Positions 1 through 64,000 of a DNA stretch of 64,000 nucleotides are shown here, one piece after another. Position 1 is the stretch's first letter, and every line of letters begins with the position of its first letter. The stretch is taken from contig NC_087077.1 of the NCBI RefSeq assembly GCF_026151205.1, positions 62,001-126,000 on the forward strand, given 5' to 3'. The stretch is from Bolinopsis microptera (taxonomy: Eukaryota > Ctenophora > Tentaculata > Lobata > Bolinopsidae). The notes beneath the pieces are model-generated. The model was not told the origin of the DNA, ran no database searches, and worked only from the letters and a program-made list of their open reading frames with translations. The position numbers and the translations under genes were made by a program.

Positions 1-222
1 GAAAAGTTTGTTGAAGCTGTAACTAAATTATTTGTTAAGTGTTCAGAAACAGGAGTCCTGCCTGACATTTGGAAGACAGCATCTGTTGTAGCATTGTTTA
101 AAAAAGGTGTTAAATCTGATCCCTTAAATTATAGAACTGTCTCATTAACTTGTATTTTGTGCAAAGTGTATGAAAAGCTGGTGAGGGCACATTTACTAAC
201 ATTTTTAGAAGTGGGCAATTCT
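1..222 (+). pseudogene. CR1-like LINE reverse transcriptase, upstream fragment
   Basis: The plus strand reads through the start of a non-LTR reverse transcriptase domain. It includes a KKG...DPLNYR motif followed by a VYEKLVRAHLLTFLE-like stretch, the usual RT block 0-1 region of CR1/L2-type LINEs. The homology stops near position 222 and resumes near 2508 with the next part of the same domain, so this is one element split by about 2.3 kb of later insertions. The left end is cut by the window edge. Confidence 0.75.
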
Positions 223-720
223 CATAAAAAGCGTCACAAATCACTAATAGAAATTTTTTCCTCCAATTTCTATAAAAGTTATATCATGCGTTAGCTTATA
301 AAGATCTCTATTGGACACCATTGTAGTGTCAGCAGTTTGCAGACTTTTTAGCTGCTAAATTGACCAATCAGTGTTTAAATTGGGTGTCCGTCCGTGACGT
401 TTTTGTCACGTCCGTGACGGGTTACGGACAGGACAAAATAAGAATAGTCACGTCGGTGACTGGTCAGGGACAGGACAAAATAAGAATAGTCACGTCCGTG
501 ACTTGTCACGGACAGGACAGAATAAGAATAGTCACGTCCGTAATGCATCGCGGACAGGAAAATTCTTATTTTGTCCCGTCTGTATGCACTTTTAGAGTAG
601 CTGAAATCTAAAAACTGTATGTAATTTATGTATGTGATACATACTGATGAATACTTTTCACGTACACAGTAGGGTAGGATGGGGTAACTTGGAACATGGG
701 GTAACTTGGAACAGCCTAGG

Positions 721-1632
721 CAAGGGTCGACCGAGTCCTCGGCCTCGGCCTCGGTTTTACCGAGGAATGGCGCTTTTTCCTCGGCCTCGGCCTCGGTCAG
801 GAGGACAATTCCTCGGTTCGCCTCGGCCTCGGTCAAAAATAGATTCGAAATTCCTCGGCCTCGGCGAAATTTGACGATTTTACCGAGGATTTTTGTTGAA
901 ATTTTGGGAATTTTTCTACAGACTTACAGAGGTTAATGTAAACGAATTTGTAAAACTGAAAATAAAACGACCAATTGACCAGGACACAAAACTAAAAATA
1001 TCATAGTCTAAGATTCATCGTCTGATGAAATGACAATATCTGAGCACTCTGAATCAGAATAATCTTCTGTGCACAGCTCAGAAGGGGGACAGTCCTCTTT
1101 ATTTGGGGCTTCAAATTCATTTGGACAGGGGCCGAAGTAGTCCCCAAATGTTCCGATGTTCTTTTTGAGAAACAAGCACCCCTCAAAGTTTGTTGGCTTA
1201 AGGCTGAGGCGATTTAACTTCAGGATGTGCCCTGCTGTAGAAAACAATCTCTCTGGTGCTGCTGAGCTCGCCGGCGCAGATAGATATTTCCTTGAACACT
1301 CAGCAAGGTTCGGATAGCTCTGCTTATTAGCTTTCCAGTAAACTAATGGTTGAAATGATAAATCAACTCGAGAGTCTAACGTGTGTACACAGTATAGTAC
1401 ACAGTACAATCTGATTAGGTACAGTGCGCTTTTCCTAATAAACAATGCCCTTTTGGCTTTTTCCCAACAATTTTTCTGCTAAAATTCCTCGGCCTCGGTC
1501 AAAATTTGCACTCCTCGGCCTCGGCCTCGGCCTCGGTCAAAAAAAAGAAACCTCGGTTGTCCTCGGCCTCGGTCTTAACTAACTGTATTTTCCTCGGCCT
1601 CGGTCGAAAATCTTGCCCTCGGTCGACCCCTG
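721..1632 (-). mobile_element. Non-autonomous hAT element with 8-bp target-site duplication
   Basis: Terminal inverted repeats CAAGGGTCGACCGAG (left) and, reversed, CAGGGGTCGACCGAG (right) bound a 912-bp element. It is flanked by perfect 8-bp direct repeats AGCCTAGG at 713-720 and 1633-1640. CAGGGGTC-type ends with 8-bp duplications are typical of the hAT superfamily. Subterminal CCTCGG repeats crowd both ends and may be transposase-binding sites. It sits inside a tandem GGGGTAACTTGGAACA repeat in the element spanning 326-2331, so it is the younger insertion. Confidence 0.88.
1008..1445 (-). pseudogene. hAT transposase C-terminal dimerisation domain (relic)
   Basis: A 145-residue minus-strand ORF contains the hAT C-terminal dimerisation signature: a YPNLAECSRKYL stretch, then PASSAAPERLFSTAG, then LSLKPTNFEGCLFLKKN. 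These match the well-known YP.L...A...L..PASS..SER.FS.AG pattern. An acidic tail of about 40 residues follows. The BED zinc finger and RNase H-like catalytic core are absent, so the protein cannot transpose on its own. It lies wholly within the 721-1632 hAT element. Confidence 0.85.
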
Positions 1633-2507
1633 AGCCTAGGGTAACTTTTAACGGCACTGGGTAACTTTGAACACAAAATTTAATCGATTTTGGCAACCTT
1701 GAACACCATTCAATGAAAGGATGTAACTTATTAGAACAACTTACCTGGTTCAGTTTACGGTTCTGGGCTGGTTTGATCTTACAACACCTTCAGCTGAGGT
1801 ATTTCTTATACTTATGCTAATTATACCTAAAAATCCATTATCGTGTTACCTAATAATCAACGAGAATGCATGAAAATGTTGATAAATCTTCAGTTAATTT
1901 GTATTCCCAAATGATTATTGAGGTTTTAGTATACCTGATAGAATCAATTGGAACACTCTAATTGAGGTATCAAGGAAATTCTAATGCTTGAATTCAATTA
2001 GAAACTCTAAAAAAAGTGTCACAGACACGACAAAGTCACGCCCGTGATGCATCACAGACGTGACAGAATAAGACATTGTCACGTCCGTGACTCATTTTCA
2101 GGCGTCACGGACGCGTCACGGACGTCACGGACGTGACGACACCTTTAATTATTCTCCACAATTAATTTAATTGCAACAACATTTTAGGTACAAATTAATT
2201 CATATTTGTCACATAGATAAATTGGCCAAGGAGAATATTTTAGTTCTTGTCCCATTGAAATTGGACCATAAATAACGGTACTACATAGGATAGAATCAGG
2301 CGTCACGGACAGGACAAAGTGCTGACACCTCTGAAAAAAGCCTGTTTTTTGATTAATTATTTAAATTGATAATCAGTTTTTAAGTTATTCATGTTAAAAG
2401 TGATGACACAGTAAATTTCAAACGTTTATCAATCAATTGGTGCTTGAATCAACGTTTTGTTATTTACTGAAATGAAATGATATGAGATTGAAAATTCGAG
2501 GGAGTAA

Positions 2508-4122
2508 ATGACGCTTTTTATGAGGATTGCCCAAGAACGAATTTCAAAGCATCAGCATGGATTTGTGAAGGGTAAATCTTGTCTATCTAATCTCTTAGAG
2601 ACATTTGATAATATTCTTGATATTTTAGACGAAGGTGCACCTGTCGATCTTTTGTATTTTGATTTTAGTAAGGCGTTTGACACAGTCCCCCACTTTAGAC
2701 TTCTATCTAAATTGGAGGGGTTTGGGGTCAAGGGAAAAGTTTTAGATGTTAAGTTTTAGGGATTGGCTAGTTAGAGGCGGTCCGTGTAGGCCTTACACTG
2801 TGCTTTCAGCAATACTCATAAAAGACTTTCTGACAGACAGAACCATGAGGGTTTGTGTAGAAGGACAATGGTCTGAGGTGAAACACGTGTTATCTGGTGT
2901 TCCCCAGGGGTCAGTATTGGGTCCTTTACTATTTATTCTTTATATAAACGATTTACCTGACATTGTTAAAAATAAGATTAAATTATTTGCAGATGATCTC
3001 AAGTTAGTTTGTAATGCAGCTAACCATGGAAGTGTATCTGATGATATTTTAGAACTCGAAATTTGGGAGAGTATTTGGCACTTAAACTTCAATCCTGCCA
3101 AGTGTAAAGTAGTTCATATTAATCTGAATAATAATCCTAACTTAAACTATATTATAAATGGAGTAGAACTAGAAGTATCTGCACAGGAAAAAGATTTGGG
3201 GGTTATTACCCATAGCTCCTTGCTTTGGAATGAACAGATAAAAGCATGTATTTCTAAAGCAAATCGTATGATCTGCTGGATTGTAAGGAATTTAGTTATT
3301 AGAGAACAGGTTGTAATGATAGCTATTTATAAAGCTTTGATAAGACCTCATCTTGAGTATTGTGTCCAATTGTGGAATCCAGTTGCGGCTCATGGAAGTT
3401 GGGGGACTGTTTTGGAGCTGGAGAGCGTCCAGAGGCGGTTTACCCGTCTTATTGATGAGGTGGGTACTCTTCCATACAGCCGTAGACTGGATATCCTCAA
3501 TTTGACAACGCTGGCAGAGCGGCGAATACGTGGGGACCTTATTGAAGCTTTTAAAGTAACTAGTGGTTTGACTGAATATGGATCGGGTTTGTTCAGAATG
3601 AGCAGATCTGGTCTTAATCTTGTTTCAACCAATAGATGTAGTAAGAGTGTAACTAAAGTGAAGAATCTCCAGTCTTCTTTTCTTCCGGAGCGAGTCATTC
3701 CTTATTGGAAAAAACTCCCTCCAGATGTCAAGAACTGCTCGATAGTTTTAAGTTTTAAAGTTAGATTAGAAGGACTTAAGAAAGAAATGATTTCTAAAAA
3801 CAGTGTAAATGATTTTTATTTTTGGAATGTTTCAAATGAAGTTTTAGGGAAAATTGAAGGGCCCAGTTATTTAAGCAATAAGGAGAGACATAATGAATAT
3901 CCTTGGTTTCATCCTTTTGTGGCAAAGAAGCGTTTTGTAAATCTTTATTCCACTGGGAAGTTTTAATGAATTATTTATATATAATGTATTAGATTTTATT
4001 AATTAATAAAATTGAATTTGATAAATTATTAATGTTGATGGAAAAATATATTTATTTAAATTATTTTTCTATTTAGTGCAATGATATTTTGTAGACACTT
4101 GTGATGATGTTATGTCATAATC

Positions 4123-4154
<32 letters not shown>

Positions 4155-4160
4155 TTTACT
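2508..4160 (+). pseudogene. CR1-like LINE reverse transcriptase, main part
   Basis: Two overlapping ORFs carry the rest of a CR1/L2-type reverse transcriptase. The first (2508-2757) has QHGF.KGKSCLSNLLE and FDFSKAFDTVPH with the first catalytic Asp. The second (2746-3966) has GVPQGSVLGPLLF at its residues 51-63, the FADD catalytic box at 81-84, and a typical thumb and C-terminal region (DLGV...LIRPHLEYCVQLWNP...RRFTRLI). About 60 nt of extra sequence near 2750-2815 breaks the frame in front of IKDFLTDRTMRV. A (TTAC)n tail at 4125-4160 is probably the 3' end. The upstream domain start is at 1-222. Confidence 0.85.
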
Positions 4161-4162
4161 TT

Positions 4163-4325
4163 ACTTAGCCTGGAGTCCCCAGGTAATGTTTGTGAACATA
4201 ATAGCCTGGAGTCCCCAGGTAATGTTTATGAACATAATAGACTGGAGTCCCCAGGAAATGTTTATGAACATAATAGACTGGAGTCCCCAGGTAATGTTTA
4301 TGAACATAATAGCCTGGAGTCCCCT
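4163..4325. repeat. 36-bp minisatellite of hairpin-forming units
   Basis: Roughly four and a half tandem copies of a 36-bp unit alternate CCTGGAGTCCCCAGG, an imperfect palindrome, with TGTTTATGAACATAATAG, itself nearly palindromic. Solo or half units with CCTGGGGTCCCCAGG occur at about 4708-4745 and 60147-60165, so the unit is a dispersed element that has been locally amplified. Confidence 0.85.
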
Positions 4326-4784
4326 ATATAATTATTCTAAAAACTGTAGCCTCCTACTTACTTTGTCATTGTATCGTATTAGTGAAACGAACGTGGGGGT
4401 CACGACGTGATACAATTCATACTCGATACTCAGCTTTCAACGAATAATATTTATGCAATTGTTATTTTAAATATTAATACCGTCGGTTGTCAGTGAGTTC
4501 ATCTAAAGTTTTTAATTTTTCAGCAATTCGGTGCCCGCGTTCGCGTGAGTAAATTAATTAATTACCAATACCAACCAATCCAAAGAAAAATTGTGCATAG
4601 CAACAATCTTGTCAGCGACTAGCAAGCATGACAATACGCGCGGCGCGCGAAGTGACGACGTCCTCTTTACTGGGCCGCGCTAGGCCTGTCATTCCGCCAA
4701 ATCTTTATTGTTTATGAACATAATAGCCTGGGGTCCCCAGGTAACGTCCTCTAACTTTATGATAAATTATACACTTTAGTACCA

Positions 4785-4911
4785 TTAATTGACGATGTCA
4801 ATTCATGGCAGCTCGGCGCGGCACAGTAGCGTATCTCGCCGATCTAGCCAGTGTCGCTGTGAGAAGCCTTATTAAGTGCGCGGCGCGGCACAGTAACGCA
4901 TCGCGCTACAA
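4785..4911 (+). mobile_element. Short GC-rich element, copy 1, with 8-bp target duplication
   Basis: This 127-bp insertion starts TTAATTGACGATGTCAATTC and ends CATCGCGCTACAA. It is flanked by perfect direct repeats TAGTACCA (4777-4784 and 4912-4919). Inside, a module CGGCGCGGCACAGTA..CGCATC occurs twice in tandem. Near-identical copies are at 5736-5855 and 47338-47452. It has no coding capacity and no obvious long terminal inverted repeat. Confidence 0.85.
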
Positions 4912-5159
4912 TAGTACCAGTGACCAGGCTATAATTGATAATCTTCATAGCATAAAAATTTTGAAGCTGCGGCGAAATGATAAGCTATAGCAAACGCCGT
5001 GCTTAGTAAACCCCTTTATAAAATATTGCTTTATTTGTGATTTGACGGACATGTCATGTTACTCGTTTAAATTTTTTCGAAGTAGCGCGCTCAGCTTTCT
5101 TCTCGAGTGCTACGAAGTAGTGCGCGCTAGGCTAGTTCATTAACAATGGACAATTACTT

Positions 5160-5600
5160 TATTTAAACTCTTTGATATAATTTATAAACAACTCGAACTT
5201 AAAGTAATCCAAGATCAAGTAAATTTTACAAGTAAAATTAAATAAACCATAAAATAGCAAGCTGAGTTCAATTCACATTTCATGAAATAAAAATAACTGC
5301 CAGATCAAGTTTGCAAATTTCTTTTCCGTGTATGTAAAAATGTGGGTTTAATAATAAATGATCAATGTCTTGTTGTTATTTAGTTTGTTTCCTCCATATT
5401 TTATTGTTATTGCATTAAATTTAATGTTTCTTAAATTCCACTTTAATGGGTGTAATATTTGTTTGAAATATCTATTATATTGTAAACAGTCCCTACTTTA
5501 ATCACAAGTGCAACAAATATTATGCTGAGTTTTTTAAATACTGTTTGTCCTTTAAAAGGCTAAAAGGGTGATTTAAGTAAGGATGCAATTAAACAAATAC
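5160..5600. other. AT-rich intergenic sequence without recognisable features
   Basis: No ORF with homology, no RNA gene and no clear repeat structure was seen here. The stretch separates the first two copies of the short GC-rich element. Confidence 0.4.
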
Positions 5601-5735
5601 TATTTGTATTCCTTAATAGCAACCTTGATTGTCCTGGTTCCAGAGGCGGCTCGTGGGAGCTGGCTGGCAGTTTTGTTGGGGGTCCAATCGATGGACTGGG
5701 GGGAGGGGGGCTTGGGAGCCGGCTCAAGCTGATCC

Positions 5736-5855
5736 TTAATTGACGATGTCAATTCATGGCAGCTCGGCGCGGCACAGTAGCGCATCTCGCATCTCTGTCG
5801 CTGTGAGAAGCCTTATTAAGTGCGCGGCGCGGCACAGTAACGCATCGCGCTACAA
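5736..5855 (+). mobile_element. Short GC-rich element, copy 2, with 8-bp target duplication
   Basis: This 120-bp copy of the 4785-4911 element has the same TTAATTGACGATG start and GCGCTACAA end. It is flanked by perfect direct repeats GCTGATCC at 5728-5735 and 5856-5863. It is slightly shorter than copy 1 because of an internal deletion after the first CGCATCTCGC module. Confidence 0.85.
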
Positions 5856-6359
5856 GCTGATCCCTCCAAACTACCGATTACATTACACACAGGGCCTTGT
5901 AAATGTAATGTGTAACACTTTACAGGCGACAGCAAACAAAAACAAAAACTTATAACATGGGTGAAACAGGACACCACACGTGTACGATCTCAGCCGCGTA
6001 GTATCATATAGCAGTCAAATTGCAAAGGGTCCTGGACCCCCAAATCGAGGCAAATCATAATAGATTACCTGTAGTGGGATGCGCACGATGTGCTTTGTAA
6101 CGTTTACAATTAACTATGTGTTAAAACTGAGCGGCTGAGTAGTCCAGAGGTAGGATTGGACTCCCTACAACACAAAATTTCACGAAGATCATGCGTGCGC
6201 TTACATTAAAACGTATGATAGTGAATGAAGACCTTTATATTGCGATTTGTTATTTCCTAACACTATTACTAATTACTATTTCTATTTTAAGCACCAGCCA
6301 CCAGATAATAATTTTAAGGCGTCCACGGACGCCTGGACGCCCTCAATAGCCGCCTCTGC

Positions 6360-6700
6360 CTGGTTCCAGTTTTAATCAGCTGCAGTGTCCAGTATGGCAA
6401 CAAGACCGGGATAATAAATTTTGACCAGGATGACCCGGGACCAGGATTTTTTGTCCAATTTGAAATCGGCCGGGATCAGTCAAATTTGATCGGGACCGGG
6501 ATTTTAGCTCTATTTGGTTACAAAATTTAGCGGAATCAACTATTAGTGCGAAAGTGATCCATGTTTAAGATGGCAATTTGTTTAAGATAAAAATGTGCTA
6601 TAATTACTTTTGAGAAGAGATCAAGAATTTTTTCCCGTCGCGCTGGTAAAAAGTCCAATCCTGGCTACGGCAGGGCCCTGGTACCAGGATCACGGTGGAT
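6360..6700. repeat. GGGACCGGGATT-rich subterminal repeat region
   Basis: Multiple GGGACCAGGATTTT, CCGGGATCAG and GGGACCGGGATTTT motifs are clustered here. Similar degenerate arrays occur at subterminal ends of invertebrate hAT elements. No terminal inverted repeat pair or target duplication could be established, so this is a repeat of uncertain class. Confidence 0.4.
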
Positions 6701-7078
6701 CTCTGGCACTACCAATTTAGTTTAAGCCATAAGTGCAAAGTTAGCTATAAAAATCAATCAAGATTTAAAACAATAGTGTTCAAGTAGCTCTTGATATGAA
6801 TCCTTAATTCCTTTCAATGACAATTAATTCCTGTTCATTTATGACATAGGGCATGGTTGCTCCATCAATACTGTCAAATATATCATTTAAGCTGCAAATT
6901 GACAGCCTGCCTATGTTGTGCAGATCATGCTGCAGACGTAGCCAGTTTAGTTTTACTCTATCAGATCAAGATGATTTATTAATATCTAGACAGGTCCAAG
7001 TTTCTCCTTCTGAAGTTGCAAACTTATTTTAAAATTCTGCTTTAGAAAAAATATTCGTTTTAGTGTGCTAGCCTCCTC

Positions 7079-7396
7079 CAGTGGCGTAACGAAGGGCCCC
7101 GCTGACCCCGCTGTGTGGGGAGGGGGGGGGGGGGGGGGGGGCGCCATCTTAAGGGGCAAAATCGTTGTTTGAATGTGGGACAATTTTGAAAAACTTAACT
7201 GAGGTACTAGCAAAACTGTGTGTTTTGCTCTGGAAACACACATTTTTAGAGATTTTACCAGCTTATCCTCTAAAATGACCTAATTTGTTCAATTTTAGGG
7301 AGGGGCGCCAAAAGGGGAGGGGGCGCCAACAGGGGGGGGGGGGGGGGGGGGGGCGCATTTTTGGCAGGGGCGCCAACAGGCTACGTTACGCCACTG
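7079..7396. mobile_element. hAT-like MITE with CAGTGGCGTAACG termini
   Basis: A 318-bp element is bounded by CAGTGGCGTAACG on the left and CGTTACGCCACTG on the right, a perfect 13-bp terminal inverted repeat of a kind common in animal hAT MITEs. It holds two long poly-G tracts (about 7124-7141 and 7334-7353) and GGCGCCA motifs. The flanking octamers do not match well, so the target duplication has decayed or the ends are slightly different. There is no coding capacity. Confidence 0.75.
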
Positions 7397-7720
7397 CCCT
7401 CTAAGAACTTGCCCTCTAAGTAATTTTAAGGAAACCTTATCCATGAAGTCCCTCTCTTACCTGATTTGTCTTTTGTCAAGGGTTATTATTTGATTTGATT
7501 TATTCTATATTCTGGCAGTACACCATTATCAGAAATAAGAATTGCAGTCTGCGCAGGGAATTGCTAGTCATAGATAATGCACGATACCTATTAAAATACA
7601 AGTTGAAATGAAATGATATTTGATTTGCTTATTTCAATATGCCAGCTTTTCATTTGTTGGTAGCAAGATCAAGTAAAATCTATATTCTTAAATTATCATT
7701 CTTCAGAGTTCCTTCCAAGG

Positions 7721-9214
7721 ATGACTTTTACTGATGAAGACATTGCAATCTTGAAGTCATCCTTGGCTGCACATGGCCAGGAACATCTTTTAGCTCACTG
7801 GGAAGACCTATCATCAGATCAAAAAGATGATCTTTATCGAGATATACAGTCGATTGATTTTACCAATCATCTGAAGAGCTTTAAAAGATGTATGCAAAAG
7901 GAACTCTCTGCACCTGGAAAAGAGGATTATCTCAAGCCACTACCCCCTGATGCATGTGAAAGTGTATTCATTTCAAATAAGATCAATGAAAAGTGGACTA
8001 ACCGAGGGCTGAAAGAGATAAGTGAAGGGAAAGTTGCTCTGCTTCTAATGGCTGGTGGTCAGGGTACACGTCTTGGTGTCCCTTATCCTAAGGGAATGTA
8101 CAATGTTGGATTGCAAAGTGGCAAGTGTTTATATCAATTACAGGCTGAGCGTGTACGTAAGCAAGAACAATTGGCAGCTGAAATGTACGGATCCTCCAAA
8201 GCTATTAGATGGTACATAATGACCAGTGAACATACAAAGAAAGCCACTGTTGACTACTTCAAATCTAATGGATGGTTTGGTTTGTCTGAAGAAAATATCA
8301 TCTTCTTTGAACAAGAAATGATACCTTGTTTATCTCTTGATGGAAAAGTGATAATGGACAGCAAGTTTTCGATCGCTAGAGCACCAGGTGGTAATGGTGA
8401 TCTGTATAGGTCCATGGGAAATGAAGGGGTGCTGCAGGACATGCTCAAAAAGGGTGTCAGGAGCGTACATTGTTATTGTGTTGATAACATTTTAAACAAA
8501 GTCCCTGATCCACTTTTCATTGGATGCTGCCTTGATCGACAATCGGATTGTGGTGCAAAAGTAGTGAGCAAAGCATACCCCACTGAAGCTGTTGGTGTTA
8601 TTTGTGAATGTAATGGGACCTGGAAAGTTGTAGAATATAGCGAAATTTCAAAGGAGACCGCTAATATGGTTGACAGTGAAGGAAAATTATTATTCTCTCA
8701 AGGAAACATATGCAATCATTATTTCACAACTAGTTTTCTAACAAAAGTGATTGAGGGAAAAGAATCCCAACTCATTCATCATGTTGCTAGAAAGAAAATT
8801 CCAACTATCAACAGTTCAGGAGAAAGAGTTCTGCCAACCGAGATCAATGGTATCAAGATGGAGAAGTTTGTGTTTGATGTATTCCAGTTCTCAGAGAAGT
8901 TCACCGTTCTCGAGGTAGCCAGAAACGAAGAATTTTCTCCTCTCAAGAATCCTCCTGGAGCCCCAAAATGCTCACCTCAGACATGCTTGGAGGACCTTTC
9001 CAATCAACACAAGAGATGGATCATCAGAGCTGGGGGAACTTTCAAAAATGAAGGACTATGTGAGATCTCACCCTTGGTGAGCTGTACTGGTGAAAACCTT
9101 GAAGATTTAGTCAAGGACAAATTTTTCAGTTTGCCTTTACATCTTGAAGTGACACACAAAAATGGTTACCACAACGGACACACCGGTACAAATGGGTTAC
9201 ACAGCAAGCTTTGA
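7721..9214 (+). CDS. UAP1: UDP-N-acetylglucosamine pyrophosphorylase
   Basis: This enzyme joins GlcNAc-1-phosphate and UTP to give UDP-GlcNAc and pyrophosphate in the cytosol, the last step of the hexosamine pathway. The 497-residue uninterrupted ORF matches the usual ~500-residue length. The nucleotide-binding loop LLMAGGQGTRLG is at residues 108-119, MTSEHT near 167-172, and the substrate-binding APGGNGDLYR at 221-230; VDNILNKVPDP and a late PLKN motif also fit the family. The start is the first ATG after a pyrimidine-rich CAG at 7704-7706, leaving a 14-nt leader, so a 5' intron or trans-splice acceptor is likely. AATAAA at 9555-9560 may serve the 3' end. Animal UAP genes usually have introns, so the intronless coding region is notable. 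PGM3, the preceding enzyme, lies 2.9 kb downstream on the same strand. Confidence 0.96.
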   Translation: MTFTDEDIAILKSSLAAHGQEHLLAHWEDLSSDQKDDLYRDIQSIDFTNHLKSFKRCMQKELSAPGKEDYLKPLPPDACESVFISNKINEKWTNRGLKEISEGKVALLLMAGGQGTRLGVPYPKGMYNVGLQSGKCLYQLQAERVRKQEQLAAEMYGSSKAIRWYIMTSEHTKKATVDYFKSNGWFGLSEENIIFFEQEMIPCLSLDGKVIMDSKFSIARAPGGNGDLYRSMGNEGVLQDMLKKGVRSVHCYCVDNILNKVPDPLFIGCCLDRQSDCGAKVVSKAYPTEAVGVICECNGTWKVVEYSEISKETANMVDSEGKLLFSQGNICNHYFTTSFLTKVIEGKESQLIHHVARKKIPTINSSGERVLPTEINGIKMEKFVFDVFQFSEKFTVLEVARNEEFSPLKNPPGAPKCSPQTCLEDLSNQHKRWIIRAGGTFKNEGLCEISPLVSCTGENLEDLVKDKFFSLPLHLEVTHKNGYHNGHTGTNGLHSKL

Positions 9215-10493
9215 GAAGGAGCTCACTTGAATTGTAGTGTTATATAATAGTCGTTTTACCGATGATTGATTTTTTTCGGAACAAGCCTTAGGGTTAATAT
9301 AAGTCTTTGCAATGATTTTGTGTGGCAGCGATGAAACTGATGAACATTTTACTTAAACGATCACTCATTTTCCCAGATCAGTATGTTGCAACTAGTTAGA
9401 ATGCGTAATTCGTGTAGAATATCAAGGTAGCTAGAGGATTTAATAGCTGAGAATCATCACAATATGCTGTAGTGTTATGTTACATGTTCAACTTAAGGAG
9501 CTGACGAACCTTTAATCAATAATATTTGTAATTTAATGTTTAAATCTCCGATTGAATAAATATCAGATTCTTAGAACCTGTTGTAATAGTATGTATGATA
9601 TAAATTTGAAACAAAAGTTCATTTTGTTAATTAATAAACTTCACAAGCAGTCTTCACACCTTACACTTGCACTTAACAAATATCATTTGTCATGCATGGT
9701 TTATCTACTCGGATTGATTAGATTGGCCGGTATTCTACCCTCCCAAAGATTATTTATATCTAAATGAGAAAACAAATTTGCGTGAAACTATATTTGTTCA
9801 TTACTGTCGTGAAAGTTTGGCCTCACTTTTTTCTCTCTTCGTGCTCGGAAATTTCAGTTGAGTAGTGCATGATTACTCAGAAAATGGTTTCTTTTATGGG
9901 CATATAAATATGATCGTTTGTTGATTTTTTGCCATTGTTTAAGTAAATTCAAGAAATAATTGATTTTCAAAATATATAATTTTCATCTGGAGATTTTAAG
10001 ACCATGGTCACCAATAATTATTAAAGCTGCATTCAATTCGTTGTTAATTTAATCAAACAAGTAACTTTGCTATTGAATTGAGAATATGAAAAATCGTTAT
10101 ATTAAGTTACAGCGAGGTCATCGTTACAATTTGATTGATAATTAGACTGAAAAAATATAAATTATAATGGCTGCAATAATTGAAATCATAAAATAGAATC
10201 ATGATTGGTTTACAAACTCTATAATAATAAGTCTTAATACAGTATGTTAAAAGTTTCGTTAATAGTTCAAGATATTTCAAATTAATTTCGGCCAGTTTAT
10301 TAGACAGTATGATTTTATTTTAGCTAAACCGGTTTAATCTTTAAAAACTTTGCACGTGTATGCTGTGTTTCATAGTTGATTTCGTTCATAGTTCATTAAT
10401 CATTATATTATATTTCCGCAGACACTGTGTTTAATTGATTTAAGTGGTAAGAGTGAGTATATCACATGTGACCAGTTAAGCCTTATAACTTAT
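9215..10493 (+). other. UAP1 3' flank, AT-rich, no gene seen
   Basis: This stretch contains the probable UAP1 3' UTR with a polyadenylation-type AATAAA at 9555-9560. Beyond that is AT-rich sequence without recognisable coding or repeat features, up to the tail of the antisense LINE. Confidence 0.5.
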
Positions 10494-11900
10494 AGTAGTA
10501 GTAGTAAATCTTTCAAAGTACGAAATATCTCTTTAAAAGAGCATCCTAGGCACCTTATAGATATCAAAACGCATAAAAAAGAAAACAAAAACATCAACCA
10601 TCTTCTAACTTCTTCCACTCCTCCCTATCTAAAGCTAAAAATCTAAGGTCTTCGAAATCAGTCAAATTCTTAAGTCTAATATCAAGATTTCTACTAGTCA
10701 AGTCTTTTCTAATAACATCTAATAAGTTTAAACATGGTCTACCCCGTCTCCCTTCCATAAAAATATCAGAATTTATAGCAAATAACATAGAGGTGTATGC
10801 TGGTGAGTCTTCCTGTCCTCTTAAGATATGTCCTAACATTCTCCATCGAAACTTAGAGACTCTCACAGACAAGGGAGTGACATAACAACGAGCATAGAGT
10901 GCCTCATTAGAAATAACCCCAGTAGGCCATCTGATGTTGAGGATTCTTCGGAGGTGTTTGCGATGAGCAATATCAAGTTCATTCAACGAAGCTAGTGGTG
11001 CAGCCCAGGAGTTGCAGTTGTAGAGTAGAATAGAGACTACTTGTGCCTCGTAGATTTTGATCTTCCTTTGGACTGAAATCTTGCTCTTCATCCAAACTTT
11101 CTGAAATTTACTAAAGGCAACATTACCAAGGAATATTCGATTCTTGATATCCTTAACAGTGCACATCAACGATCCTAAAGTTTTGTTAGAGCGCCACTCT
11201 TCATCACCTCTATACACTTTTCCAACAATCACCTTGCGTTTAACAGTGGGTTTAGGATCTGCTAAATAAAAATGGACAAATTCAGTCTTGGAAGAATTGA
11301 TATGAAGGTCCCACTGCTGGAATATATCTTTAGCGATAGGAAGCATTTCTTTGAGTGGAGCAAGTTCAGTGTTATTAAAGTCAATATCATCAGAGTATCC
11401 TGTTTCGAGTGGCATGAATTCTTCTGAGATAGGAGGATTAGGGATTGGATGATTCACTGGGTAAGGTGTTGATGATACTTGGGAGAGTACAGATCTGAGG
11501 TGAATAAGTGCAGCGGCTTCAACAACAGTAAATAGATTACCTGATAGTGCATCTCCTTGAAATGCTCCAGTTGTGCTTTGGAACTCAATTGATACAGTAT
11601 TATTGACTTTTACTTTCAACACTGTGTTTGATAGTAGGAGCCGTACCATCCTAATTTCATCACTAGTACAGCCAGCATCTTCAAGAACATTGAGTACTGT
11701 TTCTCTGCTGATGGTGTCAAAGGCACTTGACATGTCTATACTCATTCTGTGGTAGCTCCAATGCTTTCTAAGTACCACTGAGGTTAGCATACGTTGAGAC
11801 CAAATTATATCGCCACAACTTCTACCTCTCTTGTAAGCACTTTGTGTAGGACCGGTGTACTGATCTAGCTTGCCTTGGATACGTTTTAGGGTAATCATTG
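10494..11900 (-). pseudogene. 5'-truncated RTE-like LINE, reverse transcriptase
   Basis: A 434-residue minus-strand ORF (11898-10594) encodes most of a non-LTR reverse transcriptase. IDMSSAFDTI (first catalytic Asp) is near residues 54-63, AFQGDALSG at 112-120 replaces the commoner VPQG box, and the catalytic YSDD is at 168-171. The C-terminal FRWRMLGHILRG motif is of the kind seen in RTE-related LINEs. The endonuclease and the first RT blocks are missing, so this is a 5'-truncated copy. A short (TAC)n-like run at 10495-10507 may be the 3' tail. The RT reading frame is intact, suggesting a fairly recent insertion between UAP1 and PGM3. Confidence 0.85.
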
Positions 11901-12107
11901 ACAGGTTATAAGGTTAAAAATAAAGATACGCCCCAGTTTTCCAAATGAGAACCTATCATACTGTAATACCCCAAAAAGCAGTCAATAGAGTGAACTCTTG
12001 CACACTTCCATAAATCCAAAGGCATTTGGCGTGAAATTTAAAAGTCATATCACGACTTAAACCCACACCTCAAATTTAAAAGTTTAAACACTTCACCTGA
12101 TCAGATA

Positions 12108-15100
12108 ATGTCTGGAGACGGAGTGTCTCCTCTGGAGGTTACACTAGAGAGTGTCCGGGCCACTGCCTCCAACTACAACATCCCCCCAGATGTGAAGTAC
12201 GCGTACGGAACAGCTGGATTCCGGTGTAAAGCGGATATATTACCTCCTGCTGCTTATAGAATGGGATTACTCGCTGCCCTCAGGTTATTATAATACAATG
12301 TGCTCTCGATTATTTGTACTAGAAATTTGATCAAGAGCATTGGGAAAAACATTTGTGCAAGGCATTCACCCAAATTTTTCGAATAGATCTGCGAGGAATT
12401 CAAAGATATTCAGTTGGAGTAATTACTTTGCAGTTATCCAGATTTAATTATCAGAGCTAAATCAGTGAAGGCAACTATCGGAGTGATGGTGACAGCCTCC
12501 CACAACCCACCAGAAGATAATGGTCTGAAAGTGGTGGAACCCCAGGGTGAAATGCTGCTGCCTAGGTGGGAGCATTACTCTACTCAGCTGTCAAACACTG
12601 ACTCTGCTTCTCTTGTTGAGGTTAGCATGGGTGTGGGTGTGGGTGTGGGTGTGGGTGTGGGTGTGGGTGTGGGTGTGGGTGTGGGTGTGGGTGTGGGTGT
12701 GGGTGTGGGTGTGGGTGTGGGTGTGGGTGTGGGTGTGGGTGTGGGTGTGGGTGTGCTTTGTTTGTTTCTATCAATTTCGGTTCGTTAATCTGTAACGTAA
12801 GTGTGGTGATACTTGACTTTGTTCTACTTATTCATTACACTACGTCTGCTAGGATGTGGCACTCATTATTACATGGATTGAATTTCAGTCATTGGAGAAG
12901 AACTTCAAGTTCTTTTTGTTGATCAAATTAACAAAATAATGTTTGCAAAATTCTGCAGCCGATCAAATTTTCGTATTGGGCACGTATCAACATTCAACAA
13001 AGTTATAATATACACAATGTTACGTTATGTGTACATTGTACTCACCACATATAACTACTGTAAAGTGTAAATCCTTGAACATAATATGAACATTAAATAT
13101 AAAATAACAATTTTACCAAAACGTACACCAGGTGCTGCAGGACTTTTCTGATGAGGCGGAAGTGACCCTGACGAGCTCACGTGGGAGACTGGTAGTAGGA
13201 CGGGACACTCGGGAAAGTGGACCTGATATTGTGGCTGCTGTTACTGCTGGCGCTGAAAATTTACAATGTAAGGTAAGATTTTATGACCATTTCCTCCGTG
13301 GAATAAGATATTTTGAATCACGTTTAAGAATTTAAATTTGTAATCCAAAACAGTTGAAGTACTACGTGATTGAAATTTAGGTGCAGGTCCGAGTTTTTAA
13401 TCTCAATTATCTGAGTACCACTCCTCTTAGTGGGCGAGAAGGATGTAACACGTGGTTACTGACACGTGGTTACTGACACGTGGTTACTGACACGTGGTTA
13501 CTGACACGTGGTTACTGACACGTGTCTGATTACAGGTACATAACATCGGAGTGTGCACCACACCCCAGCTACATTGGATTGTCAAGCAAACCAACATCTC
13601 CAAACCTAACACTCTCCAGGACTACTACCGGACTTTTGCTGACAGCTTTATACATTTGTATGGAAAGGATGATGTGAAACACTCAATTAAGGTTCGGTTT
13701 GTTTAATAATGGGAAATAGTAAATTAAAGACGTTTAATTTCTCTATTAAATCAAATCTAACGGGTGATATTCTTAACAGCTAGGTTAAGACAATTATGGC
13801 AGCGCAGTTCGCGTACCAAGAAGAATACGAGTTTGCACTTAAACTAGTCCAAGAAGTATCCCAGACGTTCACTCCCGCGTTCCACACCAACAAGGATATC
13901 GAGACTAAATCATTCGGATCGGATCTTGTCACCAAAACAGACCAAGCAGTCGAGGCAGCAATATTCAGTGCGATAAGAACAAAATATCCCTCTGATAACA
14001 CAATCGGAGAGGAATCTTCGGAGGGAGCAATATTCGATAATCGCAGAACTTGGATCGTAGATCCAATAGATGGAACAACTAACTTTGTCCACAGTAACCC
14101 CGAGTGTTGCATATGTATAGGGTTCACCGTGGACAAGACCTCCAAGTTCGGTGTTATCTACTGCCCAATACTCAGGGATCTCTACACAGGTAGGCGGGGT
14201 TTTGGAGCGGCTCTGAACGGCCGCCCTATCAGAGTGTCTGAAACAACAGCCCTGAATAGAGCGCTGGTGTCCACCTACGTGATACCAAGTAAAGGTATGG
14301 GGTTGAGGGAGAGTATGGAGAGTATCCAGAGGGTGAGTGGGGAGAGAGAAGGGTGTTGTCATGGTCTCAGGCTGGGAGGGAGCAGCGCTATCATGATCTG
14401 CCAACTTGCTGCTGGTTAGTTTACACCTACTTTTACTTCTAGTTTAATTTCTATTGGGTTTTAAATTTTGTGGCATTAGCCAAAATCATATCCAGAGCTG
14501 AGGGAATATGACTATGATTTCAAAATCAGCCCCCAAAATTAAGTCTTTCTGTTGTACATTATTTTGTATCCCTAATTTAATTCTCGTTTCAGGAAATGTT
14601 GACGGATTCTGGTTAGAAGGGCTCCACATCTGGGACATGGCAGCAGCAGTGGTCATAGCAAGTGAAGCAGGAGGAGTAGTGATATCCACTCTACCCGGTG
14701 AAGAGTTTGATCTGACTCGGAGAAGAGTGGTAGTGGCCAGCACTGAACAGTTGGCTGGCGAGATAAGAGATAGGATTGTCAGGGCGCCAGATGACCTTTT
14801 TAAGAGAGAACATTGCTGAAATTAATAGTTTATTTATAATACGTTATCCATTAGATGCATAGAGCATAGAGCTGGTTTATTTTTGATTTAAATATGATTT
14901 TTAGATTTTGTACTCATTGATGTTATATTTTTATTCTATGGTGAATTCGTGTTTTCGGTTTATATTATACATCAGAAAATCGGTTTACATACATCGGAAA
15001 ATCAGACTTATCGTATCTTTGTTTGCATCCATTTTTGCAGAATTTTGAAGTTTGTGATTCAAAATAATTACCACCCGATGAGTATTTTAATTAACACCAT

Positions 15101-15479
15101 TTTGTAAATTGAAATATTATTTTCAATAAAAATCATCAAAATCACTCTGTTGACTACCGTGCTTGGTTTGCAGTGAAAAGGATGTAATTACTGCAAAATG
15201 TACAGAATCGGTCATAAATTTCAAAAATGTTCCGTCTTTCGAATTGATCACGTTCTCATAATAATAAATTTTAATATTAACGGTTTCAACACGTATTATA
15301 AATAATATAATATAGATTATTTAATTAGCCCGTTGTTTCAGGTAGACTGCGCTAACGGGGTGGGAGCTATTGCCCTGCGGACCATAGCACCTTTACTATC
15401 CGATCATATCGACATCACTATCTGTAATGATGGTTCTACTGGGAGACTCAACGAAAACTGTGGAGCTGACTTTGTTAAG
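12108..15479 (+). CDS. PGM3: Phosphoacetylglucosamine mutase, first five exons (incomplete)
   Basis: PGM3/AGM1 converts GlcNAc-6-phosphate to GlcNAc-1-phosphate, the substrate of UAP1. Five exons with matching GT-AG phases are seen: 12108-12283, 12455-12620, 13132-13272, 13536-13691 and 15342-15479, giving 259 residues. The phosphoserine loop VTASHNP is at 71-77 (Ser74) and GRDTR at 137-141; VDCANGVGA and GADFVK belong to domain 2. The family is normally ~540 residues. The metal-binding DGDADR exon, the sugar-binding EANGHG loop and the C-terminal RPSGTE domain were not found before the next gene or elsewhere in the window. Either the gene is truncated or a very long intron follows. The start codon lies 3 nt after a CAG acceptor-like site. 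Intron 4 contains an inositol monophosphatase gene. Confidence 0.9.
12628..12754. repeat. (GTGTGG)n hexanucleotide array at a splice donor
   Basis: About 21 perfect copies of GGTGTG start only 7 nt inside PGM3 intron 2, right after the donor GTTAGC at 12621. The transcript would carry a G-rich run immediately next to the 5' splice site. Confidence 0.95.
13448..13526. repeat. 14-bp tandem repeat carrying CACGTG E-boxes before PGM3 exon 4
   Basis: Five to six tandem copies of ACACGTGGTTACTG end about 10 nt upstream of the exon 4 acceptor. Each copy holds the palindrome CACGTG, the canonical bHLH (Myc/USF-type) binding site. The array may be a chance microsatellite or an intronic regulatory cluster, and the IMPase start codon lies only 270 bp further on. 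Confidence 0.9.
13796..14819 (+). CDS. Inositol monophosphatase, nested in a PGM3 intron
   Basis: This IMPA-family enzyme hydrolyses inositol monophosphates to free inositol with Mg2+. Two exons (13796-14414, 14593-14819; phase 1 junction) give 281 residues, the usual family length. Metal ligands are visible: GEES at 71-74, the DPIDGTTNF signature at 89-97, and the C-terminal [13 protein letters not shown] motif whose Asp is residue 221. The gene lies complete, in sense orientation, within PGM3 intron 4; its ATG is 104 bp after PGM3 exon 4. A CAG at about 13778-13780 gives a 16-nt leader. Splicing PGM3 exon 4 to that site would hit an in-frame TAA, so a fusion is not expected. An AATAAA at 15125-15130 could end the transcript. 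IMPA1 and IMPA2 orthology cannot be separated by eye. Confidence 0.95.
14820..15341 (+). other. IMPase 3' flank within PGM3 intron 4
   Basis: AT-rich sequence containing a candidate poly(A) signal AATAAA (15125-15130) and the PGM3 exon 5 acceptor at 15339-15341. No further coding sequence was seen. Confidence 0.5.
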
Positions 15480-16690
15480 GTATATTAATTAAAAGGGCTT
15501 AACTTTAGAGAGATTTAGGGATATTTAAAGAGTTTTACATTCTGGTGATATGATCCTAGTCCCATGGGACAGGAATAAATAAGAGCTATTAATTAGTTCG
15601 TTAAATGATAATTACTAGATATCTGGACCGGTCACGTGATTATCAGAAGGACTGCCTCGGCGCTCGATCTAAGTCAGGCCAAAATGCTATCAAATCTTGA
15701 AATCGTTTCATCTGTTTGATAAATATGTAGCTCAGTTTATATTTTTTAATTCATTTTTTTACGACTGTCTAAAAGTCTGATAAAACGAAAGCTCCCGAAT
15801 CCATTAAATGTGTTTTGACAGTTAACATATATCATAACTGTGTTACATTCTAGCCAGCTAGTAATAATTTAAATTATAATCATAACCATGAATGCAGATG
15901 AATGCTTACACGCAACAAAATTACATATATCTATGAACAATTTCATGGCTGAATGAACTTGAAAAATCTCAGTACTCGGAAATTTCAGAACTCAGAAATC
16001 TCAGAACTCAGAAATCTCAGAACTCAGAAATCTCAGATCTCAGACTAAGTTGCAGCTTTAAATGTCTTAAATAAAAGTATAAAACAAGGGGTAAAATTAT
16101 CTTCAGTCCTTTCCTTGTTTATCATTGAATGAAGGCCTTATCTTGATAGAAGTTTATCAGTTTCCCAAACAGCCTCTCAGTTTTTCTTTGATACATTTTC
16201 ATCTTCCCAATTCTTCCCATGATTAGTACTTCATGTTTTCACTGTTACAGATTTCTCTCCTCCAATCTGCCTACAGTACCTGACACTACTGTCACAAGCA
16301 GCAGAAGATTGTTTTATCTTCACTGCTTGTAACAGCTGGTTAATGACAATACTACTGGAAATCATCCCATTCTCAGATAAGGTTGTTAGTTTAAATAATT
16401 ATCTATTTAGGCTTCACCCTTAAATTATTGGCACCTGTTCTGTAGTCACCTAGATACAAACATTACCATAATTTGAGGGTGAAATAGCCATCTTATAAGA
16501 TACCAGATGAACAAATTAGTAATTTATTTTGATTCGATTTATAACAAGTTATAAGTTTATAGCTGTATAGCTGTCAACTGTCATGACGTTATAATCTGAT
16601 CATCTGAAAACTTAAATAGAAAAGACACGAGTTTTCTGCTAAGACCAGTGGATAACTTTCGTCAACTTTTTATATACTATACCAAATATA
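15480..16690. other. Region after PGM3 exon 5; no PGM3 continuation found
   Basis: Reading this stretch in all frames, I found no DGDADR-type or later PGM3 exon. An 11-bp repeat (AGAAATCTCAG-like) occupies about 15965-16045. A spliceable-looking open segment at 16276-16380 has an acceptor and a donor, but its translation matches nothing I recognise. Confidence 0.45.
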
Positions 16691-16724
16691 CCTTAAACAA
16701 AAGTACATTTAATTATATACTTAC

Positions 16725-19680
16725 TGAAGCACTTTTCAAACCCGTAACCAGACTTGTGGCCCACTGGACACTTTTCACAAATACTCCTACTTGAGTCATG
16801 ATACGTCTTTGGTGGACAAATCTTACAGAATTCTATCTCCGTGATGAGTTTGTCGATCGATAAACACTTGACTTTTCCAACTTTACACTTCCATTCGCTG
16901 CACTCTGTCATGTTAACAGAACCTGCTTTACACTTCCATGTTATTTCACCAGTTTCTCCATCCGCCCACATATCTTGGGCTAGTGTAATGTCCAGGTCTG
17001 GTGGCAGTTGTTCTTTTACTCTGCAACTGTTTGTGTCATCACATTCAAATGATGTGTCATGAAACTGCATGCTATCAACCTTTACACAGGTTGCAGTAGT
17101 GGTCGTGTCTGAGTTGGGACCAGATGGTGTGTATCCTGGAGCACATGTCACCCTCACAGCGTCTCCTAACTTTACTTTATCTACAGGCTTCCCTCCGACT
17201 GTGAAAGTGAGTTTGGGGTCCCTTGAACAGCCATAAACAGTGATCTGGACATCAGTGTCAGAATATGGCGAGCTAGGTCTAGGTATAGGTCTAGACATGA
17301 CTCTACAAGTGAAAGTTGTGTCTTCTGTAGCTCCTTTAACCTCCAGAGTAGCTGTCTGCCTATCACCATCCAAGGTTCCAGAGTTTGGAATGTAGTTACT
17401 GTTAGAGTCCGCATAAATTACAGTACCTGAAGGTTCCAGCCAATAAACGAAAACTCGGTTTGTTATTCCCGCTATTTCACAGGTTATAATGGCGTCTGTA
17501 CCGGATTTAACCTCAGCGCTGAAGGTTGTTACCTCGTACACATTCAGTTGAACATCTGTTTCAGAACTTGTTGAGTTGGGATACTTTCCTGAAGTTACTC
17601 TGCAGGTGTAGGTTTTATCCTGATCTACATCGTGTCCCTCCACCTCTAGAGTCATAAACTGCGTCTGCTCGTTATCACGTTCTACCGTTGTTGGGTCAAT
17701 ACTGTTGCCTCCGCTTGTCAGCCATTCCACCGTCATTAAAATTAATATTCCTCTTGATCTTATCCAACACTCAATCGTTGCATTCGTACCCGCTTTTGTT
17801 TCAAAATGCATCGGGTAAACGTCTGAAATTAAAAAAAAGCGAATTAATTTGTCCATTTTTTAAGAATTGAACAGTAAAACTTGTGTGTATAATTTCAGTT
17901 TCACTTACCATACACCTCCAGCTGAGCTAGCTCTTGCTGTTGATCCTCTGGATCTTTACCGGTGACCGTACAAGTGTATGTTTTATCCTCAGTTACCACA
18001 TCCCCACTGATAACTAGTTTTGTTGTCTGTTTTCCTGAATCTGTTATCTTCCCAAATTCTTGAGTATAATCATCTCCAAAGTCTGTCGATCCTGACCAAG
18101 TGATTGTGACGGGATCTTGGATTCCAGTTACAGTGCAAGTTAGAATGCTCGCTGTGCTAACATGAACTTCTAGATTGGTTACTTCCACATCTGAAATAAT
18201 ACCATTTTGATATTTTAATTTAGTTATTTAACCTAATTCGTTATAAACTTAATAAATTCAATTTACTTAATTAACTTGTAAGCTATTAAAAAATCTGATC
18301 TATCAGTGAAGAGCTCAAACATTGAGTTCCTCACCGGCCCGCCTCTTTACTCCTACCAATAGAACTTGCTGCATAGCTCTACTCTACTCTACTCTACTCT
18401 ACTCTACTCTACTCTACTCTACTCTACTCTACTCTACTCTACTCTACTCTACTCTACTCTACTCTACTCTACTCTACTCTACTCTACTCTACTCCACTCC
18501 ACTCCACTCTACTCTACTCTACTCTACTCTACTCTACTCTACTCTACTCTACTCTACTCTACTCTACTCTACTCTACTCTACTCTACTCTACTCTACTCT
18601 ACTCTACTCTACTCTATTCTACTGATACTCTACTCTACTGATACTCTACTCTACTCTACTCTACTCTACTCTACTCTACTCTACTCTACTGATACTCTAC
18701 TCTACTCTACTGATACTCTACTCTACTCTACTCTACTCTACTCTACTCTACTCTACTCTACTCTACTCTACTCTATTCTACTCTACTATACTCTACTGAT
18801 ACTCTACTCTACTCTACTCTACTCTACTCTACTCTACTCTACTCCACTCTACTCTACTCTACTCTACTCTACTCTACTCTACTCTACTCTACTCTACTCT
18901 ACTCTACTCTACTCTACTCTACTTTACTCTACTCTACTCTACTTACCCCATCTACAAGCCTGAGGACTGGTTCCTTGTCCTGCTAGCACTGTTTTACCAC
19001 CCGTACACGCATCACACTGGGTTACTTCTCCTCCCTCACTGTATTCTCCTGCAGCACAGCTCTCACATTGGCTTGTTCCTGTGCTCCAGTACTGACCGGG
19101 GGAACATGTTCCTGCCAGGGTATACTAGTTACTGTTTATAAATACTCTTCTCTATTATTATTTAATACATTTGATTTATTTTATTTTATATTTAAGGTAT
19201 TACTGATAGTTGGTTATATATCCGGTTGGATATATTATTATATATATATCCAACTATCAGTATTTCAATCATGAGACTAATAAACAGCGAACTACCCCAT
19301 CATTTTATATTTAAGGTATTGTTTGATGCTAGGATCTTTTTTGTTATTTTTTACTAAATGTGTGTGATCATCTAATAGTGTAGGTACTGTCACACTGTGA
19401 CAGTACCTACACAATTAGATCTAAAAATAAGTATTTGTAGCAATTCCAGTTCTTCAGCAGGAAGATGGGAAGATAATTGTAATATTATTTTTTAACTTAC
19501 CAATTTCATGCAGTATCCTATACTCCAATGCTACAGTGGTTTTTAGAAACGTGAACATCGGGTCGAAGTTGATAAAATTCGCACAATATTTAGGATAGAA
19601 GTATTTGAACACTTCCTTTCCGTTACAGGTCATGGTAAGGAAACCATCCGATTTCTTCAAGGTCCATATCTGTATGTCAT
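16725..19680 (-). CDS. Secreted/surface protein with GCC2-type, Ig-like and CCP-like modules (partial)
   Basis: Four minus-strand exons join in phase 1: 19680-19501, 19111-18947, 18190-17909 and 17822-16725. The first encodes a small module with WTLKKSDGFLTMTCNG. The second is a GCC2_GCC3-type cysteine module (TCSPGQYWSTGTSQCESC). The third is an Ig-like domain with SILTCTV...KTYTCTV. The last, 366 codons, carries two more Ig-like domains (TIECWI/KTYTCRV, IITCEI/TTFTCRV), a CCP-like segment (GDAVRVTCAPGY), cysteine-rich sequence, and the start of another GCC2 module (CEKCPVGHKSGYGFEKC). Every exon is symmetrical class 1-1, typical of shuffled extracellular modules. Signal peptide and membrane anchor were not found, so both ends lie in unseen exons. 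Adhesion or immune-type roles are possible but not shown. Confidence 0.8.
18376..18942. repeat. (TCTAC)n pentanucleotide array, ~570 bp
   Basis: More than 110 copies of ACTCT, with rare variants (ACTCC, TGATA interruptions), fill most of the intron between 18947 and 18190. On the transcribed minus strand it reads (TAGAG)n and begins right after the donor GTAAG. Both plus and minus reading frames are open only because of the repeat. Confidence 0.97.
19130..19450. other. Intron with inverted-repeat segments
   Basis: The stretch contains TTACTGATAGTTGG near 19200 matched by CCAACTATCAGTA near 19250, and GTGTAGGTACTGTCACA matched by TGTGACAGTACCTACAC at 19377-19413. Both can form hairpins. The second is a near-perfect 17-bp stem. 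It lies in the intron between the first two recognised exons of the minus-strand gene. Confidence 0.7.
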
Positions 19681-20449
19681 CTGCTGGGATCTGGTAGCTT
19701 CCGCCACCCTCTCAGCATTCTCACCTGGAATCTCGTGTTTGAACCAACTTTGATCAGTCTGTTCAAACACTATGTAGGAAGTGGCTTATGCCCGAACTTT
19801 TGGATGCTAAGGCCCAAACTGGCTCACGAAACTGGTACCTACTGCTTTTTGATTCCTTTCTACATTATTGTCCCACTCCTTTGAAAATTTTGCTAGCACA
19901 TTCCATCATTTCTTAAATTGTTGACTATTATCCATTATTGAGACGTTTTTAATATTTAATTTAAGAGGGTTTTTTATAGACTTTCAATCAGTGTGAACCG
20001 ATAACTAAATACCAGATTATATATATTTTTAAAGTGAGATACATGTTCATGGAGCTCAAAGATCGATTAGTAAGTTTTGCAAATGTGGAAAAAAAATTTC
20101 AGGAGAGTGTTTGAAGAAAATCGTTGGGGATCCCATCGGTCCAACAGCTTATTCCGTTCTTGAGTTCTGGCCGCAAGCTCAACTGCAACGACTGTAATGG
20201 GGTTTTTTTGAGGGGCCTAGGGTACCTGTGACCGGTTCTAATGGGGTTCACTGTCAGGTCCAGTGGTAGGTGTTCTTCGAAGTACTGGCTAATGATTTCA
20301 GCCTTGTCTCGTTCATTATCTACAGTTGGTTGTCAGTGTTGAAACAGACACAGAGCCTGCACCCTTTTCAGTTTGCCTGAGTTACGAGCAAGCTTTCAAA
20401 AACATTCTCCGGTCCTTCGTCTATGGTGGCTATAGAGTTAGCTAGGCTG

Positions 20450-21820
20450 ATTTGCTAACTCAACTCCTCAATGTTTTCAACCTTTTAGTATGTCGTTTGA
20501 GAGCCTGTTTGATTTTAGCTCTGAGAGCTGTTCCTGTCTCGTAGTATCGTTGTTGTTCCAGTTGTTGTAAAAGTTGTTTCCTTTCTTCAGACAGTATCTA
20601 ATTCTGCGGACACGTGTACGGCCGAGTCCAAGGAATGATTCCTCTTTCGCTGGGCTTGCGAAAACCCAAGTGGAAACAGCAGCTTCTTTTAACTTCACCA
20701 AAAAGTAAATCAAATTGCTGTTCCTGTTGTTGGAGGTAAACAGGAGCTGATACAGTTTGCTCAAGTTTCTGACGGAGTTCTTGCTGATATTTGTTGTTTG
20801 CGGCCTGTTTGCATCCATCAAGTTGTTGGGTTAATAAGTCTTCTGAAATGCTCTGCCTCGACCCGTACAAAATGAAGCGCTGCGAAAATCTGCCTTGGCA
20901 TAACAACAAGTTTGTGTCACTGCGTGCTTTTATGTACCTGCATATGACCTGGCAGTCAGTTAGCAGTGCCTTGCTTCTGGACAGCAGAGTATGAAGTCAA
21001 TCTGTTGGAATAAAGGTTTACTCTCTGCTTCCTGGTTGCTCGATCCCGAATCCAACCAGTCCGTGTGGTAATGTTCTGCTTGCTATGGGAGAATGAAGTG
21101 TTGGCAGCAAACAGGCCATTAGCATGAGAAAGTGGTAGCAACCTTTCACCGTTTTCATTCCTCCTCCCTACACAATGACAACAATATTCCATGTAAACCA
21201 TTTTCTACATCAACAGGCTTCTTTTTGCCAAGAATGGCATTAAAGTCGCCTAACATCCATACTCAAATCTAGCAGGTACACTGATAGCCTCGAGTAGCTC
21301 ATCGTAAATTGATTGCTAATCGGGGATTCTGAACTGACTTGGATTCGTAAGGGCTGTAAACAATTAACAAGTTCTGATACGACCAGTGTTGATCCACCCT
21401 TTAGCCTTAAATTAAAGTCCATAATAAAACAACTCTGTCACTGATCTGATGATGAGATACTATACATTCCAAAAAACGCTTGTTAAACATAAAAACCCAA
21501 GTCCATGCCCCCCCGTGTCTATCGTGTCCTCTAACATACAAAAACAATCCGATGATGTCCAGGGAGAGTTGTTTCTCAGCAATGTATTCAACGTGTCTTG
21601 GTCTCCGAATGCTAAAAATGTCAAAGTTATATCGTCGATGTCCTCTGCAACAAGTGTTGCCTTGTATTTGGTCGATAGACCGCAAACATTCCATGTCCCA
21701 AAATTGAAAGTGTCGTAGCCATGAATAAAAGAGTAGCGTAGACTAGGAATCCTGCGATCTTCCTCGAGGCTTAAACGACTGACTTTTACAGTCATGCGAC
21801 CCGTTACAGTCACTACACAT
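20450..21820 (-). pseudogene. Degraded LINE endonuclease region (inverted 5' part)
   Basis: Minus-strand reading frames with several stops and frameshifts preserve an APE-type endonuclease. From 21813 downwards there is FNFGTWNVCGLS (the N-terminal NVRGL motif), a GGHGLGF stretch, a GDFNA-like catalytic segment near 21240, and the NENGERLL..ANGL...NTSFSHSK C-terminal motif near 21150-21000. The order runs leftwards, opposite to the RT remnant that begins near 21920. No intact protein is encoded. Confidence 0.7.
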
Positions 21821-21919
21821 CACTAAACCTATACCTTCTTTCACAGAGGGGATACCTTACTCCGCTCCAAAACCTGGAAAGCCCCTAGGGGCCCCCCTAA
21901 GAGTTTGCGCCCACTTTGC

Positions 21920-23335
21920 TACTAAACGGTACTAGAAAGATATTGTCCCATGATAGTCTTGAAGCGCATCCAAAGGCAAGATAACTCAATACACTGGTCC
22001 CATGGCAGAATGCCTATAAACCAGCCATAGTTGTGCAAATATCGATTGGACCCATCGAATACTAGTGTCATTTGTCAAAGAAAAACGCTGGTCTCTTCAT
22101 AAGATGGTCATTGACATTCCTCTGCTCTGCTTGATACCATAAAGAGGTCGGTATACTTGACATTTAGCTGATGCTGTGGTTGTAGTGAGACGACATTCGA
22201 CTGGTAAGGTTTTTGCACCGCTCGCAAAATACTAAACAGAAGATCAAAGTGAAACTCAACAATATCGGGAGAGTTAATTGTCACGATTGGAGCATTCAAG
22301 GCGACAGTTTTGTCTGGAAACTTGTACACCTCCTATATCTGGCAGCAGCACTTTTACACCTGCGGCTGTTTAATGTCCTATCTAAGACCTAACCCTCCCA
22401 TAGCTGAGAATCTGATCCCCACGATGGGAGTAGCAGATGAGCTGATTTTAACTGATGAGGGAATAAAAGCCCACTTGGAGTCTTTGTTGCCAAGTATGTA
22501 AAGGAGATATTGAAGAAGTGGAATCTTTTTGTCAATGAGTCAAAACCGAGTTCACCCACTTCTATCTGGCCGGCAAGAACTAGGTTTGGATGACAAAGGA
22601 GAAGCCACTCAGATAGGTAGAGAACCTTGGAGGTCGCTAACTCTTTAAGGCTCAAAGTTGTGTAGCATTCGAAGATGGTCAAGAGACGTGTCACTTGCTA
22701 ACATTGCTTTTTCAGAATACAAAAAAGTCAGGGAACAAGTAGAAGTATACCCTTGAAGATTCGACTCAAGATTAAGGAAGCACAAGTATGTTTTTCAATA
22801 CTGATGTATATTGCAACAGTTGGGCAACATCTAAACAACTCCTTCAAAAACTTTTGTCTGCCACAGAATCATCATTCCGTACGATCATTGCCTGACCTAT
22901 CCCTAATGTCATACGAAATGTGACTCTATAATACAAACGCTGCGAAGTTGTTTCACTAAGTGATCGTGCTGCTCGTGCACGTGGATAAATGCTCGGTCAC
23001 ATCCTCCGCATGGATAATAACTCACCTGCCCAGCTTGCCTTTACATTTTGCTGTAGAGAGTCAAATTTAGATGAGAGGTAGAGTCGGACGACACCAGTCA
23101 AACTATGTTAAAAACTATTTGGAAACATTAAGTGACAGAAACTTAGACTTTAAATACAAGAACGATTTATCCATTTAAGACCTTTGCAATACAGATAGAA
23201 AAGCAATGGGAGCGAGAGTTAACAATGATTTAAGTTAATTACTGTGTATATTTTCTCTTGGTTACTTATCAGGTCCCATCAAGATGATCTTTATGTTCTA
23301 TTTTTGATTTGAATAAAGTTATATAATAATAATAA
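21920..23335 (+). pseudogene. Degraded RTE-like LINE reverse transcriptase (3' part)
   Basis: Broken plus-strand frames match the intact antisense RT at 10594-11898 piece by piece. LKRIQ.....QYTGP near 21960, KRWSLHKMVIDIP near 22090, AFKATVLSGNLYT near 22290, RPNPPIAE near 22385 and IKEAQVCFSILMY near 22770 correspond to LKRIQGKLDQYTGP, KHWSYHRMSIDMS, AFQGDALSGNLFT, PNPPISEE and IYEAQVVSILLY. A (TAA)n run at about 23320-23335 may be the tail. Many indels make it a pseudogene. Confidence 0.75.
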
Positions 23336-23339
23336 AGTG

Positions 23340-25735
23340 ATATTTAATAAATGATTAAAAGAACCAATTTTAAAGTTGCCATAGTAAAGCCTTAGGTCCA
23401 AAAATATACACCATTAGCTCACTAAAAACAACTCTAAGCAGTAGGCTGTCACTCTATTAATGCACCACAACCGCTCCCTCCACTGCACTAAAAGTTTACA
23501 AAAATGCTACAATCCTAATTTTTATCGTGATCGAGACCGTGTCCCCATACAAACATATTACTAGGGTTGCCGTTTGTGTGGGAGCAAAGCGAACAGCACG
23601 CACACCCTCCTTCCCCGTCAACCTATATCTAATCCTATTAAAGAGTGACAATCTACTACACATTGAATTAGGATTCCGTTAAATATCAAATTTGATTTAC
23701 TGTAAACTTGTTTACTCAGTAATAAATGGCATAAAATTTGAAATTTTTGTTTTACTGAATTTTTTGTTAACGACAATCTCCGTGTCATTATCCATGAGTC
23801 CATCTAAATTTATGAACTATTGCATGGATTGATAATCAACTATATTCAATGACTAAGGTTGAATATCAAGGCGTTTATACTTAAAATATTCGGTTATAAT
23901 AAATATAATAATTCTTGACGAGATCCCAAATCAAACGATCAAAATCTACTAAAAAAGCTTTTTTTTATTTTTACCAAATATAGATGTTCTCGTAAATCGC
24001 GCTCAATCATTTTTCTGAAATAGCGCGCGGCGTTTAACATTTAAATTGCCAACTTTAAATTCATTGCATCATCCTCACACTCAAATTTTAAATTGTATCT
24101 ATTTTTAAAGTTTTAAAAAATATTTGCGTTATATTATAATCAATTATAAATACCAAACCATTAATTTTTAATTTACATTATCATATGTTTGATATCCATA
24201 CTTGTATGCCCGCCGCGCACTGAGTGCGCCCCGTTGTATCGTGGCTGTAGCGTGGTTTTCACACATACTAAGTAACCGACAATGGGGGTGCACGACGTTG
24301 ATATTGAACCATTGTTAATGGTCTGGCCCGGCGCTCTCGCTACTTCGTACACTTATCGAGAAGAAAGCGGCGCGGCGCTAACTTCGAAGAATTTAGACAT
24401 AACTACATCAGTCAAGACCGTGATACACATTTTTGATAATTTTCTTTTTTGCATTTTATTGATTTGTTTCACATGTCCAATCCTTCGCAGATCGGTGAGG
24501 TACAAGTGTGCATTTCGCCGATCTTGGTTTGCAAGAAGAATTATTTAGATGCGCTGGCGCGACCCGAGTAGTGCCATTAACCGGAGACCACAGGCTATTA
24601 TTTTCATTAACAATATCATTTGGCGGAATGACAGCTGAGCGCGGCCCAGTAATTGATTTTTGCAATTTTTGGCAATTCTTACATACTGTATATCGCCGGC
24701 GCGAAAATGTTTCGCATCTAATCTGTTCCGATTACATACGAAAAGATGTTTCATAGAATCGAGCGCCTACACCTGAGGCTTACTTATAATACCAAATCCT
24801 TAAGTCCCATTGCCTGATCCTGGAACAGCTGTGTTATTCCAGCCGAAGTCACGATTCGACAGATCTGGCAGCTTGGTACCAAATAAATGCCATATATAGT
24901 ATGTCCCTGCAATATGTCTTATTTTTCATTGCAACATATCATATCTAGTCCAGTAAAATGAAGTGCCAGTCCTTTCTCCGCAGCACAGGAACAGTATAGA
25001 ATAGTAGTAAGATGGCCATTTCTTTGTCAAGGCTATGAAGAATGTGCTTTTTAGAATTGAATGAAGCACGCGAGAAAGTGCATTGCTAAAGCTAATAATA
25101 TCATAGTGGAACTTGAGTGGCAAAAGAGTGACTAAAAGGTATATTCCTTTTACAAAGATACTCGAAAAGATCCAGGGTGATATCAGATCGTAGACTGCCA
25201 GACCGTAAAGTAATACCACCCACCTTGGCCGGTCCCTGGAATCTTGTTTGGATAGACATTTATGCAACTTGGTCGTTTACACTCCAAGTCCCTTTGTTAA
25301 AAGAAGTAGTAATTTTTTATGTCTGAGTAACTTCATTCAATAATAACACAATCAGATCATATCAGACTAAACTATCAATACATTATCAAATATTAATATC
25401 ATTCGTTCTTAATAACCATTTATAAATTAAGATGTTCTCATTACAAGTGTTAAAAACGCCCAAAATCGATCTGAGAGTTTGTTTTCAGTCTGTAGTACAC
25501 TCACGATAGTAAATAGTAAGTGTGTGCCCGCTGCAATAAGATTAGGTTCCTGCAATTTAAAATTGTTTGGAGTCCAAGTAAACTTTCAAGTCAGCAGCCT
25601 GGTGAATGTATTAATAGTGCTTTTGGTTCTCGATTTTATCAAGTTAATGGAAGCATCTAGCAATTGCTTTGACGTGAGCATTTTTTAAAAGACATTGTTC
25701 CAAAGCTGCTGCATTAAAACAAAAAGGATAATATT
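23340..25735. other. AT-rich repeat-bearing intergenic DNA
   Basis: No gene was recognised. GC-rich islands near 24200-24400 and 24500-24720 contain GCGCGGC and CGGCGCGAAA motifs akin to other short elements here. Part of 24600-24660 is the reverse complement of 4660-4710 (shared ACTGGGCCGCGC and GTCATTCCGCCAAA), so it is a dispersed element in inverted orientation. The remainder has no visible structure. Confidence 0.5.
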
Positions 25736-25738
25736 TAT

Positions 25739-26592
25739 TTTTATTGAAATACATTTTTGTTGCACATACAGACTGAATGTAATAATTTAATATAAATGTA
25801 ATGACCAAGCTCCTGTGCATGGATGCTCCCGGGAAGAATCCAGTTCCTTTAGCGGGGCACCCATACCTAAAGGCCAAATAGAGAATTATAATAATCATAT
25901 TCCTAGGAAATAATCAGAAATCGCATACCAATCAAATAATAATGAAATATATGAAGTAGTAACCATATTTACTATGCAAAATGGCCCAACCACATAGTGT
26001 AAGACTTTATATATTCAAGATTCAAATTCCATATCATCATTAAACCTCAATAGTCCCAATATAATAGCCCAGCAAAATAAATAACTTCTTATAACCTTAC
26101 TGTCATACTACAAAATTAATTGAACAGATTGGAAATCTGTTAACCAGAGAATAAATTCTAAACCTAATGCAATGAAATAATTTAGATGCAATAATGAATG
26201 CCTAATGTGTAAGATTTATGTCAATGTCCTTGTAAAACAGTCTGAACAAGATAAATGAGTAACTAATAAAGAAGAAAAAAAAAACAGGAAGTTGTCGTCT
26301 GTTGAAAAATAAATAAAATATCTAAATATAACTTAGACTAATATAAAATAACTTCAGTCAATGTGTCGTCAATAACTGTACAAATATCAAATGTTAAAAC
26401 TGGGTGATTACAGTCACCAAAAAAAAATCTAAGTAAATAAGTTAATAAATTAAATGTGGTCTATAAAACTCATTAGGTAATAATAGGTCAATAAATTAAA
26501 CGTGTTTTATAAAACTATAAAACTACCACTGTGCGAAACACCCTTCTCCCAGTTAAAGCATGTCAGTCATGTGCAAAATCAATCAGAATTCT
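25739..26592 (+). repeat. ~0.85-kb dispersed direct repeat, copy 1
   Basis: This stretch is nearly identical to 39813-40639, with small indels. Shared landmarks include TTGCACATACAG, GAAGAATCCAGTTC, TTTAGCGGGGCACCC, ATAATCATATTCCTA and CATGTCAGTCATGTG in the same order. It is AT-rich and non-coding. At its right edge the similarity stops at AATCAGAAT, where a degenerate LINE begins. Confidence 0.85.
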
Positions 26593-29050
26593 TGGTGATT
26601 TCAATGTAAACATGTTGAAGGACCCATCTCCATCAGAGGACAAATTCCAAGAAATAACATTCAACAACGGCTTCATACCAACCATATCAGTACCAACTCA
26701 CCAAATGCCTGGCTGTTCCAGGACCTGTATTTACAATAACCATACCAATGTAGGTAATCACACCCTTAATTTCTGGTGTGGATATCTGACAAATCTCCCA
26801 CATCACCCTATATTCACTCTTTATGAACTTTCCCCGACTCCTGTGCCAAACCTGACCCTCAGACAAAATTACTATACACTACGACTATAGTAATGCTAAA
26901 CTTAGAAAATGCTCTCTGTTCTTGATAGAAAACGATGTAAATAGGTTCCCACCACAGCTGTAACACATAGATTCTTTCAATGCAGTTTATTTCAAGAAAT
27001 GATAGATTTTTCCTTATGCAAACTCTAACTCCTAGAACCACAAACGTACCAGCATAACCAACCCTTGGATTACCCAGGCCAATTAATTCCATCGATAAGA
27101 AAGCTAGTTGTATTTCGAATGAAGAAGACTTGTACATTACAACTACTGACGGGGACCCAAACAACACATCTACTACAAGAATTCGTCAAGTATCTCAAAA
27201 GGTCAATAAATATGGCAAAGGCTATGTGCTAATACTCAAAAATTCGAGAAGTAAAAGCATGAATTCGAAAAAGACTGGGAAGTTATAAATGAACTCTGTG
27301 GTAAAAATGTCTAGATGTAAGGACGATTTTGTCATATTGGCCAAGAAGTTACTTGCAGACGAATAATTGCTTAACAAATTTTGTTGAAAATTTTCCATCT
27401 CAAGACTTGCAAGTAATCTAAATAAAAATGTATTGTCAAACAATATATTTCTCTGAACCATTCTCAGTAAATCATTTGCCAGTCATGACTAATTCATATC
27501 TGACTCCATAAACCTAGAAGAACAACTAATGAAGACGAGATTTGACGAGGTCATCGAGATTTCCAAAATGGCAAGGCATGACATACTATAAAATCGTTGT
27601 AAAAAAATCTGCAAAGCTCATTGCGGTACCCGTTGGCCAAGGCTTCGTACACTCAACGCAATGTATACAAAGTGGGAACATTTCCAAGTATATTTAAAAC
27701 TGGTAAAGTATTCCTATTTACAAGAAAGACCAAAGGAATGAATGAATTGAAAATTATCGGCCTGTATCATATTACCTTTATTTTGGAAAAATCTTTGAGA
27801 AGATCATTTACAAAACAAACGCCTTTATAATTTCTTTCAAATCTAAGGTGTGACTACAACCTCTCACAGTTTTTGATTTAGAAAAGGCCATTCTACACTG
27901 CATGCTCTACACAATCAATAACTTCCGTTACAAAGTCTCTGGCTATCAATAAACATGTATTGGGCATATCCATTGACTTGAGCAAAGCCTTTGACACCCT
28001 TGATCACAATATTCTTCTAAGCAAGTAAATTCCTACGGTATTATGGGGTATTTCTCCACTACCTACTTAAAAGCTATTTGACAACAGAAAGCAGTAATGT
28101 GTTATGTATAACGAGTACCATCAGTAAACAATGGCCGTGAAATTGGAGTACCACAAGGGTCAATCTTGGGCCACTACTCATCGACTGTAATGATCGATAT
28201 AGTAAACTGTTTTTCATACAGTGAGGTGAAATTTGTACTTTAATGCTGATGACACTAATATCTTCATATCAGGACCATCTAGAGAAGCAACAAATAAAAA
28301 GAGAAGCCAACTTAGTACAAAAACATGTCTCGATTTACAATGAATGTAATCTATCTTCATATCAACATGTCCAAATGCTGCTACATACATTTTAAACCAA
28401 TGCCTCTGAATATGATGACACCTAGTGGCGCGGACCTAGACCATTTGCTAACCTGCTAGATGAAATAGATCAATATCATCGATGGTAAGTACACAAAGAT
28501 CAAGGAGACCAAATTCTTAGGTGTTGTTATAGATATAAGCTAAACGGATTGCCCCCAAATGCACTACATATCCGCAAAAAGCTGCGGACCATGACTGGTG
28601 CAATCTGTAAGAAATCCGGCACTCTATACCTTCAGAACTATACTTGAAAATATATAAGGCCTTTTTGACATCACATCTCAGTTATGGATAAAGTGTTTGG
28701 GGTGTTTGTCCATTCAGGAACGGTCCAATACAGTCTTTTTATCACTCAGAAGCACTGTATAAGGATCCCGTTTGGTGATCTCGACTCATATCTAGATAAA
28801 CCAATCAACATGTGCAAGAACTAGACCATAGGTATCATCAGATTAGCCAATAACCAATTTGAAAAGGAGTCATACAAAACCCATTTTTTAATAGACTAAA
28901 AATTCTACAGTTCAAAACTTGTTCAGAGTACCATTGCATTTCAGAATTCTCTACTAAGATTATTCAAGTACCACTGCCCTTATACTCCCCTTAGGAGGCC
29001 ATCAACAGTCAACCCGTACAACGATTAAAAAACGGTTATTTCTGTCTAAT
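26590..29050 (+). pseudogene. Degraded CR1/L2-like LINE
   Basis: Plus-strand fragments preserve an endonuclease C-terminus (ILGDFNVNML followed by NGFIPTISVPTH near 26590-26740). An RT linker with GTFPSIFKTGKV is near 27680. The SIDLSKAFDTLDHNIL catalytic block is near 27970, a degenerate VPQGS.LGPL region near 28150, and an RT thumb-like stretch near 28490. Stop codons and frameshifts interrupt it throughout. No function is expected. Confidence 0.75.
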
Positions 29051-30185
29051 AAATCAAATACTTTTTTGTTCACTGCAGCCATAGCTTTATGTACACTGTC
29101 TCTAAAAAAAATTCTAACCTCAAGGTCATTGCCTAGAAATCTTCCATTAACTTTGATAAAATTGAGAACCTATGCACTATTATTACAAGTACAGGCAGCT
29201 GATTTATAAGAAACTTGGAATCCAACAATTTTTAAATTGCATAATCTATTCTTATCGCACGCAGCAACCACTTAACACACTTAATATTTCTATCATGATT
29301 GTATTTCGACTGAAAAGCTCTCAGATCAATTTTTGGGGGGCGTTTTTAAAAAACCACTTGGTTGTAAGTTTTTTAATTTTTTAATATCCTTAACTTAACT
29401 TACTTTTTATTCAGGATCGATAACAAAATAATATTTGATTATTTATTCGAATTTAGTCTGATATTGATATTTGACAGATTGATATTGTATTATTGATGAA
29501 GTTAACTCCAGACGTACATAATTATTACTTCTTTTAAACAAAGGGACTGGAGTAATAAACGACCAATTAGCATACATTTCAACACCCAAGAATTCTGAGC
29601 AAAAGGTGGGTGCGTAAACTGTATGGTCTGTACTCGCCGATCCTGTGATCACCCAGGATTCTTTCGACGTTTTTGGTAAAAGGTGATATACCTTCAGTCA
29701 TCTCTTGCTACTTTTATTCTCTACTTTTAAAGTTTTTGTGAATGTTGGATATCCGTTACCGTGTCCCCATCAAAGGGATATTTACCTGATTATAAATATC
29801 GAATTCTACCGGATTATTTCCCCCCCACCCCGATTAAAAAAATTTTGGCAAATTGAAAAAACCTCACCCCCAGCTCAAACAAGTATTTTGAATCTCCGGA
29901 CGTTGTGGGGAAAGGGAAAAAACTGGTGTCTAAAGGGAAAGGGGGGACCCCCCCCCTTACGTTTCCAAACTTAAATCTAAATGTGTGATGACAAGTTGCC
30001 CTGGGTGGTCCTGCTATCCCTCTTGTTTTTGGGGGTATGTTTTTTATATGGTCAAAAGTTTTAGCTGCCCTTGGTAAATTTTAAATCTTTTCCTTTCTCG
30101 AAAAACCCTTTCCCCCTTTAGCACTTCGGATTCCCCGGCAATTTTTTAAATTTCTGACATTCCAGAGTTTTTCGAATTGACGTTT
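29050..30185. other. Low-information AT-rich stretch before the satellite
   Basis: No conserved ORF, RNA gene or mobile element was recognised. From about 29800 onward, runs of C and G vary in length in a way that resembles consensus error, as in the satellite that follows. Confidence 0.4.
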
Positions 30186-30189
30186 GGAA

Positions 30190-31595
30190 AACTCCGTCAG
30201 TAATGGATTTACATCAGGTTGGGAGAACTCCTACGTAACTGGATTTACATCGGGTTGCGGAGAAGCCCAGGCCCCTCAAAACCCGTACAGTAAACTAAAT
30301 TTTACATCGGGTTTGCGGAAAAGCCGGCCCTCTAAACTTGTACAGTAACGAGATTTAATCAGGTTCCCGGAAAAGCCCAGGTCCGTACAGTAATGAGTTT
30401 AAATAGGTTCGGAAAACCCCCAGGCCCCTTAAACTCTTTAGAGTAACTGAGTTTAATCAGGTTGCGGAAAAGCCCAGGTCTCTAAATCTGTACAGTAACT
30501 AGATTTAATCAGGTTGGGAAACCCCAGGTCCGTACGTAATGGTTTTTCATCGGGTTTGCGGAAAAACCCCAGGCCCCTCTAAACCCCGTCAGTAATGGTT
30601 TAAACATCAGGTTGCGGAAAAGCCAGGTCCTCTAAACCCGTACAGTAACTAGTTTTAAATCGGTTTGCGGAGACCCCGGCTCCTCTGAACTCCGTACATA
30701 ACTGAGATTTAATAGGTTGGGGAGAAGCCAGGTCCCTAACTCTGTACAGTAACTGAGATTTACCCAGGTTGGGAGAAGCCAGGCCCCTCTAAATCCGACA
30801 GTAACTGAGTTTTAAATAGGTTGCGGAGAGCCCAGGTCCTTAAACTTTCAGTAATGAGATTTACATCGGTTGGGGAGCCGGCTCCCCCTAAATCCGAAAG
30901 TAACTGAGATTTAATCGGGTTTGGGAGAAGCCCAGGCCCCTCAAACTCCGTACGAAAATGAGATTTACATCGGGTTTTGCGGAAAAGCCAGGCTCCTTGA
31001 ACTCCGTCAGTAACTGAGATTTACGCAGGTTTTCGGAGAACCCCAGGCTCCTTGAACCCCGTACAGTACTGAGTTTCTAGGTTGCGGAAACCCCAGGCTC
31101 CTCAAAAAATCCTTTTACGTAACTGAGATTTACTCAGGTTGGGAGAAGCCAGGCTCCTCAAAAACCCCGTACAGTAACTGAGATTTAAATGGTTGCGGAG
31201 AAGCCCAGGCTCTAAACTCCGTACGTAACTGAGATTTCGTCAGGTTGCGGAGAAGCCAGCTCCTCTGAACCCCGTACAGTAACTGAGATTTAATCGGGGT
31301 TGCGGAGAAGCCAGGCCCCTCAAATCCGTACGAAAACTGAGATTTACTCAGGTTGCGGAGAACCCCAGGCCCCTTAAAAACTTGTACGTAACTGGTTTAA
31401 TCGGGTTTTCGGAAAAGCAGGCCCCTCTAAACTCGTACAGTAATGGATTTACATGGGTTTGCGGAGAAGCCCAGGCTCCTTGAACTCCGTCGTAACGGTT
31501 TTACATCGGTTTGCGGAGAACCCCCAGGTCCTCTAAACTCGTAAGTAACTGGTTTAAATAGGTTGGGGAGAAGCCCAGGCTCCTCTAAACGGGAC
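30190..31595. repeat. ~57-bp tandem satellite, about 24 copies
   Basis: The unit reads roughly GTACAGTAACTGAGATTTA, CATCAGGTTGCGGAGAAG, CCCAGGCTCCTCTAAACTCC. Copies differ mainly by one- or two-base deletions such as GTACAGTAACTGAG to GTCAGTAATGG, which looks more like sequencing or consensus error than ordinary mutation. The last unit merges into the start of the CCP-encoding exon at 31598. Confidence 0.92.
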
Positions 31596-31597
31596 AG

Positions 31598-34500
31598 TGG
31601 AATTTCAAAATGGAACCCATGCTACTTATAACTGTGACGAGGGTTTCTCTTTACTGGGTAGGAGGATGGTGACATGTCTTGAGTCAGGGAGTTGGGAGGA
31701 AAGGACGTGGTGTTCACCTGGTAGGTCCCCGTACAGCAACCAAATCTGGCAGTGTAGACCTTCAGTCTCTTCTAAGCACAAACTTACTCAAACTTATATA
31801 GTGATCAAAAGAGTGCAAACAAAATGCTGTCAAATATTAATAACAAATAACATACAACTCATAACACTGACGCTCAAAACCCGTCCAGATGAGGGAGGAG
31901 GAACTCTAGCTGTCTCCAGACCAGTGTTTGATGCTACCCGGCTGGTCCGGTGGGCTGGGCAGATGGCGGTTCAGAGCCCGATGTCCAGGTGGTCATGTCG
32001 TCTGGACGTGTAGGTGTCTTCAAACGTAAGTATTGTTGCGTTAGATTGCTGAAATATATTGGGTTAGCATTTCAGAGTTCCGAAGGATTTGATTAGAGGT
32101 TTATTGTACTTTCATCGCAATCTGCGTGTTTGATTGCAGGGCAGATTTTCCCGGGAACTGTGAGGGTAGTGAGATTAGTGTTAATGGAAAAGACTGTTAT
32201 TTCACAAACTCTCCCAACAATAACCTCGTTAAAATGACGGTAAGTGCTCTGTCTTCATCTGTACGTAACGAAACTGAAAGTCTTACTTCTCAGATAAATT
32301 CTTCATCATTGTGAAGTTAATGTCAGTATTTATTCCTTCATTCTCCAACTAAAAGGGGAACTGAAAGCTAACTTTAAGATAATACAATCCGAGAGGTCAA
32401 ACAGCAATTTTATTATAGGGATATGCAGTTTGTGTGAAAAACAAGACAGTACCAGATCACTGCGACTATTTCTCTGAGATCCCGGAACTAATCCACACGA
32501 GATCCACAGCTTCAAACCACCCCAGCATCTCCTGTGCAGTTTCATCTCACCCTTCTCCTGTTTCCTGTACTGTGGCTGTTATTGAGGGAGACAGCTTAAC
32601 TCACTGGTATGCTACAATTTAATGTTTTGCTTTCTTTACACTTTAAATCTTAAAGCAGCCGTACCGTCGCCTAATACCAACAATACATGTTCTATTTTGG
32701 AAGTCTTGACGATATTATCCATGAAACATGACAGGAGGGAATCAGAAGATGTCACTAAAGGCACAAGTGAGGCGGTGATAACTGAAGATGGGGTTTGCTC
32801 TGTGAAGTGTTTTGATGAGAGTTTAGGATCCTGTGTTCTTAGTCTCATATGTGCTGCATCTGGTGATACGTTAGTGGTCGCTTAGTACCGTGTTCTCTCA
32901 GAGATCGTTAAAAATACGAATTTATAAAGTAAATTAGTTTTTGAGAAATCAGTTATTTATAGAGTAGTATCCACCACATAAGTAGAGTTTTAATTAACAC
33001 TTTATTATCGTAGGTCTCCGCACATAATGGCAAACTGTCCCACGTGCAAAGAAATGATCTGCCCTCCGTTTAGGGATTGCAGGATCATTGATAACCTACC
33101 AACATGTACCATGGGTATGTTGCAAACCTTAAATTTCCTTACTCCTTACTCCTTACTCCTTACTCTTTACTCCTTACTTCTTACTTCTTACTCCTTACTC
33201 CTTACTCCTTACTCCTTACTCCTTACTCCTTACTCCTTACTCCTTACTCATTACTCCTTACTCCTTACTCCTTACTCCTTACTCATTACTCATTACTCCT
33301 TACTCATTACTCCTTGCATCTTAAAAATAACATTTGAGATGATTTATTGATAAACTGTTTAAATTCTTTTGCAGCGTGTGAAGGTTTCCTGGTGCCAGAC
33401 GGACACGTGAATATCACGGGAACGACAGCTGAGGTCACGTGTGACAACAAATACTCGTACTCTGTGAACAGTAAACACATGTGTACACTAGACGGCAGGT
33501 TCGGGCCTATTTGATTTTTAATCTTCCTGCGATCTTGACTGAGTTAGCATAAGTTTCTTGGGTTGTTATTCAAAATATTTGGATATCAATCGACAGAAAA
33601 TCTTTTTATATGGACATCAAGCCTTAATATTTGTCGCTTTGTCGCTTTCAGTCTCCGCAACCTTGACCCGGTGCTATTTGATTTGTATCACTCAGTAATC
33701 AATGCTATCTGTTTCAGATGGGAACCACTTCCGGGAAAATGTGTACTGCAAGATTGTGAGACATACACAATGCGAAGAAAACGAATACTGTAGGCTGGTA
33801 ACCCCTGATCCTCCTCCTTATATACACAGTGACGACCCTTTTCCACAACCCCATCTCACCTCAATGCTTCAAAAGTAGACTTGTCTGACTGATTCAAGCT
33901 CGTTGCTTGGTATATAACTGAACTGCAAATCAAGCTGTCGTAATTTTAGTTGAGTTTTTATTGTGGTTCATCGTGGAGACGTTTTAATTCTCACACCCTT
34001 TATTGATTTTCTTAGAGTGTCCTGAGTTCACGATTCTGATGGATTTGTAGAAAACGACAACAGTAGCGCCTACATCGTCTGCAAAAACGTCAAACTACCG
34101 CTTGAGAGGTATTTGCAAAGACGTTTCTTTTAAAGCTAGGCATAAAGATATATTTATTGATGTCCCAACATTAATAACGAGAAGGTAGGACAAGATAAAA
34201 ATGGAATCGTAAGCTTTTAATTGAACGCCACGCAACTTACCCAGATATTTTGTAGGATCCAGGTCTCTTGAATGTCTTCCAACTGGTCTATGGAGTGATA
34301 TAATCCCATCATGTGATCCTACTTTTTGTAGCGTTATGAACTGTGAAACTGGCCAATTCTGTCTTGAAATGGAATATTTCGCCATTTGCAGGTTAGTAAA
34401 AACCTACTCCTTCCCTCCTTCAATATATCATTGATCTCATCTCCTTGATCCCACAGCCCCGATCATCTCTAACCGAATTATCTAATAAACCCAGATCAAG

Positions 34501-35060
34501 ATGTCCAGCTCTCACCATACAGCATGGTACAGTTGATGATCGCAATCTCACCGCACTCATCACATGCGACATCGGCTATTTCCCTGATTATAGTGACAAT
34601 AGTGAACATGTTGCCGGAGATATTGTTATCTCTTGTACCCAGAAAGGAATATGGAACACGAATATTCCTCACTGTCGGCCAAGTACGTATGACAACATGA
34701 TACGAGAAGTACACAAAATACACATTTTCGTTCATTGAGCACCATAAACAGTGTATTGTGGAGTCAAAGCGAAACAAAACATACTCCTGATACTGTTAAC
34801 CTAGCTTAAAACACCTGCAGAGTGCCCGGAACTAGCGCAGCTCGAAGAAGGAACAGGAACCCAGCACATAACCCTCTCCTCCATCACAACAACATGTCAC
34901 GTGACCCATATTCTGGTCGGCTCAGCGGTCCGGGAGTGTGGGGAGGACGGACAGTGGAGCGGGGACCCGGCTTCTTGTCAACCTGGTTCCTGTGATCTAG
35001 TGACGTGTCCGGCGTATTTCAAGTGTGGTTCTGGAGATGGATTTGCTAAATGTGTTCAGT
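31598..35060 (+). CDS. CCP/sushi-domain protein, multi-exon (partial model)
   Basis: Exons with good splice sites include 31598-31720 (CCP: VEFQNGTHATYNCDEGFSLLG...SWEERTWC), 32140-32239, 32419-32606, 33014-33114, 33375-33498 joined to 33718 (CCP: ITGTTAEVTCDNKYSY...GRWEPLPGKCVLQDC), 34495-34682 (CCP: IQHGTVDDRNLTALITCDIGY...GIWNTNIPHC) and 34821-35060 (CCP plus a Cys-rich segment, CHVTH...GQWSGDPASC). Phases agree for 32239/32419, 32606/33014, 33114/33375, 33498/33718 and 34682/34821; links at 31720/32140 and after 33718 are unresolved. The modules are extracellular binding domains of complement-regulator type. No signal peptide or anchor was seen. It may be one gene or two. Function is unknown. 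Confidence 0.7.
33133..33318. repeat. (TTACTCC)n heptanucleotide array in an intron
   Basis: About 25 copies of TTACTCC, with TTACTCA and TTACTTC variants, lie within the intron between exons 33014-33114 and 33375-33498 of the CCP-type gene, starting some 20 nt after the donor. Confidence 0.95.
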
Positions 35061-35306
35061 GTAAGTGGATAATTCTAACATTGAATCCTTCAATCTGAAT
35101 ATGTTTCAGGCTTAATTAGTTTCTTGGGACGCCTTTTCTTGCTTTATTCGTAAGACCGAGATTGGAGAAAATATATTGTTTAAAGCACCGGGCCTATTTA
35201 AATATCTCCAATTGTTACCTTTGGATGTCATTTGCGATAAATATTCGGAAGATTTATTTCATGATTGCGTGTCGAAATTGATGCAAGCAGTGAAATTTAT
35301 TCTGAA

Positions 35307-36616
35307 ATGGTGAATTCGATTTCAGTTATAGAGTCGGACTTTGAGGACTTCTTATCAGCTTGTCTTCAACGCATTAAATACGAAGAGGATTGTGATAAAG
35401 AAATTTCAGAGATTGAAGACCTCCTACCCGATTCTTTCATCCAAAGTTTTGCTAACTCGATATTAAAGGTAAATTATTGACCTGAATCTATTATAATTGT
35501 CTCGTTATGTTTGCATCGGAATATCAGTTTTCTCGACCAATCAGGAGGTCTCAGTAATATAACTCTCGAATGAGTCTCTTATCTATTTTAGGTAAAACTG
35601 GATGGCAATACTCAGCCCTACTTTATCAGCAAGAAGTTTTTAAGGAAGATTACCCCAAGAGAAAATAAATTCTCGGAACAGTTCATGAAAAGTACAAAAA
35701 TCTGCTACATTTTCTTTTTTGAGTACAGCTCTATTAAAGCACGATTTTTGACCCAATAAGTTGATTGCTAAGCTTGAAGAATGTAGCTATTATCCTGAAA
35801 GGAAATAAAGAATAATCACTTCTGGATAATAACGACAATTTGTCTCATCTCTTTAGCGATAATAAAGATAGTAGAGTACTTCACAGAACATATTGAAACC
35901 TTGTTATACCGAGAGAACAGGGAGGTAAAACTGATCAGTTTATTATTTTAAGTTTAAAAACACGTTTATTATACCCTCCTTAATTATCGTAGGGCGTTTT
36001 TTGTATAGTTGTCGAGTTCACAAGTCAGCTCAACTCAAACTCTGTTAAATTAATTTGCTAGTATTATTGACTGTCCCGCATCATGATCAGGTTCTTGTCG
36101 CGAAGTGTATGCTGATGATAAACTCAAATATCAGAGCTGTTCAACACAAGAACACCGAAGAAAGACCTACAAGAACCAGAAAAGAAGCACGGCAGGTTAG
36201 TTTAGTTTTAGATTGTACTTAATCAGCTTGCTAATCTCGTCGCTCTGGTCTATTTTCAATTTTACTATTTCTCTGACGTTTTTAAGGAAGAAATAGTACG
36301 AGGCCGCACACAGGATTTGGCGTGCTCTTTTTCTGCCGTGGTTGTTTTACAGTCGCTTCGTTTCGGCTTCGCTATAATATTCAAAGTTTTGCAATACTTA
36401 TTAATATTAACTAACTTTATCGCTCTCCACAAGTTTTCCAAAATTTTACTTCAGGCCTGGCTAGATGCCAGCAAGAAGCATAGAAATAACCCCGGAAAAA
36501 AGGAAACAAAGAATCCTGCTTACTCTGGTATACATTCTGGAATTATGTTAACCCTCAAGCAGGTGGCTCAAAGATTAATGCAAAATTTGATCGCATCGGA
36601 AAAAGATGAATTGTAG
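35307..36616 (+). CDS. Unrecognised five-exon gene, 198 aa
   Basis: Five exons join in consistent phase with canonical borders: 35307-35468, 35592-35691, 35857-35924, 36091-36195 and 36455-36616 (stop TAG). The product begins MVNSISVIESDFEDFLSACL, has an acidic N-terminal third with a KYEEDCDKEISEIEDLLPDS stretch, then basic segments (FISKKFLRKITPRENKF), a hydrophobic helix-like region around IIKIVEYFTEHIETLLY, a Lys/Arg-rich stretch (RPTRTRKEARQAWLDASKK), and ends LKQVAQRLMQNLIASEKDEL. No signal peptide or membrane segment is evident. The alternating acidic and basic helical character suggests a nuclear or scaffold-type protein, but I recognise no family. The chosen ATG follows a CAG by 16 nt; an upstream coding exon is not excluded. 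Confidence 0.6.
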
Positions 36617-37679
36617 CTTTTAGGGTATCAACGTTTATTAATGATTAAACAATTTTGCTTTTACATTTTAAAAGATTACCTCACCGTTTATTTGATGAAA
36701 ACATTTTTAGATCGTGTATCTTTGAAAATTTTAAACTTTATTAATATAATTTATTAATATATGATATAAATGATAAACATAATTGTGTCTCACTAATTTT
36801 TTCCCTGCTCTTGCCGAAGGCAAAAAGATCGTAGGAAATAAGTAATCGGGTTTGGATATGTGAGGTGGCCCGACGGTCCTACGTTGACGACAAAAGTCTG
36901 CTCCTTCGCAATATAGACCACTCCCCTACAATTATGAGTATAGGAAACGTCTGTTATGCTGCGCGCGACGCTCGGCATGTGTTAGTTAATTGCAGTATCC
37001 AACGCGAATTTCAATTGTCAAACGATGCTGTTCAAATTAAATTAGCCCAAAGTTTGTGCGCGGCGTACTAAATATTCGATTATCCTGCACGCGCGCAATA
37101 ACAAATTACGATGAAAATATTGCAACTTTTTAACAACAAAATAATCCAATTTTTATTAATCGATAAAATTATCTTTTCGTTTAGTTGCAAATGTTAACGG
37201 TTTAAGCAGGGAAAATTAATCGTGCGTGGTGTAACCGCGGCAAAATTCTTGTTATTCAATCATCGATGCAAATGTGTTATTAATATTTATAAATTATATA
37301 ATTATAATCGATTTTATTGATGGTTGACTGGTTCAGATTAAACATTACTTTACAATTTACATCACACATAAGTCATACTCATAATGTTCCACGAATAATG
37401 TTCTACCATTTAGCAAATAAAAAGTCATTTTCTTTTGGCTTTGCTGATTTACGCTTTTTAGTTTTCATAGTTACATTTTCTTTTCATCACAGTTTTCTAA
37501 TTCTCCTGATATTTAGCTTCCAGTACCTCGATGCACTTGTGACTTGTGTTATATTATTGACACTGACCTCGCTGATTGGTCACTGGTCAAAAATTCAATA
37601 AAAACTGTGAAATTTCGATCATGAAACAAAAAAGCTTCAATCCAAAAACTTGCAGCGCGATGCATTACCAATTACTGGG

Positions 37680-37830
37680 CCGTAGTGAAGTCATTCCCAA
37701 TCTCATTTTCAAATCCCGGGATTCGGGAATACCGACCGAAATAAATCCTGGGATTCCCGAAAATCGGGAAAAATTTCCCGGATTCCCGAAAATCGGGAAT
37801 TTCACGGAAATCGGAATTCCCGAACATTGA
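37680..37830. repeat. CGGGATTCCCG-type hAT subterminal repeat cluster
   Basis: Starting near TAGTGAAGTCATTCCCAAT, the stretch contains repeated AATCCCGGGATTCGGGAAT, GGGATTCCCGAAAATCGGGAA and related motifs in both orientations. Similar arrays form the ends of widespread animal hAT elements. No matching opposite end or target duplication was found, so this is probably a solo end. Confidence 0.55.
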
Positions 37831-37896
37831 AAGTTTGTTAAAACAAATGGTGCGAATCTTGGAGTACAGTTCGACTACGAGTTTCATAAAAGTGTA

Positions 37897-37994
37897 CTTG
37901 AGTTGCAGGTTTATAACCTACAAGGCCAAGGACGCGCGCTGAGTTGGAATCGACGACATAATATTTGAAACAAATATTTTACGAGTGTCACCCG
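37897..37994 (-). mobile_element. Right-end fragment of TTAA-type MITE
   Basis: This stretch matches the right arm of the element at 46579-46896: GGTTTATAACCTACAAGG, then GGACGCGCGCTGAGTTGGAA, then ATATTTTACGAGTGTCACCCG. The left arm is absent. Confidence 0.6.
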
Positions 37995-39812
37995 TTATAT
38001 TAATATTTGAGTAGTATAGAGTGTCAATTCACAATTGCAATTTTGATAAGAATCGCGATCGTTAAAGATTAGTTCAAAACTTTCAGTTTATCCATTCAAA
38101 TGAAAATGCACATTTTTTGTCAAAAATAACCTCAAGAACTTTTACATCGTCACCTGAATTCGCAGTAGACTCGGACATTTAGCTTTGTTTGCAAAAAGTA
38201 ATAAAGTCTCAATGATCAATTGTGAATCGACGTGTAAACGAAACCAACTCGCGCGCAGCAAAGCAACCACACTCCACAGAACTAAAAACAAAGTGGTCGT
38301 TAATACATGTTTCGTATCCCAAAATCAGAGATAATATGGATATACCAGGAAGGCACACCTCTGCGCGGCGTAAATAAATTTACAAGTTCGCGCGAAAAAT
38401 TGTCTTATTTTCCTGGCGCTTTGTTCTCACGACTTAATAAATGATAAAGTCATTTAAATAATAAAAATAGTACAAAGATACCAAGTAAACTCACTTGCTC
38501 TAACCAGAGCCCTCTCGCTTGCAGTAGCGCGCGACCGCCGTGAAACAAGCGCGTCACGCAGTACGCGTAGGCACATGGCTATGTGAATAAACTCACAAAT
38601 ATTGCAACTTAGTTACAAACAATGCATTTAACTGTTTTGGTTAAATTACTCCCATATTTGGTCGAATAGGATAATGGGGGCGCAAAATATGCGTCCCTCG
38701 GCCAAAAAGTCTGATTTCCTTCATTGTATGCCCCTTTTTCCGCCTTCGACGGCGCGCGCTTCGCGCGGGAAAAGTGGCATGCAACGTATGTCACAGTGGT
38801 CGGATCAGGCAGCTAGCAGTGCTACTGCTAGATGCGCGCATATTTTACAACAGTACAACACGTGCAACGTAACATAAAATAAAAGCACGTGTGGCGATGA
38901 GTTAATCTATTGTTTGGCTAAAATTTTGTTTGGCTGAAATTTCGTTCGGCTTAAATTTTGCTTGGCTGACCTGATTACATGTAATGAATAAAGTTAAGTA
39001 AAGTTATCAGAAAAGCTAAAACTCTCGTTCTAACACAAGGGCGGTCGTACATACATACATATATACATACATGATACATACAGACAGAAATAATCTTTCG
39101 AATTATACATTACTAGAAAAGCTGTGGTCACAGGGAGGAAGGCCAAGGTAATAGTACTCTTGGATAGAAATGTTTTTATCGCATAAAAAATATCCATCCC
39201 AACTGAGGATACAGCCGATTTAAATATAAAACACTTTAAACACAACGTAATTACCACAAAACTGAACAAAATGCTGTTCCAACAATCATTGTAGGTGTGC
39301 ATTCCAACACCGTTGCTATGCAACCTTTGACTTTCACCTAACTTCTTATTTCTCATCAAATTTGCACGTGTGTGGTGGTACGAAGAGAAAGTTTCGAATC
39401 ATAATAGAGATAATTATAATGGTACTAATATTATTAAATCTAAAATAGCTAATAATTTAATTAATTATTAACAGGCCCCTTGTGGGCAATAACATACACT
39501 TTATAAATTATATAAACAAATTCAAGTCTATTTTCCGATTTTGCTAATTGTCTCTTTAGATCTGTTTCGGTCTTTCGTGGGAGTACCCACATCTGCTGGT
39601 TGAGAATGCTCAACATAACATTCATGATGCTTGACTGCTTTATTGACCCGGGCAGGCACCGGGGGCAGACATCTCAACACCAGTGCGTTGGGACATAGTG
39701 TTGGTCTGTTTCAGGATGTGTTAGATCCCAGAGAAGCCGCCATCTCCTCTACTGCTTTAGCTCAGCGGCAGCATGAGCCCTGGTTTCCTGCCACATTGGT
39801 ACCTCTGAAAGT

Positions 39813-40639
39813 TGATTGAAATAAATTTTCGTGCACATACAGAATGAATGGTTAATAATTTAATATATATGTAGACCAAGGTCTGTGCACGGGATGCTTC
39901 CTGGAAGAATCCAGTTCTTTTAGCGGGGCACCCTACCTAAAGCCAAATTGAGATATAATAATCATATTCCTAAGAAATAATCAGAAATCGAATACCAATC
40001 AAATAATATGATATATATGAGTAGTAACCATATTTACTATGCAAAATGCCCCAACCACATAGTGTAAATTTATATAGAATTCAAATTCCATATCATCATT
40101 AAACCTCAATACCTAGTCAATATAATAGCCCAAGCAAAATTAAATAACTTCTTATATACCTTACTGTCATACTACAAATTAATTAAACATTTGAAATCTG
40201 TTGACCAGAGAATAAATTTCTAAGCCTAATGCAAGTGAAATAATTTAGATGCAATAATGAATGCCTAATGTGAGTATCATTTGTCAATGTCCTTGTAAAA
40301 AAGTCTGTACAAGAGATATGAGTAACTAATATATAAGAAAAAACAGGAAGTTGTCGTCTGTTGTAAAATAAATAAAATATCTAGAATATAAATTAGAATA
40401 TAAAATAACATTCAGTCAATGTGTCGTCAATAAACTGTACAATTATCAAATGTTAAAACTGGGTGATACAGTCACCAAAAATAAATACTAAGTATGATAA
40501 GTTAATAAATTAAATGTGGTCTATAAAACTACCACTAAGTATAATAGGTCAATAAATTAAAAGTGGTTTATAAAACTACCACTGTGGGAACCCCTTCTCC
40601 AGTTAAAACATGTCAGTCATGTGAAAAATCAATCAGAAT
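39813..40639 (+). repeat. ~0.85-kb dispersed direct repeat, copy 2
   Basis: Second copy of the repeat at 25739-26592 in the same orientation, 14 kb away. The right-hand similarity ends at the same point (AATCAGAAT), beyond which this copy meets the 3' flank of an antisense LINE. Confidence 0.85.
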
Positions 40640-40717
40640 GGTAAGGTGGTAAAAAAGGGAATATCTTTTCGATACATCAATTATATATGCCTCAGATTTA
40701 AAAGAATTAGAAGTTAC

Positions 40718-42660
40718 TTAGTTATCGTCGACTATGATTGCAGTGTAAAATTTGTCATATGAATTGTCGACGGTATAATTAGGGTCTGTTGTTATAGATG
40801 AGAGTAGCTGTTTCTTATACGAATCACTAAAGCTTTTAACATCGGGCAGATTTCGTAGATCTGTTGGAACATTATTCCAACATTTTGCCCCCAAGTATTG
40901 AAAGTTTTTATGTGATGTTGATCTATTGACATAAAGGTTGCAGCTTTCGCCGCTCCTACTACCTCCTGATATGTAACTAAATTTGTTCATAAAGTTTGTA
41001 GGACAATTGTCATGGATGATTCTAAACATATAATTTGACAGATGGAGTTGTCGTCTAAGATGGAGTGGTAACCATTTCATGTCTCTATAAACATTAAGGC
41101 TGCTCTCTGTTTTTGGAACGTTGAGAGCTATTTTGGCTACCTTTTTGTACAGAGTGTCAAGTTCAGCAAGTTTTGTCTTGCCAGCTCTACAATAGATTGT
41201 GTCTAAATAATCGAATTGTGGCAACATGAGTGCATTGGCAAACATTTTCCTATATTTAATGGGTAGCAGTGCTTTACTTCTATACATGGCACCAATTCTC
41301 TTCATGACCTTCCTAATAATATAATCTACATGGCTTTTGAAGTTTAATTTACTATCTAGAATGAGGCCAAGATATTTTGTCTCTTTGCACTCCTTGATTG
41401 TGAAAGTTACCTCATTACAATCAATGGTTATTTCATCATGTTGGTCAACAGAATCAAACAATAGGAATTCAGTCTTCTTTTCATTGAGTGATAATTTATT
41501 AACACTGAGCCATTTAAAGATTGTCATAAGTTCTATTTTCATGTTTATAAATGTGCTTCTGCAGGTTTGATCAAAGAATAGTGCACCATCATCTGCAAAT
41601 AGAAAGGGCTTAGATAGGTTACAGGCATAAATGATGTCATTTATGAAGATACTAAATAATATAGGCCCAATGATGCTTCCTTGTGGTACACCACTCAGAA
41701 CTTCTAAAAATGAGCTTAGTTTGCCATTAATCCTTGTGCATTGATATCTACAAGATAAGAAGTTCTTAAACCAGGTTAAAGCAATGCCACCAATTCCATA
41801 ATATGCCAATTTTTGAAGCAATATTTCATGATTCACTGTGTCAAAGGCCTTCTTAAGATCAAGAAAGATGATTCCTGGTTTATAAGACTTAGATTTACTC
41901 ATATATATTTCGTCCATCAGATCGTACATCAGATAAGTTGTGGAGTGATTTTTCCGAAAGCCATATTGATGCCGGATGAAAAGTTTGTTCTCTTCCATGT
42001 AATCAGTGAGTTGCTTGCCGACAAAGTATTCTATAAGTTTTCCTACAAGTGGAAGGATGGATATTGGCCTGTAATTATTAGGATCATCTTTCATTCCTGC
42101 CTTATGGATGGGAGTTACTCTAGCTTTTTTACAAAGGGTTGGTACAACACCTGTATTAAGGCTCAGATTGACAATGTGGGTCAGTACAGTGGCTCAACTA
42201 TGTGTGGTACAGCTTGCTTAAGTAAAAATAGAGGCACATTGTCATATGAGGCCTTGTCATTCTTGAGCGTTTCAACATACATTAGGATATCAGTTTCATT
42301 TATTTCTTGGAATCTATCAAATGAGATATTAGAAGTTCTAGGAGGTAAAAAATCAGTAAAACTAACTCTTTCAATATTGGGGGCCTGATTTTGTAATCTT
42401 GATCCAACATTTGCAAAATGAAAGTTAAATAGCTCAGGATCATTCTCATTGATAGTTTGACAATTAGTTGTACCAGGGGTCATATTTGATGCCAGTTTGA
42501 TAGTTTTCCATATCCCTTTAAGATCATTCTTGGCACTTTTAACTTGTAGATCATCGATTACATTAGCCTTTTTGCAGGTTTTAGCTAATTTATTTCTAAT
42601 ATTTCTCTGAATCTTGTAGCAATCCCAGGCCTCATTACACTTTATACATTTGCTACATGT
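40718..42660 (-). pseudogene. CR1/L2-like LINE, nearly intact reverse transcriptase
   Basis: From 42660 downwards the minus strand reads a LINE linker (WDCYKIQRNIRNKLAK...LKGIWKTI) and then DILMYVETLKNDKASYDNVP up to about 42185. A 2-nt excess (TA) there shifts the frame. The next ORF (42094-40718, 458 aa) continues with DDPNNYRPISILP, the FLDLKKAFDTVNHE catalytic block, VLSGVPQGSIIGPILF and the FADD box at residues 166-169, plus a complete thumb and C-terminus. Only one frame break is seen in about 1.9 kb, so the copy is young. The endonuclease part is not visible upstream, so it is 5'-truncated. Confidence 0.88.
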
Positions 42661-42853
42661 ACCACATTCATTGCAATTTCCATTGTACAGAAAGGTGGTG
42701 GTTTTCGGGGTCCAGGATCCTCCCTCTTTATTCTTTACAGTGTTATCATTTCTCTGAGATGTTTGCAGAGTTTTTGTTTTCTAGTCTATTTAGTTGGCTA
42801 AGTCCTGGAGAGAAAAGACAATTTTTTTTTGTTGAGAAAAGACAATTTTGTTA

Positions 42854-43619
42854 CAGGGTGGGCTAAAAGTCAGTACCCATACGTTGGCCTTTATAGCTCA
42901 GTCACTGAGTGCCCAATTTAAATACTTCTTTCTGGTATGACTTAGTACCACCACTGGTTCGAGGAATTTGTCAACTCGAAAAATATTCGCGTTCATTTTT
43001 TTCAAATGGAGGTTCAGTTTCACATTTATTTGATCGTTTGGATAGTCGGATCAAGCTAAATGTTATTGAATTGTGTTTGGCCATTCGAATTACGTTTGTC
43101 CTGAAAGAATTAGAATGTAGCTTCTCAGATGACCGAGATATGAAGCATAACGAGTTTATTCATAACGTGTGATCAGGTGATTGGTTTACCTAATCACGTG
43201 ATAAGGTGCCCCCGTTAACTACCCCGTTAAACATTATGGGAATTGTTAAGGGTGCCCAATTAAGGTGTCGTGTCACGGTGTCACATAATCACCCAGTCAA
43301 TATTGTTAACGAGATACAGAAAATGCTTGATAACTTCGTCATTTCTAATCCATTTTGCCTCATGTTTTCAGATCATATGCAACATTTGATAATCTACCGT
43401 CTCTGAAAAAATTAGGCGTTCAGCATGTTCAGAGAAAACAATATAGGTGTTTTAATATTGAATGGGCGTGGTCTAAAATATTCGAATTTTCAAATTTTGA
43501 CGACTGAATCCTCGAACCAGTAAGTACAGTATGCCATTTGCAAAGCAACAGCTCTCAAATATAAAACACAGCGGAGCTATTAAGGCCAACATATGGGTAC
43601 TGACTTTTGGCCCACCCTG
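42854..43619. mobile_element. Mariner-type MITE with TA target duplication
   Basis: A 766-bp element has termini CAGGGTGGGCTAAAAGTC and, reversed, CAGGGTGGGCCAAAAGTC. It is flanked by TA at 42852-42853 and 43620-43621. The terminal repeats extend about 48 bp with few mismatches, and similarity returns further in (CACTGGTTCGAGGA on the left; TCCTCGAACCAGT at about 43508 on the right). CAGGGTG ends and TA duplications mark the Tc1/mariner superfamily. The internal ORFs are not transposases, so it is non-autonomous. Confidence 0.9.
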
Positions 43620-43621
43620 TA

Positions 43622-45413
43622 TTTATCACCAATTCAATACATAATCAATAAATATATATCCGAATAAATTTGATTTAAAATTAAATTATACAAGTATGCT
43701 AGCAGCTAGCGCGCTTGTATTTGATAAATATTCACGCTGTTAAAATGGGTTTTACCACACCGCCACTCACATTAGCACAGTTGGTGAGCGGACCCAGGCG
43801 CTGTTAAGCTTTTATGAGCCCTGGTTGACTGCTCTGAGAGTGGCGACAGGTCTGACATTAATTTTATCTTAGTTTAACCTATATTCCAATAAAATTTTAG
43901 TTTTGAGTTATAATTACGTATATGATTTTTATGCGATATTTAAGTTACAGCTGCTCGCAATACATTATTGCTTAAAAATTGTTAAATATGCTCGCTATAC
44001 GCTTAATTTTAGATACCGTATGTATATATACATATCAGCTCATAATACCAAATAACAATAATAAATAAATTAAAAGCATGAAGAGGTCCAAAACCAATTC
44101 AAGCATGACACCAGGTTGATTACATTGACATCGGAAGCTGCAAGCTTATTAACGTTTGATTCCACGTTGATCCGTTATTATGCAGTCACCTTCAGGCGGT
44201 GTCGACGGATCATGCGAAAAGGGTTTTTTACAGGCTGTGCCCTTACCATAATTAAACTGAACCATTGCCTGATACGATGTAAACATGAGTGTTGGATAGG
44301 TGAGCCGCGCAAGCGCTCGCGCGCAAGAGAGATTAATTTTGTTCCCAAAGAAATTCGACTCTCCTAATGAATGCTTCTTGTGTGCTGCTTTTTGTTGATA
44401 TTAGAACTTCTTCTAGAGTTCTAGATAGGAATATGAGTCAGTTGGTAAGATAGCTTTACGAAATTGTGTACGATTCCTTTCAAATTCTGATGATACTTTT
44501 GTATTTCAGGGCAGCTAACAACAATAGTATAATACTAAATATTTGTATTCCATCTTTAGTTCATTATAGTTTTGTAATTTATTTAATTATACTAACAATA
44601 TTTCTTAATTATAGGTACAGTATAATGAAAGCTTCTGTACTGGATCGATACAAAACAGCATGTGCCACAATGGGAATAGCTCAAAATTCATTCATTTGCA
44701 AGGGATTGGAGAAGCAGATTCTTCATGTAAGGGTAGGCAAAATTCAGCCAGAAGAATGGACACCTATCATTAAATGTTTGGAGAACAATTCATCTATCAC
44801 AGAGGTTATTATAGAAGCCACAGTTCCCACCCACTGTGCATATGTGAAAAGATCATCATTCTGAATGAATGGTATTCCTTGCTTGCCATTTTATTACACA
44901 CATTACATCAGTTATTCAATAGCTAGAGCTTCCGCTTTGCTCTGTCGAGTTTTTATCTCACAGTTTTAGTAAATTTCTATACTATACGTAAAATCGGCAT
45001 GATAACCAAGCTCGCTAATTTACAACATTTTTCATAAAAGTTGAATTTGTTATAATTTGAAATATTGTCGTTTTACTTTTTTAGTTTCACGAGGCACCCA
45101 ACTTTTGAGTTAACTTTAATTGAAATTCAAATCCTTAACTCGAACTGAAACCAAACTTAACTAAACTTCACTGAAACATGAAACCAAATAAATATAAAGT
45201 CTAACGGATTTTCTGTAGAATTGCGAGCGTGGACTTGGAGCGTGCTAAATCACTCTACACTCGATCTTCGAGATTTTTTTTTTAAAGTTGATTTTGAAAC
45301 CAACTCGAACCGAAGTATTTTCGGACGCTGACTCTGCATTCCAATTCATCCCCATGACATTTTAAATAGGGTTAAACTTAAAATGCTCCCCTGGTGAGAT
45401 ATCGACGAAAAAC
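43622..45413. other. Intergenic region with a possible isolated exon
   Basis: Mostly AT-rich and featureless. It contains a GC-richer patch (about 43755-43850, with ACCCAGGCGCTGTTAAGC) that looks like part of a dispersed repeat, and the candidate first exon listed at 44623. Confidence 0.45.
44623..44820 (+). CDS. Possible first coding exon, LRR-like protein (tentative)
   Basis: An open segment begins with an ATG ten nt after TTCTTAATTATAG, a plausible acceptor. The translation starts MKASVLDRYKTACATMGIAQ and includes a stretch around GKIQPEEWTPIIKCLENNSSITEVII. The spacing of LxxxLxxNxxIxxVxI resembles the start of a leucine-rich-repeat protein. No following exon was found and the donor is unclear, so it could be a gene remnant. 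Confidence 0.3.
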
Positions 45414-45417
45414 TTAA

Positions 45418-45513
45418 CGGGTGATAAACGTAACATATTGGTTTCAAATATCAGGACCGTCGACGAGTCCAACTCGGTGTGCGTCCTGGTAGGTTATAAC
45501 ATATAAACCTACA
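45418..45513 (+). mobile_element. Left-end fragment of TTAA-type MITE
   Basis: After TTAA (45414-45417) comes CGGGTGATAAACGTAACAT, then TTTCAAATAT, GTCGACGAGTCCAACTCGG and CGTCCTGGTAGGTT, matching the left arm of the 46579-46896 element. The right terminus was not identified. Confidence 0.6.
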
Positions 45514-46574
45514 ACGAAAAACTGTCATAGCTCGATCACGTGATATGACCGTTTATTGTTTAAGGAAGTTGGTCTAATTTATCGTTAGGGTTTCGGCATA
45601 TGCTTTTTGTCAGGGATGGGATCAGATTGCATGGAGGGTTAGGGTTTCCGGTTTCGAATAGTGGTTCATATCAGGGTGCAGGGCCACCTAGAGAATTGGT
45701 TGAACTCAGTGCAGTGCAGTGCGCGTGTATCGCGTTGTCCACAATTGTTAATGTTGATGAACTAGCCCGGCGCACGCTACTTCATATCACTTGCCTCTGG
45801 CCAAGTTAACATTTCGGGCCTAGTTAACATGAACTTAACATTTCGAGAAGGAATCGGCGCGCGCTACTTCGACAAAATCTAGACGAGTAACATCCGTTAA
45901 GTGTTAAGTGTTAAGGTTACCTGGCGCCCCAATATATGTGCGCGGCGTTATTTTCAAGCTTTCTGAGTACGTGAGTACAATTAAATAGATTAGCAAGCTC
46001 TAGAAGTAGATACGTAAGTGTAATAAACATTATTTGATACGCGGTCAGAAGTGAATCGCGCTACAACATATCAAATGTATAATCAGAATGGTGATTGATT
46101 AAATTGTATTACATCGCGACCCCCAAAGCTAAGTTGTTTCACTAACCCTCTGTAGAGTTTCAACGATACAGGGGAACTGCGCACTCGTACGCAGCGGGTC
46201 ATACAACGTATGACAAGTGATTGACGGATATAATATGTATGATGATATTCATTAAATTTTGTTTGCATGTGGCGCGAATCTAAGAAGCAACTTCAAAATG
46301 ATTACACTATTTGATTTTTAATTAGCAGAATTTAATAAATTGTGAATAGTTGGAGCAAAAAGGCTTTACGGGCTTTTTCTATTCTATACACTAAAGACTT
46401 GTATAACGTCGCGTCGTGACCCTCATTATAGTGGCGTTTTTACGATACAGAGGGAGCCGCGCACTCGTGCGCGGCAGGTCATACAACGTATGACATGAAT
46501 AATAGGTCATACAACGTATGACAACTAAAAACAACATACAAATACATTTTTTAAATATTTTTGATTGTAGAATT
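45514..46574. other. GC-patchy repeat mosaic
   Basis: No gene was recognised. GCGCGC-rich short motifs recur, and two copies of a module GCGGGTCATACAACGTATGACA (near 46195) and GCAGGTCATACAACGTATGACA (near 46475) are each preceded by a GATACAGRGGGA motif. They look like members of another short dispersed element. Confidence 0.5.
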
Positions 46575-46578
46575 TTAA

Positions 46579-46896
46579 CGGGTGATAGACGTAAAATATT
46601 TATTTCAAATATTAGAACTCTTGGCGCAAACTTTTCAGCCAATCAGCATCAAAGGCACTTTCTGCCACAATTGACTCGTAATTCGACCTACCAGGATCAC
46701 CGTCGACGAGTGATAGAGTCCAACTCGGCGCGCGTCTTGGTAGGCTACAAATATGAAATATAATTATTCTTTTAATCTTTTTTAACCTGAGAAATGAAAC
46801 GTACATATTTAATTTTGCATTACGTTTATAATTGTAGGTTTACAACCTACCAGGACGCGCGCCGAGTTGGAACAGATATTTTACGAGTATCACCCG
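46579..46896. mobile_element. TTAA-flanked MITE (piggyBac-like target)
   Basis: A 318-bp element has inverted ends CGGGTGATAGACGTAAAAT and, reversed, CGGGTGATACTCGTAAAAT, each next to TTAA (46575-46578 and 46897-46900). Subterminal inverted blocks CCAACTCGGCGCGCGTC and GACGCGCGCCGAGTTGG also pair. TTAA target duplication is the hallmark of piggyBac-type transposons, though the terminal bases are not the classical CCC. It is non-coding. Confidence 0.72.
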
Positions 46897-46900
46897 TTAA

Positions 46901-48000
46901 CATACGAGAAGTATTATTTGATGCGCGCGCGACCCAGTAGTGCATCGCGCTACAACATACAGCATAGCGCTAAAACGCGAAACAAGCGCGTCACGCAGTA
47001 CACGTATATACACATGGCTATGTTCTATGTGAACTCAAAATTTAGCAAACAATATTTTAAAAATTTGTTGAGTAAGTTAATTTTTCGCTTATCGAAAAAT
47101 TTTGTATAAGCATTATATTTAAGTCGCTAAACATCAAAAATTAAGAAAGTTAAAAAATTAAGCCAATTCCTTAATCATTAATTTTCTTATGATAAAAAAA
47201 TATATTCACAATTTTAGACTTTCGCGCGCATTTAAATTTTGGTACTTTGATGCCATGTGCAAATTTTCCTATATACATATATATTTTACATATATATTTT
47301 GTAATATGAACTAATTTAAATGTTTTTAATACGATTGTTAATTGACGATGTCAATTCATCTCAGCTCGGCGCGGCACAGTAGTGCATCTCGCCGATCTAG
47401 AGAGAAGCCTCATTGAGTGCGCGGCGCGGCACAGTAATGCATCGCGCTACAAATACGATTGTGGACAAAAATTATTTAAAAAATTAACAAATGTTTTAGG
47501 CGCGCCGCGCATATTATATGTTTGCTAATTTACACCTTTGTATGAAAATCGAGCGCTAAAAACTACTGTTAAATTTTCACAAGATAACCTTCATATCAGG
47601 AAGTTAGCTTTAGCCTAAACTCTTTACGCTTTTATCTTATTAAATTTTGTTTTTACTTAAATTTTGTTTTAATTAATTAAACACACGTGTTCGGACACGA
47701 CGTTGTCAATTTTCTGCTAGCTACTACTTTTACATCCCTTGAATGTCTTCATCACAACACAAAAGCTCCGGTCGCCGTGTCCATGCTATCACAAGAGTCT
47801 CCAGGAGTCCAACATCACAGAATCATTTCGGCCTTGTTATGTGCGTTTTTTGTAGTCTAAAATCTAACTAACTCAATTCTGTATGCCCTATTTTTTAACT
47901 TGTGAAAAACAAATCTGAGAGCACCTTGATAATAAATTTTCATGTGAATTTATTTTCTTGAACAAATCCAAGAGTCCTTTAAGTTTGTCCTCTAAGGGAT
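46901..48000. other. AT-rich intergenic sequence
   Basis: Apart from copy 3 of the short GC-rich element (47338-47452) and a GAAACAAGCGCGTCACGCAGTA patch near 46980, nothing recognisable was seen. Confidence 0.45.
47338..47452 (+). mobile_element. Short GC-rich element, copy 3, with 9-bp flanking duplication
   Basis: A 115-bp copy of the element at 4785 and 5736, starting TTAATTGACGATGTCAATTC and ending ATCGCGCTACAA. It is flanked by ATACGATTG at 47329-47337 and 47453-47461. It lacks a short internal stretch after CGCCGATCTAG that copy 1 retains. Confidence 0.85.
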
Positions 48001-49108
48001 GGTGTTGAAGGGTACATCCTGCAGTACAGGATCACAGTGGTCCGCAAAGGGGGGTCAGGCTATAATAGACCCCTTCTAGGTCATTTTGTTGTCTCAGGAT
48101 ATGTTTCCTGGAGTATTTTCGCCCAAAAAGACGTTTAAAAGCACTTAGAAGACCTCAAAATATACCAGGAGGGCTAAAAATGAGAAATCAAAAAATTGAT
48201 TTTTTCCAAAAATACCCTGAAAATTTTAGAATTTGGCCGCTAAATTTGTTTAAAAGGCCTGACTCAAAATTCTACTCCACAACTTAAAGTCCTCAGGCAA
48301 TTCTACGTTGATTCTGAAAATTTCATTAAAAAATATTGAAACCCTATTGAGTTATATTATTTTGAGCGACATCAGTTTCGCGAATGTCGCGAACTGAGAT
48401 ATGGGCAATTTTGTTCATTTTTTGCCATTATTTGAACACAGAATCCACAGTTAGGTAGATATTGAGCTGATATTCATAGAGAATGTGCAGTATAGGCTTA
48501 CCTAACATATAACATTTGTCTCATCCAAAAATATTTATAATTGGCCAAATTATGGGCTAAAATCTATAAAAATCTATCAAAATTGGCGCGTATGCCCAAA
48601 TATGGTCATATAGTATTTTGCTCATAACTCAGCCAATTTTTATCAAATTATGATAAAACTTTATATTTGTGTTCAAGAGACTAGAAGCTACAAGTAAAGC
48701 ACCCCAAAGCATGGTTTTGAGCTTGTTAAGGTGATTTTGCATAATTGGGATAATTGGGACCAAATATGGGCGTGGCTGATTTAAAAAAAAGTCCCAGCTT
48801 GTCCCAGGTTGAATTTTTTATGGCTAGTTAGATAATTATCTGAACTTTAGGATGCCATAGGTGGTTTAGGTGCACTCGAGCGCACTACCTAACATTTTTT
48901 TATTTTAAAACCAAAATTTTAGTTAAAAAGTGGGTCTAAAATTTGAGGGTAAATGAAAAATCAACCAAAATAGATATCAACATGAATTTTTTTTCATTAG
49001 ACAGGTATTCAACACGTACAACAGCAACAACAAGAGTAAGTGAATGCAAATATAGACTGCTTTATGAATATCCAGTCAGATGTAGGCCAATTTTTACTTC
49101 AATTATAG
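48001..49108. other. AT-rich stretch left of the foldback element
   Basis: No coding sequence was recognised. GATCACAGTGGTCC near 48030 resembles, in reverse, GGACCACTGTGAGGAT just right of the foldback element (53173-53190). The two may be parts of one older repeat split by the insertion. Confidence 0.4.
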
Positions 49109-49158
49109 CCTGGTGGGGGGGGTGTCACGTCCGTCTATGTCCGCCTGTCTCATAGAAT

Positions 49159-49268
49159 CCAAAAAGGACAGGACATAGGCGGACATAGACGGACATAGGC
49201 GGACATAGACGGACATAGGCGGACATAGGCGGACATAGACGGACATAGGCGGACATAGGCAGACATTA
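49159..49268. repeat. (GGACATAGRC)n minisatellite
   Basis: About ten tandem decamers GGACATAGGC/GGACATAGAC form the inner part of the left hairpin arm of the foldback element. A matching pair of decamers lies at 53130-53153. Confidence 0.95.
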
Positions 49269-49414
49269 ATGGACACCTAAATTGCTAAATAAAATGTTCA
49301 ATTTTTGCTGTTATAGGGGGATCATGTTTTTTGTCCGTTCGGTACCCTATATTTTCAAAACGGACAAAAAATAGAGCGGACAAAAATGGACAAACACAGA
49401 CAAAAATGGAAATA

Positions 49415-50110
49415 ACATTTAGATGCTTCCTCCTCCTACTCTTCCTCCTCCTCCCCCTGGGTCTTCCTGATCTTCCTCAGTCCTCTTCCTCCTCCCCTCC
49501 TCAGTCCTCCTACTCCTCCTCCTCGTCCTCAGTCCTCCTCATCAGTCCTCAACAGTCCTTCTCCTCCCCAGTCCTCCTCCTCCTCCTGAGTCCTCCTCAT
49601 GGGTCCTCCTCCTGGGTGCTCCTCCTCCTCTTCATCCTTCTCCTCTTCCTCCTCAGTCCTCAGTCCTCCTCAGTCCTCCTCCTCATCCTTCTCCTCAGTC
49701 CTCCATCCTCCTCCTCAGTCCTCCCCCAGTCCCCCTCCTCCTCCTCCTATTCAGTCCTCCTCCTCCTCCTTCTCAGTCCTCCTCAGTCCTCCTCCTCCTC
49801 CTGAGTCCTCCTCCTCCTCCTCCTCCTCCTCTTCCCTCTCAGTCATCCTCCTCAGCCACCCTCCTCAGTCCTCCTCAGTCCTCCTCCTCAGTCCTCCTCC
49901 TCCTGGGTCCTCCTCCTCCTCTTCATCCTCCTCCTCTTCCTCCTCGGTCCTCAGTCCTCCTCCTTCTGGGTCCTCCTCCTCATCCTTCTCATCAGTCCTC
50001 CTCCTCCCCAGTCCTCTCCCAGTCCCCCTTCTTCTCCTCCTCCTAATCAGTCCTCCTCCTCCTCCTCCTCCTCCTCCTCAGTTCTCCTCAGTCCTCCTTC
50101 TCTCTCTCTC
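49415..50110. repeat. TCC/CAGTCCTCC-rich low-complexity tract, left
   Basis: Nearly 700 bp of TCCTCC with interspersed CAGTCCTCC gives long pseudo-ORFs rich in Ser and Pro. They reflect the repeat and not a protein. A related tract in the same orientation lies at 52260-52915. Confidence 0.95.
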
Positions 50111-50436
50111 TGTTTTGGTCAACGGTTTCTGGCCTCCTAGTGAAGAGGGAGGCCTTCTCGCCGTGCCCACAGAGTGTGACTCCTGCTAGCCACACTCCAG
50201 GACTCCCTAAGTATATACAAAAACATAGAATAATAGATATCAACGCAACAGACCTCTGGAGTCTCGAAGCTGTTACTACCTTGCTCAGAGCAAACCCACT
50301 TCAGATGTTCTTCTTTGGCGGGCAGGCGAGGGACTTCCGAGCATGGTTCACACCTGAATATGTGTCACTATCTGAGATAGTCCTGTGTGGGTCTAGTGTA
50401 TGATTGTTTATGAACCTTGGTGTATGTCCTAGATGC

Positions 50437-51215
50437 TTATCCAAATAGATCGTCTCTGTCAAACCTTGTTGACTGTTCCACGAATTTGATAATGTGGTCG
50501 AGTTTACTATTGATGAGTTCCTCAATTGTTAGGATGGGTTTACCAAATATCTTCATTCTAGTTGTCATCAGCTGGATGTATTCACATAGGAAGTGTTGTG
50601 ATGTTTCTGCTTCCCCTGGGCAGTGTTCACAGTCTTGTGTTTCGAAATTGGAGTTGTTTGCTACCGTCTGGAAGTATGCTAGTGGGCTGTGTCCTGATAG
50701 TAGCCATGTTAGCCATCTGATGTGAGTACCTGTGATGTTAATTTTCTTGTACCTGTATTTGTTGAGGAAAAATGTTAGTGGGGTTTTTCCTTTATCACTG
50801 AGTGCCACCTGTTTATACTTCTTGATATGGAGATTGAAGAGGTAATCTTGTATTTGGGTGTTGATTATGCCTTCCGAGAGTGGCCGTGGGAGGAAGGGTT
50901 CAGGTCCAATGGGGGTGCTGCTGGATCCCTCCCTTGCTAGTTCGTCAGCTAGTTCATTACCGTGTACTCCTTCATGTCCTGGGACCCACCTAAGTTCTAC
51001 TTTGTGGGAGGTACCTAATGTGTTAAGTTGGTCAGCAATGTCCAGCACTAGTCTGGAGCTGATGCTGGTGCTGGTAAGTGCTAGGAGTGAGGCCTGGGAA
51101 TCTGAGTAAAGATTTATGAATGATGTTGTACCTATATTTTCAATGATCCAAATACTAGCCATGTGGAGAGCAAAGAGCTCGCATTGGTAAACTGTTGCTA
51201 GTTTACCAAGTTGAT
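50437..51215 (-). pseudogene. LINE fragment with RNase H domain
   Basis: The minus-strand ORF encodes a LINE-type RNase H. CELFALHMA just upstream of the first Met holds the catalytic Glu, YSDSQAS the second Asp, and WVPGHEGVHGNELADELA the His/Asp end of the domain. A C-terminal zinc-knuckle-like C..C....H...C motif (CEHCPGEAETSQHFLC) follows, as in I/Jockey/R1-type elements. The reverse transcriptase is missing. The copy lies inside the foldback element between its two TCC-rich tracts. Confidence 0.85.
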
Positions 51216-51239
51216 AACTGACTCTGTGGTAATCCTAAG

Positions 51240-52260
51240 TTATCATTAGTCCAGATACTTGCCATGTATAACGCGAATAGCGGGTACGATTTCCTCAATG
51301 AACCTGAAGAAGGAATATCTGTCCTGAATTGATACCATGTAACGTCGAGCTTAAAAATGAATCAAAAGTTCGAGTAAATCGTTAAACGTTGTATGTCCTA
51401 TTTGCATCCCCTAAGCATTGCAATGATGTTTATTCCTGGTCCGGTTAGCTTTGCGTCTCAGAACTAAAGAGGTCCACTATGCTTTAATGAGCTAAGCTGT
51501 CCACCAGGGTACTGTAGATCTAAGGGTTCCCCGTGTAATGGGGCAGGCTGTGATAAGGCATCTCTGCAGGATGTCCGAGATGAACTGATTCGAGTGTTGA
51601 GAACTTCCGCTGTAGAAACTGAATAGAACCAGTAAGGATGTCAGTCAAACTCTGCTGCTACTAGATGATTGTAGAGCGTCCAGTCACACTTCAATAAAGA
51701 GTGTGGCAAAACTAACCCGGTCCCCTGAAAAGTGGTTACTGGAGGAAGAAGTGCCAGGAATTCTCGTTATCAGTGTGTCCTCGTAGTCAGAGTTGAAATC
51801 CCTAATTCTGTCTTATTACGAGCCTGTGTCTAGCGTGTGTCAGCCCTTACGCATTAGCTGTCTTAACTGAAAAGACCTGAAAAGTGGTTACTGGAGGGAG
51901 AAGTGCCAAGACTACTCATTATCAGTGTGTCCTTGTAGTCAGGATGAGCGAATTGGAATCCCTAGCTCTGTGGTGGGTTACTTCGATGGGACCTGAAAGC
52001 TGAAAGAGAATTTCCTGGTGATTTAATAGCTCTTAGAGCTAGGTATCTGTGTCTAACGTATCGTCATTTGTGTGTGTACTATTTTGTAACCTGATATCTG
52101 AAAGAGAAATTTCCTGGTGCTTGGTAGCTGTTATTGTTGACTTCCTGGTTCCCATGGGAACTTTGAGTTGGCAAGTCCCAACCTTAGTACTCAACAAGAG
52201 AGCACACCACCCGTTAGTGCCAACCAGGCCACACCACGTGGAGGTTCGGAGAGGATTTCG
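51240..52260. repeat. Internally duplicated non-coding segment
   Basis: Two imperfect copies of a segment starting CCTGAAAAGTGGTTACTGGA, with CAGTGTGTCC and GGAATCCCTAG later, occur at about 51723 and 51887. Two copies of CTGAAAGAGAAATTTCCTGGTG follow near 52000 and 52096. The function is unknown. It lies between the RNase H fragment and the right TCC tract. Confidence 0.6.
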
Positions 52261-52915
52261 TGACCCGTCCTCCTTCTCATTTCTCCTAAGTCCTCCTCCT
52301 GAGTCCTCCTCCTGAGTCCTCCTCCTCTTCCTTCTGAGTCCTCCTCATGAGTCCTCCTCCTCCTCCCTCTCAGTCATCCTCCTCATTCATCCTCCTCAGC
52401 CATCCTCCCCAGCCATCCTCCTCAGCCATCCTCCTCAGTACTCCTCAGTCCTCCTCCTTCTCAGTCATCGTCAGTCCTCCTCCTCAGTCCTCCTCAGTCC
52501 TCCTCCTCCTCCTTGGTCCTCCTCCTCCTCCTCCTCCTGGGTCTTCCTGGGTCTTCCTGATCCTCCCCAGTCCTCTTCCTCCTCCCCTCCTCAATCCTCC
52601 TCCTACTCCTCCTCCTCGTCCTCAGTCCTCCTCATCAGTCCTCAACAGTTCTCCTCCTCCCCAGTCCTCCTCCTCCTCCTGGGGCCTTTTCCTGGGTCCT
52701 CCTCTTGGGTCCTCCTCCTCCTGGGTCCTCCTCCTCCTGGGTCCTCCTTCTCCTCCTCAGTCCTTCTCCTCCTCCTCCTCAGTCCTCTTCCTCCTCTTCC
52801 TCCTCCTCCTCCTCCTCCTCCCTCTCAGTCATCCTCCTCAGTCATCCTCCTCAGCCATCCTTCTCAGCCATCCTCCTCAGTACTCTTCAGTACTCTTCAG
52901 TACTCTTCAGTCCTC
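52260..52915. repeat. TCC/CAGTCCTCC-rich low-complexity tract, right
   Basis: Same composition and orientation as the tract at 49415-50110, including shared longer stretches such as GGGTCTTCCTGATCCTCC. The two tracts are direct and not inverted, so they probably arose by internal duplication within the element. Confidence 0.95.
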
Positions 52916-52919
52916 AAAA

Positions 52920-53095
52920 TGTTTGTCCGCTAATGTCCACCAATGTCCGCTAATGTCCACCAATGTCCATCCAAGTCCGCCAATGTCCGTCCGGGTCCGC
53001 CAATGTCCGTCCGAGTCCGCCAATGTCCGTCCGAGTCCGCCAATGTCCGTCCGAGTCCGCCAATGTCCGTCCGTGTCCGCCAATGTCCCAAAAAA
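52920..53095. repeat. (GTCCGCCAATGTCCGTCCGA)n minisatellite
   Basis: Repeats of GTCCGCCAATGTCC and GTCCACCAATGTCC, in the opposite orientation to the left GGACATAGGC array, form the inner part of the right hairpin arm of the foldback element. Confidence 0.93.
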
Positions 53096-53164
53096 CACGT
53101 CCGTTGTCTCATAGAATCCAAAAAGGACAGGACATAGGCGGACATAGACGGACATGACACCCCC

Positions 53165-54060
53165 CCCCCTGGTGGACCACTGTGAGGATACTGTGCTGTT
53201 GATCTTACTCTGATTCCCCTCTGTGCAATGAGTGTGCTTCGTAGTAAATCAAACCTGAATCGTGTTCTGATGTAATTTGTGACCTGACTCTAAGCTTTTT
53301 TTGTGTGGTCAGCTATCATTTCAGAGATAAAATCTACGCCCAATCTACAAATACAGTGCAGAGCTGTGGGACTAGTGGTAAAAGGGATCCTTTCTCTGAC
53401 TGAAATACTTTCCTCATGCAAACATTTCTTCTCCTTCTCATGGTCACTGCAGATCTTATCTAATGACTTTAAGGTGTTTGAGCCGTAGTTAGGACTTGTC
53501 AAAGAATGTTCTTTCAAAGGGCACATACAGTCCAACAGCTGCACCGACGGGCTTCATCCTCGGTGTTGGTCGTCTTTGTAAATGAAGTTGGTTAAACAGA
53601 CATGAGTGCAGTTCTATCTTTGTTGTACACTTTGCTTTTTGGAGGAAGAACACATTGTGTACATAGCATAGACTTATGATGTCTTGGAACTCCTGCCTGT
53701 TTAGAATATAGTTGAGGTCCTTCAGTGGTAGTGTTGAGAGCCATGTTGAGGCTCCCTTCTCTCTTGCTTGGTCTACGTGGTTCTTAAGTTGATGATCTGA
53801 CTTACTACAGATCATCTAGGACCTTTGAGGGAGAATCTTCTCTTCTGTTTCCTCAGTTCTTTATTTTCTTTCATCTTGCCCAAATCCAGCTTGATAACGT
53901 CTGGGTCTTGTTGGTTGATCAAATTCACGAGGTGATGTTCTGACAGGATTGATGATGCCTAGGCCGCTACGAAGATATCTCTCGTGCTCGTTGACTGGGC
54001 TACCAAGGAGGGCTGGTGCAGTGTATACTGTCTTCACATTTCTTTTCGTATACAAGTTGA
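53165..54060 (-). pseudogene. Degraded transposon ORF with LPAR-GLGIINP and DQAREKGAS motifs
   Basis: From 54060 leftward the minus strand preserves pieces of a protein family common in cnidarian, sponge and amphioxus repeats. LRSGLGIINPVRTSPREFDQP is near 53990-53930, DQAREKGASTWLSTLPL near 53770-53720, then FERTFFDKS, NYGSNTLKSLDKICSDHEKEKK and TNYIRTRFRFDLLRSTLIA in successive frames. The region normally includes a restriction-endonuclease-like fold, but the key residues are scattered by frameshifts. Family placement is from memory of the motif pattern and should be treated as tentative. The foldback element sits at its downstream end. Confidence 0.55.
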
Positions 54061-54414
54061 ATCTGTTTCATTGGCCAAATTTGGAAGCTGAAATAAGCAC
54101 TAATTTTGGTGAAGGCATCTCTTAGAAGAATATTGTTGCTTAAAACGTATATTGAAATTTAGATTGTTTTGTAGTGGTTTAAAATATAGTGTAGTAAATA
54201 ATAAATATAGTGTAGTAATATAAGTTCCAAAACGAAGAATACAATCAAACTTCAAACCCCACATTGCTGGGATCCCAGTCAATTTTCATGACTTTTCTAA
54301 TCGAAAATATTTCCTAAGTACCATTCTTTAACCACTGTAACTACCATAAAAACATGCAGTCGTTCACTTGTGTATCCATTCCATTTGATTCCACTATTCA
54401 GTTAGGCCCCAGTT

Positions 54415-57400
54415 ATGTTGGCTACAGAGACCAAAGTGGTCGAAGTTGGCAAGAAGCCAAAGGTAAAGAAAGAAAAAGTTGCTGAGAACGCTAATGTAGA
54501 TGCAGATTTTGTCATAAAACCCTCGACCAAAACTCCAGCACTCGATACGAGCGAGTGGCCAATACTTTTAAAGAACTACGACAGATTGAATGTAAGGACT
54601 GGACATTACACTCCGCTGACAGAGGGATATTCTCCTACTAAACGTCCTTTGGGTAAGAAATTGCATGAAACCTTAACACTGCTTAGAAATATACAGTAAA
54701 CATGACTGCTAACAATTTAAGTTTTTTCCCTATGATCTACCCATGGAAGATGTTTTTTGTTCAGTAAACTGCTTAAAACAGATTTATTAAAACATTTAAA
54801 TATAACACTCTATTCTTGCGTGTAACACGACATATTACAGATCTTCACGTTAGAACTGGGTACATTAATTTGGACAAACCAGCCAACCCATCCTCTCACG
54901 AAGTAGTAGCTTGGATAAAACGTATACTCAGGGTGGAGAAAACTGGACACAGTGGTACTCTGGATCCCAAAGTTACCGGTAAATAATAAATATCTCCTTT
55001 ATTCTCACTAACGTTAACTTGGACTACAAGTACGATCAGTTTCCATTCTACAATCAGAATCTCATTATCAAATGATTTTATTTTCCTGGAAAGCGACTGC
55101 TTAATTAAATCTGATTTAAGTTTGTTGTGCTTGTTTTTGATATTCACCCTAACGGCTAACATATGTGTAGTGTGAACTTGGAAACGTTTTGTTGCATATT
55201 ATAAGTATGATACTGATACTATTCCCAGGTTGTTTGATCGTTTGTATCGAACGAGCCACCCGATTGGTGAAATCTCAACAGAATGCAGGAAAGGAATATA
55301 TCGGTATTGTCAGACTTCATGACGGAATTGATGATGAAATAGACCTCCACAAGACTTTAGAGAAGCTTAAAGGTAAGCCGTGAAGATTTCTATTCGATAA
55401 CACTTTTTAAAACATCAGATTGTCTGATGAAACCTCTTAGTTATCAAGGTTACCTTTCTTATTTTACGACCACATCTTGCAACCTCCATCTCACCTAGGT
55501 GCTCAATTCCAACGACCTCCACTGATATCTGCTGTGAAGAGACAGCTGAGAATACGAACCATTTACGAGAATAAGCTGCTGGAATACGACCCAGAACAGA
55601 AACTTGGTCAGTTCAGATTTAAGTTTATTTATAACTCTATGACTTGTACCATCCCCATTCCCAAGGAGCCAGTGCAGCGCATGGAATTTCAAAAATATTG
55701 CACCCACTCAATTGCGATTAGTGAGGTTAACACGTGCGTTTTGTTCAGGAATTTTCTGGATGAAATGTGAAGCTGGAACTTACGTCCGAACTTTCTGTGT
55801 ACATATCGGATTACTACTGGGAGTTGGAGCACACATGCAGGTATTTGATAATTAACTTTGTAATTAGATAATTATCTTTCGAAGTAATCGAAGGAATGTT
55901 GAAATTTGGCATATACAATCGTGCATTCTCTATTGTATTTCTGAATTAAGAATTTGTTTACAGCATTTCTGAATAATCATTTTATTTCAAAGACTTTAAA
56001 GTTTATATTCATTTTATGTTTTTCTGAGATTCCGAGATTTCATTTCCATTTCAACCTCAGGAGCTGAGAAGATGCAGGAGTGGAATTCAGCACGAATCAG
56101 ATGGACTAGTCACTATGCATGATGTTATGGATGCTCAGTACCTCTATGACAACACAAAGGATGAGTCATATCTGAGGAGGTGTATCAAACCACTGGAGTG
56201 CTTGTTGGTGAACCACAAGAGGGTGGTTGTTAAGGACAGTGCTATCAATGCTATCTGCTACGGAGCTAGACTCACTCTTCCAGGTTAGATTTTACTGTTC
56301 TACGGTTTACAGTGAACCATAAGTAGTATCATTTCATATTTTTTGTAGACATTTACATTTTAATTGATTAGTGCTTCTGTCTCCGCCCTCTGTAATGTTA
56401 CATCTACACCTTGTCACGTTTCTGCAACTGTTTAAAATGTTCTAACTTATCATGTTTCAGGAGTATTGCGGTTCGAGAGTGGTATTGAAATAGGAGAAGA
56501 AGTAGTTCTCATGACTACAAAAGGAGAAGCTATTGCTATTGGACATGCTCTCATGACCTCCAGTACCATGGCAACATGTGACCATGGCTTTGTAGTAAAA
56601 CTGAAACGAGTCATCATGGACAGGGACGTGTATCCAAGAAAGTGGGGTCTAGGCCCAATGGCTTCAGTAAAGAAGGGCCTTGTTAAGGTCGGAAAACTGG
56701 ACAAACACGGAAAACCTAACGATAACACTCCCGCTGAGTGGCTCAAATTTATCAAAAGTATGTTCACTTGTTGTTTTTATCACTTAAATCGAGAAATGTT
56801 ATTATATCGCCACTAAAGATTCATTATACGTATTCTAAAAGTAAGGAAATATCCTAGATTTAGACGGCACCAGTTTTCTCTTATCTCCTGCTCAATATAC
56901 TACCATCCACAGGTGATACTCCAGAAACGATAACACCCATTGCTCCCTCAAACACCGTGGTAACCGGAGAGGGAGAGTCCAAGAAACGGGCGAGGAGTGA
57001 GTCTAATGACTCAGCAGTCAAGATGGAGACCTCTGAGACTCCTGAAACTCCAGCAACTGAAAAGAAGAAGAAGAAGAAGGTTTTTACTCTTTGAATTTGA
57101 TCTTAGATAAATCATGGTTGGTTGGATCTATCCGTATCTCTAAACATTCTAAACACTCTGAAGTCTGAACATTATTCTTGTAAATAATGATAGATTGGTT
57201 TCCACATTAGTAGGTTTGCTTAGACATAAGTTGCTTTAACATGTTAAAATTAGTGTTTTGGACGCTAATTAGTGCCACGTTCCCGCAGAAATTGTACCAT
57301 TAGTGTTGAACCTGCACAGTTATTGCTGTGGTAGATAATACAAATGGCATATGAAATCAATTCAAAATGAGGTCCACTCCAAATATCACGGCTATTCAAA

Positions 57401-57876
57401 ATGCCGAAGATAAAATATCTGACCGTGCATTTTTAGTCGATAGCCGACAAAAAACCATCACAAAACTTCAGAAGAAGATAAAGGTGGAAGAAGGGTCAGA
57501 GGTTGAAGTTAAGATTGAAGAAGGAGCTGAAACTACTGAACCTGAAACTCCCAAGAAGAAGAAGAAGAAGAGGAAAAGTGGTAATAATCCTAAAAATATT
57601 GTTTTTATTTGTAATGAATTGTAAGGTCTTGTTAGTTATACCTATAATAGCTAGGTTTTCATGCAAAAATTATTGAAAATAACAGATTTTATTGTTCATG
57701 TTGTTCAAGTGATCGAACTTATTTAACTTTTCTTTGTTTCAGAAGCAGTTGTAGCTGAATCATCTTCGACTGAAGCGCCAGAAACGCCCGCTCCAGAAAC
57801 TCCAGCGACGGAAAAGAAGAAGAAGAAGAAAAAGAAGAAGGATGTCGAAAATGGAGATAGCTCAGCAGCAGCTTGA
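54415..57876 (+). CDS. DKC1: Dyskerin, H/ACA snoRNP pseudouridine synthase
   Basis: Dyskerin is the catalytic subunit of nucleolar H/ACA RNPs, converting uridine to pseudouridine in rRNA and snRNA and stabilising telomerase RNA. Ten exons join in phase: 54415-54652, 54841-54978, 55229-55372, 55499-55606, 55749-55840, 56061-56283, 56461-56757, 56913-57079, 57472-57580 and 57743-57876, giving 549 residues (human 514). Domains run in order: N-terminal extension, TruB catalytic domain with GHSGTLDP (Asp121 catalytic) and [12 protein letters not shown], then the PUA domain (about 315-400, ending PRKWGLGP). The tail holds three Lys-rich blocks, one per late exon, probably nuclear/nucleolar signals. 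The ATG follows a CAG by 15 nt. Exon 9 borders are the least certain. No snoRNA was convincingly seen in the introns. Confidence 0.96.
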
Positions 57877-59226
57877 TTGTTTTTATCCGGGTTTTAACGT
57901 TTTTATCTTAATTTATTGATTTGAACTGCGAAATTAATTTATTGCTAAGTGTTAGGGATGGGCCCAAGTTAAAAGACTTTAAAACTGACTGAGCTTTTTC
58001 CACTATAATTACTATTAGGCCTATTACTATTAGAAACAGTTGTATGCGATATATATTACCGAACGGATATTTTATTATATTCTTTTAATTCGGATTAGTT
58101 TTCCTTTTTAACATGAATGCGAATTTGGGTTCGAGCAGACGAATGCCACCGCCATATCGTGAGCTTTCGACATCTGGCAAAATTATAGCTAAAAAAGTGG
58201 TCCTAACCTAAATCATCTGCTACTGAGGCCGATAGATCACGTCCTCCATAAGAATTGTAAAAGCAAAGCCGAGAAGCTCTGGTTTTACAATTCTCTAGTG
58301 TAGTACATATTTTTCTTACACTGCCTCGTTTTCTACAATTCAAATTAAAATGCATGTGATGTTTTCGGAGGAATTGTCTCTGATGTAGACTGAATTGATA
58401 TTTTTGGGCGGTCGCAAAATAAAATGGCTAAATCGTAGGCAGCTGGGAAAGTTTCTTATGGAGAGCAGGGTTCTCCCCGGACTTTTTTAATGCGCGCACA
58501 CGTGTCCAGGCCCGGCCCTCAGTCGTGCCGTCCTATATCTGTGTCCACGAACAAATGCATGGGTATGCTAAACAGTGAACAGTTCTCGAATTGATGATAA
58601 ATGATGTCTTCAAGCCCAGTTAGTTGGTATGTTATTCTGAGAAACTGGCAGGAATGGACAAATTGAACCTATCTGAACGTTACCTGCCACCAGTTAACCT
58701 TCTCAACCGTACGTGAAGCACGACAGTACATATTGAACGCTCTGTGGCTCTAACTCACCTCCTCATTACATTATACTATGTAGTTATGGTATGTCATATA
58801 ATAGGTATGTGTAGTTCTCCTAGCGTGTAATCTTAAGTGGGCTTATGTTTCACCTAACCATATATTTCCTAACAATATATTTACGGACTGAATATACATT
58901 TCCGGACTGAAAAGTCCCACAGTTCACATGTCTTTTACTTTAACAGCGATGATAGAAAGTAAAAGAGCGATACTTATCTTTGTGAATTATCATCTTTAAA
59001 TATACAAGTAGACACTTTATCAGCAATAATCGTAAACAATTCAAAATTCTACATCGAGACTACTATAATTTCTGTTACCACACCAAAATCATGAGATCAA
59101 ATATCATTGAAACAAATGTGAAATGGAAAACTGTCACAAAGTCAGCGAGTTTAAATTTGTGCTCTCTAATAAAACCGACATAAAGCTAGATACAAAATCC
59201 CATATTCTAAATCACAACAATAACTA
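57877..59226. other. Intergenic region between dyskerin and the ATAD5-like gene
   Basis: The two genes converge, so this holds both 3' flanks. No coding sequence, RNA gene or clear repeat was identified. Confidence 0.5.
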
Positions 59227-60438
59227 TCAAGATCCCAACCAATATTCTGCTAGCAATTCTCGGTTTTTAATACCAATATCATTATCCAAATAATGTTTAA
59301 ACCTCCGTTTAGCACCACTTTCCTCTTTTATCTTATCAACTTTACAAATCCCTCTCAACGCACTGAACTCGTCCATTACTGACCGAGAAACAAGATTCAC
59401 GTGGGACACAGCCTCGTGAATGCCTCTTTGAACCTCCTTGATTTGAGCAAACCTTTTGCATTCCTTCAACTTGAGAGAGTTCACCCGAGTATTTAGGAGA
59501 GAATTACTGTCAACATTGAGGAAATTAAGAAGTCCGTCTTCAACGGAGACCCTGTGCATGAAACAGTCGTCTCCGCAGTCCGTTAAAAGGCTTATATCCT
59601 CTAATAAAGAGGAGCTAGTCCGCACTGGAAAAACGTCTAATTCAGAGGAATGTGTTTTTGGAGAGAGCATATCTAGATACACGAAAGTGTCACTGCAAAC
59701 AACTTGCTCCAGGAGACTGTTCCTTTCTCCCTTCGGCTGTTTCTTTTTCAGAAGTTTACCCAAGTTCAGATAAACAAACTGTAGGTTTAGTGCCTGGGTT
59801 TGTTCAAGGAACAGTTTTTGTGGGGCTAGAGAACGTTTAACTCCAAAGAAATGTCGGGCTATGTCTATCTCAGTTAATTTTCTTTTTGAGGAGGAAATGT
59901 TTAGAAACTCCAGGTTGACTAGCAGTCGCCGTAAATCCGAGTTGAAGTACTGACTGTATTGTTGGAGTTGGTATGGTGCAATGTGGTTATTGCAGGACAG
60001 TGACAGGCACCCCATATTCAACATAACACTCTGAAATAAAGTAGAAATATTAACCTAATCATTTAAGTTGGGTAAGGATTACTGGGTGGCGCTCAGCCTG
60101 TTATTCCGCCGAATCGATCTATTCGGCGAACAGAGATGAACATTGTAGCCTGGGGTCCCCAGGTAAGGTAGCGATCAATCAAAGTTGTACATTTTGCGTG
60201 AAAATAAACCGCGTTATTGAAAAATGGTGAAATATTAGAATGCATTTCAGTCCCGTTAATTTAAAACCATCCCTACCTCTGTTTTTGGCGGGTTGAATTT
60301 CAGAACCAAAAACTCCGAATCTGTTGGCAAGGCTATGTTCGGATTGTTAGAAGTTAGGATAATCGGTCGTTTGGCAACTTGTGTCAGAGCTACAATTGCA
60401 GCAAGGAATCCTCTATCTTCTTCAAATGCTATGTCAAT
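59227..60438 (-). CDS. ATAD5: ATAD5/Elg1-like clamp unloader, C-terminal exons
   Basis: ATAD5 forms an RFC-like complex that unloads PCNA from DNA. Two minus-strand exons, 60438-60277 and 60030-59227, join in phase 0 to give 321 residues ending in TGA. The first carries the AAA+ segment after Walker B: IAFEEDRGFLAAIVAL, then KRPIILTSNNPNIAL (sensor 1), then FLVLKFNPPKTE. The second continues with SVMLNMGCLSL and DLRRLLVNLEFLNI, matching the family lid (DIRKSILYLQFW), and a longer, poorly conserved C-terminus. The Walker A exon should lie upstream at higher coordinates but was not found before 64000. A possible 90-nt coding extension near 60470-60570 lacks a donor. Other RFC-like large subunits are less likely given the FEED and TS-NP pattern. 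Confidence 0.75.
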
Positions 60439-60499
60439 CTGAAACAGGTTCAAGTTTAAATCAATTTTGAAGACGTAGTTTTTTAGGACTGAATTCACG

Positions 60500-62280
60500 A
60501 TTCTACGAGATTGTGCCGCTGCTTGCTTTTTTGTCTTAATTATGAAAGAAACACTGAGATGTACAGCATCTTGAATAATAGTGTGGGTTATGAAGAGAGA
60601 GGTGGTTGATCGTCTAGGTTTGAGATAGGTTGATTAGGTTCAGGACTTTAGTTCCAACAGACTATCTGTCTGTTCCCACAATGGAACTTGTAGGTTGCGT
60701 TGTGTTTTAGTTAGAGTGAGTTGACCAAATAATACGACTTGAAATCGGGTTGGTTGTAGCTATGTATCAATGTATCAATGTATAAATGTATCAATGTATC
60801 AATGTATCAATGTATTAATGTATCAATGTATTAACAATTAGGAACGATGATAGGTTTTACTATGTCTTTGGGATGCAGTCAGGAAGTCAAGAAGTGGGGA
60901 ATTATAGGTGTGCCCAGGGTTTAAAAAGGGTATCACTCGTGTTGGTCATTGGGCCGACACGTGTGATCCACGAGATGAGTTTCGAGTTCCTGATTGGGGG
61001 GTCGAACGGGCTGGGCTCCAGGAAACGATTATCTTAAATGAGCATGAGCTGGACAAACGAGATCAACCAATCAGGGTTTTCCGTTTATCCATTACTCCAT
61101 TATTGCACCGTTTCCGGTACTTTAATTATCGCATCATAGACCGTTATTTCATTATTTCACAATCTATTACAAATACCCGCAATGTTATTCAGCCAAAGCT
61201 TGTTCACTTCTGGTGTCACAAATCATATAAGTGGGATGCTTTAATTATCGTCATGACCTCTAAGTGGGTTCACGCCATTACTTTTGGCTGGCAAGTGCCG
61301 TTTGTGACCACTTGAGCTGGCAACCTGCCAATACAGGTAGACAGCTGGAAAATAGCCAACAAGGTATGGAATTATTGTAAGGCTTATAGCAAGGAGAGAA
61401 GTGGACCCACAATCTTCCCCCCTCAGGAAAAAAATTCCAAATTTTGTCAGGAACCTACCATCGTTTTACAATCAATATCGGAAATGAAATTAAATTAAAT
61501 TTACACATGTTGAAAGAAATAATTTAATGTTATGAGTAAATATCTTGAATGAAGTCCATTACCCTTTTAATTTGTTTATAAAGTGGACGAATAGTTAAAT
61601 CACACGAAGAATTAGTTTTGAAAATAACAATATATTTTTTGACTTTATCTTTTTATCTTAAGACACAAGAATAAATATTTGTATATAGTTTGTCACAATC
61701 AATATGTAACTAGAAACATCGGTAACTGAAGATTCTTTCTGCATTGTAATCATAATTAATTTTAACAAAGTTTGTTTCTCGTTACAATTGTGTGTGACCA
61801 CTTATAAATTCACATATAAATCAATTTAATATATATTTTCCATTACTTTACGTTTTTCAATTTTGAACGACACCTTGAAGGTTTAAAATAGTGCGTTGGT
61901 TGGTGATTCAAATTTGTGGTTAATCTTGGTTAAACCATTTTAGTGCTTTGTTCCTATTGAAGATAAATTTGTAATCAATGTAAGTCATTAGTTCACTTGG
62001 CAAATGTTCGTAACTCTTAGTATTATATAGGCACGATAGTTCAATATAAATTTCCAGGATTATTGTTAGTTCTTTTAGCAAATGAAATTTTTTAGGAGCC
62101 TTTTTTGCATATTACACTGTTTTGTAACAGTCGTTTGAAGAATCTTTTATTATGTTGTTCTAGGTAAGCTGATATTACACACATCAATGGTTTTTTGACA
62201 AGGCATTTCTGATATAACTGCTGGAAAATGAACTTTGATGTTTGGATGAAACTTTGTGGAGATTTTGTTTTGGCTGCAAG
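60500..62280. other. AT-rich region without recognised genes
   Basis: A (ATGTATCA)n array of about nine units spans 60768-60835. A 135-codon plus-strand ORF at 60908-61315 has no similarity I recognise and may be chance. The rest is featureless AT-rich DNA. Exons of the ATAD5-like gene could lie here but were not identified. Confidence 0.4.
60768..60835. repeat. (ATGTATCA)n array
   Basis: Eight-base units ATGTATCA, with ATGTATAA and ATGTATTA variants, repeat about eight to nine times. Confidence 0.9.
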
Positions 62281-62287
62281 GGTCAGT

Positions 62288-62542
62288 TCATTTTTTAGTT
62301 TTATGAGGCGAGGAAGGGATGGGGCATGTACGATTTTCGGGTAACATCGAATTGTGAGTTGCGATGCTAGATTCGCTTATTTGCACCCATTTGTTGAGGA
62401 AATACGGGTCCAGCAGATGTCGTAATTTACGGCTCACAGCTCTTAATTGGAGGATGTCGTCAAAGTGTAACAATAGCGCTATATTGAACAAGACTTCCTG
62501 GGGGAGAAAAGAAAACATGGCGAATTGAAGCAACGAATGCAA
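62288..62542 (-). CDS. F-box domain ORF
   Basis: The 84-residue ORF contains an F-box: FLPQEVLFNIALLLHFDDILQL, then RAVSRKLRHLLDPYF, fitting the LP.E.L..I...L...D...LR.VSR..R.L consensus. F-box proteins bind Skp1 and recruit substrates to SCF ubiquitin ligases. The translation may begin at the second Met (62518), directly at the F-box. The CTCCCCCAG inside this region could instead be a splice acceptor, making this an internal exon. No substrate-binding repeats are seen downstream, so it is a small protein, a partial gene or a remnant. Confidence 0.5.
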   Translation of the reverse strand: MHSLLQFAMFSFLPQEVLFNIALLLHFDDILQLRAVSRKLRHLLDPYFLNKWVQISESSIATHNSMLPENRTCPIPSSPHKTKK

Positions 62543-63475
62543 TAAGTGGTGTGAGAGTAGGCCGGCCTCCAGGAAAACTGATTCTTGTGCCCGGAGTTGA
62601 TGGCATTTTTCTATGGTAGTGAGCTAATTTGGATCCTGGTGTTGTGTGTAAAGAAGTGTCATGGTTCAAAAGATTTAAAACCTGTCGTGATGCCGTGTTG
62701 TTTTAGAACTTGTGACACTCCCATTGTGGAGGAACTGCCCCCGATGGATTGTGGATCCCGAGGGGGATAGTTCATGGAACGAGAGACGGGAGTCTGGCGT
62801 ACTGCATGCACCATTGGCATTACATGAGTGCAGTGCGTCAGTACAGCAGGTTCAAGGGACACGACAGCCTGGTATGTTGGTTTCGTTCTTTTTTCTTATA
62901 GTCTTGATTTCATTTTTGGATCATTGTGTGTTACAGTTTTGATAAATGAATTTTTCTTTGTTGAAGGTCATGTTTTATTATTGCTGTGATTATGTGCAAT
63001 TTCCAATTTTCAGCCCCTATGTGGCAAGGCAGAAACACCATAGATCAATATATGATCATGAGCAAGCGTAAAAGATGTTTCCCGATAGGATAAAATGAGG
63101 TAATTATCTAGCTGTTTTTATGCTGAAGTTATAGGTACGAAATTGTAAAATAGTACAACTGATTTCGTTAAAAGGCTCAAAAAAACAGATATGGGCGTAT
63201 CTTGATTTTGTTGATGTTAACCAGTGAATTCAGTCTGTTTTTTGTAATGGTGTCGTTCAAAATTCGGAATTTCACGGTTTTAAAATACTTAATTGATGCA
63301 GCTCCAAGTCTGATATCGAGAGGCTCGGACACTGGGTACTTTTTAAGAGCTGTTTGAAATTGGTGCCTTTGCTTATTTAAAAATCGGTTTCTCCTTGATT
63401 TTGATAAATAATTTAAAATTCGACATTAAACCGTTTCAGTAATTTTAATAAATACTTTAACACACACCGCATTAT

Positions 63476-63826
63476 TTAAAAGTTGCAAAAGTAGCGGTAC
63501 CGTTTCTGGAGGTACAAGTGTTCTGTATTTGTTTTTTTGGAAGAACTGAAATAATATGAATATGATCCACAGTTTCTTGATATTTTGGATTTCGAGCTTT
63601 GTAATGCTTCATAGAGTTTTACATAGTCCTTATTGTTTTTTAAAGCTTTTAGCGCAGCGTGTAACCTGTTTGATGTGTGTCGCTCGAAAATAAATTGTAG
63701 AGCGTGTCTTTTCGGTATCAGATTTAGAATGGTTAGGTAGATGATTATTAGATGCACTGTTTGTGTTTTGATGTCCAGTTGAGAAAAGTGTCCATTTGTT
63801 GAGTCTCTGGTGGCCATTGTAGCCAT
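63476..63826 (-). CDS. Hypothetical 116-aa ORF
   Basis: A minus-strand ORF beginning MATMATRDSTNGHFSQLDIK has a hydrophobic stretch (HLIIIYLTILNLI) and a basic C-terminus. I recognise no family. Its start lies at the edge of the terminal tandem repeat. Composition is unremarkable and it could be a chance ORF. Confidence 0.2.
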   Translation of the reverse strand: MATMATRDSTNGHFSQLDIKTQTVHLIIIYLTILNLIPKRHALQFIFERHTSNRLHAALKALKNNKDYVKLYEALQSSKSKISRNCGSYSYYFSSSKKTNTEHLYLQKRYRYFCNF

Positions 63827-64000
63827 TATAATAGGGACGTTAAAAACGTCGACATTGAAGTCATTTGAGGGACGTTGTGATTAACGTCGACATTGAAGTC
63901 ATTTTTGGGGGACGTTATGAAACGTCGACATTAAAGTCAGTTTTGGGGGACGTTATGAAACGTCGACATTAAAGTCAGTTTTGGGGGACGTTATGAAACG
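63826..64000. repeat. ~41-bp tandem repeat reaching the window edge
   Basis: Four visible units of GGGACGTTATGAAACGTCGAC followed by ATTAAAGTCAGTTTTGG. AACGTCGACATT contains the palindrome ACGTCGAC and GACGTTATGAAACGTC an inverted repeat. The array continues past the window. Confidence 0.9.

Follow-up and report, generated by a model that had tools for sequence, protein, structure and literature searches.

A neighbouring pair of amino-sugar pathway genes, UAP1 and PGM3, and a putative broken haplotype of their locus in the ctenophore Bolinopsis microptera

Neighbouring genes of amino-sugar metabolism are found in the glmM/glmS neighbourhoods of bacteria and in the GlcNAc-use cluster of Candida, and nematodes as well as some other animals possess spliced-leader operons, the intergenic gap in nematode operons being about 100 bp. 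The UAP1-PGM3 pair of Bolinopsis microptera is comparable to the former in that the amino-sugar genes are likewise adjacent, a parallel between arrangements of unrelated origin. The two genes encode the enzymes for the final two steps in the synthesis of UDP-GlcNAc. It is comparable to spliced-leader operons in that two same-strand genes of one pathway occur together with spliced-leader-like sites in the genome; unlike in the nematode operons, the gap between the genes is wide, and the pair is known here from sequence alone. We found no report of UAP1-PGM3 adjacency among the titles and abstract openings of the open-licence literature on gene adjacency or pathway clustering.

Ctenophore genomes offer precedents for other properties of this locus. 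Heterozygous inversions and a SNP heterozygosity of about 2% are described in Hormiphora (PMC8527503), in the Mnemiopsis assembly similar matches on a chromosome led to 127 of 129 unplaced scaffolds being interpreted as alternative haplotypes (PMC11797021), and the Bolinopsis assembly required haplotig removal (PMC10232365). The analysis presented here suggests that the neighbourhood of UAP1 and PGM3 is real, though probably incidental.

Genes of the UAP1-PGM3 locus

An earlier note on the window (the whole stretch of 64,000 nucleotides analysed) had placed UAP1 and PGM3 side by side on one strand. The adjacency and the UAP1 open reading frame stand, but of PGM3, which lies downstream on the same strand, only exons 1-5 of 9 could be located in the window (12108-15479, 259 of 541 codons). 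The features are as follows.

7721..9214, plus strand, UAP1 (UDP-N-acetylhexosamine pyrophosphorylase), single exon, intact, 497 aa
9215..10494, left part of the UAP1-PGM3 intergenic DNA, with AATAAA at 9555 and 9633
10495..11905, minus strand, LINE insert of 1,411 bp, with a 5-bp TTATA site duplication and a short TAC-repeat tail (by eye)
12108..12283, plus strand, PGM3 exon 1, ATG present
12455..12620, plus strand, PGM3 exon 2, with the active-serine motif TASHNP
13132..13272, plus strand, PGM3 exon 3
13536..13691, plus strand, PGM3 exon 4
13796..14414, plus strand, inositol monophosphatase (IMPA-like) exon 1, inside PGM3 intron 4
14593..14819, plus strand, inositol monophosphatase exon 2, carrying the stop
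15342..15479, plus strand, PGM3 exon 5, beyond which no further exon of the gene was found in the window
16693..18227, minus strand, two open frames with immunoglobulin domains (Pfam Ig_3, I-set), corresponding to PGM3 intron 5 in the second version of the locus

The UAP1 product has a UDPGP domain (Pfam, 172 bits) with the GGxGTRLG nucleotide loop and resembles UAP/AGX enzymes over nearly its full length. Its best PDB match is 8yp3, a UDP-GlcNAc diphosphorylase (E 1.5e-153), and 11 of its 16 PDB matches are UAP/AGX-type enzymes (215-515 bits). Because UAP1 is intronless and the UDPGP-family search detected no intron-bearing UAP1 in the assembly, the pair was perhaps formed by a UAP1 retrocopy that landed beside PGM3. 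The nine UDPGP-family matches in the genome consist of the two UAP1 copies and seven exons on C7; the latter (PF01704) were considered as an intron-bearing UAP1 parent and dropped, their translations being, by eye, those of a UGP-type enzyme. Alternatively, ctenophores in general could have a UAP1 without introns; the missing introns are the one basis of the retrocopy reading.

The gene nested in PGM3 was overlooked in the earlier note. Its spliced product of 281 aa matches the Pfam Inositol_P domain (E 2.8e-66) and carries the DPIDGT and WDxAA motifs of inositol monophosphatases, and AATAAA occurs 3' of the gene at 15125 and 15263. As in the nested intronic genes of Hormiphora californensis, 2,357 of which were counted (PMC8527503), the guest gene runs parallel to its host inside an intron. 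Unlike in the Hormiphora examples, it is PGM3 that harbours an inositol monophosphatase gene, itself containing one intron, an arrangement read here from the genomic sequence only.

Two versions of the locus on C6

An intact second version of the locus (hereafter copy 2), with the layout of the window, is located at C6:2867313-2881480 on the minus strand. The LINE, most of which is filled by an open reading frame of reverse-transcriptase type (10594-11913, minus strand; type assigned by eye), is missing from copy 2, on the same chromosome, where the UAP1-PGM3 gap is 1,480 bp. Because copy 2 is intact, shares the layout and has an empty LINE site, the adjacency is real and the LINE insertion younger than it; the contentions of the earlier note that the LINE came later and that the original spacing was about 1.5 kb are thus borne out.

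The UAP1 genes of the two versions show 7 differences, with no frameshift or stop. PGM3 of copy 2 has nine exons and encodes the full 541 aa, and the complete copy yields five AMG1/PGM models in Pfam, compared to domain I only for the window exons. Domain I with the TASHNP serine loop is present in both. A six-frame scan for DGDADR, (F/Y)ExNG and RPSGTE-type motifs, which would miss an intron-split motif, detected all three in copy 2 and none in C6:1-126000, window included; domains III and IV, the DGDADR metal loop and the RPSGTE phosphate site, all present in copy 2, were not found for the window copy. Given these missing second-half motifs, and given that no copy 2 alignment past window 19153 covers exons 6-9, we dropped the reading that the window PGM3 is complete and merely intron-rich. 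The PGM3 copy count covers C6:1-126000 and C6:2800001-2910000; elsewhere in the genome there may be further copies, among them a detached second half. The earlier note had named a dispersed PGM3 duplicate as a finding that would undo its claim: the window PGM3 is indeed a broken second version, but both versions contain the neighbour genes, and in the intact version UAP1 and PGM3 are still adjacent.

The following features delimit the match to copy 2 and to a second block of C6.

18377..18943, no strand, (CTCTA)n array just ahead of the end of the copy 2 match
19153..19154, no strand, breakpoint inside PGM3 intron 5, the last base matching copy 2 being C6:2871685
44890..60582, plus strand, block matching C6:2596490-2614833 in direct orientation, in pieces with repeat stretches between

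The window was searched against the whole genome except for 22155-31999, 39501-43499, 49401-54299 and 62301-64000, and all of window 18941-64000 was compared with C6:2800001-2910000. Both matched parts of the window belong to a single interval of some 290 kb: 2871685-2888379 is matched mostly in inverted orientation, 2596490-2614833 in direct orientation. Divergence between the copies is uneven: synonymous differences amount to 5 of 311 sites in UAP1 versus 19 of 192 in IMPA (Fisher p 4e-5), and divergence per 500-bp block ranges from 0 to 4%, once the repeat-array block (35/208) and a partial one (4/93) are set aside. Because both blocks lie in a single interval with inversion geometry, and because divergence is uneven, as between recombining alleles, the window most likely represents a remnant of the alternative haplotype in which PGM3 carries an inversion breakpoint. 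The second version of an interval, the inversion-like geometry and the divergence of a few percent resemble the heterozygous inversions and alternative haplotype scaffolds of other ctenophores (PMC8527503, PMC11797021). The break in the window lies inside a gene, whereas all six breaks described in Hormiphora are apparently between genes (PMC8527503). Some matches are misfits to a simple inversion, namely window 3302-4146, which matches 2886137-2886983 in direct orientation, window 42852-43549, which matches 2821524-2822222, and the matches in both orientations of the contig on the left, described below.

Alternatively, though with appreciably lower probability, the window could be a true segmental duplication near the chromosome end, such that the genome would encode two UAP1, two phosphatases, one whole PGM3 and one broken PGM3. 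The scaffold indeed has both versions on C6, 2.8 Mb apart; the sequence between the matched blocks (32000-39500, mobile-element-like repeats aside) has no second copy; and UAP1 and IMPA both look constrained, with 2 and 4 non-synonymous differences, respectively. Moreover, the contig to the left of a 100-N gap (C6:56221-56320) matches the interval in both orientations, with pieces down to 87-89% identity, which is low for alleles. This same contig, however, matches 2800009-2823570, in pieces, so that it derives, together with both window blocks, from the one interval of about 290 kb, and the orientation switch coincides with the scaffold gap. For the interior of that interval, no second copy was found in the 8 kb tested, and no telomere repeat is apparent by eye in the first 200 bases of C6. 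The allele-like unevenness of divergence also speaks against duplication, although gene conversion could produce it too.

Transcription of the pair

The earlier note had proposed a metabolic cluster or operon for UDP-GlcNAc supply. It appears doubtful that UAP1 and PGM3 are co-expressed, possibly as a polycistronic, spliced-leader trans-spliced unit selected for this supply. In favor of such a unit, the genes are neighbours on one strand, 1,480 bp apart in copy 2, and the genome contains spliced-leader-like sequence that resembles the Hormiphora leader; of the Hormiphora Iso-Seq reads, 56% bear a leader (PMC8527503). The genome holds 261 such sites, compared to 0 for a reversed-pattern control, with a pattern, GT included, set from related leaders with a GT after them at two of three inspected loci plus L015, the third locus being without one; hence trans-splicing would be available and polycistronic transcripts could be resolved. 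The Hormiphora leader itself, with at most 3 mismatches, has 3 sites versus 2 for its reversed control, none of them in the window. In 3 of 3 genes an acceptor-like YAG stands no more than 30 bases 5' of the ATG, versus 59% of 8,040 nearby ATGs, and a pyrimidine-rich one in 2 of 3 versus 22%; with three genes only, neither comparison is decisive.

Several features argue against co-expression. The 1,480 bp gap far exceeds the spacing of about 100 bp typical of nematode operons, AATAAA signals follow both UAP1 and the nested gene, and the phosphatase nested in PGM3 belongs to a different pathway from UAP1 and PGM3. In addition, the matches to GFPT (glmS family), which catalyses the first step of the pathway, are all (6 of 6) on another chromosome, C11; every one of them is a single exon that scores under the family cut-off. 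The operon or metabolic cluster proposal accordingly finds no backing here; UAP1 and PGM3 are most likely transcribed separately, judging from these signals, and most likely are an ordinary neighbour pair. Conserved adjacency together with co-transcription, if found, would make the pair a rare animal pathway operon.

The break in PGM3 and a proposed history

It is more improbable still that the window contig is an assembler chimera near the (CTCTA)n array, the PGM3 break then existing in no animal. The match to copy 2 does end 210 bases past this 567-bp simple repeat, but since it goes on for 210 bases beyond the array, the switch is not within the repeat, and a repeat of 567 bp would presumably be short for long reads. 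Least credible is the combination of a comb jelly pathway operon, comprising UAP1, PGM3 and the nested phosphatase and resolved by trans-splicing, with a segregating inversion haplotype that halves the second enzyme.

The account that we favor, by a modest degree of confidence, combines an incidental pair, a retrocopy origin, separate transcription and a broken inversion haplotype in the window. A UAP1 retrocopy would have inserted 5' of PGM3 and taken the place of its parent gene. The intact locus consists of UAP1, 1.5 kb of intergenic DNA and the nine-exon PGM3, whose intron 4 holds the phosphatase, on the same strand, and whose intron 5 holds the Ig-domain exons, on the opposite strand; the genes would be transcribed apart, spliced-leader capping being possible for each. 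The window would be the other haplotype of this locus, bearing the younger LINE and, in PGM3 intron 5, a breakpoint of inversion type; being broken there, the LINE-bearing version encodes UAP1, the phosphatase and only the first half of PGM3. If the break belongs to a real haplotype, it would represent a testable inversion that cuts a central sugar metabolism gene. In practical terms, gene pairs seen in raw windows near scaffold ends may be broken second versions, so that the intact locus should be sought first and function considered after.

Under random gene order, the chance that a genome contains at least one same-strand adjacent pair of genes for consecutive enzymes is 1-7%, assuming 300-1000 consecutive enzyme pairs and 14,000-30,000 genes; one such pair is mildly unusual in a single genome and expected across a scan of many genomes.

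UAP1 and PGM3 in the window and at the intact locus

UAP1 and PGM3, the genes for the enzymes of the last two steps of UDP-GlcNAc synthesis, form an ordinary gene neighbourhood: the adjacency that the earlier note proposed as a metabolic cluster or operon is real, but the window copy is broken within PGM3, exons 6-9 of which were found there neither by motif scan nor by alignment to a second locus on the same chromosome (C6). The window spans C6:62001-126000, and its features are the following.

7721-9214, UAP1, single open frame, 497 aa, Pfam UDPGP
12108-12283, PGM3 exon 1, GT/AG borders
12455-12620, PGM3 exon 2, GT/AG borders
13132-13272, PGM3 exon 3, GT/AG borders
13536-13691, PGM3 exon 4, GT/AG borders
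13796-14414 and 14593-14819, complete inositol monophosphatase, 281 aa, 2 exons, on the strand of PGM3 between its exons 4 and 5
15342-15479, PGM3 exon 5, GT/AG borders
within 16693-18227, two open frames with Ig domains (Pfam), on the strand opposite PGM3

The top PDB matches of the window UAP1 are UAP/AGX enzymes. Exons 1-5 of PGM3 encode 259 aa, in which domain I is the sole Pfam domain detected. A few bases past the exon 2 donor begins a (TGGGTG)n array (12628-12755; 21.3 units, 100% matches) that leaves the frame open, such that the exon appears longer than it is.

In the assembly searched (264.65 Mb, 232 contigs), the UDPGP family search yielded two intact single-frame UAP1 copies, that of the window and one matching at C6:2880251-2881321, which belongs to the intact locus.

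C6:2881480-2879987, minus strand, UAP1
C6:2878506 to 2867313, minus strand, PGM3, 9 exons, 541 aa

The intact PGM3 contains AMG1 domains II and III along with PGM domains I, III and IV (Pfam), and the phosphoacetylglucosamine mutase 2dka ranks first among its PDB matches (E 6.6e-129). Its intron 4 holds the same phosphatase as the window copy, a nested gene absent from the earlier note. Of the 13 Inositol_P matches, four correspond to exons of the nested phosphatase in its two copies; the other nine lie on C13, C2 and C4, so the nested phosphatase is one among several family members.

The intact locus lacks window 10495-11905, the LINE insertion, whose flanks meet at a site present twice as TTATA in the window. 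At the intact locus UAP1 and PGM3 are 1,480 bp apart, and this gap contains no stop-to-stop frame longer than 76 codons. The insert of about 1.4 kb and original gap of about 1.5 kb estimated previously are both correct.

The break and the relationship between the two copies

The window matches the intact locus at 97.7% over 6431-10494 and at 95.4% over 11906-18711. The match stops at window 19153 (C6:2871685), within PGM3 intron 5; exons 6-9 of the intact gene lie past this point. Further on, window 44890-60582 matches C6:2596490-2614833 piecewise in the same orientation (89-98% in pieces >300 bp). Read in reverse, the window thus runs down to 2.596 Mb and, after about 26 kb, up from 2.872 Mb, a layout with the geometry expected of the right end of a putative inversion of about 275 kb. 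Inversion alone does not explain the matches of window 3302-4146 and 42852-43549 to C6 near 2.886 and 2.822 Mb, respectively, and the contig neighbouring that of the window matches in both orientations, a misfit with a simple inversion.

Within the intervening 26 kb, the stretch 32000-39500 is single-copy in the assembly, short repeats aside. Almost 5 kb of it (32000-36797), without another match at the sensitivity of the search, is flanked on both sides by parts with second versions elsewhere on C6. Positions 20037-22154 are mobile-element sequence; scoring of 40 among 649 candidates placed copies on each of the 13 large scaffolds. In many copies among the matches listed, the final 330 bp adjoin the main part but are oriented oppositely, a pattern suggestive of an inversion within the window copy. 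A further repeat, 60582-62300 (90-98%), has long copies on C9, C10, C12, C13, C6 and C150; in several places two same-direction copies lie about 8-9 kb apart, like long terminal repeats.

The window's contig is bounded on the left by a 100-N gap (C6:56221-56320), beyond which the next contig matches C6:2800009-2823570 piecewise (87-98%). Inside the interval of the putative inversion, the 8 kb tested (C6:2840001-2848000) are single-copy, one short repeat aside. Between the two copies, UAP1 has 5 synonymous differences over 311 sites and 2 non-synonymous ones; the corresponding figures are 6 over 190 and 2 for PGM3 exons 1-5, and 19 over 192 and 4 for the phosphatase. The synonymous divergence is uneven (UAP1 vs phosphatase, Fisher p 4e-5), which suits recombining alleles better than a single duplication; gene conversion would also produce it. 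From these comparisons, we prefer to regard the window copy as a probable alternative haplotype rather than a duplication.

Origin and transcription of the pair

UAP1 is intronless, and the other seven of the nine UDPGP matches lie on C7, in what we read as a UGP-type gene. A UAP1 retrocopy may have inserted near PGM3 and then taken the place of its parent; such an origin would explain a lone intronless UAP1 next to an intron-rich PGM3.

On present evidence, a UAP1-PGM3 operon is unlikely, and co-transcription is neither demonstrated nor contradicted by the sequence. All six glmS-family matches (GFPT, the first enzyme of the pathway) are on C11. AATAAA signals lie downstream of UAP1 and of the phosphatase. 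Acceptor-like sites precede UAP1, PGM3 and the phosphatase (3/3, vs 59% of nearby ATGs), and pyrimidine-rich ones precede two of the three (vs 22% of ATGs). Trans-splicing is likely to be available in this organism because 261 sites genome-wide, vs 0 for the reversed pattern, carry the leader form TTCAACACTACT...AATTTGAG followed by GT. This form resembles the Hormiphora leader given in PMC8527503, which makes it very probable that the DNA comes from a ctenophore. Among the 100 of the 261 sites listed, 35 form a minus-strand tandem array at C3:13511056-13533422 with a period of about 591 bp, and the remainder are dispersed over C1-C5. About 7.5 kb upstream of the intact UAP1, at C6:2888956 on the plus strand, a leader-like site faces away from the gene.
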